Made by a program: the position numbers and the translations under genes. A stretch of 64,000 bases of DNA from Buxus sempervirens (Eukaryota; Streptophyta; Magnoliopsida; Buxales; Buxaceae): NCBI GenBank assembly GCA_947561395.2, contig OX387188.1:7362150-7426149 (forward strand), given 5' to 3'. The notes under the pieces are model-generated. The model was not told the DNA's origin, made no database searches, and saw nothing but the letters and a program-made list of their open reading frames with translations. Within the stretch, counting starts at the first letter, position 1. Each line of letters starts with the position of its first letter. This document shows positions 1 through 64,000 of this stretch, piece by piece.

Positions 1-578
1 TTCATTTTCTTTTCTTTATTGCTTTTTGACTTTTCCCCAGTTTGGGGTGGTTAGACATAACGTGGGTTAAAAATGAGATGATCAAGCTCAACACGTTTGA
101 CTAGCGGAATTTGTTTGAAGTATTCTAGCCAAAAAATGGCCTCTCATGATTTCATCGGGATCATTGTTCCTAGACTATGTCAATGACCTTGGACTGGTAT
201 GGGCGCCTTAACCCTTCTTTTTTCTTTTCTCATATCACAACTTGCCCCTGTGTTTGGCAAGGTAGATTTCAAGTATGGTGCTGATGGGGAATCCCTTGGC
301 TATGTTGAAACTCACATAATAGGTGCTGTTCGGCACATTTCATCTGTCAAGTTTGATTGTTCAGGTTTGTTCCGAGATCACAATCTTGCCTTGGTGTGGT
401 TCAACACTTTGGTGATTTCCCAAAAGATTTCATTATCTTGCAAAAAAGAAGCATGCTATCAAGTTCTGAATTTAAAAGGAAGGAAAGTATAAACAAGACA
501 AAATAGTAAACTGTGCAGGGGTTGGCCGATACAAATCAGCATTCTTAAAACTTAATTGCGTGCCATGGGAGGAAGCCT
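1..578. other. Unassigned non-coding DNA beside gag relic F
   Basis: No gene is recognised here. The 97-codon open frame at 199-492 has no motif I know and no flanking support. The stretch directly follows (on the minus strand) the C-terminal gag fragment at 579-1290, so it is most simply the downstream internal part of the same decayed Tat-like element. That assignment is inference from position only. Confidence 0.4.
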
Positions 579-1314
579 TTAGGTGCTTCCCTCGTCCTTC
601 TTTTCCACATCATCTCCTCTCTCCTGCGGGAAGATGGCTGGTTCAGACATTCGGATTTGTGCTAACCTGTCAGAAATGTCCTGCCCTTTTGGTTTCTTGA
701 TAAGTTCCTTCAAGAACCCTTGGTCGACCAAATCTTGCACATCGTGTTGCAGATCCCAACATCGCTCCATGCTATGCCCTGGAGCACTAGAATGATACTC
801 GCATTGTTCTACGGCCTTGTAGCTTTTGGACTTAGTCAATCGGGGGTTAGGGGGTTTAATCTGTACATACCCCTCCTTCAACAGAATTGGTAGTAGTTCC
901 GCCAATGCGTATAGTAGGGGGTAAAAATCCTCTTCATTCTAGCCTCCATCTCTTCTTTCGTCTTTCTTGGGGGATCTCTTGGATGATCCATCAATCTGTC
1001 ATGCTTTCCTTGGACACTTGGCTTCTTTATGAGTCCGGAACCATCTGTCACTATGGCTTTTCCTTTCCTTCTCTGCTCTTGATTATCTGCTAAGGCGGGT
1101 GGGAGGCTTCCTGGTTGCTCCGAGATGCATTTGTTTTTTGGCTTTCAATCTCTTTCTCTAGATCTCTTACACGAGATTGTAGCTCAAAATTTTCTTTCCT
1201 CAGTGCTTCCCAGCATTTGTTCCACCCTTCTTCTTTGTCCTGTATCGCTTGCAGTAAAGTATGGAAAAGGTCCAATATCTGTAACACCACAAGACTTGTC
1301 CATGTTCATTGTTG
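579..1314 (-). pseudogene. gag: Gag C-terminal relic, Tat/Ogre-like Ty3/gypsy element (F)
   Basis: Two minus-strand open pieces (1290-1090 and 905-579) are remnants of one retrotransposon Gag. The upstream piece is a charged coiled-coil-like stretch rich in E, K, Q and R. The downstream piece begins with AELLPILLKEGYVQ, the block seen in gags of the plant Tat/Ogre lineage, and holds an intact C-x2-H...G-H-x4-C knuckle (CEYHSSAPGH then C) followed by WDLQHDVQDL. In Tat-lineage elements this region is the nucleocapsid end of Gag, which packages the RNA. The frame breaks between the pieces, so it is a pseudogene. Solo LTR A1 separates it from more gag sequence at 4543-5935. That upstream stretch already contains its own AELLPTLL and knuckle block, so the two gag pieces are either a duplication or parts of two elements. 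Confidence 0.65.
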
Positions 1315-2363
1315 ACAGGTGTGCGTACCTGTCTTCGGGTCGCACGGGTAAAAATGGGAAATTGGAGTCGCCACCGCCTGATGGGGTGCAGGCGGACACT
1401 TGGGTGCCTAGATTTTCTATTAGGCTTGGTCTGTGGCTAGAGATTCTAAGGTAGGGTCTCTGTTACGGTCCGGGGAAGTCCGTAGACACCCCAGTCCGCC
1501 CCATCGAATGACGAGTCCCATAGTTTTCCTGGTTTGAGTCAACTCGGTTGGTTTCACCCGATTCCTATTTCAACATGCACAGTTTTTGTTAAGTCTGGCG
1601 GGACCGCCAAAGTGGTGTAGGTCCCTTTACTTGATTTTATCTTTTTTAGCTTAAAGTGAGATGAGTCTGAGTGGGCAGGCCCCATTGGAAGGCCTGCGGA
1701 TCCCTTGGTGGGCTTGGTTAAGCCCACGTGTTCCCTTGGTGGGCCTTAGTCTAAACTTGAGAGGCCCTTTGGGCTTGGTTCAAATGAATTGATTTTATTT
1801 GGATTTCAAGTTTGATTATTTAAGTGGATTTCCATGCCAAAGTGGGCTGGGATTGCTTTGTGGGCCCTTGAGTGGGCCACACAGTTGGTCGCCAAGTAAT
1901 TTTCAGATTATCTTGATTGATTGTGCCAAAATGGGCCAGGCTTTGGGCTAGGGGCCCTTTTTCTGGGCTTGGGCTTGAAAGCCCAAGACTTCCTGAGTTA
2001 GGGTTTGGAAACCCTAAGTAGGTTCAATTTAATGGGCTTTAGCGGGCCCGATCGGCCCTACCCGCAGTTTCGGCCAAACCAAGCCTAGATCTAAACATGC
2101 ATGTTGCCCCAGTTGGGCTTTGGTGGGCCCCAAAGGGTCTGGCCCACTCAATTCTTTTAATTATCTTATTTAAGCACAAATAAGTCGGTCAGGCTTGGTG
2201 GGCCCCGTTGGAAGGCCCACCGGAAATCAATTTGGACCTGGTCGGTTCACGGCCCATCTTGGGTTTCTGGGTCACCCGGAAACCCTTTATGGTTCGTCCG
2301 GGTTGATTAAACAAACCCAAAAATGGCACAATATCCTAAAAATAGCAAAACAACAATCTGGCA

Positions 2364-2470
2364 GTGTAGCCGGCCTGAGATGCCGGTTACACACGGGTCT
2401 CCGTGTATCTGGCATCTGTTGCCGGCTACACATAGATCTCTGTTGATCCGACCTAAGTTGTCGAGTCAAC
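2364..2470 (-). repeat. 39-bp-period palindrome array in transcribed part of A1
   Basis: Three 29-bp imperfect palindromes start at 2364, 2403 and 2442, exactly 39 bp apart. Unit 1 has arms GTGTAGCCGGC and GCCGGTTACAC. Unit 2 has GTGTATCTGGC and GCCGGCTACAC. Unit 3 has GTTGATCCGAC and GTCGAGTCAAC. The outer bases change together between units (GTGTA/TACAC in units 1 and 2, GTTGA/TCAAC in unit 3), so pairing is largely kept. The array lies about 1.0-1.1 kb downstream of the TATA box in LTR sense. An equivalent array is in A4. Confidence 0.85.
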
Positions 2471-3485
2471 CTATAGAAGCTAATTTTTCGGATTTTTCAC
2501 AAGGGGGCTTGGTTTCTGGGTCTTCTAGGGTGTTCTAGGGGTTGTGTGGGCTCATGTGTGAGCCCACATTGGTTCTGGGGATGAGGAATCACCTCATTTT
2601 GATCTCTTTTGAGGTTTTTAAAACAAAGCCAGGAGGGGAGATGCATGGTTCCCATAGTGTGTGAAGGCATGCATGCGTGCATGTGCTAGAGAGAGGATAA
2701 CATCATGCTATCCATAACACTAGCTAAGGGATATAGCAAAAGGGGCATGGGGAACATACTTTCCAAGAAATATGCATGAAATACATGACGTAGATAATCT
2801 AACCTAAGCTCATGCATTAAATCACTAACTTCATGCTCAGCATACATGCAAAATCATTCGAATAAAACCATTTAAATAAAGGAATGAGGGGGTTTAAAAT
2901 GGGGTACATTAGATTGTTGGAAAAGGGAACATGCTCCCTATGGAAAATGGGAAATGTCAACAGCAAAGTACCACCTTGGAGACCTTTGGAAGTGACCAAA
3001 AATCATTCTTGCCTTTTCTCATAACCATACGTGCACTCCCCCTACCATGGGACGCCTTTCATATCATATAAAAGAGGAGAAAAATAGGCTAAAAACCTGA
3101 TTAACAGATCCATTTCAACAAGAAGAGATAAACCTTCTGCACATGCTCAAAACACCCTCATTTTAATATATGTAGAATAAAATATGTCAAGGGACCATAC
3201 CTTGGGGTTTTAAAACCCCTTTGAAGTGTGTAGTCCTCTCCTTGAATCAAGAACAGGTGCTAGAGCCCTCCCTTTACACACCAACAGCAAGTACTCTCCT
3301 TCTTGGTGGAGTGAAGATGGAGAAGAAGAGAGAAACAAGGGGTAGAATGGGTTCAAGGTTGTGCTTGAGGGTTTAGGGAGCAAAAGGGGGGCAAGGTGAA
3401 GGGTTTTCGGAGCAGGTGCAAAGGGGCAGACACGGTGGAAACAGCCAAAGAAAAGCCAACCCCCGAACTGGGGCTGCTGTTGCCT

Positions 3486-3493
3486 TTTTATAG
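3486..3493 (-). promoter_or_regulatory. TATA box of LTR A1
   Basis: On the minus strand the sequence reads TATAAAAA followed by GGCAACAGCAG. It lies about 870 bp into the LTR and about 10 bp downstream of the last palindrome of the adjoining array. A4 has the same box at the same relative place. Confidence 0.6.
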
Positions 3494-3503
3494 AAACTTT
3501 TTT

Positions 3504-3749
3504 GTATCCGGCATTTAATGTCGGATACACTACACTTCCTTTGTATCCGGCATCTTATGTCGGATACACTGCACTTTCTTTGTATCCGGCATATTATATC
3601 GGATACAAAGACAATCATTTCCGAAATTTAATTTTCTGCGCGTATCTGTCAACGAATCCACACGAATCTCGCCAGAAAATCTCTTGTATCCGGCATTATA
3701 TGTCGGATATGAATAAAAGCATGTGTATCCGACATATTTGATCAGATAC
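3504..3749 (-). repeat. Promoter-proximal type I palindrome array of A1 (25 bp / 39 bp)
   Basis: Five 25-bp palindromes start at 3504, 3543, 3582, 3686 and 3725. Each has the form GTATCCGGCAT - 3 nt - ATGCCGGATAC with point changes. Consecutive units in each sub-block are exactly 39 bp apart, leaving 14-bp linkers, and the two sub-blocks are 104 bp apart. Units in A1 are more degenerate (GTCGGATAC arms) than those in A4. Confidence 0.9.
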
Positions 3750-4366
3750 AAATCAAAAAAATTACAGATTTGCCCCTCGACTTGACCGATTTGACTGATT
3801 CGACCGATTTGACACTTTTGGATATCTACGGATTGCCCCCTGCGAATTTTGGTTTAGTCCCTGAGATATTTGATGATTTTTGGATATTCAAGATTTAGTC
3901 CTTGAGATATTTTGCAGCGTCGGCTGCCACGTGTGCCGTTCCTGCGCCACGTGTGTAGTTTCCGGTTTTTCTGCTCGGAAACTTCGACAGCTCATATCTT
4001 CTTCATCCAGACTCCGATTTGAGCAAACTCAATTATGTTAGAACCGTATCGGAGTCTTCTATCCATTGGGAAAGGATTAGGCAGTTGACTCGAGGTTTAG
4101 CAGAAAGTCAACTTTCGACTCCCCCTTAAGTTTGACCGACCCACAGATCCTTCATTCGGACTCCGATTCCAGCAAACTCAGTTGCGTTGGAACCGTGTCG
4201 AGATTCTCTATCCATTGAGATAGGGCAAGGTGACCAATTTTCTCTTGATCAAAAAGTCAATTTTGGACCCCTCAGGGTTTGACTATTCTGCTGTCTTTTA
4301 GCACACATTTTTTTGTTTTCTTCTTCTTCTTTTTGGTTTGATCAAAATTTGGGTGCTTACAACAGG

Positions 4367-4542
4367 GTTCCTGCCAGGAGAGACAAACATTAGAAAGCGG
4401 AATGCATGTTATGAAATGCCAGGATGCATGGAGAGGAGATGATTTTTTCTTTCTTTTTTTTTCTCTCTTTTTGTTTTCTTATCTTTTATTTTTCGATCTT
4501 TTCTTTTCTTTTTCTTTTTTCTTCTTTTTTTTCATTTTTTTT
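4367..4542. other. Low-complexity pyrimidine tract between gag relic and A1
   Basis: About 100 bases (4440-4545) are nearly pure T and C on the plus strand, that is A/G-rich in the sense of gag relic F. Translation gives only K/E-rich low complexity. It lies just after the stop of the gag piece at 4543. I see no gene in it. Confidence 0.6.
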
Positions 4543-5935
4543 TCAATTTGGCGGAGGATCAATTTTGAGTTCCCCAACTTCAAGGAGATCTTGGACTGCA
4601 TGATGGAGGCTCCAACATTCATTAGTATCATGCCCTGATGCTCCCTTATCGTAACCGCATGTCTTGGATGGGTCATACCCTCTACTTGTTGGTGCCCTCA
4701 GATTTGGTGGAACCTGCTTCAGGTGTCCCTCTTGCAACAAGGTGGGCAACAATTCTGCCAGGGAATATGAAAGCTGTGTGAACACGCGGTTCTTTCTTTC
4801 TTCCTTAGTCAAGGGCTCCTTCAGCCGGGCAGGGGTGACACTTGTATCGGGTGATCGCTTCCTCTCTTGCGTTTTGCAGATTGGACATGGTTGATCGTTC
4901 CCTCATATCTTATGTCTTCTTTTCTTTCTTGGGATGATTCTGTCATGGAAGCTCCTACTTTTCCATCCCTAACCGCATTTTCGATCCTGTCCGCCACCTT
5001 GATTAGGTCGGTGAAACTTGTAGCACACTGTCCCACCAACATCGTAAAGTATGGCTGCCCCAGTGATGACATGAACAGAGAAGTCTGTTCTTGTTCAAGG
5101 AGAGGGGGTTGAACTATATTTGCTAGTTTCATCTATCTTTTAGCATAGTCTGTTACAGACTCGCTATTTCCCTTTGAAAATCTCTGCAATTCTGCCTGTG
5201 TTTGAACCACTGGACTATTCAAACAATACTGTTGGATGAATATAACGGCGAGGTCGTTCCATGTCTTAACCTTCTGCTTGTCCAGACTTAGGAACCAAGA
5301 ATATGCTGCCCCAGTTAGCGATCTCTGGAAGAACTGAACCATAATCTTCTCGTCCTTTGCATATTGGCACATGTCGTGAACATACGATCACAAGTGTATC
5401 AAAGGACAGCCAGTGCCATCGAATTTATGCAATTCAGGACATTGAAATTTTTCTAGCAATTGGATGTCTAGGAAGAGGCACAGACTCTCTAAAGTGGTTT
5501 TCTCCTGAACTAGATTGGGCTGGAGTTGCTTCAAGAAGGCTTCTTTTGTCTTTTGCCATTCTTCCCTCATGGCAGCTATCTTTGTCTTACTTTCCTACTT
5601 CACCACTGCCTTGATTATGGCCAATTTTTCCTCAAACTGAGCCTCTTGGGCCCTATACCAGTCTTCCTTATCCTGCCCCAGTTGGACAGATACAAATGGT
5701 TTTGTTTGTGCTCAGTGTGGGAATGAGGTGTCCTGTGGTGGCGGATGGGCTGCCATGGGTGTTGGTTAGGGTAGTTACCCCTGCTGGATTTTTGGCATTT
5801 GAATTCCCATGGCATGTATCATGGCCATTTGTTGCCCTAGATCCATCATGACTAGCTGCTATTCGGTTCTTGGCTGTGATGATGAAGAAGTTAGAGCCTC
5901 AAAATAATTCATTGCAATCATTTTTCAATGCGAAT
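4543..5935 (-). pseudogene. gag: Gag relic, Tat/Ogre-like Ty3/gypsy element (F)
   Basis: A minus-strand Gag broken by stops and frame changes, read from about 5935 (ATG context MIAMNYFEALTSSS) down to 4543. In order it shows a Q/M-rich N-terminus, a coiled-coil-like block (EEWQKTKEAFLKQLQP), the capsid-like core (KFDGTGCPLIHL, MVQFFQRSLTGAAYSW, WNDLAVIFIQQY), a second core block (VQPPLLEQEQTSLFMSSLGQPY), and a C-terminal AELLPTLLQEGHLKQ block with a knuckle. The knuckle's second ligand reads D (CGYD) where relatives have H. The blocks match E1 at 9319-10707, so F and E1 are related families in opposite orientation. No protease, reverse transcriptase or integrase follows in the window. A1 interrupts the element downstream. 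Confidence 0.75.
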
Positions 5936-6476
5936 GCAATGTTATGAATGGTGCTTTGAATGTGAAATTTCGTACATGTTTATCAGAAATCTCGATCAGT
6001 CTCTTTTAAATTTATGAACGAGGTGTTGTGTGTGACTAGATCATTTACACCGTGAATGGTGCTCTTGTGCCATGACAGACTAATGCAAGACGGTTATTGC
6101 ATGAAAATCACGACATTAACAAAAGCGGCACTGTGAACAATGTGTAACAGTGCCCCAACCAATCAGAAGTTCTTTCTGAAAATTTCAATGTTAAAAAGCT
6201 TGCAATTCGATCTTTCAAAGATTAAGACTCCGGGGATCATATCGTGTCTGTTGGTTTTCAAAAACCGAGCAACACATGAGTGGAAACCTTAGAAAATCAT
6301 GTCGTAGGGATTATACCTCAACATCCGTGCCTTGATGGGCAGCGACTGCAAATTCCTTTGAAAACATGTAATGGTAAACAAATTAGGCAGCTAGCTCAAT
6401 ATAACCACAGATGACAGTTTTATTATGCATAGCATAAGACAATGTTAATGTTCGTCATGAAAGAAGATTCAATGTA

Positions 6477-6604
6477 GGCCCAAAGGCCATTTTATTGTGT
6501 GCTTTAAAAAGCAACTTTGATGTGCACCTTGAAAGGCGGCTTAATGTATGCCTGAAGGCGGCTTGATGTACGCCCTGAAGCGGTTTGATGTGCGCCCAGA
6601 GGCG
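6477..6604. repeat. Short hairpin array with changing stems
   Basis: Six small inverted repeats follow each other every 20-30 bp: GGCC-CAAA-GGCC (6477), TGCTTT-AA-AAAGCA (6500), CCTT-GA-AAGG (6527), GCC-TGAA-GGC (6550), CGC-CCTGAA-GCG (6571) and CGCC-CAGA-GGCG (6593). The linkers are similar (GGCTTGATGT and the like) while the arms differ, so the pairing rather than the arm sequence is kept. The function is unknown. Confidence 0.65.
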
Positions 6605-7402
6605 ATTCTGGCTTTGGAAATTCTTTTGTGTATTTTTTGAAAATAGTTCGGCTAAACAGATTGGTGTAAATGATTTCGAAATACGTATGAATAAATATAT
6701 TCACAAGTAAAGTGAAAGTTAAATGTTAAATAAATATCAAAAACACCCACAAGTGTGTGCATAGTCCTAGAAGGGTTGGTACCTATCAAAGCACAACTCC
6801 TAGACATACTTGTGTAAGGAAGCACGTCCAAGTCTTGATCAGTTTTTGTCTTTCATCTATCCTTTCATCTGCTCTTGGTGTTGGACCATAGCAAAACTTA
6901 CAAATTGCCAGCAAAGGCAAAATTTGCATGATATTTACAAAAATCTAAAAAGAATCCAACTTAGGGCTATTGGGAGCCCAAAAGAAGGGTACAAGTTGCT
7001 TTAGAAACAGGTTGGCTGAATTCCTAGATCTAGGGTTTTCGGCCCCTGTTCTGATCTGGCCTTATTCTGTCTGACTATCTGATCTGGCCAGCTTTCATCT
7101 GCTCAAAAGGCTGACTAGGACTTGGGGTGCTTCCATCAAACTCAATGGGTCAAGGCCCACGGCTCACAAGACTCAAATGCATGGATCTGGGGTGGCACCC
7201 CTGATCGAAAATTGGGTTGGCTTACTGAGTTAGGGCTAAGCCAGCCCATGGCCTAGGGATCACTCAGTTTGATGCAAAAGGACGAGGGTTGCTACCCCCT
7301 GATGGACTTTGAATTTCAAATTGATTTTACCCCCCTTTTTTTCATGATTCACATTCACATTTAGGATCAGGAACTCTTGTAGTTTCCCAAAAACCCAAAC
7401 CT

Positions 7403-7614
7403 CTGGAAATCAACGCTTCGCGTTTCCAGAGCCCAATGTGGAAATCAACGCTTCGTGTTTTCACAAACCCAAACTTAGCAGAAATCAACTCTTCGAGTTT
7501 CCACTGCTCAAGGAAACCAACGCTTCGCATTTCCCAAAATCCCCAACTCTTTGGAAATCAACGCTTCACATTTCCAGAATCTAATCAAGTGGAAATCAAC
7601 TCTTCGAGTTTCCA
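7403..7614. repeat. Hairpin array with GGAAA...TTTCC stems in retrotransposon leader
   Basis: Six units carry GAAATCAAC at 7406, 7441, 7481, 7513, 7554 and 7592 (spacings 32-41 bp). Unit 1 is CTGGAAA...TTTCCAG. Every unit keeps at least a GAAA/TTTC outer stem. The centre is AACGC-TTC-GCGTT in unit 1 but AACTC-TTC-GAGTT in units 3 and 6, a two-sided change that keeps the inner stem. Units 4 and 5 have lost inner pairing. A degenerate seventh unit may lie at about 7370-7390. The array lies just upstream of the E1 gag. Confidence 0.8.
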
Positions 7615-7791
7615 AATCCCAATAAAATATGGAAATAAAAAAGATCCCAAATAATCTGCGTTAACATGCATTATATCTCAATGTAATATGAATTCTTTAT
7701 ACTAACTTGTTTTCTTTTTATTTTATTTTATAAAGGTTTCAAGATTGCAAACCGAAGCCCGTACCTCCTGCGTTCAGGAAGAAGACTCCAG

Positions 7792-10707
7792 ATGGATCCT
7801 GCCGAAGGACAAGCACTACCCCCACCTCAATCCCAGGAGCAGGAGAACCTGGAAGACCATTCAGTAATCACCGGTCTAAACCAGCAAATGGCCAATGTTG
7901 TGAAAATTCGCAAGTACACGAAATCGTGACAAGTAATATAGTGATGAAAAGAGTGTCGAACCCACAAGGACTATTTACCTATTAGCTATCAAAATTGTTC
8001 TAATGCTAAATTATTTGAAAATCAAGAAAAGTGGGATATTTTGAATTTGAAAAAAAAATTGAAAACAATAAAAATTAAATCGAAAAGTAAGGACTTGACC
8101 AAACACTTAAAAAGAAGGATATTTCACCCAAGAAGAAAACACTAAGGCATCCGATTCATCAAACCAATCCAATTCCAAATCCTAACCGAGCAATTAATCA
8201 ATTATTATCCTATTTGACGGTGAAATATTTTAAATATATCTAAAACCCTCTCTCGAGTAGAATTAGAATTACCCAACATGCAATAACCCGCTATATGCTT
8301 ATGCTAATTTAAAAGCAATTGAGTACATTAAGATTAATAATATCCCACAAAAACAAACCGCACGAATCACGTTGACACATTTCTGCCTTTTGTTCAATTC
8401 ATGGTATACATCAAACGAAGCTAAACTACATGCATCATCTCTCAAATTAACATGCACAACAAATCATTCAACTATTGGCCGGATAATTGAAAGCATTAAA
8501 CTTAACGATGTATACTCAAAAAGAATAATAAAATCATGAGTACATAGAAGTAGGATTCAGAATTGTCATGGAGAGATTACATCGGAGCCTTAGCAATAGA
8601 AATTAGCTCATAATTGAATCCAAACAAACTAAAAAATCTCTGAAATTCATAATGAAAATTGAACAAAGAGAAGATGAGAAAGTTAATAGGGAAACTGTAT
8701 GTAGATCGAGAATTGTAGTTATCGACAAACTCCAATTCAGCCTCTGTTTTCTTCTTCTTCCTCCAAGCTTCCAATCCTCTCCAATGGTGAAAAACTCCTC
8801 TCTTCTAAGCTCTGGTCGTCCTCCTCTCTTGTGTCTCTCTTATATAAAATTTCCTTCCTTGCTTTAAAAGCCCCTTTTACTTCTTTTCCAAAACTGAATT
8901 TTGAAGATAGCTGTTTTCCGTTTTTGATATTAATGCTCAATTTTCTCCATCAAGATAACTGTTTTTGGGAAAGTCTTCAACATTAAATTTGTAGGACCTT
9001 CTCTTAGCTTTCCATAGACACCAAGATTGCCCTTATTGGAGCTCTCTAGCTCAAAATACTGAAGGATGTTTCTGGAACTCGATAAATTAAAGTTTCCTAT
9101 TCTCTTGATGAAGAGAATTTTTGCTCATTCGAAAATTCTGAGAATATCTTGTAGATCCCCTCCTCAATCTCTTGACTCTTTCAATTTATTTATTCCTAAA
9201 CAACAATAAACAAAAATACATAAAAACTCTAATAAATAGGCAAATTAAACACCAAGTAGCATAAAATTAAGGGTAAACATATGACAAAACATGTATAAAA
9301 TTTAGGCACATCAGCCAACATGTCAGCTATGATGGCCACCATGATGCAGCAAATGGAGAGGCTACAAGCACCACAGCAACCGCAACGAAAGCCACCAATA
9401 CCTCTGATGCGGTGACCAGCACCATTACCACAGCAACTGGCTCCTCAACCACTGCCAATCCTACCAGAGCAGGTGGTACAGATGAACCTGCAGCCTCCAG
9501 AACAGCTGGTCCCACAACCCAAACCAGTCCAACCAAAGTAGCAGTTGAGGATTCCGGCACCCCCTGCTATTCCACGACAACAAGTATTGCCACAAGGAGG
9601 GGGGGCATGAAGAAGAAGAATGGTACCAAGCGCAGGAAGCAACCAGTGTCACAGCCCAGATGCAAGCACTGAAGGAACAAGTGTAGATCATGAACCGAGG
9701 CCCCGTGCCAGGAGAAGCCTCACTGGATAGGCTGGGATTTTTCTCGAATCTACAACTCCCACCAAAGTTCAAGTGAGCGGACTTTGTAAAGTTTGATGGA
9801 AGTGGGTGTCCACTGTCTCACCTCAAAGCATACCACGGGGACACTTGCCAGTATGCACATGATGAAAGAATCATTGTCTAGTTCTTCCAATGCTTGTTGA
9901 CAGGGTCAACATAAAAATGGTTCGCTAGTTTGGACAGGAACCAAATCAGAGCTTGGGATGATCTCACAAGCACCTTCCTCGAGCAATTCAAATTCAATAC
10001 TGAGGTCCTACCTACTCGAAATGGAACTAATGAAAATGTCTAAGAAAAGCACCGAGTCTATTCATGAGTATGCCAAGAGATGGCAGGAAATGGCTGCAAT
10101 GGTACAACCTCCCATGCTAGAAAAGGAGATGGTGACGCTGTTCATCTCAACATTGGGACAACCATACTATACACTTTTACTGGGACAGTGAGCTACAAGC
10201 TTCGCCAATCTAGTCGTGGTAGCTGACAGGATAAAGCATGGGGTAAAATCCGGGAGAGTGGCAGGTTTCGCAACAGAGCAAAGAAGGAACCCCAATAGTC
10301 GGAGAGGCATAGATAGAAAGAAAGAAGACGAGAAGATCAACTATGTCCAGAAAAACAAGCCTTTCCACTTCTCGCCACTAGACATGAGGGAAAGTCAAAA
10401 CACTGGGTAAGGAGCACAGTTCACAGGACGGCCAAGGTGGTCTAGAGAAGAAATGCAAGTGAGGATGAATAGGGTATTCATACCTCTCCCTTACTCGCTG
10501 GCGGAACTGCTTCCAACCCTACTAAAGAAAGGGTATCTGCAAAAGAAGCAACCAACCCACCAGCCAGCCAACAGTTTCTCATATAATGCCAATGAGTACT
10601 GCGAATACCACAAGGGAGCTCTTGGGCATCATACCAACCGCTGTTGGGACTTGAAGCACGACGTGCAAGACTTGATCGACAACAAGCGTATCTCGGTCGA
10701 TCCCTAA
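7792..10707 (+). pseudogene. gag: Gag relic of element E1, split by insertion Q
   Basis: The reading frame starts at ATG 7792 (MDPAEGQALPPPQSQEQ), is cut at 7895 by insertion Q, and resumes at 9319 in the same frame (NMSAMMATMMQQMERLQ). It then shows a Q/P-rich N-terminal region, the capsid-like core (KFDGSGCPLSHL near 9790, KWFASLDRN near 9918, then 9958-10191), a VADRIKHGVKSGR block at 10216, and AELLPTLLKKGYLQKK with an intact C-x2-H...G-H-x4-C knuckle (CEYHKGALGHH...C) at 10453-10707. Several in-frame stops and shifts make it inactive. The block order matches F. Gag forms the virus-like particle of Ty3/gypsy elements. This start was chosen because Q's excision restores an uninterrupted frame across the join. 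Confidence 0.78.
7896..9313 (-). mobile_element. Solo-LTR-like insertion Q, 1418 bp, TSD GCCAA
   Basis: Ends are TGTTGTGAAAATTC... and ...TTTAGGCACATCA (TG...CA), flanked by GCCAA at 7891-7895 and 9314-9318. The interior is AT-rich and non-coding. The minus strand starts TGATGTGCCTAAATTT, a start I associate with plant LTRs, so I favour minus sense, but no polypurine tract or primer site confirms this. The 64-72 codon open frames at 8577-8940 have no recognisable domain. It interrupts the E1 gag between codons for A and N and is thus younger than E1. Confidence 0.75.
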
Positions 10708-11581
10708 TAACAACCCCTGCCACAGGAATTTCCACCAATCCTCTCCCGGATCACTTTAAGGCATCCACCAGACCCTCAGTAAATCAAGTGAACGGCAGTG
10801 ATGACAGCAAGGGGTAGTTTGACCCGTCAGCACTTATTGGATGGCCAGGTCAGATAGTAAGGGTATATCTCCAGGAGGGAACCAAGCCGCCGGCAGTGAT
10901 TATCATTGGAAAAGGAGGTGTAGAGAACACTCCACCTGCTCCCACTAAGGAATTCAAAGCTGAAGAGAATGTAGAAGTCTACGTCTGTGCACTTAAGGAC
11001 GATCCCCAAAGCAGCAAGGAGGTCACAAGACCATGGTGCCAAACCAACTATGGATGGATCAGTGATTCTCCGTCACCCCTAGCCAAAGAAGGAGTGGGCA
11101 GTTCTGAAGGATTCATGCTCTGAGGCAGCCCACATATCTCAAGTCCCTCAGTCAATGTTCCAGAAGTCCCTCCCCAGAGATCTGCTGAATGGCCTCCTGA
11201 TTGCATGTCAGCAACGTCAGAGCCAAACCTGCATCCGTCTAATGTACCATCGCCAGAGCATGATCAAGACTCCTTCACCTTCCCCTCGCATGAGATACCT
11301 ACATGGCCCGGCCCCCTCATGTCATAGTCGAAGGAGTGCCACCATCCACTCCCACCTTCATCGACATATCTGACTCGGGGGAAATCCAGGATGAGTCTAC
11401 CCATACAGTTAAGGAACCAGAATACTCATCATCAGAAGAAAGTGACCCAGAAGAATTCGTCAACATGAACGTGACTGGCGAAATTGAACCAGAAGAAATA
11501 GCTGAAGTCAACAAGAAAGACAAAGCACCACCTAAGAACTGGAGCTCCGTGCCCTTTGTAACCTGCAAGGCCGACTTTTAA
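10708..11581 (+). pseudogene. Degenerate gag-downstream coding remnant of E1
   Basis: Two open pieces in different frames follow the gag. One is at 10896-11123 (IIIGKGGVENTPPAPTKEF, then RPWCQTNYGW). The other is at 11303-11581 (acidic, SSEESDPEEFVNMN, ending VPFVTCKADF). Short blocks such as the YLQEG/P-P-rich and W-x5-Y patterns resemble the gag-protease linker of Tat-lineage elements, but I see no clear D-S/T-G protease site. The protein is interrupted and I do not assign an enzyme. It could also be an element-specific extra frame. Confidence 0.35.
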
Positions 11582-14261
11582 AAGGAGGTTTCCTTTACTC
11601 CTGATGCTTTTTTGTTATAACTATTAAGTGAACTTTTAATTCTGTTATCTGCATATATAAAAAGAAAACTTTTGAAAAAAATGCAAGTGTATGGTCGATG
11701 ATGACATCCCTCTGAGACGCATCCTTTTGGCACGACCACGATCATGGAAAAATGCTGAATCGCTCAAAGATGTCTTTAGCTGCGTGCAGCTCACTATCCC
11801 ATGAGAACCTTGACTGAGCCAAATGTAATCCCTTCCTTATCCAAACCTTGATGTCCTTCCCAAACCTATCCTTACAATGGGACAGAGTAACCCTTGAGAG
11901 AAAAGAAAGGAAAAGAAAAAGAAAAACGAGAGTGTCTAAACCAGCTAAAGGCTAAGGCCGACTTCAGCATCATGTCATTAAGAAAGGATGAGAGGCCATC
12001 CTTCATGTATCCTGAATATAAAATCCGCTAGTCAAAACACTTTAGGCCTGATCGTATTATTCAAATACCTGTGTTGTGTCTAGCTACCCCACACTGGGGC
12101 AAAGCTGAAAAAAAAAAGAAAATAAAAAGGATGAATAGATTCCTGAATGAATCTGCATGAACATTTCAACCAAGTTGTCACAACTTCTGCAAAAGGATTA
12201 AAGGCCATCCTTGCTTTGTTTTCCCAATTTTCAAAATTATGTCTCTAGTCAAACCATTTGAGCCTAACTTTCTTCTTTCTAACCCATTGAGTCATGAGCA
12301 CTAAATATGGTACCTGATAATGAAGAAAAGACATGGATGAGCAAAAACAAAGAAAAAGAAAACAGAAAGCACAGTGAGGCATGCTAATCAAAGCAAAAAG
12401 CAAAGGTAGACCCCCAAGGCAAAAGCAAAAATGCTAGAGAAAAGGCAAAGGTCACAAAAAGGCCACAAAAAAGAAAGTGAAAAGGTATTGGCAAAGCCCA
12501 AGCAGTCAAGGAAAGGGTAGCACATGACTCGATCCATTGGCAAAGAAACTTTGAGCCATATTCCCTTTCTTTCATAAACCAAAAACCCCAGCCTACGTTT
12601 CGTCCCATCAGAAAGTCCTTTCTGATTACAAAGAATGTGACCATGGAATTTATGCAGATCTATGAGAAAGGAATCTTAAAAGAAGAATGATCTTTGACAA
12701 AACACAAAGTGAAACCTTGGAATAAAGAGATAAGAACTTGAGCCTTATAACCCTTCAAGACCTCTTTGATCTATGGGACATGATGCACACAAGTCGGCCA
12801 ACAACCCATAAACTGGGACAGACACTAACCCAAGGGAATAGAAGAAAGGAAAAACCCTCAATTGCAAATCCTGAAACTACCCTAAAAAAATTTTTTTTGG
12901 GTCAAGGTGAGAGAAATCAAAACTAGGAAAGGGGGAACACTCCTTGAAAAGCCCCTCATCTTTTAAACCTCTACTGGCACAAGTCAAGAATTTCATGGGA
13001 ATGCGTGTCGAACACACCATCTCAAAACACTTTGAGTTAACAGGGAGATTCGCCATGGTCATTGGTCCTGCCTTTTCTTTTAGATGACTTGCACCAAAAA
13101 TTTCGAAAAAAAATGTTAAAAAAAATCTCATTTCAGTCATGTGCACTTGCACACACTATAAAAACAAGTAAGCCATAAGCGCCTGCAATTTGAATTTCAG
13201 ATACCTCACTGCTCTGTGAGAATTCTATAGGCCTAGGCAAGGCAAAAGAATCGGAGGATGTCAAGAAGCACTTTGAAGCTGAGAGAGAAGAATAGCGGGA
13301 AGCCGATGCAGTAATCCAAAGCATGCCAACAAAGGAGTTGCAAAGAGCTCCCTTATCCTCTGCAAGTAAAAAAGTCCATGCTTCCCCAATGGAGTTTCCC
13401 CTGTTCAACAGGAGCCCCCAAGCAACATGACAAGACCATGCCAGTTTGAAGAGGCTGGCTTTGCAAAGAAAAGAGACGAATACGTGAGGGCTCCCGCAAA
13501 TCCCCAGTGGAGTGTTCCTTTCAAAAGGAGTCCCAGTACTTGTCTAATGATGACCTGCTCCCCAGCAAAAGAAGGCCTTCTCCCAGAAGGACAAAGATTA
13601 GGCCCCCATCTCCATAATCTCCGGCAGAAAGAACCTCGTGGAGAGAAGTCTGGACATAATCAAGCGACAGCCCCATCAGAAGAAAGAAATGGCGGAAGAA
13701 AAAGCAGAATGAAGAACCTCTGGGCAAATTGGCCCCATTTATAAATTTTTTATTTCCCACTTTTGTAAATAGAATAGGACAGGTGTGTGAGCTCCCTTGA
13801 GGTACCGGACAGCAACAACAACACCTCCTCCCTCCTTTTTCCTTCATCCTTCCTTTCATCCCCCTGCCAACCCTAAAAAAAAAAAAAAACCTTTCCTAAG
13901 GTCCTAAGTCTAAAAAAAGGTAAAAGAAGTCAAATCTAAAATCATCTAAAAGCTTTGATGGAACAAACGAGAGAAAAGAACAATGTTGAAGTGTCTTGCA
14001 TCAATGTCGAAACAGGTTGGCGAGCTCAAGTCCAACCCCTTCTTCTAAACTTAAACTAAAGGACTAGGAGTTGCTCCAGAAAACCCGAGAAATTAAGGGC
14101 AAGCAAGCTCCAAAGCCGGGAAGTGAAAAACCATGTCATTTGGTGGTTCCCGTTCATTAAAAACATCAAAAGGACTAAGCTCGTCAATCATGTTGACAGA
14201 AATGCATGGTGCAAAAACGAGGTTCTTTTATTCTTTGTCGTTCATCCGCAGGGTGACTCCG
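11582..14261 (+). other. Non-coding 3' internal region of E1
   Basis: No polymerase domain or other known protein is found in six frames. The region is A/G-rich with several AAAAAGAAAA stretches (11900-12480) and ends at the polypurine tract. A short cluster of inverted repeats lies at 13400-13590. Long 3' untranslated regions between the last frame and the 3' LTR are common in Tat-lineage elements. The small open frames at 12384-13859 lack domain evidence and are left out. Confidence 0.5.
13400..13590. repeat. Hairpin cluster in E1 3' region
   Basis: Four inverted repeats are perfect by eye: CCTGTT-C-AACAGG (13400-13412), GCCAG...CTGGC (13440-13459), CCTTT-CA-AAAGG (13517-13528) and CCTTCT-CCC-AGAAGG (13576-13590). 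Flanking words recur (GGAGTCCC, GGAGCCCC, CCCCAGTGGAG), which suggests diverged repeat units rather than chance. The evidence is weaker than for the other arrays. Confidence 0.45.
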
Positions 14262-14276
14262 GCAAAGAGGGGCAGC
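14262..14276 (+). other. Polypurine tract of E1
   Basis: GCAAAGAGGGGCAGC lies directly before the LTR start TGTAAGCACC at 14277. A purine run abutting an LTR primes plus-strand DNA synthesis in LTR retrotransposons. It fixes the plus sense of A2 and, by homology, the sense of A1, A3 and A4. Confidence 0.8.
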
Positions 14277-14989
14277 TGTAAGCACCTCATTTTTGCACCT
14301 CCCGGAAGTGCTGAAAATGAAAACCCTAACTAAAAAGTCAAACCCTGAGGAGACAAAAGTTGACTTTTTTATCAGGTGCTAATTAGCCACCATGCTTCTA
14401 CCCAATGGATAGAGAATTCCGATACAGTTCTAACCCAACTAAGTTTGCCCAAATCGAAGTCCGGATGAAGAAGTTATGAGCTGATCAAACCTAGAGGGAG
14501 CAAAATTTGACTTTCTACTCAAACCCGAATTAGCTGCCCAATTTCATCCCAGTAGATAGAAGATCCCGACCCGATTCCGACACAATTGAATTTGCCGGAA
14601 TTGGAGTCCAGATGAAGGATTTATGGGCAAGTCAAATCCCGGGGGAGCAGAAATTGACTTTTTGCTGAAACCCAGATTAACTGCTTTCTCTATGTCATAA
14701 GAAAGGAAATTCCAACACAATTCCGACGCAATTGAAATTGCCAGAATCGGGGTCCGGATCAGGGAAATATGAGCAGATTAAGATTCCGGATGCGACTTCG
14801 GATTTTTGTTAAAAACTTGAATTTACTGCAAAACTCTGTCCCAGTGGATAGAGGATGCCAACCCGGTTCCAGCTCAATTGAGTTTGCCAAAATCAGAGCT
14901 TGGATGAGAGAGCTATGAGCAATTCAAAATCGAGGGCAAAGTTGCAGAAAACTACCCACGTGGCAAATGTGCAGAAATCTGCCACGTAA

Positions 14990-15246
14990 CGAGGAAAGGA
15001 CAACAAAAGAAAATATCTCGAATATAATATTAGTATCTTAAAAAATATCTTGAATAAAATAATGTTTAGTAGAATATAATATTAATATGTTAAAAAGATC
15101 TTGAATAAAATAATACAATTCCCCATGTGCTCATTATCCATTTGACACCTCACTCGCTCTCTCCTCCATGTGTCCCTCACTCACAATTCCCTGTGTTAAT
15201 TCTCCATTTGACACCTCACCTTCTCTCTCCTCAATGTGTCCCTCCT
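14990..15246 (+). repeat. Direct repeats in the pre-TATA slot of A2
   Basis: Two tandem doublets occupy the place where A1, A3 and A4 have palindrome arrays. The first is an AT-rich doublet (about 15010-15120) sharing AATATAATATTA and CTTGAATAAAATAAT. The second is a doublet of about 65 bp (about 15120-15246) sharing CCATTTGACACCTCAC and CATGTGTCCCTC. A TATA-like box follows about 20 bp later. Confidence 0.7.
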
Positions 15247-15265
15247 TCATTGATCTCTCCCCTCC

Positions 15266-15272
15266 ATAAATA
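15266..15272 (+). promoter_or_regulatory. TATA-like box of LTR A2
   Basis: ATAAATA in the context CTCCATAAATAGCCCCC lies about 990 bp into the LTR. This is the counterpart of TATAAATA in A3 and TATAAAAA in A1 and A4. Confidence 0.5.
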
Positions 15273-17188
15273 GCCCCCTATTCTAACCCTCCACACACAC
15301 ACAACCCCATATGGCCACTAACTCTTGGCTCATTGACCTCTCCATCTCCCTCCCAACTCTCTCCAATCTCTCCCATTGATCTCCTTCTCCAAATCCTCTT
15401 CTTCTCCATCTCCCAAGCTCACCCCCTCCTTTAACCACTTAAAACCTCTCCCACTATCCTCTCCTTCTCTTCTTCTTCACTTGTGCTCAAGGAGGAGACT
15501 TGGAAATGCTTGTTACTTGGAGGAAAGAGTGCTCAAGCTGCTGGTGGAGCTTCCAAGGAGCTCAACAAACTTCAAGAGGGATCCTAGACCCCAAGGTAAG
15601 ACTCCCCATCGCATTGTGTTTAACATATATAAAAATGAGCTTGATCCAAGCATGTTGATTTTTATGATCTTTGTATGAGACTCCTTCTTGGCTCTAGCAT
15701 GTTTCTTTCTCTTTTCACATGTTCTACCTCTTCTCCTCAAGAGTTAGAGCTCCCATGGTAAAGGGGAGGTGATTTCGGCCTACAAGAAGGGGAGAATGAG
15801 AGGTTGTTTTGCACATGTTAAGAGTAGTCCTCCAAGCAAGTGTTTTCTTTGTGTCCCTTAGTTTCCTTTTTGATTTAAAAGAGAGGAGCATGTTCCAGTC
15901 CTTCTCTTTTATCCTATGTCTCCCTAAATCCCGTCTTATCCTTTCTTTTAATGACTTTCTTTCCAACTTTATGCTTGCTGTTTTTTGGAAGTATTGTATG
16001 CCATGGAGTATGCTTGCATAGAGCTAATGTTGTTTGCATGTCTTGAGAAGTATGCTCCCTAAACACTCTATGTGCCATGATGTTTTCGGCTACTGTTTCA
16101 AAGTATGTTCTCTTTCTCCTTTTCATGAGCACCTATTGCACATGCACATAGACCCCCCTGCTATGCTCCTATTCCTCCCTTTAACTACTGTTTCACACCA
16201 TCTAGCATGTTCCCATTCTTCCCCTAGATCTACCACTCACACACATAGGTGCATGACCCCCAATAGGAAGCATGCTAGGTTCTTATTTAATCACATATCC
16301 TCTATATAGTCACTTGATCATACACACATTTGTATTGTAGTTTTAAGCATATCTAAAAAAGTGTTTGTTATGTGATGTTTAGTTACTGTTATTTGATGTT
16401 AGATGATGTTTAGTTGTTGTTTGGAGGTTTTGTTGCTGTTATGTGAGGTTTTGATTAAGTGTTTGTTAAGTGGAATGCCTAGCTTGGCTGCCAAGGGCTT
16501 AGGGTAAGGCCCCTAGCCTCCTCCCTTTTTTTTAATTCTTTTTTTTGGTTCCCAAAGCACCAAAATGATCAAGAATGGGGTCTTCCCCCCATCTTCCAGC
16601 AACTATGTGGGCCCACACAACAAATCATCCAGGCCCACTATGAATAAACTTTAATTATCTCTTCACTTAAATCTTAAATAACATTAACCATAACAACTAA
16701 ATCCCAAAGGGCCTTCTAGGATCAGATCAAGGCCCACCAAGGGACATGTGGGCTAAACTTAGCCCACCAGGGGATCCGTGGGCCTTCCATTGGGGCCCAC
16801 CCAATCAAACCCAGGACACTTAAATAAATTAAATCAAATCAAATCAAGGGGGCCCACACCAGTCAAGTGGTCCCCACCAGCCTTAACAAAGTGTGCATGT
16901 TTTTTTGACTTAGGAATCGGGTGAGATAGACCAAAATAAAGTTGACTCGAATCAGGGAGACCTGAGGGACCCGTCAATCGACGGAGCGGACCAAGGTGTT
17001 TTCGGACTTCCCCAAACAACAACAGAGACTTTAACTGGAATCTCAAGCCACAGACCATCAAATTAGACAAACCTAGGCACCCTGATGTCTGCCTGCACCC
17101 CATCAGGCAATGGCGACTCCAATTTCCCCAATTTACCCTTTAGGAGGCACGCACTCCATGTGCGCCTCATCGTGCGACCCTGCACACA

Positions 17189-17742
17189 CTTATTCATGTA
17201 TTATCAAGCATGAAATGATTATTTTAATATATATGTAAACTGTTTAGCATGCATCGTGTTACCTACTAAGATATTCGTATCTCATACCTTTTGTTTTGTT
17301 TTGGTTTACTGCTTATACGCGAGAGGGGGATCAGAGTGATGTTACTCAGGGAGTGTTTGCTGATTTCTTACCGGAGGACTACTAATACCCTGATTGAGTT
17401 GAGGTTGTTATTAGGAAAAGGATACATTGACTATTTGATGGTTTATCTTTATTTATTTGGACATGATGTACTCAGAGAGAGAGTGTGAGTTTTTTTTAGA
17501 ACCCTTTGATTATACCAGACTTGATCAGTTGATTTTATGGTCATTTATTCTTTATGATATTTATGGAGATAATAGGCATTACACTTCTGTACATTATATT
17601 AATCCGCACTCTGATGAACAGGTTTGAATTATTTGATTTTAGTTTGGTTTAATTTGTTGATGTTATATATATATGGGCCCAGTAGCACTCGGATTCGGAT
17701 TTAGATGCCGGTTTTGCATTGACCCGGGTTTGGGGCGTTACA
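17189..17742 (+). repeat. 5' LTR of W, 3' part only
   Basis: 554 bp align with 27879-28446 of the 3' LTR, from CTTATTCAT to GGGGCGTTACA, including the shared GATACGCGAGAGGGGGATCA. The upstream part is missing because E1 ends exactly here. It should lie beyond the left end of E1. Confidence 0.85.
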
Positions 17743-17746
17743 GAGA

Positions 17747-17758
17747 TGGTATCAGGGC
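17747..17758 (+). other. Primer-binding site of W (initiator tRNA-Met type)
   Basis: TGGTATCAGGGC lies four bases after the 5' LTR. It matches TGGTATCAGAGC, the common plant site complementary to initiator methionine tRNA, with one change (A to G at position 10). This site primes minus-strand synthesis. Confidence 0.85.
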
Positions 17759-17867
17759 AAATGATCCTCACCTTAGGTAGCCAACCATAGGGGGATGGGA
17801 TTGTGAGCTCGCTAGATAGAACCCCTAGAATTATTTGATCCTAACAAATGGAATTTGAATTTTGCAG

Positions 17868-20800
17868 ATGGTTGGTAGAGGGCGACGTGCGCGAGTTGAT
17901 GTTCATGATGAGAGAGTTGAGGCTGGAGAGCAGCAGTATGATGCTCCACCACCACCAGGAGGTGACATTTGGGCCATGGTGGGCACATTGGTAGATCTCT
18001 TGCCGAAGAGAGGGAGGAGAGAATGAGCCAGAATGGGAATGGCAACGGAGGTAATGGGCACAAAGATGCACCTAGACACGCCAGTGAGATTCAAATGGCG
18101 CGGGACTTGGAGCAGTTCCGTAAGATGGATCCACCTATTTTCAGTGGACGACCAAACCCAATGGAGGCAAAGAGGTAGCTTATGCGGGTCGAGTGGATTT
18201 TTGATGCCATGGACTGCCCAAAGGATAGGAGAGTCAAATTGGCAGCTTTTTTGTTTGAGGGGGAGGCAGCTCACTGGTGGAGAGCTGTAAAGAGGCAGGA
18301 CCCCCATGCCACTTATATGTCATGGGGTAGATTCACAAAGGTGTTTTATGGGTAGTAATTTTCTGATGAGGTACGGCTACAGAAGGAGATGGAGTTTATG
18401 GACATCACCCAGGGGAACTAGACAGTGGTGCAGTATGAGTCCAGATTTTTTGCCTTGTCCCGATTTGCACACCACATGGTGCAGGATGAGAGGAGGATGA
18501 CTGCGCATTTCGAGAGGGGTCTGAGGCCGGAGATACGGAGTATGTTGACAGTATTCTTATGTACTGAGTTTAAGGATATTGTGTGTCGAGCCACCGGAGC
18601 AGAAAGAGATATCGAGACTCGAGCCAATATGAGTAGAGCTAGACAGCCGGTGAGGCCGGTAAAGCAGAGAGGCTTCCTTAGTGGGGGCAAGAGACCTAGG
18701 GAGTGGTACAGAGGAGAGTAATCTGGCAAACAGATGTACAAATCAGCTCAGAGGGGTTGTGCCAGTTGTGGTAGGAACCATGTCCCGGGTCCATGTTTTG
18801 CAGCTCTAGCTACTTGTTATAGATGTGGTTAGGCAGGCCACCAGATACATGAGTGTCATTTTCCACCCACTTATCAATCTTTGGCTATGAGACGACCAGA
18901 TGCACTTGCACCTGTAGCTACTCAGAGACCCCCATTCCAACAGCCAGCCCAGAGAGCACCCATGGGACAAAGATCCCAGGGTAGAGGAGTAGCACAGAGG
19001 GGAGCGCAGAGGCAGGCAGTACCTGCTCCACAGTTGCAGCAGACGAGAGTGTATGCAGTAGAGGCACACGAGGAGGAGCACGAGCCCAAGCCAGTGACTG
19101 AGATTGAGGCTGATCCGGAGGCACCTGAGCTGATTGGAGGTATTCTATTTATCTGTGGTAAATTAGCTTGTTGTTTGTTTGATTCTGGTGCCTCGCGTTC
19201 TTTCATTTCGTCTGTTTATGCACGACGGATTAGATTGTAACCAGTTGATATGGATGTTATTTTATTTGTACACACACCATTGGAGGAGTCGACTAGAGTT
19301 AAGTCAATATATAGAGACTTTATGATTAGACTGGGGAGATTAGAGCTGCCAGGAGATTTGATGTGATTTTGGGGATAGACTGGTTGTTTAGACATCATGT
19401 CACTTTGGACTACTACAATGGGATTGTGACAATTAGTGGGCCAGATCAGACCATTCATTGTTTCAGATGTGAAGGGTTGAGATCTTGCATTGGTTTGGTA
19501 GCGTCTATTGTGTCAGAGGAGCCGAGGGATGACTCACTTGTCATCTCTGATGTGCCAATAGTCTGTGATTATGAAGACGTCTTCCCAGATGATCTACTAG
19601 GATTACCACCTGCTCGGGGTGTCGAGTTCAGGATTCAACTATTCAGCTCCTGTTTCAAAGCCACCCTATAGGCTTTCAAAACCAGAATAGGAGGAGTTGA
19701 AGAAGCAGATAAATGAGCTTTTAGAGAAGGGATTTATCAGGCCGAATGTGTCACCATGGGGCGCACCAATTCTTTTTGTATAGAAGAAGGATGGTAGTAT
19801 GCACATGTGTATCGACTATAGGCAACTGAATCACGTTACTGTGAAGAATAAGTATCCGTTGCCTAGAATTGACAAATTTTTTTATCAGTTGGGAGGCGCA
19901 TCTTGGTTTTCCAAGATTGATCTGAGATCGGGTTACCATCAGTTGAGAGTGGTAGAGGAGGATATAGAGAAGACGGCTTTCCGTACTCGTTATGGGCATT
20001 ATGAGTTCTTGGTTATGCCTTTTGGGCTGACCAATGCCCCAGCTGTCTTCATGGATCTCATGAACAAAGTTTTCCATGCCTATTTGGATAGTTTCGTTGT
20101 AGTATTTATCGATGACATTTTGGTCTACTCTAAGACCCGAGAGGAGCATGTTTGGCATTTGAAGGTGGTGTTACAGATTCTGAGGGAGCATAAACTGTTT
20201 GGGAAGTTCAGCAAATGTCAGTTTTGGTTAAGGCAAATATCATTTTTGGGTCATATCATTTCATGATAGGGTATATCAGTGGACCCTGAGAAGGTTAAGG
20301 CAGTAGCAGAATGGCTTAGACCCACTACAGTTCAAAGGTCAGGAGTTTTCTTGGTACGGTAGGGTACTACAGACGTTTCATAGAGGGTTTCTCTCGTATA
20401 GCAGCACCCATGTCTAACCTAACCAAGAAGGCAATGAAATATTAGTGGGATGATAAATGTGAGTAGAGTTTCCAGTAGTTGAAGAAGAGGTTGACTACAG
20501 CCTCGGTTTTGATAGTGTCATCCATGGATGAGGCATTTGCAGTGTATTGTAATGCTTCTAGGATTGGTTTGGGATGTGTGTTAATGCAGCAGGGCAGAGT
20601 TGTTGCGTACGCCTCTAGACTTCTGAGACCCCACGAGAAGAACTACCCTACTAATGATTTGGAGTTAGCAGCCATAGTGTTTGCCCTTAAGCTATGGAGG
20701 CATTACCTATATGGGGTAGAGTTCGAGATCTTCTATGATCATAAGAGCCTGAGATACCTCTTTTCTCAGAGATATCTTAACATGAGGCAGCGTAGGTGGA

Positions 20801-22490
20801 AGGATCTACTTAAAGACTTCAGATTCACATTACAGTACCATCCGGGTAAGGCGAATGTGGTAGCAGATGCCCTAAGTCAAAAGAGTATAGTGGAGGATTA
20901 GGTAGCCACTCCAGCAGCATTCATGATGAGTGAGTGCAAATTGGTGGATTCAGTCAGAGATTGGCAGGGAGAGTTCAGTCTGTCACAGGATGGAGTGATC
21001 AGAGTTGCCCGCATACAGATAGAGCCGGATTTGGTTCAGAGGATTCAGGAGAGACAGATAACTGATCCATAGCTGATTCAGACTAGAGAGTTGATGAGTA
21101 GAGGATTTGAGGCTACTACAGATTTTTCATAGAGAGATGGGCTATTGAGATTTCAAGGCCGTATATGTATCCCAGATGATGAGGAGATAAAGGGGAAGAT
21201 TTTGACAAATGGACATAGATCTAAGTATGCAGTGCACCCAGGGAGTACAAAGATGTACAAGAACCTTAAGGCTATATATTGGTGGTCAGGGATGAAGAGG
21301 GAGATTGCTGAATTTGTAGCTAACTGTTTGACATGTCAGCAAGTTAAGGCTAAACATCGTGAGCCACCTGGGCTACTTCAGTCACTTCCCATTCCAGAGT
21401 GGAAGTGGGAACATATCACCATGGATTTTGTTTCCGGGTTGCCTATGACAGCGAAGAAGGAGGATGCCATATGGGTTATAGTGGACAGATTGATGAAGTT
21501 AGCGCATTTCTTACCCATCAGCACCACATAGCAGTTGAAATCATTGGCTGAATTGTATGTTAAGGAGACTGTGAAATTACATGGAGTGCCAGTCTCTATA
21601 GTATCAGATAGAGATGCACGATTTACATCTCACTTTTGGACAGTATTTCAGGAAGCCATGGGTACGAAGCTAAATTTCAACACCAGTTATCATCCTCAGA
21701 CAGATGGTCAGTCTAAGTGTACCATACAGACATTGAAGGACATGCTTAGGTGTTGTGTCATGGATTGGGGTGGCAATTGGAGTCAGCACTTGCCATTGGT
21801 GGAGTTTGCTTATAATAACAGTTATCAGGTAAGCATTTAGATGGCACCTTTCAAAGCATTATATGGCAGAGCTTGTAGATCCCCAATGTGCTGGGTGGAA
21901 GTTGGAGAAAAGCAATATACTGGGCCTAAGATTGTACAAGACAGTGTGGAAAAGGTAAATCTAATCCAGCAGAGATTGCGTACAGCCCAGAGTCGCCAAA
22001 AGAGTTATGCAGATACCAGGAGGCGAGATTTGGAGTTTGAGGTTGGCGATTATGTATTCTTGAAGGTATTTCCATCTCGAGGAATTAAGCAATTTGGCAA
22101 GAAGGGCAAGTTGGCCCCAAGATTCATAGTTCCCTTTGAGATAGTTGGCACAGTAGGACCAGTGGCATACAGATTGGCATTACCTGCACAGCTGGAGGGA
22201 GTTCATGACGTATTCCATGTATCGATGTTGAGGAAGTACATGCATGATCCCACTCACATCATCCAGCATGAGTCATTAGTAGTGTGAAAGGACTTGTCAT
22301 ACGAGGAGCAACCAGTTAAGATCTTAGAAAGGCGAGAGCAAGTCCGTACGAAAGTAATCCCATTAGTGAAGGTGTTATGGTAGAGTCACACAGTAGAGGA
22401 GGCCACATAGGAATTGGAGTAGGAGATGTAGAAGAAGTATCCTCACTTATTTCCAGAATTGCAAGGTAAATTTCGAGGACGAAAATTTTC
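17868..22490 (+). pseudogene. Gag-Pol polyprotein relic of Tekay-type chromovirus W
   Basis: Start ATG 17868 (MVGRGRRARVDVHDERV). Domains in order: Gag core (MDPPIFSGRPNPMEAKR at 18125, AAHWWRAVKRQDP at 18268); CCHC knuckle CYRCG-x-AGHQIHEC at 18815-18856 with a stop inside; aspartic protease with LFDSGASRSFIS near 19177; reverse transcriptase from about 19690 ([39 protein letters not shown] near 20105); RNase H at 20480-20901; integrase zinc finger H...H...CLTCQ and core TMDFVSGLP, SDRDARFTS (21145-21840); GPF/Y-like end (22100-22287); chromodomain block LSYEEQPVKILERRE at about 22290-22440. RNase H reads YCNAS where the family has YCDAS, and the integrase third catalytic position reads QSKC where the family has QSE. 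By eye there are about two dozen in-frame stops, mostly TAG, and at least three frameshifts (about 19340, 19640, 20340). It cannot encode a working protein. Confidence 0.93.
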
Positions 22491-22494
22491 TTTT

Positions 22495-22506
22495 AGGAAG
22501 GGAGGA
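22495..22506 (+). other. Polypurine tract of W
   Basis: AGGAAGGGAGGA immediately precedes the 3' LTR start TGTAAGACCCCG, as expected for the plus-strand primer. Confidence 0.8.
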
Positions 22507-22993
22507 TGTAAGACCCCGAAAATTTCCTAATTATAAAATTAAATAGTAATTAATATTTATTTGAGGATTTTATTGGTAGATTAATTTATAATCCTAGGTG
22601 ATCGCATTGATAGTGGAGATCAGGAGTTTGGAGCAGATTTGACCGATGGATTGTGATATATTGAGGTAAATTTAAAATATTGATGCAGCTGTGTTTTGAT
22701 TGGGTAGATGTGTGATAGATTATAATGTTGCAATGCACAGGATCAGGGATATTATAATAGGGTTTTATACTCTAGAAGATAGGTTTTGTATTCTTTCTCG
22801 TATACTGTTGGTATTCTGCGGCTGAAGGAGAAAAACAATTGCAGAGAATGAAACTGAAGAAAAAGAGAAGAAGAAGGAGGAGGAGGGAGAGAGATCGTTG
22901 TTCTTGAGTTTCTCTTCATCCCAAGACTATTATGTGTGTATGAAGAGAGTGGACGTTGCTATTCAGAGGAAGAAGAAGAACTCGCATGATACA

Positions 22994-25900
22994 TGTGACA
23001 TACACCAATTCAATTCTAGTATCTTATGGCCTAAACCACAAAAATACTAGAATTGGTATGTTGGGCAACAAGTAAATCCGGGTCTTAATTAAAATTTAAG
23101 ACAATAAATCCGAATTCACTCATTTATGAACACTACCAATCATCTAATACCAACAGATAATACATGTTCATTAAATATATCAGAGTGCAGTAAATCAAAT
23201 GATGATAAAGCGGAAGACTTAATAGAATATCTAACTCGAAATCATAATCTCAGAATGTAAAATCACTGAAATGAAATATAGATAAATATAATAAATGAGG
23301 ATAACTGTTATACCTCTAAATCTGGATCTACCTGAAACCAACTGCTAACACTTTGGAATCTGCACAGTCTATATATATAATAAACTAAATGAGATTGGAG
23401 ATCCCAGTAAGCCATCATATGATAAATTAAATACACATGTAGATATATCTCAAATCATAATACATCACAAGTAATCAAGTGCAAGTGAGACAACCTCGTA
23501 TCCCACTAAATAATATGAATTCACAATAAGGTTCAGAAGAATTACAATAATCATCAACTGGAATTTATAAATCAATTTATAACTTAGAACCAGACCAATT
23601 CGATTAATCCGATAAACCATATCATATTATTCACAAGACTAATTAAAGTAATGTCCAGCCGGAACTATAGACATCGGCCAGGACTACAACTATAGTATTC
23701 AAACTGGGATGCACAGTCCTTGGATCACAAGATCACCACACACACACATTTCAGGTAAATCCCCTTTTACCGGGAAGTACCAATCACATCGCTCACACTG
23801 CCAGGAGGAATCAAACGTCTCGACTGGCTCTGTCAGGAGGAATCACATCTCGACTGACTCACATCACAAAATAAATAAAAACCTGCCGGGAGGAATCCTC
23901 AACTCAACCAGCTTCGTCGCTCCAATCAGTACGACTCCCTCTACTCCCATAATGATGAGCCCTCACACACTCAAGTTTTAATTATCTTTTTAACATCAAC
24001 ACAATAATTCCATATTCAAAACATAATAAGCATCTCATTGAGATCAAATAGTGAAATTCATTTTTCTACCTTACATACCGGTAAAGTGCTAACTCGCTAT
24101 TGATAAGTTAAACTTATCGCAGGGTAAAACAAATTTAATTAGGGTGCAATATACACAAATCAAAACCATGAATACTCATGTGTGTGTCATCTTATTCCAA
24201 TATGCATATTGTTCTCAAAATAATAATATTATAATATAAATGCAATTTAGAAATCATGCTAGTGGAATTCACATGAAATATTTAATAACAAGGATAAACA
24301 GCATTGTTTGAAACTTACTATACATATATGCTAAATCTTAAGATTATCTGATGCAAATAAATAAATCATGCTATCACACAACCATTCACTTACCAACCCC
24401 CACTTTTAATTAAATTGACGAAAATTCTCTTTCATATAATATGCTAAATCTCACCTAAGTTACACATTCATTCTTTAATTTTTATTAAATTAACCTTATC
24501 CTATTTTAAACTAATTTTTAAATCTTAAAATTCACTTTTAAACACTTTTCTTTAAATTTTGATTTTTCTTTCAAAAGGTACTAAAATGTAATTATATATT
24601 CCTGTTTGCACCTATTTGTTGAATTTAACTAAAATCTGAACTAACAATTAATTCTTTAAGTTCTGCACACTAATTTAACAATAACTCTCCCATTTATAAC
24701 TGTTTACAGATTACTATATCAATTTTGTACTGAAACTTAAACACTTTTCAAATTCGACGACAGCCACTGTTGCTTCATTTTTTTCTTTTTTCTGTGATCG
24801 AATGTGCTATTTTGAGGATTTTTGTAGGTCAACCCAGGAAGCCTCTGAACCTAAAATCAGTTCCTACATGTTCTATACCTGTCAAATAATTTTGGAGCTA
24901 TTGATCTGAGATTTACAACACTTATACATAAATTTGAGGGCATCTAAATATCTCCCAAAACCATCTACAACTGCACTGTTATTCATTTTCTGTGATTAAA
25001 TGGCTGACTTTGAGGATTTTTCTACATCAATCCAGGAACCCTATTAACCTGAAATCAGTTCCTACGTATTCTACACATGGTAAAGTAATTTTGGAGATAT
25101 TAATCTGAGATTTATAATACTTATGCATAAATTTGAAGACATTTAAATATGTCCCAAAACCATCTGCAACTGTCATGTAAAACCAGAAACAGAGCATATG
25201 TATATGATTCCAAAACTTTAACAAAGTCTCTAATAAATCAACTAAAACCCAATTAGACATTCAGCAACCGAATTAGCTACTCCAAAACAAATTAACGTAA
25301 CATGATAACTTACCATTTCCAATTTCAACGAGTAAAACAAATTGAATTTAAAGATGTTTAAAGCTTAGGAAAACTATCAAGAATTCTTGCTAAAAGCTTT
25401 TACAATATGATAACTATCTAATCCATATAAGTACTGTTCTAAAGCAAAGTATAATGATGACTTACTGGTTTCTGTGTGCAGATTACGGCACCTCAAAACT
25501 TCGACCTTCTCTTTGGTTAAGCAACTCACAAAACACAGTCCTCATGGACTCAAAACACTCTTTACGAAAACGCAAATTAGCTCCTACACTGCTGTAGAAA
25601 CTCTCCTCCAAACCATCAGCAAACTAAGGGAAAAACACGGAAGAGGAAACTAAGAGAAGAGGAAGATGGTAGGTTTCTGTCGACTGTTCCAGAACCTTGC
25701 AGTAAGCTGAAAGCATGTTTAATAGTCGGTTAAACAAGTGTCTTAACCAAGAAACACTGTTGTTTCAGCCAATCACTTTACTGCTTAGACTAAGGGACCT
25801 CTATGGTACATGGATCAAATACAGCTGAGTCAAACTTCAGCTTAAATACAAGAGATCTGCAAGACAAATAGGAGTTCTAGAATCCATCGAGTTGAAGATA

Positions 25901-26490
25901 GATGGGTTAAATGATTTCATACATTGTCTTTGTTGAAAACTCTTACATAAGCATTAGAGAATCAATTTGTAAAATGAGAGAAAGAGAGAGAAAAGGCGTA
26001 AAGCATGCTAAGTAATAGAAGTATACTATGGTCCTACTTGCTTAACACCCTTCACACATACTCCACCAATCATTAAGAAGACCCCTAATTTGTACATGCA
26101 TAAATATAACACCAATAATCAAAGTTTTTATACCAACAATTTACATATTAATAGAATAAAATAATTTAATAATTTTCCTCCAACAAAATACCAAGTTAGT
26201 CCTCCATTTAGAAACCACATTTAAAATTGCACAAATTAAGGAATAAAAGCCTTGAATTTAAATTAACTCTAGTGTATCCTCAAATAGATGTAAAATAGTT
26301 AATAGAAAATCATCACAAGCATAATATAAATAATCTCGGATCTAAAACATGTGAGATAAATTTCAAATAGGCCAATTAACCTAATTAATAAATATAATTA
26401 ATTACAATTAATTCAATAAATCCCAAAATAATTAATAGAAAACATTTTAATTAGTCCAAGTACCAAATTAGAAAATTTTGGGATGTTACA
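22994..26490 (-). mobile_element. Solo LTR S, 3497 bp, TSD ATACA, inside W 3' LTR
   Basis: Plus-strand ends are TGTGACATACACC... and ...TTTTGGGATGTTACA, flanked by ATACA at 22989-22993 and 26491-26495. In minus sense it begins TGTAACATCCCAAAATTTTC, the same type of start as Z1 and C, so it is probably a chromovirus-type LTR. It holds short repeats at 23760-23910 (GGAGGAATC after CCAG or CCGG) and a ~190-bp tandem duplication (24797-25185). No internal coding sequence is present, so it is solo. Confidence 0.88.
24797..25185. repeat. Tandem duplication of ~190 bp in S
   Basis: The segment from GTGATCGAATG (24797) to ACCATCTACAACTGCACTG is repeated from GTGATTAAATG (24991) to ACCATCTGCAACTGTCATG. 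Shared words include TTTGAGGATTTTT, AAATCAGTTCCTAC, TCTGAGATTTA and ATCTAAATAT or near variants. The copies are clearly diverged, so the duplication is old or was already present in the family. Confidence 0.8.
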
Positions 26491-29462
26491 ATACAGGTAG
26501 GTAGCACACCTGATTTGTTGTATGATTGTTGTTTTCCTGTTGTTTGATCACAAATGCATGATTATTCGTTGTATACATATATATTTTGTTAGATTATAGT
26601 TGAATATGTATGTAGAATTCACTCAGAATAAAGAAAAACTCGGTTTGCCGCAAATAGTCGGAAGCCTAGCACGATCGCCTAGGTGATCGTGAGTGTCGGT
26701 TTGTTAAAATTAACGCATTGTTAAGCCGAGGTGATGGGGTAAGTGATTGAAATTTCAGGGGCACCTAGTGAGACCGCCTAGGCGATCCCTGAGCGCCCAT
26801 TGACCAGAAATTTTTGTAAAAATTTAACTGCCGCCCAGCTAGGTCTCCTAGGCGACTAAGCTGAGCGACATCAACAGAAAAATGTAATTTTTCAGAATTT
26901 GATTTCTAATTCAAAATAAAATGGTTTTAAATGGATTTTATCAACTAAATTAGATGAATTGAGATGGATTTATTTGAAAATTTATTTTAGGTTTATAGTT
27001 GGCTAATTTGAAAATAATTTGAGATTTTAACTTTAAAACCTAATTGACTGAGATATTCAATAAGGAAAATTTATTTTACACATCATGATTCAAACTTCCA
27101 CAGATAGGAACTTTATATCAGAAATTCAACCCAGTTATACCAAATTTTGATAAAATTTATATATATCAAACTTTATATGCCACTACGCACTATTACTTAC
27201 ATACGAATGAGTCCTTAGGGATGTTGGTGTCTAGTGGATATAGCTTAATATGGATCCATAGAATAAGCTAGATAGCTAAAGGGTATTTCTTTTGGGTTGA
27301 TGTACTCCCACTTGTGAGCGTGCTTCCTTTGATAGTTAGTTTGTTCTGGAAGGTCCCATATTTGTAGGGTCATTTTGAGCCTCGCTGGTGATTTTTGTAC
27401 ATGCGGATCAATGGCCATCTCCATGTATTAATTCAGGGGCTGCATGCTGGTGGTTCATGCCAACTTTATGAATATGTGCGCAATAAGTCGATGACTACGG
27501 CTCTTATCATCAGAATAATATTCGGGTTTGAGTGTCATAGTAGCTTCGCCCATAAAACGCATGATGGCATAGCATTGAAGAGTGTCTTCTCAAAAACTTA
27601 TCTTTCTTTGTGAATCCTACAATGATACTAGTATTGTTATACACCTGTTATTGTTAGTTTGACACATGTGAGTTCATGCATGCTATATTTCCTGGTTGGA
27701 TGTGGTTACTTTGTTCATCACAGTTATAACGGAATTGATTGGACTTTAGCTAATTTGGGTTGATGCTGAATTATTCTGGATTTCATTTCTTATCCTCATT
27801 ATATCTGATACATGACCCTTGGAAATGATTTATTGCTGGTTTGTTCTTCTCGTATGTATGATCTGATTAAACAATACCTGCTTATTCATTTATTATCGAG
27901 CATGAAATAATTATTTTAATATATATATGTAAATTGTTTAGCATGCATCGTGTTACCTACTGAGATATTTGTATCTCATATCTTTTTGTTTTGTTTTGAT
28001 TTACAGCTGATACGCGAGAGGGGGATCAGAGCGGTGTTACTCAGGGAGAGTTTGCTGATTTCTTACCGGAGGACTACTACTACCCTGATTGAGTCGAGGT
28101 TGTTATTGGTAAAATGATGCATTGACTATTTGATGGTTTATCTTTATTTATTTGGACATGATGTACTCAGAGAGAGAGAGAGTGAGAGTTTTTTTTTAGA
28201 ACCCTTTGATTATACCAGATGTGATCAGTTGATTTGATGGTCATTTATTCTTTATAATATTTATGGAGATGATAGGCATTACACTTCCGCACATGATATT
28301 AGTCCGCACTATGATGAACACCTTTGAATTATTTGATTTTAGTCTAGTTTAATTTGTTGATGTTATATATATATATATGGGCTCAATAGCACTTGGATTC
28401 GGGTTTAGATGCCAATTTTGCATTGACCCGGGTTCGGGGCGTTACAGCATCCTTTTATACCACTAAATCCTCAGGGTGTACCTAAGGCATACTACAGGGG
28501 TATCTTAGTGTTAAGTGAGGGTACCTTAGTGTTATTTGAGGGGTACTGTAACAACCCGGTTAAAAGAAAACAATAATAAATATAATATTGACCTTAGTCA
28601 ACTTTTTATTGGTCACGGGTCATTCTATTTGGGGCTTTTAATTGGCGCTAGTGTAGTACCTTCCCTAGTGGCACATACACATTAGAGTTTCTCTTGCTTT
28701 AAAAGTGATAAATCCAAAAGAGAGAAACCCAAAAAGCCTAAACTGTACCCTCAAAATCTTTTGACCTTTTTGCTTTCTTCTACTCTTTCCCAAGAACCAC
28801 ACAAGACCCTAGGTAAGCCCTTGTCCTTTTCCCAAGTTCTCTTTATTTCCTTCAAATTTTCTTATTTATTTATTTATTTATTTCTCCAATGTTGATTATA
28901 GGAGGAATAGAAGAAGAAAAGAAGGAGGAATAGGAGAAACCCTAAGAGATTTGGGGGTTCATTAGGGTAAGGGATTTATTTTATTTTATATGAATAACCA
29001 TGTAAGATTTTAGATAATAAAAAAAAAAAGAAAGAAACTATTTGGGTTTGAAGAAATTTAAGATTTTATACATGATGGTTCATCGTTTTTAGGGTTAATC
29101 ACATTGGGTGATTTTATTTTGTTATTTAATCATTCAATTTTGGTCGACTTTGTATCTTGAATGTATTACTTTCAACAACTGAAATTTTGAGTTAGTACAG
29201 ATTTGGTTATAAGATCATGTTTATATGTAATGAGTTGTAGACAAAATTCATCTGGATATTCATTAGAGACTTGGTTCGCTCTAATATAGTATATGCCATG
29301 GCTGATTCATCTTATTTCATGGCCCAAGGCCTTTGTGAGATCATGGTAATCATCACCATGGGTTCTCTTTTGTCATCACATAATCCATTGATAATCACAT
29401 GGAGGATAGAGAATCACCAGATAACTTACTTTTCACATGGACTCATTATTACTTATATTTTT

Positions 29463-29893
29463 GGGAAAATTAATTTTTAGTGGTGCTTTATCAAAATATT
29501 TAAGATGTAGTCAACAAAGTTTTGAGTTTAAACTTTTACTACACCTTTATCAAAATAATTAATTTTTAGTGCCATTTCACTATTACAAATCAACTATTCT
29601 AAGAATGCCCTTACATCACTCATCCAAATGGCTTGTACAAGTCACTCATTCAAGGTACAAGTCATTTTATTGACTTGTACAAGTTTAAAATGGCTTGTAC
29701 AAGTCAATTTATTGCTTGTACAAGTTTCGGAAGTAAGTTGTATAAAGGTAATTTTCGAAGAATTTGCTCGTATGAGTGAAATGGTACTAAAAATTAATTA
29801 TTTTGATAAAGGTGTAGTAAATGTTAAAACTCAAAACTTTGCTGACTAAATCTTAAATATTTTAAAACAACACCACTAAAAATTAATTTTCCC
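29463..29893. mobile_element. 431-bp MITE with 119-bp terminal inverted repeats
   Basis: Left arm 29463-29581 begins GGGAAAATTAATTTTTAGTG. Right arm 29775-29893 ends with its complement CACTAAAAATTAATTTTCCC. The arms match along their full length with scattered differences. The 193-bp loop contains four CTTGTACAAG palindromes. There is no open reading frame. The flanks are T-rich (ATATTTTT left, TTTTTTTTT right), so the TSD is ambiguous. Size and long arms fit a foldback or Mutator-like non-autonomous element; the superfamily is not settled. Confidence 0.85.
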
Positions 29894-32800
29894 TTTTTTT
29901 TTTTAAATGTCACATGGCAACAGTAGCCATGGATTTTTTTTATTTATATTTTAAAATAACACATGGCTTCGATCACATTCTCATAACGGAAGTGGCTAAC
30001 AAGCCATGGCTTAAAGTCAACTCATATCAAACCTTTTAGTTCATGGCTCCTCTTTAGTGTCAATCAGATATAAGTATTTTAATGTCATATAGCCTTGGGG
30101 GTGTAAAGTTTCATACGTGGATGTACTTCTAACAGAATATTGATTCCAACTTCTAACATGCCCTAGTTATCAATGTGGAATGTGTGCTATGTTGTGTTTT
30201 GCCATACTATGAGTGTAGTTATTTTGTCTTTGTAAAGACTATACTATAATTGCTTGTGTTATCATTTATAAGAGCCAATGATTATTTGTTATCTCTCGTT
30301 ACGATTTATTTTGTTCAAGAAAAATATTCTTTTAAGCTTTAAAGTGAATGCTCGGCCTGCTTCATATAAGAATAATAATACCAATAAAGAAAATAATAAC
30401 TTTAAAAAAAATAATATAATAATGATTAAATATATAATATAATTGTTGTTTTGCCTTTAAAAAGGGTGAAAAGCATAAATACAATTATAACTTATACAAT
30501 TATTAGTTTTATCAAGTTCACATGGTAAAAATTTTAGATGGGTTGTGTAACGCCCCGAATCCGGTAGTTTTTATTTTCCAACGGATCAAGGCATTACTTG
30601 AATGCAAAGGCATAAATGGATAAAGACAAATCAAAGTACGCTAGAATTTTAAAAAGCAACTACCTATTCTAGACACTTCTCAAACCTACCATAAAAGAAA
30701 TAACTCCTAAACAAATCTCCTAATAGAATATAAAAGAAAACTAATAATCCATAAGGTACTCATCAAGGTCCTTTACTGTACCCTCTATATTATCTACCCC
30801 AACTTGCACGTCCTCTCCAAGAGTATTTGAAAACAAATATTAAAAGCAAGAGTGAGATATAAAATCTCAGCAAGTAGCAACACGCATGCTATAAAACAGT
30901 CCATATAATTTTATAAACCATTTTCATGAGGAACAATGAATAAACCAAAGTTCATAATCCAAAAAATACAGTAAAAAGTCCAAAATCCAACAAGTTATAA
31001 TTCAAAAACAACATAATATTCACACAACAAACCACACAATTGTGACATTATAGGACTCATGAAATAAAACATCCTTGAGAAGTTTAATACCCGATTCCAA
31101 ATGCCACCTCCTAATCTATGTTGGCCGAAATACACGAATTACAACATAGGGGAGTACCCACCCAGATACAGGAATAAAGATTGGCATGTACAACCAAACT
31201 TCCCACTGAGATACACGGATAAAGGAATATGATTGCTGTGAGTTCCAACTTCCCATCGAGATACATGGATAAAGGAAGAGGATTGCTGAGATACACAGAC
31301 TAAAATGCACAAATGGACCACAAGGTTAACTAAACAAAGAACGACCCACTCTACTATCTAGCTAAACTATGGATCCATAATGAGCTAAGCCTGCTAGACA
31401 CAAGTCAATCAAAAACAGTTATATAATTGGAAAACATAGATCAATAATTTCCATAAATCATTCCTTTATTCCTTCATGAATATAAACTAACAAACACTGC
31501 CATCTTGGTAGAAATACTCCCTCATGGAGATAACAAATATCCTTAATTTTATTAAAAAGCCAACCATATTTCATAAGTCCACAAGTCAACTCCAAGATAC
31601 ATGGAGGAAAAACCAAGTCTCAAACCCAAGCTACATGAGTGAGAATAACTACTCTAATGTACACAGAGAAAAATAATAACCATTCTGTCATGACAACTCT
31701 AGAAACATCTTTAGGTAAGTTAATTACAAGTGTAGGAACCAATAAAATCAAAACAAGTTGAAAAGAAAATGATTTGGAACAATAAACCTAAATAAAAGTC
31801 ATTTTAGTAGAACGTACCCAAATTCTTTATAAAAATCCAAATAAATCATCGGCTAGTGCAAACGCTCTCAAAATACCATAATCTTATTGGTACATGAGTT
31901 GGAATTCAATAAAAACAATTTTATAATAAAAAACTAGGTCGAAAGGCAAAATTCCAAAAATTTGTCAGAGAGCACTCGAGCACTGTCTGGCGTGATTGCA
32001 GGTGCTTGAGGAAAATTGATTTCCAGAATTTGGCCACTCGAGATGACGCTCGAGCGGTATTTTGGGTGTCCGACTTAAATAAAAAGTTTGGGTTTCGAGT
32101 TCTGAATTTTCTAAAAAAACACAGGCAGGGGCGCCTTCAATGGTGCTCGAGCGTGATTACAAGCGTCCATATAAAATTGTGAAAATCTGGATTTTACGAA
32201 ATTTTATGAATTTTCTATTTCTTTTTTTAAAACTTATTTTCATCATTCAAGATTACTTCTAACACATCTAAAATCATTTTCTAAACATACTAAACTATTC
32301 TAAAACAATTACTAACAAATCTAATAATAAAAATCATGCTTTTCATCCAAAGATCAAGGTGAACAAAATTCTATCGAGAAGAACATAGAATTTTTCCATG
32401 CTTTAATCCCCAACCAAAACCTTCCAAATCAACATAAACATGTTTCTAAATCATCACAAATCTGAAGAACACAATATTTATCATCTAAACAATAAACCAT
32501 GAAATTTTCCAATGTAAAAGGTTACTACTTGCCTTAAGATTGCAAAATCCTTCTTCTTTTTCAATAACCCCAAGGTAAAGCCGATTTTCTGAACTTTTTG
32601 TACAACTCTAGGGATCTCCAAACACAATCTCCATCGTTTAGATTGTAAAACCACCAAACTAGAATAAAACTTTCAAATTTGAGGCCGATCCAACGGTTGG
32701 ATCTTTCTAGATCGTTGTTCAATAGTTGCTGGTCAGAATTTTCTGCAATTCCTTTTTTTCTCTAAAGTCTCTTATTCTCTTTCTATTTTTCTCTCTCTAT

Positions 32801-33718
32801 TTTTCTAGCCTTATCCACGAATTTTCTCTCTCCTTTCTTCCACACGATTGAATTAATGGAAACCCCAAATCTTCCCTTAATGCTTTCCTTTTATAGGCTC
32901 ACCCAAATACAACTCCTAATTGGATTAGGAAATTTTCTAACTAGGATTCTAAATTCTATTTGAAAAACTTTCCTATCTTATCTCTCCTAATTATTTTCTC
33001 TTAAATCTAATTTATAAAGAACTTCTAATTTAATAAATTTTCGTGCTAATTATTTCCCCTATTTTAAAATATTACTAAAACACCCCTAAACTCATCTTAT
33101 CCTCAAATTTATGACTCCTAATTAAGTATTATTACAATTAGGTCATTTACTTATTGTAGACACCTGATTTTTGCACCCCTAAAATGAAGAAAAATGAAAA
33201 ATCAAACTAAAAGTCAAACCGTGAGGGGGTCAAAAAATTGACTTTTTAATTCAAGTGAATTTGGTCATCAAACTTCATCTCATTAAAAAAGAGCACTTCG
33301 ACACGGTTCCAACGCAACTGAGTTTGCTAGAATCGGAGTCCAAATGAGAAAGTTATGAACTGGTCAAACTTTTGGGGAGCGAAAAGTTGACTTTTTGCTC
33401 AACCCCAATTCAACTGCCCAAATTGATCCTAGTGGATATATGGTTCCGAGCTGATTCCAACGACACTAAGTTTTCTGAAATCGGACACCGAACGAAGAAG
33501 TTATGGGCAATTGAAGTTTCAGAAAAACTGCCCATGCGGCAAAAGGGCAGCAGAAAATAGAAAAAATCAATAAAATAAATGTATTTGTTAATATATTAAA
33601 CATTTTAATAATATTTTAAATAAAATAATATCATTTTTTAATAAACAAATCGAATAAAATCTTTATTTTAAGCCAAATTGAATAATGGTTTGAAATCCAG
33701 TGAATTTAAAACGTGCTC

Positions 33719-33935
33719 GCCCGTATTTGAAATACGGGCAGGGCATGCCCGTACTTCAAATACGGGCACACCTTCTGGAAGGGACACACGTCGTTGTACG
33801 GCAAGACACGCGTCCCATACGGCCGATTCGGCGAGATTTGAAAATGTGCGTTTTTCGGCCGCATTTGAAATACAGGCAAGGCATGCCCGCATTTGATTTA
33901 TGAACAAGGCATGCCCGCATTTCAAATACGGGCAC
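33719..33935 (+). repeat. Promoter-proximal type II palindrome array of A3 (21 bp / 27-28 bp)
   Basis: Unit 1 (33719-33739) is a near-perfect 21-bp palindrome, GCCCGTATTT-G-AAATACGGGC. Further units start near 33747, 33858, 33885 and 33913, giving 27-28-bp steps within each sub-block. In the middle, 33780-33850, lies more diverged CGTACGGC-type sequence. Arms use ACGGGC rather than the CCGGATAC of type I, although the slot is the same. Confidence 0.82.
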
Positions 33936-33947
33936 GACTTTTTTGCC

Positions 33948-33955
33948 TATAAATA
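33948..33955 (+). promoter_or_regulatory. TATA box of LTR A3
   Basis: TATAAATA in the context TTGCCTATAAATAGAGAGG lies about 793 bp into the LTR and 13 bp after the last palindrome of the array. Confidence 0.65.
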
Positions 33956-34770
33956 GAGAGGCCAGCCCCCATTTGAACAAGCAAGCCCCAAGGCCTCCAC
34001 CCCCTTTCCTCCTCGACGTTTTACACGTCCAACCCCTGCCCAAGTCCTGCCACTCCTAATACCAAGCACCAAAATACCCCGGGTAAGTCCAAACCTTGTC
34101 CAAACTCTGCCTTTTTCCCCTTTGAATACAAGAAGCCTAGCAAAACCCTTTCAAAACCAATTTAGAAAACCAAAGGAGACGCGGAAGCGCTGCCGGAATC
34201 CTCGAAGAATCAACATACTAAAGAAAAGGTAATGGCAAGGAAGCCTGTTTGGTAACATGACAATTCATATACATTAAATTTGATCTTTTCTTATAAACTT
34301 TGTTTATTATTTGTTTTTCCATCTATTTCTCATCACATTTGATCTGTTTTACATGGCTTTGGTCTCCCCATGGTGAGAGGGAGACCTTACATGAAAGAAG
34401 GAGTTTAGCTTTACAAAAGCCTAAAAGGTTACTTGGATTAACATGATCTTTAAGGCAATGTAATCATTAAACAAATCTATTGTATCCCAAATTCTGATCC
34501 CCCCTTTCCTATTCTCATTGGATATGATCGTGCATGAAGAAGAAGGATCCAACAAAGTGGAAAAAAGAGGAAAACTATTCCTTTCGATGAACGCCAAAGA
34601 AAGAAGCAATACAAGGTTGAAAACAAGACATGTTCGTCACTATAAATGAGTTGGAAAATCTCTGCAGAAGTTGCTGGATCCCCTAGAAGACCTGCCAGAG
34701 TGATACCAAGCAAAATTGGCACAAAAAGATGCAAACCAAGCGTGCCCATAAATGCAGTGCGGGTTGGGTG

Positions 34771-34793
34771 TGCCCGTATTTACTGTACGGGCA
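34771..34793 (+). repeat. Downstream palindrome of A3
   Basis: TGCCCGTA-loop-TACGGGCA at 34771-34793 lies about 820 bp downstream of the TATA box, with degenerate relatives to about 34855 (GACCCATATT and TTTACGGGT, then GCGGGC). It occupies the relative place of the second array in A1 and A4. Confidence 0.6.
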
Positions 34794-36979
34794 GGTCTGA
34801 CCCATATTGTATTTACGGGTAATGCCAGCCATTATAGCAAATGCGGGCAGATCTAAAAATAATGTAAAAAATATAATTTTTGGCCCGGTTGTACTTAATT
34901 TGACCCGTTTTGGGTTTGACCCGACCCAAGGAGTTAATTGGGCTATTCTTAGCCCTTTATGGACCATGGGCCTAGATGGGCCCACCTTTGACCGGCCCAA
35001 ACCTGGCCCATTTTCAATAAATGGGCTCCAGACCATTTGACCCATGGCTAATGGGCCAAATCCAAACCCATCAAACCCAAATGTGTGTAAATAATTTAGT
35101 TAAATAAATAAACCAAAAAGGGTTACCCAATATCCCTAGTGGGCCCCAAGCCCAACCTTGGCAACCCACGGGTCTTCCAACGGGACCCGAATCCGACCCA
35201 TCTCACCTAAATAAAAAGATAAAATAAAATAAAAAGGGGCCCACACCATCAGAGGGTCCCACCATACCAAATAAAGTGGCATGCTAGCCTAGGAAGGGTG
35301 AGACTAACTCAAAAACCAGGGAGACCCGAGGGACCCGTCAAACCGACCGGGTGGGCCAGGGTGTCTTAGGACTTCCCCGAATGTAATCGAGGACTTAGCT
35401 AGAACTCTAAAAAGCCGCAGACCAGACTTAAACCCGGATAGGGCAATCACCGTGTCTGCCTGCACCTCTCAGGCAATGGCGACTCCGAAAGTCCCGAGGC
35501 ACGCACTCCCACGTGCACCCCGTGTGCGATCTAGGTCAAATTTAGGTGCGCACACTTATCTTTTAAACTATAAATTAAGCTACTTAAACCCAATTTAATC
35601 TATCCTAAATCTAATTGTTTATTTTAATTCTAATAATTATTTATTTTATTAATTCAATAATTAGCCATTGGGAAAAGACTAAAATGCCCTTTTTCATTAT
35701 TATATTATATTTGACCATTAGATTTATTTCTAAATTTCCAGATATAATCTCCTCATTGTTTCTCTTCATAATATAAGTGTGAATTATAATTTCAATCTCC
35801 CAAATATTTAGAGTAAATATTTATCTCTTGATATTTAAATTTATTTATTTTATTTTTTCTAATATTTAGATTTACAATTATATTATTATTTCCTAAAATT
35901 CGGGATTCTATAGGTTGATTATGATTCTTTTATAAAGTTAATTAGAGGTATTAAAACATTAAAATATAAATTGTTGAAGAAAATCCCTAACATGTGAAAG
36001 TGTTAGATCTGACAGGTCTATAATTATGAGGTTGATGTAGATACTAAACTATTTAAATGCCTTATTGTATGTAAAGCTTTGGGTGATTATAGTGGATCAT
36101 GGGGATTGTGACAAAATTCTAATCATGATATTGTGTGGTCAATTGTATATAAAGAATTGATATATTAATAAATAATGTAATCATATATCTTTATTTTAGT
36201 GATTTTTCATGAAGGATGACCATCGTGGTGATGAGTTGTGCTCCTGGGGTTTGAATCCCTAAATTTTATGGAAAATAAGTTTGGGAGCTTGTGTCCCATG
36301 GGTTAAAAGCCCTTAAAACCACAATGTACACATGGAATTTATGATAGTCCGATCCCTGCTATATTAAAGTGGGATCCAAGGGCAGTTGATCCTAGCCAAA
36401 AGTTGGATTGCTCTAGATAGTGGGCTTGACCGTAATTCCGGTTATATTTGACATGAGAATCATTAGAATAAAGACCCCATAATTTTTATTTCATAATATA
36501 ATAAATAAATAATTGACACTAATGCTTGTGAACTTGAATGAATTATTGTGATGTTTATGTTGAATGTATATAATGTGGAATATCATGAATTATCATGAAA
36601 AATTAATTATATCAATTCTATGCGTAGTATGAAATTTGATATGTTTAAACTTAATTAGCTAGAGATTTTACATTATTAGTTCATATAAATTAAAGTGATT
36701 CTTCTTACTCGGCTTTGAGCTCACCCCTTCGTGGAAATAAATAATTTCAGGTCAGTTGTAGGACCAGAGTTTGAAGAAGCCTGAGTGAAAGTTTCTTGAA
36801 GTTCTATGGCCAATAGTTTAATATTATTAGTATCATTGGATTTAGATGTCATATTATTAAGTATTTGTCTTATTTCAGTTGGGATTGTTAATTTGAGATT
36901 TTATGTTATGGAGGGTTGTTGAAGAATTTTCTTGGATTTTATTAGGTATTATTATTGTCATCTTGGGAATTGTGTTATT

Positions 36980-38716
36980 TCTTGTGATTCTATGAGAACT
37001 GTTCCACATTCAAAGTACTCCAAGATTATCTTGAAGAACCGTGTTTAACGGGGAGAGAAAACTAAGGGAAACGATAATGGAACGGAACCCTAGGTTGTTT
37101 TAGAACCCCATTGGATTGATTTAAATGCATGCTATATGTTGTCATATTGTTCTTGAATGGATTTTTATACACATACACACATAGCACTTTTTTTGTCGGA
37201 TTGGGCTCATATTTCGAATTCATTGCATTCATTGTGATAAATCTGGAATAAATGGCCTTAAATAATTCTGGAATATTTCTAGTTGGTTTTCAATGTGATT
37301 TCAAGCAAGTTTTGAGTATTGAAGGCCTCTAGGCTCAACCTTTCGGTTTTGGGCATTTTTGCTCACTTTTTGGGGTTTTTGGCATATCCTTTCCAATCGG
37401 AGAGGATGGTGAGCCAAACCTGTGCCCCATTTCTTTCTAGAGGTTCTTCAATATCTTTTGAAAGTGATTTTGATTTATCTTGCACGGAATACACACACTT
37501 GGTCACTGTTTTAATTGATTTTACTCAAAAAAGGCTCAACTTGACAGCAACTGTACCCCAACTTCGGACACTCGTAACTTCGTCGTCCGGATGAATTTTA
37601 GAGTGATTCCAGAACCATGGGAAAGGTGGGACTGTCTAGTTTATGCTTGTAAAAGTTCATCAATTTCTATCAAGCGGAGTTTTGACACCTCTCTGTCGAA
37701 GTTGATAGGTCAGTTCTGATCTAAATACGGAACTTGTCACTTAGACTGAGCGCCATGTGTTCGTTTTAAGTCCGATTTGAGTGATTCTTATTTTTGAGTT
37801 TTCCTTTTGAAGTCTAGTTTCAAATCCAGTTGGTTTCATAATTTTTTGACTCCATCTGTGTTGTTGGTAAGAGATTTACTCAAAGCTGTTCAACAGCACT
37901 TTTCTAGGTAATAATGTGTGATCTTCGGGGCCTGTTCGGGAGACCACCCAAGACACATCTGAATGAATTTTTGTATGAGGCTAGTTTCATTTGAAATATG
38001 GCCATACAGACTTCACTCACACCAAATTTCAAGGACTTATATGAAGCCGATGTTTCTAAATGATTTTCCAAAGTTGCCTACTTATCACTTTTAATTATCT
38101 CCAGCAGCAGATTTCAAAGGAGAATAACTCCTAGGATTTTAATCGGAATGGATTGAAAATTTGCATGAGTCTTCTATCTATCATAATCTTTCAAATGAAT
38201 TTGGTTTGATTCAATTTAAATTGGATTTGAATGATTTCATGACAAATGGTTTTTGCTTTTACTGAATTCTCCGGATTTAACTCAACTTGGTTTTGTGTAA
38301 CTTTTGCTTTGATTTCCATCTTTTGGTGATATTGACATAAAAGAGGATCTAGAATTCAATTGGATTTTCATGTGAAGATATCATACATTTGTCCTTTTTC
38401 AAGGTTTTTAATGATTTTTAGCAAGCTTTCCTATCTTTTAGAATGAACAACACTTGGCAACCACCTTGTGTGGATGAATGGGGATGCCTAACACCTTCCC
38501 CTGTTCATAATCTAATCCCCTTACCTATCTCTGGATTTGATTTTCAAGTAGAGTTATTTTTACTCTAGAATTGGCCTTTTAGCTCTTTTTGGCTTACTTT
38601 TGAATCTTTTGGTGTCCATTCACACCCAAAAATCTGAATGGTGGCGACTCTCCCATTTTACGTTGAGCCCGTGCGTTGACAGAGGGGAAATCATCCCAGT
38701 GATTTTTCCCATGTCT
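36980..38716 (+). mobile_element. B1: B-family LTR fragment, 5' truncated
   Basis: From TCTTGTGATTCTATGAG (about 36980) to CCCATGTCTCACA (38716) the sequence is the reverse complement of B2 and B3. It includes the GTACTTTGA/CCCCGTTAA block, the long segment beginning near 37500 (CTTCGGACACTCGTAACTTC), and the terminal TGGTGGCGACTCTCCC block (38640). About 0.9 kb of the sense start is absent compared with B3. No primer-binding site follows at 38717, so it is not an intact 5' LTR. It faces B2 head-to-head. The open frame at 37319-37594 is a shadow within it. Confidence 0.78.
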
Positions 38717-40080
38717 CACACCTTGTGTTGCCTTCAATATGGTATTCATATTATACCTTGGCCTATGAAACATGCAAATGGCCTTCCCACATTTACAGCC
38801 AATTCCCCAAGCGCAATTGTTTGCTTTTAGCTGAAAACGTGTTTCTCCACCTTCAAGCGTATGATTCTTGGGTTTTGGCTAAATTGGCAACTTAGAACTC
38901 AAGTCTTGTGATGCCCGGAATCGAATCACAGATCCATTGTAATCACATCATTGACTCAAATTCTAAGGTAAATGTTTTCACTTTCGCTTTCCGAAGTATC
39001 GAAGTCGGTGCGCCAAGCTACATACATTCGGGTTCAACTTCCTATAGGTAACGGGTAGGCTGTGCAAAGTGTTTAAAGTGCTCAATTGCATTTAAAATTG
39101 AGGTGCATTCATAGCGTCCCAGCCCCTTGCCACTCTTTTCGTAGCCATGCATACAATTTCAAGCCAAGGCAAATATGACAATCATATTGGAATTGAAAAC
39201 ACAAGCACAAGATAATAAACACCCAAACATGCTCATGACCATCATATACACAAAAGTGACACCCAAAACATGTTATCATATTGTACAAACAACAATTAAA
39301 ACATGGAAAGCATGCTTGAAACCCCAAAACCATTACCTAAATTTCCAGATTTCATGCTTCCTTTTTTTTTCATGATCAAAGTGCAGTATTCCTACCCAAA
39401 TTGAAGCCTAAAAAATACAGCAACTAGACCTTTTGTACAAGGAGCATTTGATCGAAGAAAACATGCTTGAAAATCCCTCCAAACATCTACTGGATTCTGG
39501 GTTTTATGGTTCTCATTTTCATGCTCAAAGTACCTTATTCATGCCCAAATGGAAGCCTAAAAATACAGCAACTAGATGTATTGTACAAGAGGTGTTTTGT
39601 TGGGGAAAACATGCCTGAAAACCCCCAAAATGGCTACTGAATTTCCAGATTTTTTTGCCCATTGCTTTCATGCTCAAACCATGTCATCCCATACCCCAAA
39701 TCAATGGCATTCCATAAAAAAACATTAAGCACTAGAAAATATTGTTCATGGGAATCATGTTTGAATACCCCAAAAGTTACACTAAATTTCCAGATTTCAT
39801 GTTTAAAAATTCTTTTTATGTTCAACTCATGGCATTGAAACCAAAATTAGAGCATGTTATCACAAAACTACTTCAAAATCATGTTACAAGATAGGCTCTT
39901 CTTAAACAAGCATCATGACAACATCAAGAAACACATACATGCCTTTATCCATATAAATTTCAAAGCATCCCAATCAGATTTGAAATACAACATATGCACA
40001 AATAAAATAGGCAAAATAGCAAGTATTCAAAAATAAAGAAAAAGCATGAACAAATACACAAAATGGCTTAAATCCACAAA
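38717..40080 (-). other. Leader of minus-strand element Y, no gene seen
   Basis: Directly after the primer-binding site of Y (in minus sense) comes about 1.36 kb without any recognisable protein, ending at B1. It contains a tandem repeat block (39310-39870). Segment 38930-39080 (AAGTATCGAAGTCGGTGCGCC and neighbours) is unassigned. There is no gag, so Y is truncated, or its coding part lies elsewhere. Confidence 0.5.
39310..39870. repeat. Diverged tandem repeat, ~150-165 bp units, in Y leader
   Basis: About four units share AATTTCCAGATTT, TTTCATGCTCAAAG, CTAAAAATACAGCAACTAGA, TTGTACAAG and AAAACATGCTTGAAAACCCC in the same order, for example from 39305, 39460, 39605 and 39755. The units are substantially diverged. 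Tandem repeats in untranslated leaders and 3' regions are known in Tat-lineage elements. Confidence 0.7.
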
Positions 40081-40098
40081 TCCCCAGCAGAGTCGCCA
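40081..40098 (-). other. Primer-binding site of element Y
   Basis: In minus sense TGGCGACTCTGCTGGGGA follows the LTR end CCATGTCTCACA after a 2-nt spacer (AC). The leading TGG is the complement of the tRNA CCA end. I cannot name the tRNA with certainty; Ogre elements are reported to use an arginine tRNA and other Tat elements an aspartate tRNA. This site makes B2 a 5' LTR and fixes family-B sense as minus here. Confidence 0.72.
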
Positions 40099-41758
40099 GT
40101 TGTGAGACATGGAAAAATCACCTAGATGATTCCCTCCATCATCACACGGGCTCAACAAAAATAGGAGAGTCGCCACCATCCAATTTTAGGTGTGAATGGG
40201 CACCAAAATCATCAAAAAGAGCAAAAAGGCAAAAACTAGAGTAAAAATAACTCTTCTTTGCAATAATATCCAGAAATGGGTAAGGGGATTAGATTATGAA
40301 TTGGGGAAGGTGTTAGGCACCCCCACTCACCCACACAAGGTGGTTGCCAAGTGTTGTTCATGCTCAAAAATAAGAAATCTTGCTAAAATAATCAAAAACC
40401 TTGAAAAAGTATTAAACAAATGTATGATATTTCCACATGAGGAATCCAATGAATTCCAAATCCTCTTTTATGTCATTATCATTTCTGGGACATCACCATT
40501 TAAATGGAAATCAAGGCAAAACTTGAATACAAACAAGTTGATAAAAATCCGGAAAATTCGGTAAAAGATAGAGCCATTTGTCTTGAAATCATACAAATCA
40601 AATTTAAATTGAATCAAACTAAATCCATTTGAAAGGTTATGATAAATAGAAGACTCATGCAAATTTTCAATCAAATCCGGTTAAAACCCTAGTGTGCGCA
40701 CCCGATTTCGGTCGCACGACAAGGCGCACGCAAAACGATGCGTGCCTCGGGGTTTGTTTGGAGTCGCCACTGCCTAATGGGGTGCAGGCAAACACCTGGG
40801 TGCCTAAGTTCTTCTACTAAGGCTTGGTCTGCGGCTTGAGATTCTAAGTAGGTTCACGGTTGCGGTCTGGGGAAGTCCGTAGACACCCCAGTCCACCCCG
40901 TCAAATGACGGGTCCCATAAGTTTCCCTGGTTTGAGTCAACTCAGTTGGTCTCTCACTCTCCCGATGCCTAATCCAGCATTCAATTTTGGTTAAGTCTGG
41001 CGGGACCGCCAAAGTGGTGTGGGTCCCTTTACTTGATTTTATCTTCTTATTATTGAATGAAGTGAGTCTGATTGGGTGGGCCCTGTTGGAAGGCCCACTG
41101 CATCCCTGGTGGGCTTGGTTAAGCCCACATGTCCCTTGGTGGGCCTCAGTCTAGCCTGAGAGGCCCTTTGGGCATTGGTTCAAGTGAATTGATTTTACTT
41201 TAAAGTTTAAGTTTGTTTATTTAAGTGGATTTCATGCAAAGGTGGGCCGGGTTGCTTCGTGGGCCCTTGAGTGGGCCACACAGTTGGTTTCCAAGTAGTT
41301 TTGATTATCTTTCTTATCTGTGCCAAAAATGGGCCAAGCATTGGGCTTGGGGCCCTTTACCTGGGCTTGGGCTTGAAAGCCCAAGACTTTCTGAGATAGG
41401 GTTTGGAAACCCTACTCTTGTTTGGTTTACTGGGCTTAGTGGGCCCGACAAGCCCTGCCCATGGTCTCGGCCAAACCATGCCTAAGTCTAGATCAACATG
41501 CTTCAAAATTGGGTTTGGGTGGGCCTCCAATGGTGCGGCCCACTCAAATGGATTGATTTTATCTTTATTTAACAAAAGGAGTTTGTCGGGCTTGGTGGGC
41601 CCTGTTGGAAGGCCCACCGGGAATCAATTTGGACCAGGTGTCCAAGGCCCATCTTGGGTTTCCGGGTGACCCGGAAACCCTTCTGGTTCGACTAGTTTGA
41701 TCAAATGAACCAAAAAAACAGCACAAGATCACAAAACAGCAAAAATAACAATCTGGCT

Positions 41759-41865
41759 GTGTAGCCGGCCTGAGATGCCGGTTACACATAAGTCTTGGTG
41801 TATCCGGCATCTTTTGCCGGCTACAAGTGGGCCTCTGTTGATCCGGCCTGAGTTGCCGGATCAAC
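41759..41865 (-). repeat. 39-bp-period palindrome array in transcribed part of A4
   Basis: Three 29-bp palindromes start at 41759, 41798 and 41837, again 39 bp apart. Unit 3 is perfect: GTTGATCCGGC-7 nt-GCCGGATCAAC. Units 1 and 2 have GTGTA/TACAC-type outer arms. This is the counterpart of 2364-2470 in A1. Confidence 0.88.
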
Positions 41866-43210
41866 CTACAAAAGCCAATTTTTCGGATTTTTGCCTTGGG
41901 GTTGGATTCTTAGGCCTCTTGGGGTGTTCTAGGGATTGTGTGGGCTCCTTTGTGAGCCCACAGTGGTTCGGAGAAGAGCCACCTTGCTTCTTCTTTGAGG
42001 TTTTGAAAATCAACAAGAAGGGGGAAGGTTAGGGATTACCTTCTCCTCTTTCTTAGCCAATTCAATGAATAAACAGGGACTCAAACATCACTATTTTGGT
42101 TCCTTTTTATTGAAAACCAATCATTAACATACATTGAAGAAATCAAGCAACATAGGGCTTCAATAAGCATGCTTTAAGTCAAAACCAAACTTGATAATAA
42201 GACACCAATTAAGAGTTGAAAAACAGGTTTTATATGCATGCAAACTACACTAAACAATAACATATATAAAGCACCTAGATATGCTTCTAACGTGTGAAAG
42301 TATAACCATACTTGTGTGATATGTTCAAAACCAAAAGAGAATGATTTCTTATGGTCGAAAACAGAAGCTTGGACTTAAAAAAACATGATGAAACATAAGG
42401 AAAACGGTAAAAAACTATTCGCATAATCTCAAGATGATGGCATGCATGTTTTAAAGGATAGATGATCTCATTCACACCAAAAATAATGATGAAACCCTAT
42501 ACAAACAAGAAAAGAAAAGAGAACTCAACATGCATCCTATGCAATCCATAACATGATCACATCCATGTAACATATTCATTTAGTCTAAAAATGTCTAAAG
42601 AAAGGATGAAGAAGGGGGATTACATAGAGGGATACATTGGATTAAATATGAGGAACATGCATCCTCTTAATAGCAGCTCCAATAAGACCAAAACAGTAGC
42701 TTGAGATGGCCCAAACTGTGAGGGGCCATCTCTCATTCTCCCATAGAACCAAACGTGGAGTCTCTCATACCCTTAGAGATCTCCACCTTACCAAAAAAGA
42801 GAAGAAAACATGCACAAATGGACATTGAGACCAGATTTATGCTTGGGAAGAAAGGAAGGCTAGGAAGTCATTAGAAAATTCCCATAAAAATATATGTGCA
42901 ATACATTGTGATAAGGAACCTCACCTGGGGGTTCTTGAAGCCTTGAGTGGTGTGGAGACACTCCCTTGAAGCCTAAAAAGCTGCTGGAGCTCCTCCTTTG
43001 GCCACCAACAATAGCCTCTTCTCCTTCTTCAAGTTCTTGAGTGAGGGGAAGAAGGGAATAGGGAGGGGTAAAATGGTCAAGCAAGGAGGTTGTTAGGTTT
43101 GGGAAGCAAAGAGGGGCAAAGGAGGAGGTTCTTGGCCCAGGGGATGTGGGGGAGGAAGAGTGGAAACCAGCAAAAAAGGAGCCAACCCCGGAAATGGGGC
43201 TGCTGTTGCC

Positions 43211-43218
43211 TTTTTATA
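43211..43218 (-). promoter_or_regulatory. TATA box of LTR A4
   Basis: Minus-strand TATAAAAA followed by GGCAACAGCAGCCCC, about 12 bp downstream of the last palindrome and about 840 bp into the LTR. Confidence 0.65.
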
Positions 43219-43229
43219 GAAAACTTAAT

Positions 43230-43475
43230 GTATCCGGCATTTAATGCCGGATACACTACACTTCCTTTGTATCCGGCATATTATGCCGGATACACTGCAC
43301 TTCCTTTGTATCCGGCATAATATGCCGAATACAAAACATAATAATTTCGAAAATTAAATGCTGCCGCGAATTTGTCGGCGAATCGGCGCGAATCTCGCCG
43401 AGCAAATCTTTGTATCCGGCATTTGAGTCCGGATATGAAGAGGAGCAAGTGTATCCGGCATATTTGGCCGGATAC
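43230..43475 (-). repeat. Promoter-proximal type I palindrome array of A4 (25 bp / 39 bp)
   Basis: Five units start at 43230, 43269, 43308, 43412 and 43451. This is the same 39-39-104-39 spacing as in A1. Units 1 and 2 are perfect palindromes: GTATCCGGCAT-TTA-ATGCCGGATAC and the same with ATT in the centre. The 14-bp linkers (ACTACACTTCCTTT and similar) are conserved. Confidence 0.93.
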
Positions 43476-45663
43476 AAATCGAAAAATTGCGGATTTGCCC
43501 CTCAACTTGACCGATTCGACCGATTTGACACTTTTGGATATCTACGGATTGCCCCCTGCGAATTTTGGTTTAGTCCCTGAGATATTTGATGATTTTTGGA
43601 TATTTGAGATTTAGTCCCTGAGATATTTCGCTGCATTCATCGCCACGTGTGCAGTTCTTGCGCCAGGTGTGCAGTTTCCGATTTTGCTGCTCAGAAACTT
43701 CGACAGCTCATATCTCCTTCATCCGAACTCCGATTTGAGCAAATTCAATTGCGTTAGACTCGTATCGGAGCCCTCTATCCAATGACATAGTGCTAAGCAC
43801 TTGGCATGGGGTTCAAGGAAAAGTCAAATTTCGGCTCTCCCTTAAGTTTGACCGCCTGCAGAACCTTCATCCAGACTCCGATTCTAGCAAACTCAGTTGT
43901 GTTGGAACTGTGTCGAGATTCTCTATCCATTGAGATAAATCAAGGTGGCAAATTATCACTTGATCAAAAGGTCAAATTTCGACCCCCCAGGTTTTGACTT
44001 TTCTGCTAGGGTTTTCATTTTCAGCACTTCCAAGGGTGCAAAAATAAGGTGCTTACACCTAGGAGTTATGCTCCCTTGAAATCTGTTGTTGGAAATTGTT
44101 AAAAGTAACAAGTGGGCAACTTTGGAAATTTATTTGAAAAAATTGGCTCCATATAAATCCGTGAAATTTGGAATGAATGAAGTATGTAGGGCCATATTTC
44201 AGATGAAACTAGTCTCATACAAAAATTCATCCGAATGTGCTTTGGGTGACCTCCCGAACAGGCCCCGAAGATCACAAATTAACCCATAAATGATCTGTTG
44301 AGCAGTTCTGAGTAAATCTGTTACTCACGACACAAATGGAATCAAAACATTATAACACCAACTGGATTTGAAATTAGACTTCCGAAGGAAAACACAGAAA
44401 CAAAAATCACTCAAATCGGACTTAAAACGAACACATGGTGCTCATTCGAAGTGACAGGTTCAGCAATCAGACCTGAACTGACCTATCAACTTCGACAGAA
44501 TGGTGTCAAAAATCCCCTCAATAAAAATGGATGAAATTTTACAGACATAAACTAAACAGCCTCACCTTTCCCATGGCTTTCAAATCACTCCAAAATTCAT
44601 CCGGATGATGAAGTTATGAGTATCCGAAGTTAGGGTACAGCTGCTGTCCAGTTTAGACCTTTTTAAATAAAATCAATCCAAAACGGTGATCAAGTGTGTG
44701 TGATCCATGCAATATAAACCAAAATTACTTAAAAAGTGTTGAAAAACCTCCAGGATGGAATAGAGCACAAGGTTGGCTCACCATCCTCTCCGATTGGAGA
44801 GAATATGCCAAAAACCTTAAAATTGAGCAAAATGCCCAAAACCGAGAGGTTAGACCGTGAGGTCTTCAATACTTGCTTGAAATCATTTTGAAAATCATTG
44901 AGAAATGTCCCAAAACTGTTTGGGGCTATTTATTTCAGATTTATCACAATGAATGCAATAGATCCGAAATACAAGCCGATTCCAACAAAAACGGGTGCTA
45001 TGTGTGTATGTGTAAAAATCCATTCTTCAACAACATATAGCATTCATATCAATCAACAATCAAATGGGGTTCTAAAAACCTAGGGTTCCATTCCATTCTC
45101 ATTTCCCTTAGTTCTCTCTCCCCGTTTAACTGTTCTTCGAGATAGTCTTGGGGTACTTTGAGTATGAAACGGTTTTCATAGAATCAAAAAGGCCAATCAA
45201 AAGGATTCTAAAAAAAACCTAGGGTTTTGTTCCATTCTCGTTTCCCTTAGTTCTCTCTCCCCGTTACGGTTCTTCGAGATAGTCTTGGGGTACTTTGAGT
45301 ATAAAACGGTTTTCATAGAATCAAAAGGCTTTTCAAAAGGGTTCTAACACTAAGGATCAATCCTCAGTCTCGTTTCCCCTAGATCCCTCTTCACGTTTTA
45401 CAGCTAGAGGGAGTCTCAAGCTACTTTGAGTAGAGGAAGGGGTTGCATACACAAAGATTAGGCCATTATTCTACAGAAAGGTAGAAGAAAAGAGCTAACC
45501 CTAGAATTTAAGAACATAAAAGAAATGGGGTTTTAGGCTTACCTGGGGTTGCTAGAAGCAATGGGGCAGCGGTTTCCTTCTTCACTCGGATCTCTTCAAT
45601 CTCCAACTTCTGGCAAAAATTCTTGGCAAAAGTTATTGGCCATATGCTTGAGGAGAGGCCTCC

Positions 45664-45671
45664 TATTTATA
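45664..45671 (-). promoter_or_regulatory. TATA box of LTR B2
   Basis: Minus-strand TATAAATA in GCCTATAAATAGGAGGCC, about 165 bp downstream of the palindrome array. B3 and B4 have the same box. Confidence 0.65.
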
Positions 45672-45837
45672 GGCAAAGGCTAGGGTTAGGATTTGCATGA
45701 CGCTAGACACAAATTGATGTCTAGAGTCCACCAACCTAAACCCTAAGGCTATTTCTGAGATTTCCACTCCTTAAATAAAGGATATGATGATCAAAAGTGA
45801 AAACTCTCGGAAAACCCTAATTTTGAGGAAAAACCTC

Positions 45838-45979
45838 GTATCCGACAACTCAGATCGGATACAAGAGCACATATATGTATCCGACATATGTCGTCGGATA
45901 CAATAATACCTGCTTGTATCCGACGATTTGTGTCGGATACAAAAAAGTCTTCTTGTATCCAATAACTTGTGTCAGCTAC
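45838..45979 (-). repeat. Type I palindrome array in B2 (25 bp / 39 bp)
   Basis: Four 25-bp palindromes start at 45838, 45877, 45916 and 45955, each exactly 39 bp apart. The arms are GTATCCGAC...GTCGGATAC with variants; unit 4 is degraded (GTATCCAAT/GTCAGCTAC). This is the same unit, length and period as in the A-family LTRs, although the rest of the LTR is different. Confidence 0.9.
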
Positions 45980-46093
45980 AAGGGAAAATGCTTAAATCTG
46001 AAATTTTGCACTGGCTACAAGAAAACAAACTATTTTTTGATGTTTTGGCCAATTTATTCATTATTTTCTCAGCGCAATTTTGGGGTGTCTACA

Positions 46094-46547
46094 GGCCCAA
46101 AGAGTAATTTCTGAAATTTCAGGCTTTCAGAGGTCCTATGAATAGGTTCTAGAATCACGCAAGCTTCTAGAGGCTTATGAAAGTGTCTAAAATTCAGAGG
46201 CTTTTAGACGACCCAAAAAGGTTATGTCTAAAATTCAGAGACTTTTATACGGCCCAAAGAGATTGAAGTTTGAAATTCAGAGGCTTTCAAACGGCCCCAA
46301 AAGGTTATGTCTAAAATTCAGAGGCTTTTAGACGGCCCAAAGAGATTGATGTTTGAAATTCAAAAGCTTTCAAACGGCCCAAAAAGGTTGTGTCTAAAAT
46401 TCAGAGGCTTTTAGACGGCCCAAACAAAAGGTTTCTAGAATTACTCAGGCTTCTAGAGGCCTATGAATTGGTTGGTATGAAAAAGACCATCCAAAGAGTT
46501 GTTGGAATATTTTAGGGCTTCCAACATGTCTCACAAGATATGAATTG
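46094..46547 (+). repeat. Covarying hairpin array of X, left part
   Basis: About eleven hairpins: TCTGAAA/TTTCAGA (46110), TCTAGAA/TTCTAGA (46148), GTCTAAAA/TTTTAGAC (46184 and three later units, one with a single mismatch), GTTTGAAA/TTTCAAAC (two units), another TCTAGAA/TTCTAGA, a bulged TTGG...CCAA unit, and GTTGGAA/TTCCAAC (46501). Loops are 8-11 nt and nearly always end in GGC or AGC (TTCAGAGGC, TTTCAGGC, TCACGCAAGC). Linkers carry GGCCCA or CCTATGA. The array continues at 52442 after solo LTR Z0. Confidence 0.9.
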
Positions 46548-47999
46548 TGTAAAATCCCAGATTTTAGTAATTTGATTAATTGGTTAATAATATGAAGGAG
46601 ATGAGATTTTCGTTCAACCCGAAGGAGTTCAAGATGAACTGGAGATGATAGGAGAGCCTATATAAGGTGAGCACCTAATTATTGACCTAATATAATTTTA
46701 ATTTAGTAATTATTGTTGCTATGGTGTATGTTAGTAAGAATAAATTGAGAAATAAATAAAGAGGATAAAAGGGGTTGGTGGAAACCAATGATAGTGGGTT
46801 GACCCAAAGGTTAAGTTAGTTTAAGAATTAGATGGGTTGATTGTGTTGGTTTAGTGAAAAGGGCAATTAAGTAAAAGCCATTAAATATTAAACTAAACCT
46901 AGTAGTGCATGGAGTGCTTTACGTAGAGTTTATAAACTTAGAATAGAAACAGCCGTGTGTTTCTATTATTTCCTATTCTTCTTCTTAGTTGCCTTGTGAC
47001 TAAAACTAAACCCTAAACAACTGTTGGAGCCGTCTTAGAGAAGGAGGAGTATTTTCGTGTTTAGAAAACTCAGGTAAGAGTCAAAGAGATATAAGTTTCT
47101 GTTCTGGAGATTTGAGTCTGTTTAAGATCTTAAAAGTGTGATTTTTGAATCCAAACGTGATCGAGGTTGTTGGGATCGTTTGGCAAACTTAGGAGTGATA
47201 TTTCGTCGCTCTTAGAGAAGATTTAAGTTCCTAAAACCAGGTAAGTACTGTAACACCCCGGAACCAGGTCCACCCGTATCGGGTTTATATTGGCTCCTGA
47301 GCGCTAGCTTAGGGCTCAAAGTGGTGAAAACTAACTTAAAAACTAATTAGACACAAAAATAACATCCTAAAATTTTTCAAAAAAACGGCTATATAACGCC
47401 TGTACATACGCGAATGGGCTAAGCCCTCAATCACTGGTAATCACCTGATAATCACAAAGTAAACAAATACATCCATTCCAGAAAAAAAACTAAACCATCA
47501 CACATGCACAGGTCTAAAATAAAATTCACTAAGGTTCTCACTCTCTCTCTATCTCTTCATTTACAATATATACAATTTCCAAAAATGATAACTACAAAAG
47601 TGCAATCCAGTCCTAGCCAGGATAGTAGTAATCCTCAGGACGATAATCGTCATCAAGATCACTATTTCTTCCTACCTCAGTTCGTGCTTGCCCTGCAGAT
47701 CTGTCTGAAAACAAAACCGGTAAAAACAAAAACATGCGTGAGACAGTTGTCTCAGTAAGTAGCATCATGCATGCTATAAATAGTTTTATGCAATTTCAAA
47801 TATAAATAACATGCTCGAATATAACACGATCAAATCTCATCAATTTCATGTTGAAAATAATTCAAACACAAAGAAACAGTTCATTTTTCAACTAAACCAA
47901 TATTTCACTATTCAGGATCATACTAATAAACAAATAAAAAGCAGATCAATCCAATTTACGAGATAATCACCCTCTACCCTCTAACCAAGATTCAAGGTC

Positions 48000-48620
48000 T
48001 AGCAGAGTGCTTCTCTACGCTTCATGACAAATCAAATAAGCGGAGTGCCCTCTACGCGACCTAACGAATCCAGGTCAACGGAGTGCCTCCCTACGCTGCT
48101 CGATGAAGCAAGGCTAAGCGGAGTGCCCCTCAATGCTGCCTATTCATAGCACATACCAAGTGGAATTCCCTTCCACTTCCCAAATCTTACGAAGAAACGA
48201 TTCAGTACATAACCCAACTTTCCAGATAAATTCATACAAATCAATCACTGTTAAACAAATTTCACAGTTTTGAGTTAATGGGGTGAATTTAGGTTCACGA
48301 TCCACAATGCCTCAAAGCACGTGGTGAACTTAGTTCACGATCCCCAGAACTCATATTTGTGGTAGATGGTTCACGATCCCCTGTTAGGGTGAACAACCAT
48401 TCACGATCCCCAACCAAGGTGAACAACAATCCACGATCCACAAATATCCAGGTTTGTGGTGGATGCAAGTTCACGATCCCCAACTGAGGTGAACAGCAAT
48501 CCCAGTCCACAGATACCCATGTTTGTGGTAGATGCAGGTTCACGATCCCCCACCAAGGTGAACACTAGTTCATGATCCCCAGCCGAGGTGAACGGCAATC
48601 CCAGTCCACAGAACATCTAA
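48000..48620. repeat. Short imperfect repeats with inverted arms in Z1
   Basis: Two neighbouring sets. At 48000-48180, GGAGTGCC...CTACGC-type units recur four times, ending in the hairpin AAGTGGAA-TTCCC-TTCCACTT (48160-48180). At 48285-48615, units around GGTGAAC and TTCACGATCCCC recur about eight times, including GTGAAC-TTA-GTTCAC. Apparent reading frames across it are by-products of the repeat. Confidence 0.75.
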
Positions 48621-50189
48621 CCATAGGCCATCGGCCCTTTTCAAACTAACAGGAAGCCTCAGCTTTAATTTAAAATTTCATAAATCAAATCATGTCACCA
48701 AACCAAATTAAGACTCATGAACTTTCACTTAGACGAATATTGCACATAAACGAATGCATAAAATAAAACACAATCGTTTTACCATAATTATTTTACAATT
48801 ACCGTTTACTCTGCAGAACCAGTTTAAATTAGTTACTTTAATGCTAAACCTGATCTGATCTATGAGGAATTGGTAATCGTGCTATACATCATTGGAAAGT
48901 TCTACGAGTCTAGTTTCCAACGCAACAGTTTGTAATTCGGAGTTTCCTACAGGAAATTATGGCTGTTTTACTACAGGTGGTTCAAAACAGCCGCGAAACC
49001 TAATGGACGGAAACCATCAATGTTTGTTGATTTTTCTTGCAACACTCCGAGTTCCAATTAGTTCTAAAATGCTTCCATTCAACTACAATTACCCTAAACT
49101 AAATTTTAAACTACTAATGTAAATTTTTACGCGAAAATTCCTAGCCTTCGCAAGCCACCGAAATCTTCACGATTTTAAGTCAGCCTAACAGTAGGGCTGA
49201 TATGTGTTTATTTCAAATTGTTTCTATACTACAGGTCAACTGTCTACAAAAGGCTGTCTCCGGACATTAATACATTGGCTTATCAACAAGAAACGAGAAA
49301 TTCATCCATATCCCATTCCAAGGTCTAATAGAATCAATAAAAGACCTTAAAGAACTCAATGCCAAATATCCCCTATCAGTATCATTCCCATCACAACCAA
49401 ATATCCCATAGAAAAATCTGAACCTAGATTACAACTCACTTGGTAAATCAAAACCTAAAATTAAATGTTTCTAACATAACCCAAAATCAGAACCTAAATC
49501 GAATACGAATATTTTCAGCTACTGATTTCTCAACCAAAATCTAAAGTTTACTTCAACTCATTTAGAGATAGATTTTTCAATTGTAAATCTATGAGTAAAT
49601 CGGTAAAATCAACAGTTGTAACTTAGGTATAAAATAAAATATAAATCTACACTGTAAAGAAATCGAAATCTGCTGGTGGTGTTACTTTAGAGTTGCTGCC
49701 AAATTTACCTTCGGTGTAAAATCTGATTAACTACTATCACCAACTTAACTAGTTTAAGTATTTACGTCAATCCTTATCACTCACCAATTCTTAACAGAAT
49801 GATACCCAACTGATTGATCACTCCCCAGTTAACACATGCATCTCAATTTTCCCATGTATACCTAAATTATTCCATCCCTAGAACATACCAAACCTAACCT
49901 CATAAGAAATTTTAGAAAGAAGAAAAGAAAACAGATGCATGATTGCTTTGGTTTTGGGCGTTTCTTGCAAACTGGAATCACTCAGAAGGGATCGAACAAA
50001 CCATACCCCATCATACTCAAAGAATATAAACAAGATTATAAGAAATCAAACAGTAATCAATCGGAATAGTAATTGATCAAAACAAACGGAAATCAATCAA
50101 ATTACAAGATAAGCAAAAGAAATCAACCAGAAATCGATCGAACGAAAAACAAATGCTACTTACAAAATTTAGCAATCCACACACCCAAA

Positions 50190-50430
50190 ACAAAACCCCT
50201 TCTCTTCTTCCCTTTTTCTTCTTCTTTCTTCTTTCTTCTTCTCTTCTTTTCTTCCCCACATTTTTCTTCTCCTCTTCTCTTCCTCTCTTTTCTCCTCCTT
50301 CTTCTTCCTTTCTTTTTCTTCTCTTTTCTCTTCTCCTTCTCTTCTGCGGCCAAACCCCCAACAAACGCCCCCTTTCTTCTCTTCTTTTCCTTCTTCCACA
50401 ATTCCTTCCTTGTTTCATTTTTTCTTCTTC
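50190..50430. repeat. Polypyrimidine (TTC/TCTT-rich) tract in Z1
   Basis: About 240 bases are almost pure C and T on the plus strand, thus purine-rich (GAA/GGA) in Z1 sense. It is low complexity and produces several overlapping spurious open frames on both strands. Confidence 0.85.
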
Positions 50431-52441
50431 TTCTAACCCTAACGCCCAAATGAGATAAAAGCTTACGGGTTATTATTTTTTTTTTTTTCATTTCATTAAA
50501 CCTTGAACCATTGGACCGGTTCAATTAACTGAACCAAACCCCATTTACCCACTAACCTAACCAACCCACTCACCAACTAGGTTAATTGCATTTTTTTTCT
50601 CTATATATTCTTATTTAATAATTTTAATCTTAATTAAAGTTTTCTCCAAATTCCGGGGTTTTACAAAGTAGTCCCTTGACGCTTGCATAAAATCTAAATT
50701 CTTGTTTAGACGATATTCATGGTTATTCGATGTTTGATGCGTTAATTTCGTTATTTATGATGTTTTATGTGTTGAGAATTGTTTTAGCATCTGTATAATG
50801 TATTTTAGAATGATTTAGAATGGTTTTGATGCATTGAATATTGAGTTGTGGGATTTTTATAGAATTTCACAAAGTTACGGATTTTTCACATATCGGACCA
50901 CCTTAGCAGTCGCTCGAGCGATCTATGTATACAGTTGAAAACCCGAGAGCAATTTTACCCAAATTGAACCACCACTAGAACAGCCGCTCGAGCGACCTAC
51001 CCTGAATTAACCTGTTTTGTAAGGCCGATCAAGCGCCCTTGGCCGCTCAAGCTACCAGTCTGTCAAATTTTGGAAAACTTGTCTTTTCAACCTAGTTTTT
51101 ACTAAGGAAGTAGTTTTATTCAATTTTAGCCTATGTACCATCAAGATTGGGGTATTTGGGAAGTGTTTCCATTGGCGGATGTTTTAAATTAAATTTTATA
51201 AATATTTTGGGTAGATGTTTCTAAAGAAGCACTTTTACTTGATTCAATTGTTTCAAAAAATTTTACTTTTAACCAAGGTTGGTTTTATGAGTTTATACAC
51301 CTGTATTTGAGTGATATGAAGGTATTGTGTGCATCGATGGAGTCGATACACATTCAGGACATATTGGCCCGTTGAAACCTGGAGTTTTGAACATATGACT
51401 TGGTACATTCTGTTTTGGATTTTGGGTCACTGGTGTGACAAGGCTGGTGCCTGATTTATTGTATCCCGCATGGGCGGATTTAGTTAGAGATATGGTTCTA
51501 TATTTTGGTAGGTGTTATTGAGAATTATGTCCATTACCCTGGTTGGTTTTCTCACTGTTGAGTGGGCTTAGCAGTTATATGGATCCATAGAATAGCTAGT
51601 AAGTGAAATGTGTATTAGAGGGGTTTGAATTCTGTGTCTAAGTCATTCCATCATCTCGAGGATGGTACCGCTCCTAGATTGGTCGGTCGCTACGTTACCC
51701 ACTCCTGGATTGGTTGGGCCGTACATGCTAACTCATGGTTGGGTTCTTCCGTTGGTGTTGAATAGCCAGACTGCAGGGCGGCTGGTCCATCGTAAATCGT
51801 TAGGTAGCATATTGGCACATGTCTACTCTCTTTTTCTGGTATACTATTTCATGAGTCCCATGAGGTAGATAAATTGTATTTCATTGTTGTCTTGATTCTT
51901 ATTGTGATTATTCAGGTTATACGATGCACATTTTATTGTAGTCAACTATTTGCGTGACTGCTTACTGAGATGTTGTTTCTCACATTATTGTTTTATCATT
52001 TTTGTTTTTAGATATTCCTGGAGAGGACATTGCCGGGGTAGAGACACCAAGGGAATACTGTGATTACCAGAAAGAAGACTATTTCATTCCTGTGTAGGAC
52101 ATGGAGAGACATTTGGATTTATTTTCTTAGGGATTATTTTCAGTATTTTAATTAAGGAGTTTGATGTTATTTTCAAGATGAATGGTATCTTTAATCCACT
52201 CTTTGGTGAATGTTATTTATGTTATTTAGTTGAACCCTTTCCAGACTTCATAGATGAAATATAAAAGGATGATTTTGGTAGTTTAATTCCGCGCTTTCTG
52301 AAAGATGTTTTTATTTCCGCACTCTAACATAATAAATGAATTTGTTTAAGTCTGGAATAATTGTTTTTGGTCATTTTCCTTAACGAACCAAATTTGGGTT
52401 TATGTGTGTAAATAGACCTGGATCCGGGGCGTTACAAATTG

Positions 52442-52995
52442 GGTGGTACGAAAAAGACCATCTAAAAAGGTGTTGGAATATTTTAGGGCTTCCAACATGT
52501 CCCATAAGATATGAATTGGTTGGCACGAAAAAAGCCCATCCAAAAGGGTGTTGGAATATTTTAGGGCTTCCAACGTGTCCCACAAGATATGAAATTGGCT
52601 GGCACGAAAAAGGCCATCCAAAAGGGTGTTGGAATATTTTAGGGCTTCCAACGTGTCCCACGAGATATGAAATTGGTTGGCATGAAAAAGGCCATCCAAA
52701 AGTTGTTGGAATATTTTAGGGCTTCCAATATGTCCCACAAGATATGAATCGGAATCAAGGCTTCCAAAGCCTCCTGAAATTACGCAGGCTTTCAGGAGTT
52801 TATGAAGGGTTCTAGAATCACGCAAGCTTCTAGGGGCTTATGAGGATAAAGATCTGAAATTTCAGGCTTTCAGAGGTCCTATGATTTTCTAAATTAAGGC
52901 TTTAGAAGGTCTATGAGGTTAAAAATTTGAAATTCAAAGGCTTTTAAAGGCCCATGGAAATTTTGAAGAAAATCTGAAATTCAAAGGCTTTCAGA
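52442..52995 (+). repeat. Covarying hairpin array of X, right part
   Basis: Four units of about 77 bp (starts near 52473, 52548, 52627, 52704) each hold GTTGGAA-loop-TTCCAAC (the last with a changed closing base) and a bulged TTGGC...CCATCCAA hairpin. They are followed by GGAA/TTCC, CTCCTGAAA/TTTCAGGAG (9 bp, 52771-52798), TCTAGAA/TTCTAGG, TCTGAAA/TTTCAGA, TTCTAAA/TTTAGAA, TTTGAAA/TTTTAAA and TCTGAAA/TTTCAGA (52973-52995). Two of these pair through G-U wobbles. Loops again end in GGC or AGC. Confidence 0.9.
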
Positions 52996-53268
52996 GGCCC
53001 ATGGGTTACGAGCTGCTGGTCCTGAAACCATCTTTGGTCAAGCCAGGTGATTGCCGAAACATTGGCTAAGTAGTACTCTTGGGTGAACCCCCAAATTAAC
53101 TTCGTTAGCAGCCGCCCCCTGCTTCTTTTCCTTATACTCTGATCACGGTTATAAGGTCAGGAGAGACCAGTCCTGTAGACCTAGTTGATTTTCTTTTGTT
53201 TTATTTCCTTTTGAGTTACTTGAGGATTTGTTATAATCAACGGTTGCATTTTAGGCGACCGATATCTG

Positions 53269-53274
53269 AATAAA
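53269..53274 (+). terminator. Polyadenylation signal of X copy 1
   Basis: AATAAA in the context TCTGAATAAAAGTATT. X copy 2 has AATAAAGG at the homologous place. In an LTR this marks the R region, so the hairpin array upstream would lie in the transcribed part, provided the TATA box lies upstream of the array as in copy 2. Confidence 0.55.
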
Positions 53275-55488
53275 AGTATTTCCTTATCGTTTACTGCTAC
53301 TTTCAAACATGAACAAGAACCCAAACGAAGACCAAATCCCTTGTCTTCATTCTATCGTCTGATCAATTTTATTATAGGTGACTTTCAGTACGGCTAGACC
53401 GACGCCGGTTTAGATCCAGAACAAGTGTGAGACATGGGAAAATTCACTGGAAATGATTCCCCCTCCATTAGCACACGGGCTCAACGTAAAATGGGAGAGT
53501 CGCCACCATTCAGATTCTTGGGGTGTAAATGGACACCAAAAGATTCAAAAATAATTAAAAAGAGCTACAAGGCAAATTCTAGAATAAAAATAACTCTACT
53601 TGAAAATCAAATCCAGAGATGGGTAAGGGGATTAGATTATGAACAGGGGAAGGTGTTAGGCACCCCCATTCACCCACACAAGGTGGTTGCCAAGTGTTTT
53701 TCATGCTAAAAAAATAGGAAAGCTTGCTAAAAATCATCAAAACCCTTGAAAAAGGACAAATGTATGATATCTTCACATGAATATCCAAATGGATTCCAAA
53801 TCCTCTTTTATGTCAATATCATTTCTTGAATATCACCAAAAGATGGAAATCAAAGCAAAAGTTGCACAAAACCAAGTTGAGTTAAATCCGGAAAATTCGG
53901 TAAAAGCAAGAACCATTTGTCTTGAAATCATTCAAATCCAATTTAAATTGAATCAAACCAAATTCATTTGAAAGATTATGATAGATAGAAGACTCAAGCA
54001 AAATTTCAATTGAATCCGGTTAAAATCCTAGGAGTTATGCCTCCTTTAAAATTACTGCTAGAGATAATTAAAAGTGGCAAGTAGGCAAGTTTGGAAAATC
54101 ACCTAACAAAATCGGCTCCATATAAATTTATGAAATTTGGTGTGATTGAAGTCTGTATGGCCATATTTCAAATGAAACTAGCCTCATACAAAAATTCATT
54201 CGGATGTGCCTTGGGTGGTCTCCCGAACAGGCCCTGAAGATCACAGATTTACCCAGAAAAGTGCTGTTGAGTAGTTCTGAGTAAATCTGTTACCAACAAC
54301 ACAAATGGAGTCAAAAAATTATGAAACCAATTGGATTTGAAACTAGACTCCCAAAGTAAAACACAAAAACAAGAATCACTCGAATTGGACTTAAAACAAA
54401 CACATGGCGCTTAGTCGAAGTGACAGGTTCCGTATTCAGACCTGAACTGACCTATCAACTTCGACAGAGAGGTGTCAAAAATCCGCTTGATAGAAATTAA
54501 TGAAATTTGGTAGGCATACACTAGATAGCCTCACCTTTCCCATGGCTCTAGAATCACTCCAAAATTCATCCGGACGATGAAGTTACAAGTGTCCGAAGTT
54601 GGAGTACGGTTGCTGTCAAGTTAAGCCTTTTTTGAATAAAAATAACTCAAAACAGTGATGAGAGGTGTGTGATCCGTGCAAAATGAATCAAAATCTTTTG
54701 AAAATCATTTCAAAATATCCCAGAATTGCTTGGGGCTATTTATTTCAGATTTATCACAATAAACGCAATAAATCCGAAATATGAGCCTATCCCGCCAAAA
54801 TCACGTGCTATGTATGTGTAGGTGTAAGAATCATTCTAACAACATAGCAAAGATAGTATGCATTCATATCAATCAAAATAGGATTCTAAAACAACCTAGG
54901 GTTCCGTTCGATATCGTTTCCCTTAGTTCTCTCTCCCCGTTAAACACGGTTCTTCAAGATAATCTTGGGGTACTTTGAACATAGAATGGTTTTCATAGAA
55001 TCACAAGACTTATAGCATGCATTTAGATAAATAAAAAAGAAGGTTCTAGAACAACCTAGGGTTCCGTTCCATTATCGTTTCCCTTAGTTCTCTCTCCCTG
55101 TTAAACACGGTTCTTCAAGATAATCTTGGGGTACTTTGAATATGAAACGGTCTTCACAGATTCAAAAGGCTTATTCAAAAGAGGTTCTAATACTAGGATC
55201 AATCCCCAGTCTCGTTTCTCCTAGATCCCGCCTTCACGTTTTACGACTAGGGGGAGTCTTGAGACACTTTGAGCCAGGGAAGGGTTTTCATACACACATC
55301 AAGGCCTTATTCTACAGAAAGGTAGAAGAAGAGATCTAGATCTAGAATGTAAAAAACAGAAAATTAAAGATAGGTTTGAGGCTTACCGGGTTCTGGAAGC
55401 AGTTCCGCAGCAGTTTCCCTCTTCACTCGGAGCTCTTCTTGGCAAAAGTTCTTGACAAGAGTTGTTGGTTGCTTAAGGAGGAGCCTCC

Positions 55489-55496
55489 TATTTATA
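55489..55496 (-). promoter_or_regulatory. TATA box of LTR B3
   Basis: Minus-strand TATAAATA in the context GCCTATAAATAGGAGGC, about 170 bp downstream of the palindrome array, as in B2. Confidence 0.65.
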
Positions 55497-55662
55497 GGCA
55501 AAGGTTAGGGTTAGGGTTGGTGAGATGGTAGACACAGCATAAGGTCCATAGCCCACCAACCTTAACCCTAAGGCTATTTCCGAGATTTCCACTCATTTAA
55601 TGAAGGATATGATGGTAAAAGGTGAAAACTCCCGGAAAACCCTAATTTTGAGCAAAACTAAT

Positions 55663-55804
55663 GTATCCAACATATCAGGTCGGATACACTAGAGCCTATG
55701 TGTATCCGGCATATGTTGCCGGATACATTGAGGGCTACTTGTATCCGGCTTTTTCCATCGGATACGAACAGATACGCTTGTATCCGACCTGAGTTGTCGG
55801 ATAC
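55663..55804 (-). repeat. Type I palindrome array in B3 (25 bp / 39 bp)
   Basis: Four 25-bp palindromes start at 55663, 55702, 55741 and 55780, all exactly 39 bp apart. Unit 2 is GTATCCGGCAT-ATG-TTGCCGGATAC, perfect except at the centre. Units 1, 3 and 4 have GTCGGATAC or ATCGGATAC arms. Layout is identical to B2. Confidence 0.9.
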
Positions 55805-56060
55805 AAGGAAAAAACTCATTTTCTCAAATTTTGTGCTGGTTTCCAAGGAGATAGTGATTTTTACTGATTATTGATCATTTTACTGTGAAATTTGGGGTGT
55901 CTACAACAGGTGCCCAGGGTCAGGATCCGACCTGAATCATACTGGGACACCAGCACGAAGACACATCATCCCTACGGCCACGTGTCGAGCCCGGACCAAT
56001 TTGAGACCAACAATACCTTAATTGTCAAAAATTTCCTTCTGGCAGATGTAAACTGGGTCT

Positions 56061-58386
56061 AGTATTTTTTTTTTTTTTAATTTCAACCAATGTGATAAAG
56101 TGTCGAACCTACTTACTAAACGGAAATCATGGTATTTAATTTAAATAATTAGAACAATAAGGCAAATTTATCAATATATGTCTTACCTCTTGCCACCTCG
56201 TCAACATTTTTTTAATAGTCAAACCTCTAGAAGGGGTATATTGTTACCCACAAAAAACCTCAAGGTAGTAAGTTGGTAATTCAAAAGCTTCAAGGAGAAA
56301 AGTGATACTATTTAAAACCTCAAGAACGTCAACTATGAATATATCAAATATTATAAATTAGATCAGTTACTCATGGACCCCTTATAAGTGGGTTTATATC
56401 CCTTGCACTTTTCTCCAGCATCGTACGTTTCTTGCTCTTCGTGGGAGATGCTATTACATAGAGCATTTGACAGTTCGTATTTTTTCAAGTGGGCGCTATG
56501 TTAAAAATCCCCCTTAATTGTTTCAGTTGTTAATAGAATGAATCACACTTTTACCACTATACTATACCCGCTACAGTTGGGTTATTTTATATGAAGGAAG
56601 AATTAACAACTCTTAGATGCTCTATGTGGCAACATCTCACTCAAAGTACAGCCACCAATGCAAGAAAAAAGTGCAAGCATCCACTAGGTCATGATCCTTC
56701 TAATTCAACTCGGACAATTTAATCATGGCACACTCAAAAACCATACCAATTGAAGTGCATTGAAGAATTCAAAACTTATAAAATGAAATTAGCATGCCTA
56801 GAGATGTAAATCTAACCCGAACCACCCAAAGCCCGCCCAATCCAATCGGAATAAGAGTCCGAACTAAGCATTGAGCTTGGGTTTGGGCTGAGTTTCATTT
56901 CTATCTCAAAGTTGAGTTTGGGTTGGATTCGGGTCCAAGCTATACAACCCCGAAAGGCCCGAAATTGTTGTTGACTTTATGTACACATTCTAATACATAT
57001 ATGTAAGCGAGTATTTATTTGTATATATATATACAATTGTTTTTTTCTTCTCTTCTACATTGTCTTCGCAGTTATAAAATCATCTATAAAACATAAATTT
57101 ATTAATACGTGATAACAAGTTTATGAATTTATTCTCAAATAAATAATTTTATACACACACATTCACACATATGCAAGATTGAATGTGATTTTAGGTACAC
57201 ATCCTATACAAGAAGGATTATGCAATCATAAATACAATGGGCCAATATTATATTTTAAAGATAACTTTTTAAGAAATAGATTAATTAAGTTTTTTTTTTT
57301 TTAAAGTCAAGGGACCAATCAAGTGGCCATTGTGCGTTAATAAACTATCTCAATTATGATATTCCAACATTTGCATTTATAACCAAAAAAAAAATTCATT
57401 ATTTTACTCTCTTTTTTGTTTTTTGGGCCAACTCGAACGCAGCCCAGACTTGAACAATATTTTTTGAGTTGGCAGTTTAATGAGTTTGGGTTACGGGCCA
57501 ATGGCGAGTTTAGATTAGTAAATCTTTGATTGGGCTGAGCCCCAACTCATCATAACCTGACCAAACCCGCCATGCCTCCAACTCGTAGCTAGTGCTTTAT
57601 TAAATGTTTCGTTTGGGATTTAGATAATGCCCCGTAATGAGATGACCATCCAATTGAAGGGTTCAGTTGATTTTCGGGGCTACGTAATACGGGGTTGTAT
57701 GGAATATTATGCTTAATGTTTTATGGAATCATTATCTCTTTTAAATTAAGGCATTCAAAACCAAAATAATCGCCATGTGTCCAGCGCATCACATGCATAT
57801 GGATTTAGTTCAAGATGAAAAGCCATTCCAAGCGTCTATCTCTATCTCATTACTCATTGAGATGGCATAGTTAGTTAAGTTCATTCATTTCAAGTGACCA
57901 ACTACATGATGCAGAGAACTGGTTAGCCATCAAAAAAAATTTTCCTTAATTTTTTCTTCTCTCATAAAACTCCTCTACATGCATATGGATTATAGTTGGC
58001 CCTTTTGCTCCACTTATCATCTCTAGCTTGTATATTGGTCAAAATCTCTAATATACCCTTGCAATACCACAAACCCTAATCTCATAGTTCACTACGGGCC
58101 TAACTTAAACCTCGTCACGAGAGAGAGGTCCACCTCTCTCGTGAGCACCTTTGACCTAGCATATGAACCATTGTTTTCAACAAATGTTCCAGCGGGACAA
58201 AATTCTTAATATGTAGTAAAAAAAACATGTTTTTATCACGTGATCTATCGCACATGATGGTCACATTTTTGACATGTAATCCTATTGACAACGAAAAACT
58301 TTTCTCTGAAAGCATATTGCATATTACTTGTAACCTGGGAAAAAAATTTCATTATAATTGTGTTACTCCAAAAATGGGCCGGTGTG
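56061..58386. other. Unassigned AT-rich DNA
   Basis: No protein gene, LTR end pair or RNA gene is recognised. Poly-T runs occur at 56067 and 57290. The stretch 56800-57570 may be an old DNA transposon (separate entry). The last bases before B4 (about 58360-58386) still resemble X copy 1, so X copy 2 extends slightly into this region. Confidence 0.5.
56800..57570. mobile_element. Possible old hAT/MITE-like insertion
   Basis: A 771-bp stretch starts AGAGATGTAAATCTAACCCG and is bounded by CATGCCT on both sides (56793-56799 and 57571-57577; extended to 8 bp these read GCATGCCT and CCATGCCT). It is unusually rich in CCCG/GGGCC words of the kind 'aacccgaaccacccaaagcccg', which I associate with plant hAT-type miniature elements. 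The terminal inverted repeats are not convincing, so the call is tentative. Confidence 0.3.
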
Positions 58387-59791
58387 GACACTGTGAGACA
58401 TGGAAAAAATCAATCTAATGATTTCCTCAATCATCACACGGGATTATATAAAACAAAGAGTCGCCACCATTCAATTTAGGTGTGAATGGACACCAAAATA
58501 TTAAATAAGCACAAAAGGCAAATTTTAGGGCAAAAATATCCCTCCTAAAAAAAAACAACCAGAGATGGGTAAGGGGATTAAGTTATGAACAGGGGAAGGT
58601 GTTAGGCACCCCCATTCATCCACACAAGGTGGTTGCCAGGTATTGTTCATGTTTAAAATAAAGGAAAAAGCTTGCTATAAAAATCAGGAAAAATCACAAA
58701 AAAGAAGATAAAAATATATGGTTTTTTCATATGAATAGTTTGATTGATCCAGAACTATCAAACATGATCATACCATTCCTAGGGTTTCATGATCAAAACA
58801 AAATTGAGATAAAATCAAATAAAATCAATTTAAAGTGAAAAATCCAAAATCTGGTTTCAAGTCAAAATTCTAGAAATCTAGAAAAATATGATTTTTATAA
58901 AATATTTCAAAATTTAACTTGAACACTCCAGGACATAGATAAAGCCCAAATTTCACATTAAATCTGAAAATCAAAACCAAAAATATCTACATTAATGAAA
59001 AATACCCAAAATGGGAGAATTTAGACCGTAGGGTCTTCTCTCAATAATAAAAAAACAATTTAAAAACCACATCATGAAACCCTAGAATTTATTTTCAGGC
59101 TTCTGGATTCAGATCTATCATATTGATCATGATAAATCCAAGATCTTAGCCTAAAACCACAAAAATCACAAAAATAGTGTTGTAGGTGCAAATATGTGAA
59201 AAATCCAAATTTTGTCAAAAAGTGGGGATCTCATGCTATAAACATCATAGATTCATGTTATTCATTCAGATATATCATAAAAAGCATTAAAACATGATCA
59301 GGATATTTAAAATAGCCACATCTCACAAATTAGAGCACATGGGAGTCTACCCTACGGATCCACCTGTTCCCCTTTCCCCTAGTTCTCTCTTCACGTTTTA
59401 CGGTTAGAGACTCTTGAGGTACTTAGAGATAGGTTTGGATATACAAACACAATCACAGGCCTTATTCTATGAAAAAAAGAAAAAAACAGATATGGGGTTC
59501 TATTCTAGGGATCCACCTATTCCCCTTTCCCCTAGTTCTCTCTTCACGTTTTACGGCTAGAAAGACTCTTGAGGTACTTAGAGACAAGTTTAGGAATACG
59601 AAAACAGATATGGCCTTATTCTACAGCAATAGAGATGATCCTATTACTTCTAGAATTGAAGACAGAAAATAAAAAAGGATAGGGGACTTACCTGGATTGA
59701 GCAGGCAGGCAGCAGGGATTCTTCTCTTGGAGTTCCTTGGAGTTCTTTGGACTTCAAAATTTCATGGCCCTTAGCTAGAGGGGAGAGCCTC

Positions 59792-59799
59792 TATTTATA
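59792..59799 (-). promoter_or_regulatory. TATA box of LTR B4
   Basis: Minus-strand TATAAATA in GTCTATAAATAGAGGCTC, about 200 bp downstream of the palindrome cluster. Confidence 0.6.
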
Positions 59800-60000
59800 G
59801 ACACACCCAGGGGCAAGGCTGGTCCAGAAGGATATAGCCTGGTCTTTAAGATATAGTAAAATACAGAGATAATGCCCATCCATAGCCAACCAAGGTGGCT
59901 TCAGTGAATAAAATACTTAATTCGCTCATTTAAAGATATATTGGACTAAAGATAAAGCTCAGAAATCGAGAGAAGGACAAAACTCGCACGTGTCTTTAGT

Positions 60001-60104
60001 GACCGTGAATGCACTACGGTCCAACGGGGACCGTATAGTTTTCACGGGCACGCCTGACTGTAGAGACTTTTCGGTCGCGACCGGCCCGTGAATAGAATAC
60101 GGGC
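60001..60104 (-). repeat. Type II palindrome array in B4 (21 bp / 27-28 bp)
   Basis: GACCGT...ACGGTC (60001-60021), a wobbled CCGT...ACGGGC unit (about 60028-60048), the perfect 12-mer CGGTCGCGACCG (60072-60083) and GCCCGT...ACGGGC (60084-60104). The first, second and fourth fit a 27-28-bp step. Unit length and ACGGGC arms match A3, not B2 or B3. Confidence 0.75.
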
Positions 60105-60450
60105 AAAGCTTGTTTATTCAATTTTTATGCATTTTTGACCTGTTTTAAGCTCTAATTATCTGTTTTTATTATTTTCTAATTTTGTAGTGCAATTTGGGGT
60201 GTCTACAGACACGTGTCTATGTTGATGATGTGTCTCTACGCGGGCGTGCCAGTATCGTTTGATACAATGATTTTCGAGTCGATTCCTGACCCCGGGCACC
60301 TGTTCCGAATCTGAACCGGGGTCGGTTCAGTCGTACTGCAAGTCACCTGTGATAAAATCGGTCAGGCGATGGTATGAAGACTAGGGGTTCGGTCTTCGTT
60401 TTGGGTTCTTGTAAGTGTTTGAAAGCGAAAGCAACTAACGGCACACAAAT

Positions 60451-60458
60451 CCTTTATT
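60451..60458 (-). terminator. Polyadenylation signal of X copy 2
   Basis: Minus-strand AATAAAGG after GGCCGATTTAAT, homologous in position to AATAAA at 53269 in copy 1. Confidence 0.5.
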
Positions 60459-60949
60459 ATTAAATCGGCCGAATAGCCGAAAACGACAACAGATAATCCT
60501 CAAAAGGGAAACAAAAGTAAAAAAGAAAACTGACAGGGCTCGCAGGACCGGCCTGTCCTGGTCTTATAGCCGTAATCGGGTATAGGCGCAGGAGGAAGGG
60601 GGCGGCTGCTAGCAAAGCCAATTCAGGGGGTTCACCTTGGATTGCTGCTTACCCAAAAATACACGAGTCACCTGGCTTGAACAGAGCGAGTCTCGGGACC
60701 GGCTGCTCGGGATTCTGTAAGTACAGAACTGCGAGTCAGGGGCGGCCTCAACTTACTCTCCGGTGGCAGGATTCTGGTGTTAGTCGGAGTAAAGAGGGGT
60801 CGAAGATGTCACTGCGACTGGAAGCAGTGAGAGAAGTCCTAGTTTATCCGTCTGTATTAGAGGGGATAAAGGATCACGGATGATCAAAATAATATAATAA
60901 CCGGTTGCGGTTGTGTGGATTGTGTCCTCGAGTTCTTCAAAGTTTATGC

Positions 60950-60957
60950 CTTTTATA
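60950..60957 (-). promoter_or_regulatory. TATA box of X LTR
   Basis: Minus-strand TATAAAAG in the context CGGCTATAAAAGGCATAAAC, about 315 bp into the LTR. It implies a transcription start near 60920 and a leader that includes the hairpin site at 60713-60728. Confidence 0.6.
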
Positions 60958-61270
60958 GCCGATCATTGACGGTTGCTCAACTTCCGACTCTTGCACGATC
61001 TTCATGATGGTTTGGTCTTCTTCAGTCTTTAGTTCCAAAACGATAACCACTCGGCCACAATCTTCAACTGGTTTATCCTTAAACGACCGATGACACGCTC
61101 CTGATGTTCGTGGTTTTGTCGTGACTCGACTTGTATTCATGGTTCTATATTCATGCTGACATGGCGTAACCAACTATGCTAGGTCTGCATGCTCTGATGT
61201 CGTGGCCTGAATATGTCACATAGGCGCCACGTGTCTTCTTCTTATTCGTCGGTCATACAGGGTGTAAACA

Positions 61271-61288
61271 TTGCCCCCCTACTTACTT
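61271..61288 (-). other. Polypurine tract of X copy 2
   Basis: In minus sense TAAGTAAGTAGGGGGGCAA abuts the LTR start TGTTTACACC. It shows that 61270 is the 5' boundary of a 3' LTR and that X copy 2 is read leftward, opposite to the gene at 61497. Confidence 0.65.
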
Positions 61289-61496
61289 ATTACGCCGTCA
61301 TCAGCCGGTGTGATGAGTAAGTATTTTGGGTTTTTCAAAAACTGTCTGTTGCTTGATGTGAAAAGATTGCGCCACATCCCCACGATTTTAATGACAAGAC
61401 TTTTTCGGACTTCATCTTGCTTATAACTTACTGTAGCCGAAATTTTTCTTTACTTTTCTTTCTCGGCTATTTGTCTTTTCTTCTTCTTTGTCTTCA

Positions 61497-64000
61497 ATGG
61501 CGGGCAATCTCATACGTTATACGTCTACAGTCAAAGTTTTTGATGGAGCAATCTCTGTAGGTCCTTTTCTTTCTGCCAGCAATATTCCTTTGGAGGCCCC
61601 GACTGAAAAAATGAGGGGTCCTCTACTCTTCATTGATGAACAGAATCTCAATCTACCTTCTCGGAAAAATTTTCGAAGTTGGCCGACCGCCTATCCTGAA
61701 TGGGTAAACTGGGTTAACCGCATGAAGGAGCGCTTTGCCGTTATTTGGTGTAAGACTGGTATTTATGACATGATTAACTTTTCCTGTCATTGTATTCCTT
61801 TGAATCGTGACCTTCTCTGCGCCATGGGTTTATTCTGGAATGTTTGGACTAATACCTTCAATTTCCCTTGTGGACCAATGATTCCCACTGTCATGGATGT
61901 CTGCTTTATTACTGGTTTCTTTGCAACCGGTCATGAGATTCGGGTCGGTATGACCGATCTTAAAGATTACCAGCATTTACCTCCGCTGGCTGTAGGTGAC
62001 AAGGGAAAAGAGGTAGAAAAGAAAAGAAAGCAACCCCCAACGAAGAAGAACAGGGCTTCCAAGAAGGTGAGATCTTCTCGGCAAAAAGGGATTGTTTTGT
62101 CCAAGAACGAACCTCTACCGTTAGAGAGCGAATCTCCACCTACTTCAATTCATTCCTCTTATCGGTCCTATATCAAGGACTGTGCCAAATTCCGGCCTCC
62201 AGCTTATGAAGACGAGGTGGAACACTTCTACTTCCTCCTTTATTTTTTCTGCAACTTTGTATTCTGTTCTAAGGCTCAAGCAGTAACCAAAGAGTATTAC
62301 TCATTGGTTAAGTTAATTCTGGGTGAGTATGAAGTTGCCCTTGCTCCTTACTTTTTATCGGTTTTGTACCGTTCACTTCAGGAGTTTGTTCATGGCACCC
62401 TTCAAAATCCTGGGGGGCCATTGTGGTTTCTTCAATTTTGGGCTTACCACTACTTTCCATCTCAGTTTTATGCTCGGAGGCCGATTCCTTCTAATATGCC
62501 CTCTGAGTTTGGTGGCTATGCCTGTTTGACCGCTACTCCTGTTGTTCTCTCTTTTCCTGATTGCTTCCGTTTCTTTTTGAGTCTTCGTCATTTCCCCACT
62601 CCTCCTTTTGAAGTCTCCGCAAATTCTCCCGGTTTCCTTTCAATGGTTGATGACATAACTAACGAGCAGCATCTTATCTGGGCCAGTTTTCTGATGGCTC
62701 AAAATTTAAATTATGCTATAAAGTCGATTAACAAGAAACCGGGATTTGAGGTATACTTGCCAAATTGTGTCGGCCGGCAATTTCAATGTGAACAGAGGAT
62801 CCCCTTATTTGATGTGGATGGTTTGTTCACCATTAATGCCAAATCTGTTGATCGGCCGTCTATCACTGTAGCCGAAGCTGCCCAAATGGAAGATGCTTAT
62901 AGAGTTGCTGCCGTTGAATTTCAACTTCCCTTTCTTCCTCGTCATCATAAATATCGTTGTGATTTCAAGGTTTGGTGGGATTCTTTGTGGACTTCAATCT
63001 GCCGTTATTCGGCCGATTATTACCTCGAAAGATTGGGTCTGATGGAATCTTTGGCTGCGTCGATCTATGAAGGTATCTTCTTATCTTCCTTGTTCTTGAT
63101 CTACTTGATACTAATTCAGCTACTCTGTCACTAGGTGAAGTACCGCCTCTAGCCTTGGAAGCTTATATTTCCCCTTCAAGGGAATTGGCCGAGGATGAGG
63201 CTTATATTTCCCCTACAAGGGAATTGGCCGAGGATGAGGCCTTATCGGTAGAATGCCCTGTCTCGATTGTTCCTTTTGAAGATCTTGAGGAAGATCCTGA
63301 TGATGTCCCATTACGACGACGTTCTCGGAAGGTACTGAATCTTCATTGCTCATTCTTTTTTATTTTTCCTTCTGACACCTCATTCTTCTAGGCTTCGAGT
63401 TCCTCGGGTCCAACTGTTTTTTCTTCCAATGTCATGGAATCTTCTTCGGATCCAGTTGTTGATCCCACGTCTGTTTTTGATCCGGTCAATTTCGTTGGTT
63501 CTGCCGAAACATTGGATTCTCCTGGTAGTGTCATTGCAGCAGCTCCTTTAGCACTTCCTGAAGGTCAGGAGCATTTATCCATTCGAGAGGATTCTTCAGA
63601 AAGAAGTCCGTCTCCCGAATTACCTCCTGGATATGAGCAGAGTGCTGTCCCTTCGGTAGTTGAGATTGCAACGTCTACCACTTCCATTGGGCCTTCCGGC
63701 CCTTCTGCCTTGGCCGATATTCCTCCAGATTCTTCTGTTATAGCAGCGGAAGGTGATACTGATCGGCCGAAGCAAAAGCTTGTTGAATTGGGGAGTTCCA
63801 GTTCATCGTTTGTTCCTTCTCCTGCTGCGGGATTACTCTCTGATGATGGCCATGGCCGATTGGACACTATATTGAATGATGTCTGTTCCAATCTCTCATC
63901 GGATGGTTCATCTGAGCCCTCATCTCTAACAAGTATCCGTTCGGAGATTATCCGCCTCCTCTCTCCAGGCATAGTTGGTATTTCCGAAGAGACTCTTACC
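61497..64000 (+). CDS. Plant mobile domain (PMD) gene, spliced, 3' end outside window
   Basis: ATG at 61497 (MAGNLIRYTSTVKVF); an upstream in-frame TTG is not a credible eukaryotic start. Proposed exons: 61497-63072, 63135-63331 and 63392 to beyond 64000. Introns of 62 and 60 bp (GTATCT...CACTAG and GTACTG...TTCTAG) keep the frame open, and without them the first exon stops at 63134. Exon 1 shows the aminotransferase-like plant mobile domain: FIDEQNLNLPSRKNFRSWP, W-x2-W-x2-R-x4-FAVIW, IYDMINFSCHCIPLNRDLL, FWN-x8-FPCGPMIPTVMDV. A basic insert near residues 176-202 (KKRKQPPTKKNR) looks like a nuclear localisation signal. Exon 2 is acidic with a 13-residue tandem repeat. Exon 3 is S/P-rich and probably disordered. 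PMD proteins occur as host silencing factors (MAIL1/MAIN) and as genes carried by transposons; antisense frames are known in Tat retrotransposons. Its position antisense to X, next to the polypurine tract, favours an element-borne gene. It is the only long undamaged frame in the window. Confidence 0.75.

What the first reader, a model, noticed from the sequence alone, without database searches (positions are those of the whole stretch)
46094..46547. Hairpin array with constant loop and covarying stems in the X leader (left part)
About eleven hairpins use at least five stem sequences, all paired (TCTGAAA/TTTCAGA, TCTAGAA/TTCTAGA, GTCTAAAA/TTTTAGAC, GTTTGAAA/TTTCAAAC, GTTGGAA/TTCCAAC), while the loop stays close to TTCAGAGGC. 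Alternating GTCTAAAA and GTTTGAAA units require concerted change in both arms. This is the classic signature of selection on pairing, or of template-switch copying within hairpins. The array lies upstream of the AATAAA of the X LTR, hence probably in the RNA.
Basis: partly seen in the sequence, partly recalled or inferred. Interest (0 to 1): 0.86.

Follow-up and report, generated by a model that had tools for sequence, protein, structure and literature searches.

The report
RNA pseudoknot array in retrotransposon leader
A plant mobile element carries, just before its first gene, a row of small RNA folds whose letters keep changing while the matching halves stay matched, which suggests that the folded shape rather than the sequence matters to the element.

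Summary
The hairpin array is real and its pairing is kept beyond what relatedness explains. In the window's own genome none of 20 array copies read has the X LTR, and none of 11 other X-LTR copies read has the array; the window shows a breakpoint near 53000-53008. The array's usual place is the leader between a primer-site-like motif and a gag ORF of an LTR retrotransposon, read from the window's MINUS strand, so the AATAAA argument fails. In 31 arrays, 15 perfect 7-bp stem classes occur, 12 in at least 5 loci; ten are linked by single compensated pair changes. On the minus strand a second helix appears: the 4 nt ending one base before the 5' arm match the first 4 loop nt (112 units: AAGC:GCTT 55, AGGC:GCCT 46, G.U 4, A.C 1, other 6). 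That is the layout of an H-type pseudoknot. Neighbouring units avoid equal stems (32 of 185, expected 69). Against RNA selection: G.U and A.C departures are equally common in the stems. Best reading: a tandem pseudoknot array in genomic RNA, perhaps for Gag recognition or translation. Arm copying during replication is the main rival.

The parts
46094..46547 (-). left part of the array (RNA sense = minus); on its gag side it is cut by LTR_A at 46093
   Evidence: in 14 of 20 other loci a like stretch is preceded by further array
52437..53002 (-). right part of the same array, split off by the insertion 46548-52436
   Evidence: insertion edges
46184..46424 (-). six 41-nt tandem units, stem classes P,P,Q,P,Q,P (TCTAAAA = P, TTTGAAA = Q on the plus strand); the second P has one mismatch
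46462..46547 (-). 78-nt type unit with hairpin GTTGGAA/TTCCAAC and a second hairpin TTGGNTGGY/RCCATCCAA
52437..52749 (-). four further copies of the 78-nt unit; over the five copies the hairpin core varies in 1 of 26 columns, the rest in 13 of 50
46148..46176 (-). example unit: Ta AAGC, L1 C, arm TCTAGAA, Tb GCTT, L3 GCGTGA, arm' TTCTAGA
46434..46462 (-). example unit with the other form of the second helix: Ta AGGC, L1 C, arm TCTAGAA, Tb GCCT
46309..46338 (-). example tandem unit: Ta GGGC, L1 C, arm GTCTAAAA, Tb GCCT, L3 CTGAA, arm' TTTTAGAC
46548..52436 (.). LTR-type insertion (TG...CA, 5-bp target duplication AATTG at 46543-46547 and 52437-52441) that splits the array; not part of it
40098..46093 (-). 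LTR_A copy (itself interrupted at about 40693-44057) followed on the minus strand by TGGCGACTCTGCTGGGGA; it meets the array inside a unit
53009..53423 (+). fragment of the X LTR (AATAAA near 53271); joined to the array by a breakpoint at about 53000-53008, not its host
53426..55905 (-). solo LTR_A with near-perfect target duplication ACAAG/ACAGG (53421-53425, 55906-55910)

Best explanation
The array is a tandem series of short structured units in the 5' untranslated leader, between the primer-site region and the gag ORF, of a large LTR retrotransposon family of the host plant; the RNA sense is the window's minus strand (shown by position in other copies). Each unit is a 7 to 8 bp hairpin whose first four loop bases can also pair with the four bases that end one nucleotide before the 5' arm, giving an H-type pseudoknot (pairing and register shown statistically; simultaneous formation inferred). 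Arm sequences may change as long as they match; the bases of the second helix (mostly RRGC and GCYY) are kept. The pairing is maintained in the replicating lineage of the element and decays in single copies (shown by the private/shared contrast). The most likely reason is selection on the folded genomic RNA (inferred). From the position between primer site and gag, the most likely role is a many-site RNA element recognised by shape, such as a Gag-binding/packaging or translation-control array (inferred, about 0.35).
For: Position: gag domain PF03732 on the sense 3' side in 7 of 8 loci whose ORF pieces were scanned (7 of 12 pieces); motif like TGGCGACTCTGCTGGGGA beside an LTR_A-like LTR end 1.3 to 3.7 kb on the sense 5' side in 12 of 20 loci, one of them (L028) with only part of the motif. 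Pairing; in 262 tandem units Cramer's V between the arms is 0.974, against 0.37 to 0.56 for seven varying sites just upstream of the plus-strand 5' arm and 0.09 to 0.36 for nine sites downstream of the 3' arm. Second helix: in 705 units 85.6% of cells pair at a 1-nt spacing, 62.5, 50.9, 32.4 and 13.9% at spacings 0, 2, 3, 4; 112 units with 10-nt loops: AAGC:GCTT 55, AGGC:GCCT 46, AGGC:GCTT 4, AAGC:GCCT 1, other 6, and within the one arm class TCTAGAA 25, 24, 3, 1, other 3; 46 distinct units: 96.6% of 506 cells paired, at most 54.1% when slid, covariation score reached by 0 of 500 shuffles. Geometry: the sense order fits the CPK1 rule (1-2 nt over 6-7 bp, no junction loop; passage of PMC11262651). 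Replication-linked: perfect against imperfect arm combinations 12:20 among those in 3 or more loci, 0:14 in two, 3:86 in one (3 or more against one, p = 5e-6). Array identity across subfamilies averages 80% against 73% for gag (50 pairs of 18 loci).
Against: Departures from Watson-Crick pairing in the main stem show no preference for wobble on the sense strand: plus-strand G.T against A.C (A.C = sense wobble) is 35:31 in one locus, 5:6 in two, 7:8 in three or more (alike); pair 2 of the second helix 9 sense G.U against 7 A.C. RNA selection should favour wobble. Local hairpins fold better on sense than on plus in 8 of the 8 arrays tried of 31, but with all unpaired bases shuffled they fold better than the real sequence on plus in 4 of 4 and on sense in 2 of 4 arrays (that program cannot form pseudoknots). 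Shuffling the second-helix partners among 362 distinct units lowers the paired cells only from 82.3 to 79.7%: most of that helix is constant, and only one pair is clearly compensated. In one aligned set of 13 copies, 23 compensated cells stand beside 45 one-arm changes, but most of the 23 are whole-unit class swaps or one event in several copies (my reading). Tandem units move as blocks, so counts are not independent events. Best-local matching flatters tandem repeats in the array/gag comparison. No expression or probing data.
Confidence: 0.58

Rival explanations
1. Templated mutation: during reverse transcription or DNA copying one hairpin arm is used as template for the other, so arms stay matched without any function.
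For: Few intermediates between the three common tandem classes (141, 62 and 43 units against at most 6 for any other state); no wobble preference; described for RNA genes (abstract, opening and Discussion of PMC8794818).
Against: Arm combinations private to one copy are nearly all uncompensated (86 of 89), so it does not act generally in chromosomal DNA; it does not predict the kept second helix with its own compensated pair or its spacing. One-arm intermediates exist in up to 10 loci each. The loop-inversion and 5'-base asymmetry signatures were not tested systematically.
Confidence: 0.25
2. A tandem repeat of the kind known from the 3' region of Tat-lineage elements, whose units descend from one hairpin and amplify as blocks; pairing is a leftover, with no constraint.
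For: 41/83-nt blocks and array length of 1.0 to 2.1 kb in 12 copies; passages of PMC7004042 describe such arrays in Ogre elements.
Against: Tree-based drift without constraint is disfavoured; twelve perfect stem classes are each in 5 or more loci; alternation 32 of 185 against 69 expected, though block amplification alone could give that; position is 5' of gag.
Confidence: 0.1
3. DNA-level element: inverted repeats bound by a dimeric protein or acting as cruciforms.
For: Symmetry of G.T and A.C departures fits DNA as well as RNA; LTR_A itself has a hairpin array with near-constant arms.
Against: Arms vary freely, unlike a protein site; the array lies between primer-site-like motif and gag, not in the LTR; the second helix crosses the first, an RNA-type layout.
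Confidence: 0.06
4. One reading: leader of the X LTR on the plus strand, in the RNA because of the AATAAA.
For: The array touches X-LTR sequence at 53009 in the window.
Against: 0 of 11 other X-LTR copies read have the array and they share another upstream sequence; 0 of 20 array copies read have the X LTR.
Confidence: 0.01

Closest known systems
Tandem repeats of Tat-lineage (Ogre) LTR retrotransposons (Macas 2009 as cited in PMC7004042; passages seen)
   Same: short tandem array inside a plant LTR retrotransposon, variable length among copies, dispersed with the element
   Different: those arrays lie in the 3' untranslated region downstream of gag-pol; this one lies 5' of gag and its units keep base pairing. 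Lineage of the element not determined here
CPK1 family of H-type pseudoknots (passages of PMC11262651; phage T2 gene 32 papers in its reference list)
   Same: 1-nt loop over a 7-bp stem, no nucleotide between the stems, short second stem
   Different: a long row of units with many stem sequences; second stem only 3-4 bp; the 8-bp stems of 305 of 705 units exceed the rule unless the outer pair opens; no experiment
Template-switch maintained RNA hairpins (PMC8794818; abstract, opening and Discussion seen)
   Same: compensated stem changes with a kept loop
   Different: there in cellular RNA genes; here single copies are not repaired, and a second helix is kept
Retroviral packaging signals at the 5' end of the genome, bound by Gag (abstract start of PMC10726167 in the listing; otherwise recalled)
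   Same: structured RNA at the 5' end, before or around the start of gag
   Different: I recall no repeated-unit array of this size there; binding to this element's Gag not tested

Membership tests
LTR retrotransposon with gag | gag ORF downstream of the leader | tested here: met
   PF03732 in 7 of 8 loci scanned, 7 of 12 ORF pieces
LTR retrotransposon with gag | LTR and primer-binding site upstream of the leader | tested here: inconclusive
   TGGCGACTCTGCTGGGGA-like motif beside an LTR_A-like end in 12 of 20 loci, partial in one of these; complementarity to a tRNA not checked, and the two LTRs of one copy not paired up
Ty3/gypsy, Tat/Ogre lineage | order and phylogeny of RT, RNase H, integrase | not tested
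   5.3 kb downstream of one gag fetched; two ORFs of 100 aa or more there, not scanned
Tat-lineage 3'UTR tandem repeats | array downstream of gag-pol | tested here: not met
   array is on the 5' side of gag
H-type pseudoknot, CPK1 geometry | two crossing helices with kept pairing | tested here: met
   46 distinct 10-nt-loop units: helices paired in 96.7 and 96.6% of cells; one pair of the second helix clearly compensated
H-type pseudoknot, CPK1 geometry | 1-2 nt loop over a 6-7 bp stem, no junction loop | tested here: inconclusive
   1-nt spacing is the best register; 400 of 705 units have 7-bp arms and fit, 305 have 8-bp arms
H-type pseudoknot, CPK1 geometry | both helices form at once in RNA | not testable with these tools
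   needs probing or a solved structure
Selected RNA structure | wobble pairs tolerated on the RNA strand | tested here: not met
   G.T and A.C departures about equal
Known RNA family | match to an Rfam model at its gathering score | tested here: not met
   0 matches in window 44000-56500

The most novel reading that the evidence does not exclude
A plant retrotransposon family keeps a polyvalent array of tandem RNA pseudoknots between primer site and gag, recognised by shape and a few constant bases, with at least three interchangeable stem sequences that alternate so that neighbouring units cannot cross-pair.
Probability: 0.32. Interest if true: 0.86.

Novelty: new variant of a known kind. Interest (0 to 1): 0.74.

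Why it matters
Structured leaders are well known in retroviruses; to my knowledge they are little described for plant LTR retrotransposons, which make up much of many plant genomes. Here hundreds of natural variants of one small RNA fold lie in one genome, so selection on pairing, templated mutation and block amplification can be told apart by counting. If the units are Gag-binding or translation elements, this is a natural many-site array with sequence-diverse but shape-alike units. It also warns that reading a leader from one nested copy can put an element in the wrong family and on the wrong strand.

Tried and rejected
A pattern scan of viral contigs (0 matches), one of bacterial and archaeal genomes (11 single matches, taken as chance without a test) and a protein search with the neighbouring PMD ORF (none) gave nothing. 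Rfam: nothing. The model R1, built from 20 window hairpins, finds those 20 again, as it must, and nothing else in the window below E = 0.03. Folding 46094-46547 gives z = -3.5 (plus) and -3.2 (minus), no strand difference; the right part on plus -2.6. A wobble test for strand was negative. The X-LTR leader model was held until and then dropped. Paper searches listed no paper that, judged by title and abstract start, describes a paired or pseudoknotted array in a plant retrotransposon leader; only this library was searched. Passages of PMC3601003 were also seen. Considered and not followed: heat-shock-like TTCnnGAA motifs and GGCCCA boxes in the units (recalled motifs), and phased small RNAs from the 41-42 nt spacing.

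Rows dropped before counts: from then on hairpins are anchored on RGCTT, so units without it are not counted (one window unit, 46243, among them), and the anchor fixes the two innermost pairs and two second-helix bases; two nested false anchors were left out (21 of 23); in A1 the broken unit at 52762 was left out (20 of 21); one search keeps 760 of 835 anchors with at least 5 of 7 pairs for class counts; one search keeps those with at least 6 of 7 (705); one search keeps 262 of 276 tandem units; one search used 13 loci and set 494 cells of mixed columns aside; one search tried 8 and tried 4 of the 31 arrays; one search uses 46 distinct 10-nt-loop units from loci L020-L039.

Full report
WHAT IS THERE. 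The stretch 46094-46547 holds ten hairpins with stems of 7 to 8 bp (one with a mismatch) and loops that end in RGC (one in GAC), plus one hairpin of a second kind. It continues at 52437-53002 after an LTR-type insertion (46548-52436) with a 5-bp target duplication AATTG. Stems are more frequent than in shuffles (9 against 2.8, 11 against 3.4). In 20 hairpins of the window 96.9% of pair cells are paired, 6 of 8 pairs change on both sides, and the covariation score is 0.625 against 0.237 shuffled and at most 0.19 slid. Drift along a tree of the units does not give this share of paired cells (1 and 0 of 5000 runs). Some repeats are copies of one 83-nt block, so the number of sequences is not the number of events.

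CONTEXT. The own genome answered after many busy replies: 676 Mb, 179 matches among 40 scored places, 1931 first-look candidates. Twenty places with flanks were read (the best place of the list is the window itself). None has the X-LTR piece 53009-53423 within 9.9 kb. Their flanks are shared among the copies in several subfamilies. On the window's left side lies an ORF of up to 751 aa (stop to stop) on the minus strand; a Retrotrans_gag domain was found in 7 of 8 loci scanned. On the right side, 1.3 to 3.7 kb away, 12 of 20 loci show a motif that reads TGGCGACTCTGCTGGGGA or close to it on the minus strand, directly after an LTR_A-like LTR end; in L028 only part of the motif is there. So the element reads LTR, primer-site-like motif, leader, array, gag on the minus strand. 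Conversely, 11 of 11 other copies of the X LTR that were read carry no array and share a different upstream sequence that ends in GTTA, as the window does at 53005-53008; the window junction at about 53000-53008 is a breakpoint. In copies most like the window's right edge the array runs on into AT-rich leader. A stretch like the window's left edge is found in 14 of 20 loci, preceded there by further array where the window has LTR_A. The window thus holds the middle of an array that two mobile elements and one breakpoint have cut.

PAIRING AT GENOME SCALE. From 31 arrays (20 long loci, 10 short ones, the window) 835 anchors give 501 perfect, 204 one-off and 55 two-off 7-bp stems; 75 score lower. 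There are 15 perfect stem classes, 12 of them in 5 or more loci. Ten of these can be joined by steps of one compensated pair each (my reading of the class list), among them transversion pairs (A-T to T-A, and G-C beside C-G and T-A at one position) that have no wobble path; one further class (TTCTAAA) looks like a compensated indel. Arm combinations seen in 3 or more loci are perfect in 12 of 32, in two loci in 0 of 14, in one locus in 3 of 89 (3 or more against one: p = 5e-6). In 13 aligned copies private changes hit stem plus loop at 152 of 7389 cells and spacer at 134 of 4880 (p = 0.014). Hence matched arms look like a property of the replicating lineage that decays in single copies. The same alignment lists 23 compensated cells beside 45 one-arm changes; most of the 23 are whole-unit class swaps in the tandem part or one event seen in several copies.

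TANDEM UNITS. In 262 units of the 41-nt kind the class of one arm predicts the class of the other with V = 0.974, while seven varying sites just upstream of the plus-strand 5' arm are tied to it with V of 0.37 to 0.56, nine downstream sites with 0.09 to 0.36 and three loop sites with 0.04 to 0.16 (loop variants are mostly rare, which lowers V). Three classes alternate: same-class neighbours are 32 of 185 against 69.1 (sd 5.6) when classes are shuffled within arrays (0 of 5000 as low). Orders differ among arrays (PQPQ, PRPR, RQRQ); 22 of 31 loci hold all three. This fits avoidance of cross-pairing, but amplification of two-unit blocks would give it too.

SECOND HELIX. Read on the minus strand, the first four loop bases match the four bases that end one nucleotide before the 5' arm. 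In 705 units 85.6% of cells pair at that register (70.4% Watson-Crick, 15.2% G.U) and fewer at the four other spacings tried. Because the helix is mostly constant, shuffling partners among 362 distinct units lowers the paired share only from 82.3 to 79.7% and the covariation score from 0.270 to 0.216 (0 of 1000 as high). In 112 units with 10-nt loops the two forms are AAGC:GCTT (55) and AGGC:GCCT (46); mixed forms are 4 G.U and 1 A.C, and 6 are other. In 46 distinct such units both helices together pair in 96.6% of 506 cells, at most 54.1% when slid; 0 of 500 shuffles reach the covariation score, 70 of 500 reach the number of pairs changed on both sides. 399 of 705 units have all four and 228 three of four pairs; in the window 16 of 21 have three or more. 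The order Ta, 1 nt, arm of 7, Tb, no junction, mostly 3 to 7 nt, arm' is the order of an H-type pseudoknot. The passage seen in PMC11262651 describes the CPK1 motif as 1-2 nt across the major groove of a 6-7 bp stem with the stems stacked without a loop. On the plus strand the 1-nt connector would have to cross the minor groove of the 7-bp stem, which I judge unfeasible from general knowledge. The pairing and the register are shown; that both helices form together is inferred.

RESULTS AGAINST. Wobble is not preferred over A.C on either strand in the main stem or in pair 2 of the second helix. Nested folding gives the local hairpins a higher probability on the sense strand in 8 of 8 arrays tried, but with unpaired bases shuffled the hairpins do better than the real sequence on plus in 4 of 4 and on sense in 2 of 4 arrays. 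That program counts the second helix as a competitor, so the result is hard to read either way. Arrays look more alike across subfamilies (80%) than gag (73%; 50 pairs), but best-local matching favours repeats.

MECHANISM. The best-supported account is a leader RNA with many copies of one fold, kept by selection in the replicating element. Its place between primer site and gag suggests recognition by Gag (packaging) or control of gag translation; neither was tested. Templated copying of arms during reverse transcription could also keep arms matched in the replicating lineage; it does not predict the second helix. A general chromosomal process is unlikely since single copies are not repaired.

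NOVELTY. Tandem arrays in plant LTR retrotransposons are known from the 3' region of Ogre elements (passages of PMC7004042), and CPK1 pseudoknots are known singly and in short tandems (passages of PMC11262651). Searches of the paper library listed nothing on a paired or pseudoknotted array in a plant retrotransposon leader, judged by titles and abstract starts. The lineage of the element was not established.

Noticed in passing
window 3503-3611, 43229-43476, 45835-45986, 55658-55807: A second hairpin array, in LTR_A-type sequence at the last two places, with 39-nt spacing; 14 anchored units with near-constant arms GTATCC...GGATAC and variable loops, the opposite pattern to the finding (the anchor itself asks for these arms).
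   Followed up: partly
window 61488-63134: ORF of 548 aa with a plant mobile domain (PF10536), opposite in strand to a nearby LTR of the X type that is preceded by a G-run.
   Followed up: partly
window 60297-60709 (minus) and 53009-53423: Two related LTR pieces of the X kind, 71% alike; the X piece has 40 scored matches and 1668 candidates in the genome.
   Followed up: partly
window 46548-52436: LTR-type insertion with ends TGTAAAATCCC and GGGGCGTTACA and target duplication AATTG; a further TGTAACACCCC start lies inside at about 47249.
   Followed up: no
window 29463-29893: Imperfect inverted repeat of about 430 nt, 79% identical to its own reverse complement.
   Followed up: no
window 48370-48610: Tandem repeats around TTCACGATCC with 30 and 69 nt periods.
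   Followed up: no
tandem units of 31 loci: The outermost base of the plus-strand 3' arm is T instead of C in 65 of 262 units, which breaks the eighth stem pair into a G.T; it lies in a CpG, and a 7-bp limit from pseudoknot geometry would also fit.
   Followed up: no
window 19799-20266: Reverse transcriptase fragment (PF00078) of another element.
   Followed up: no
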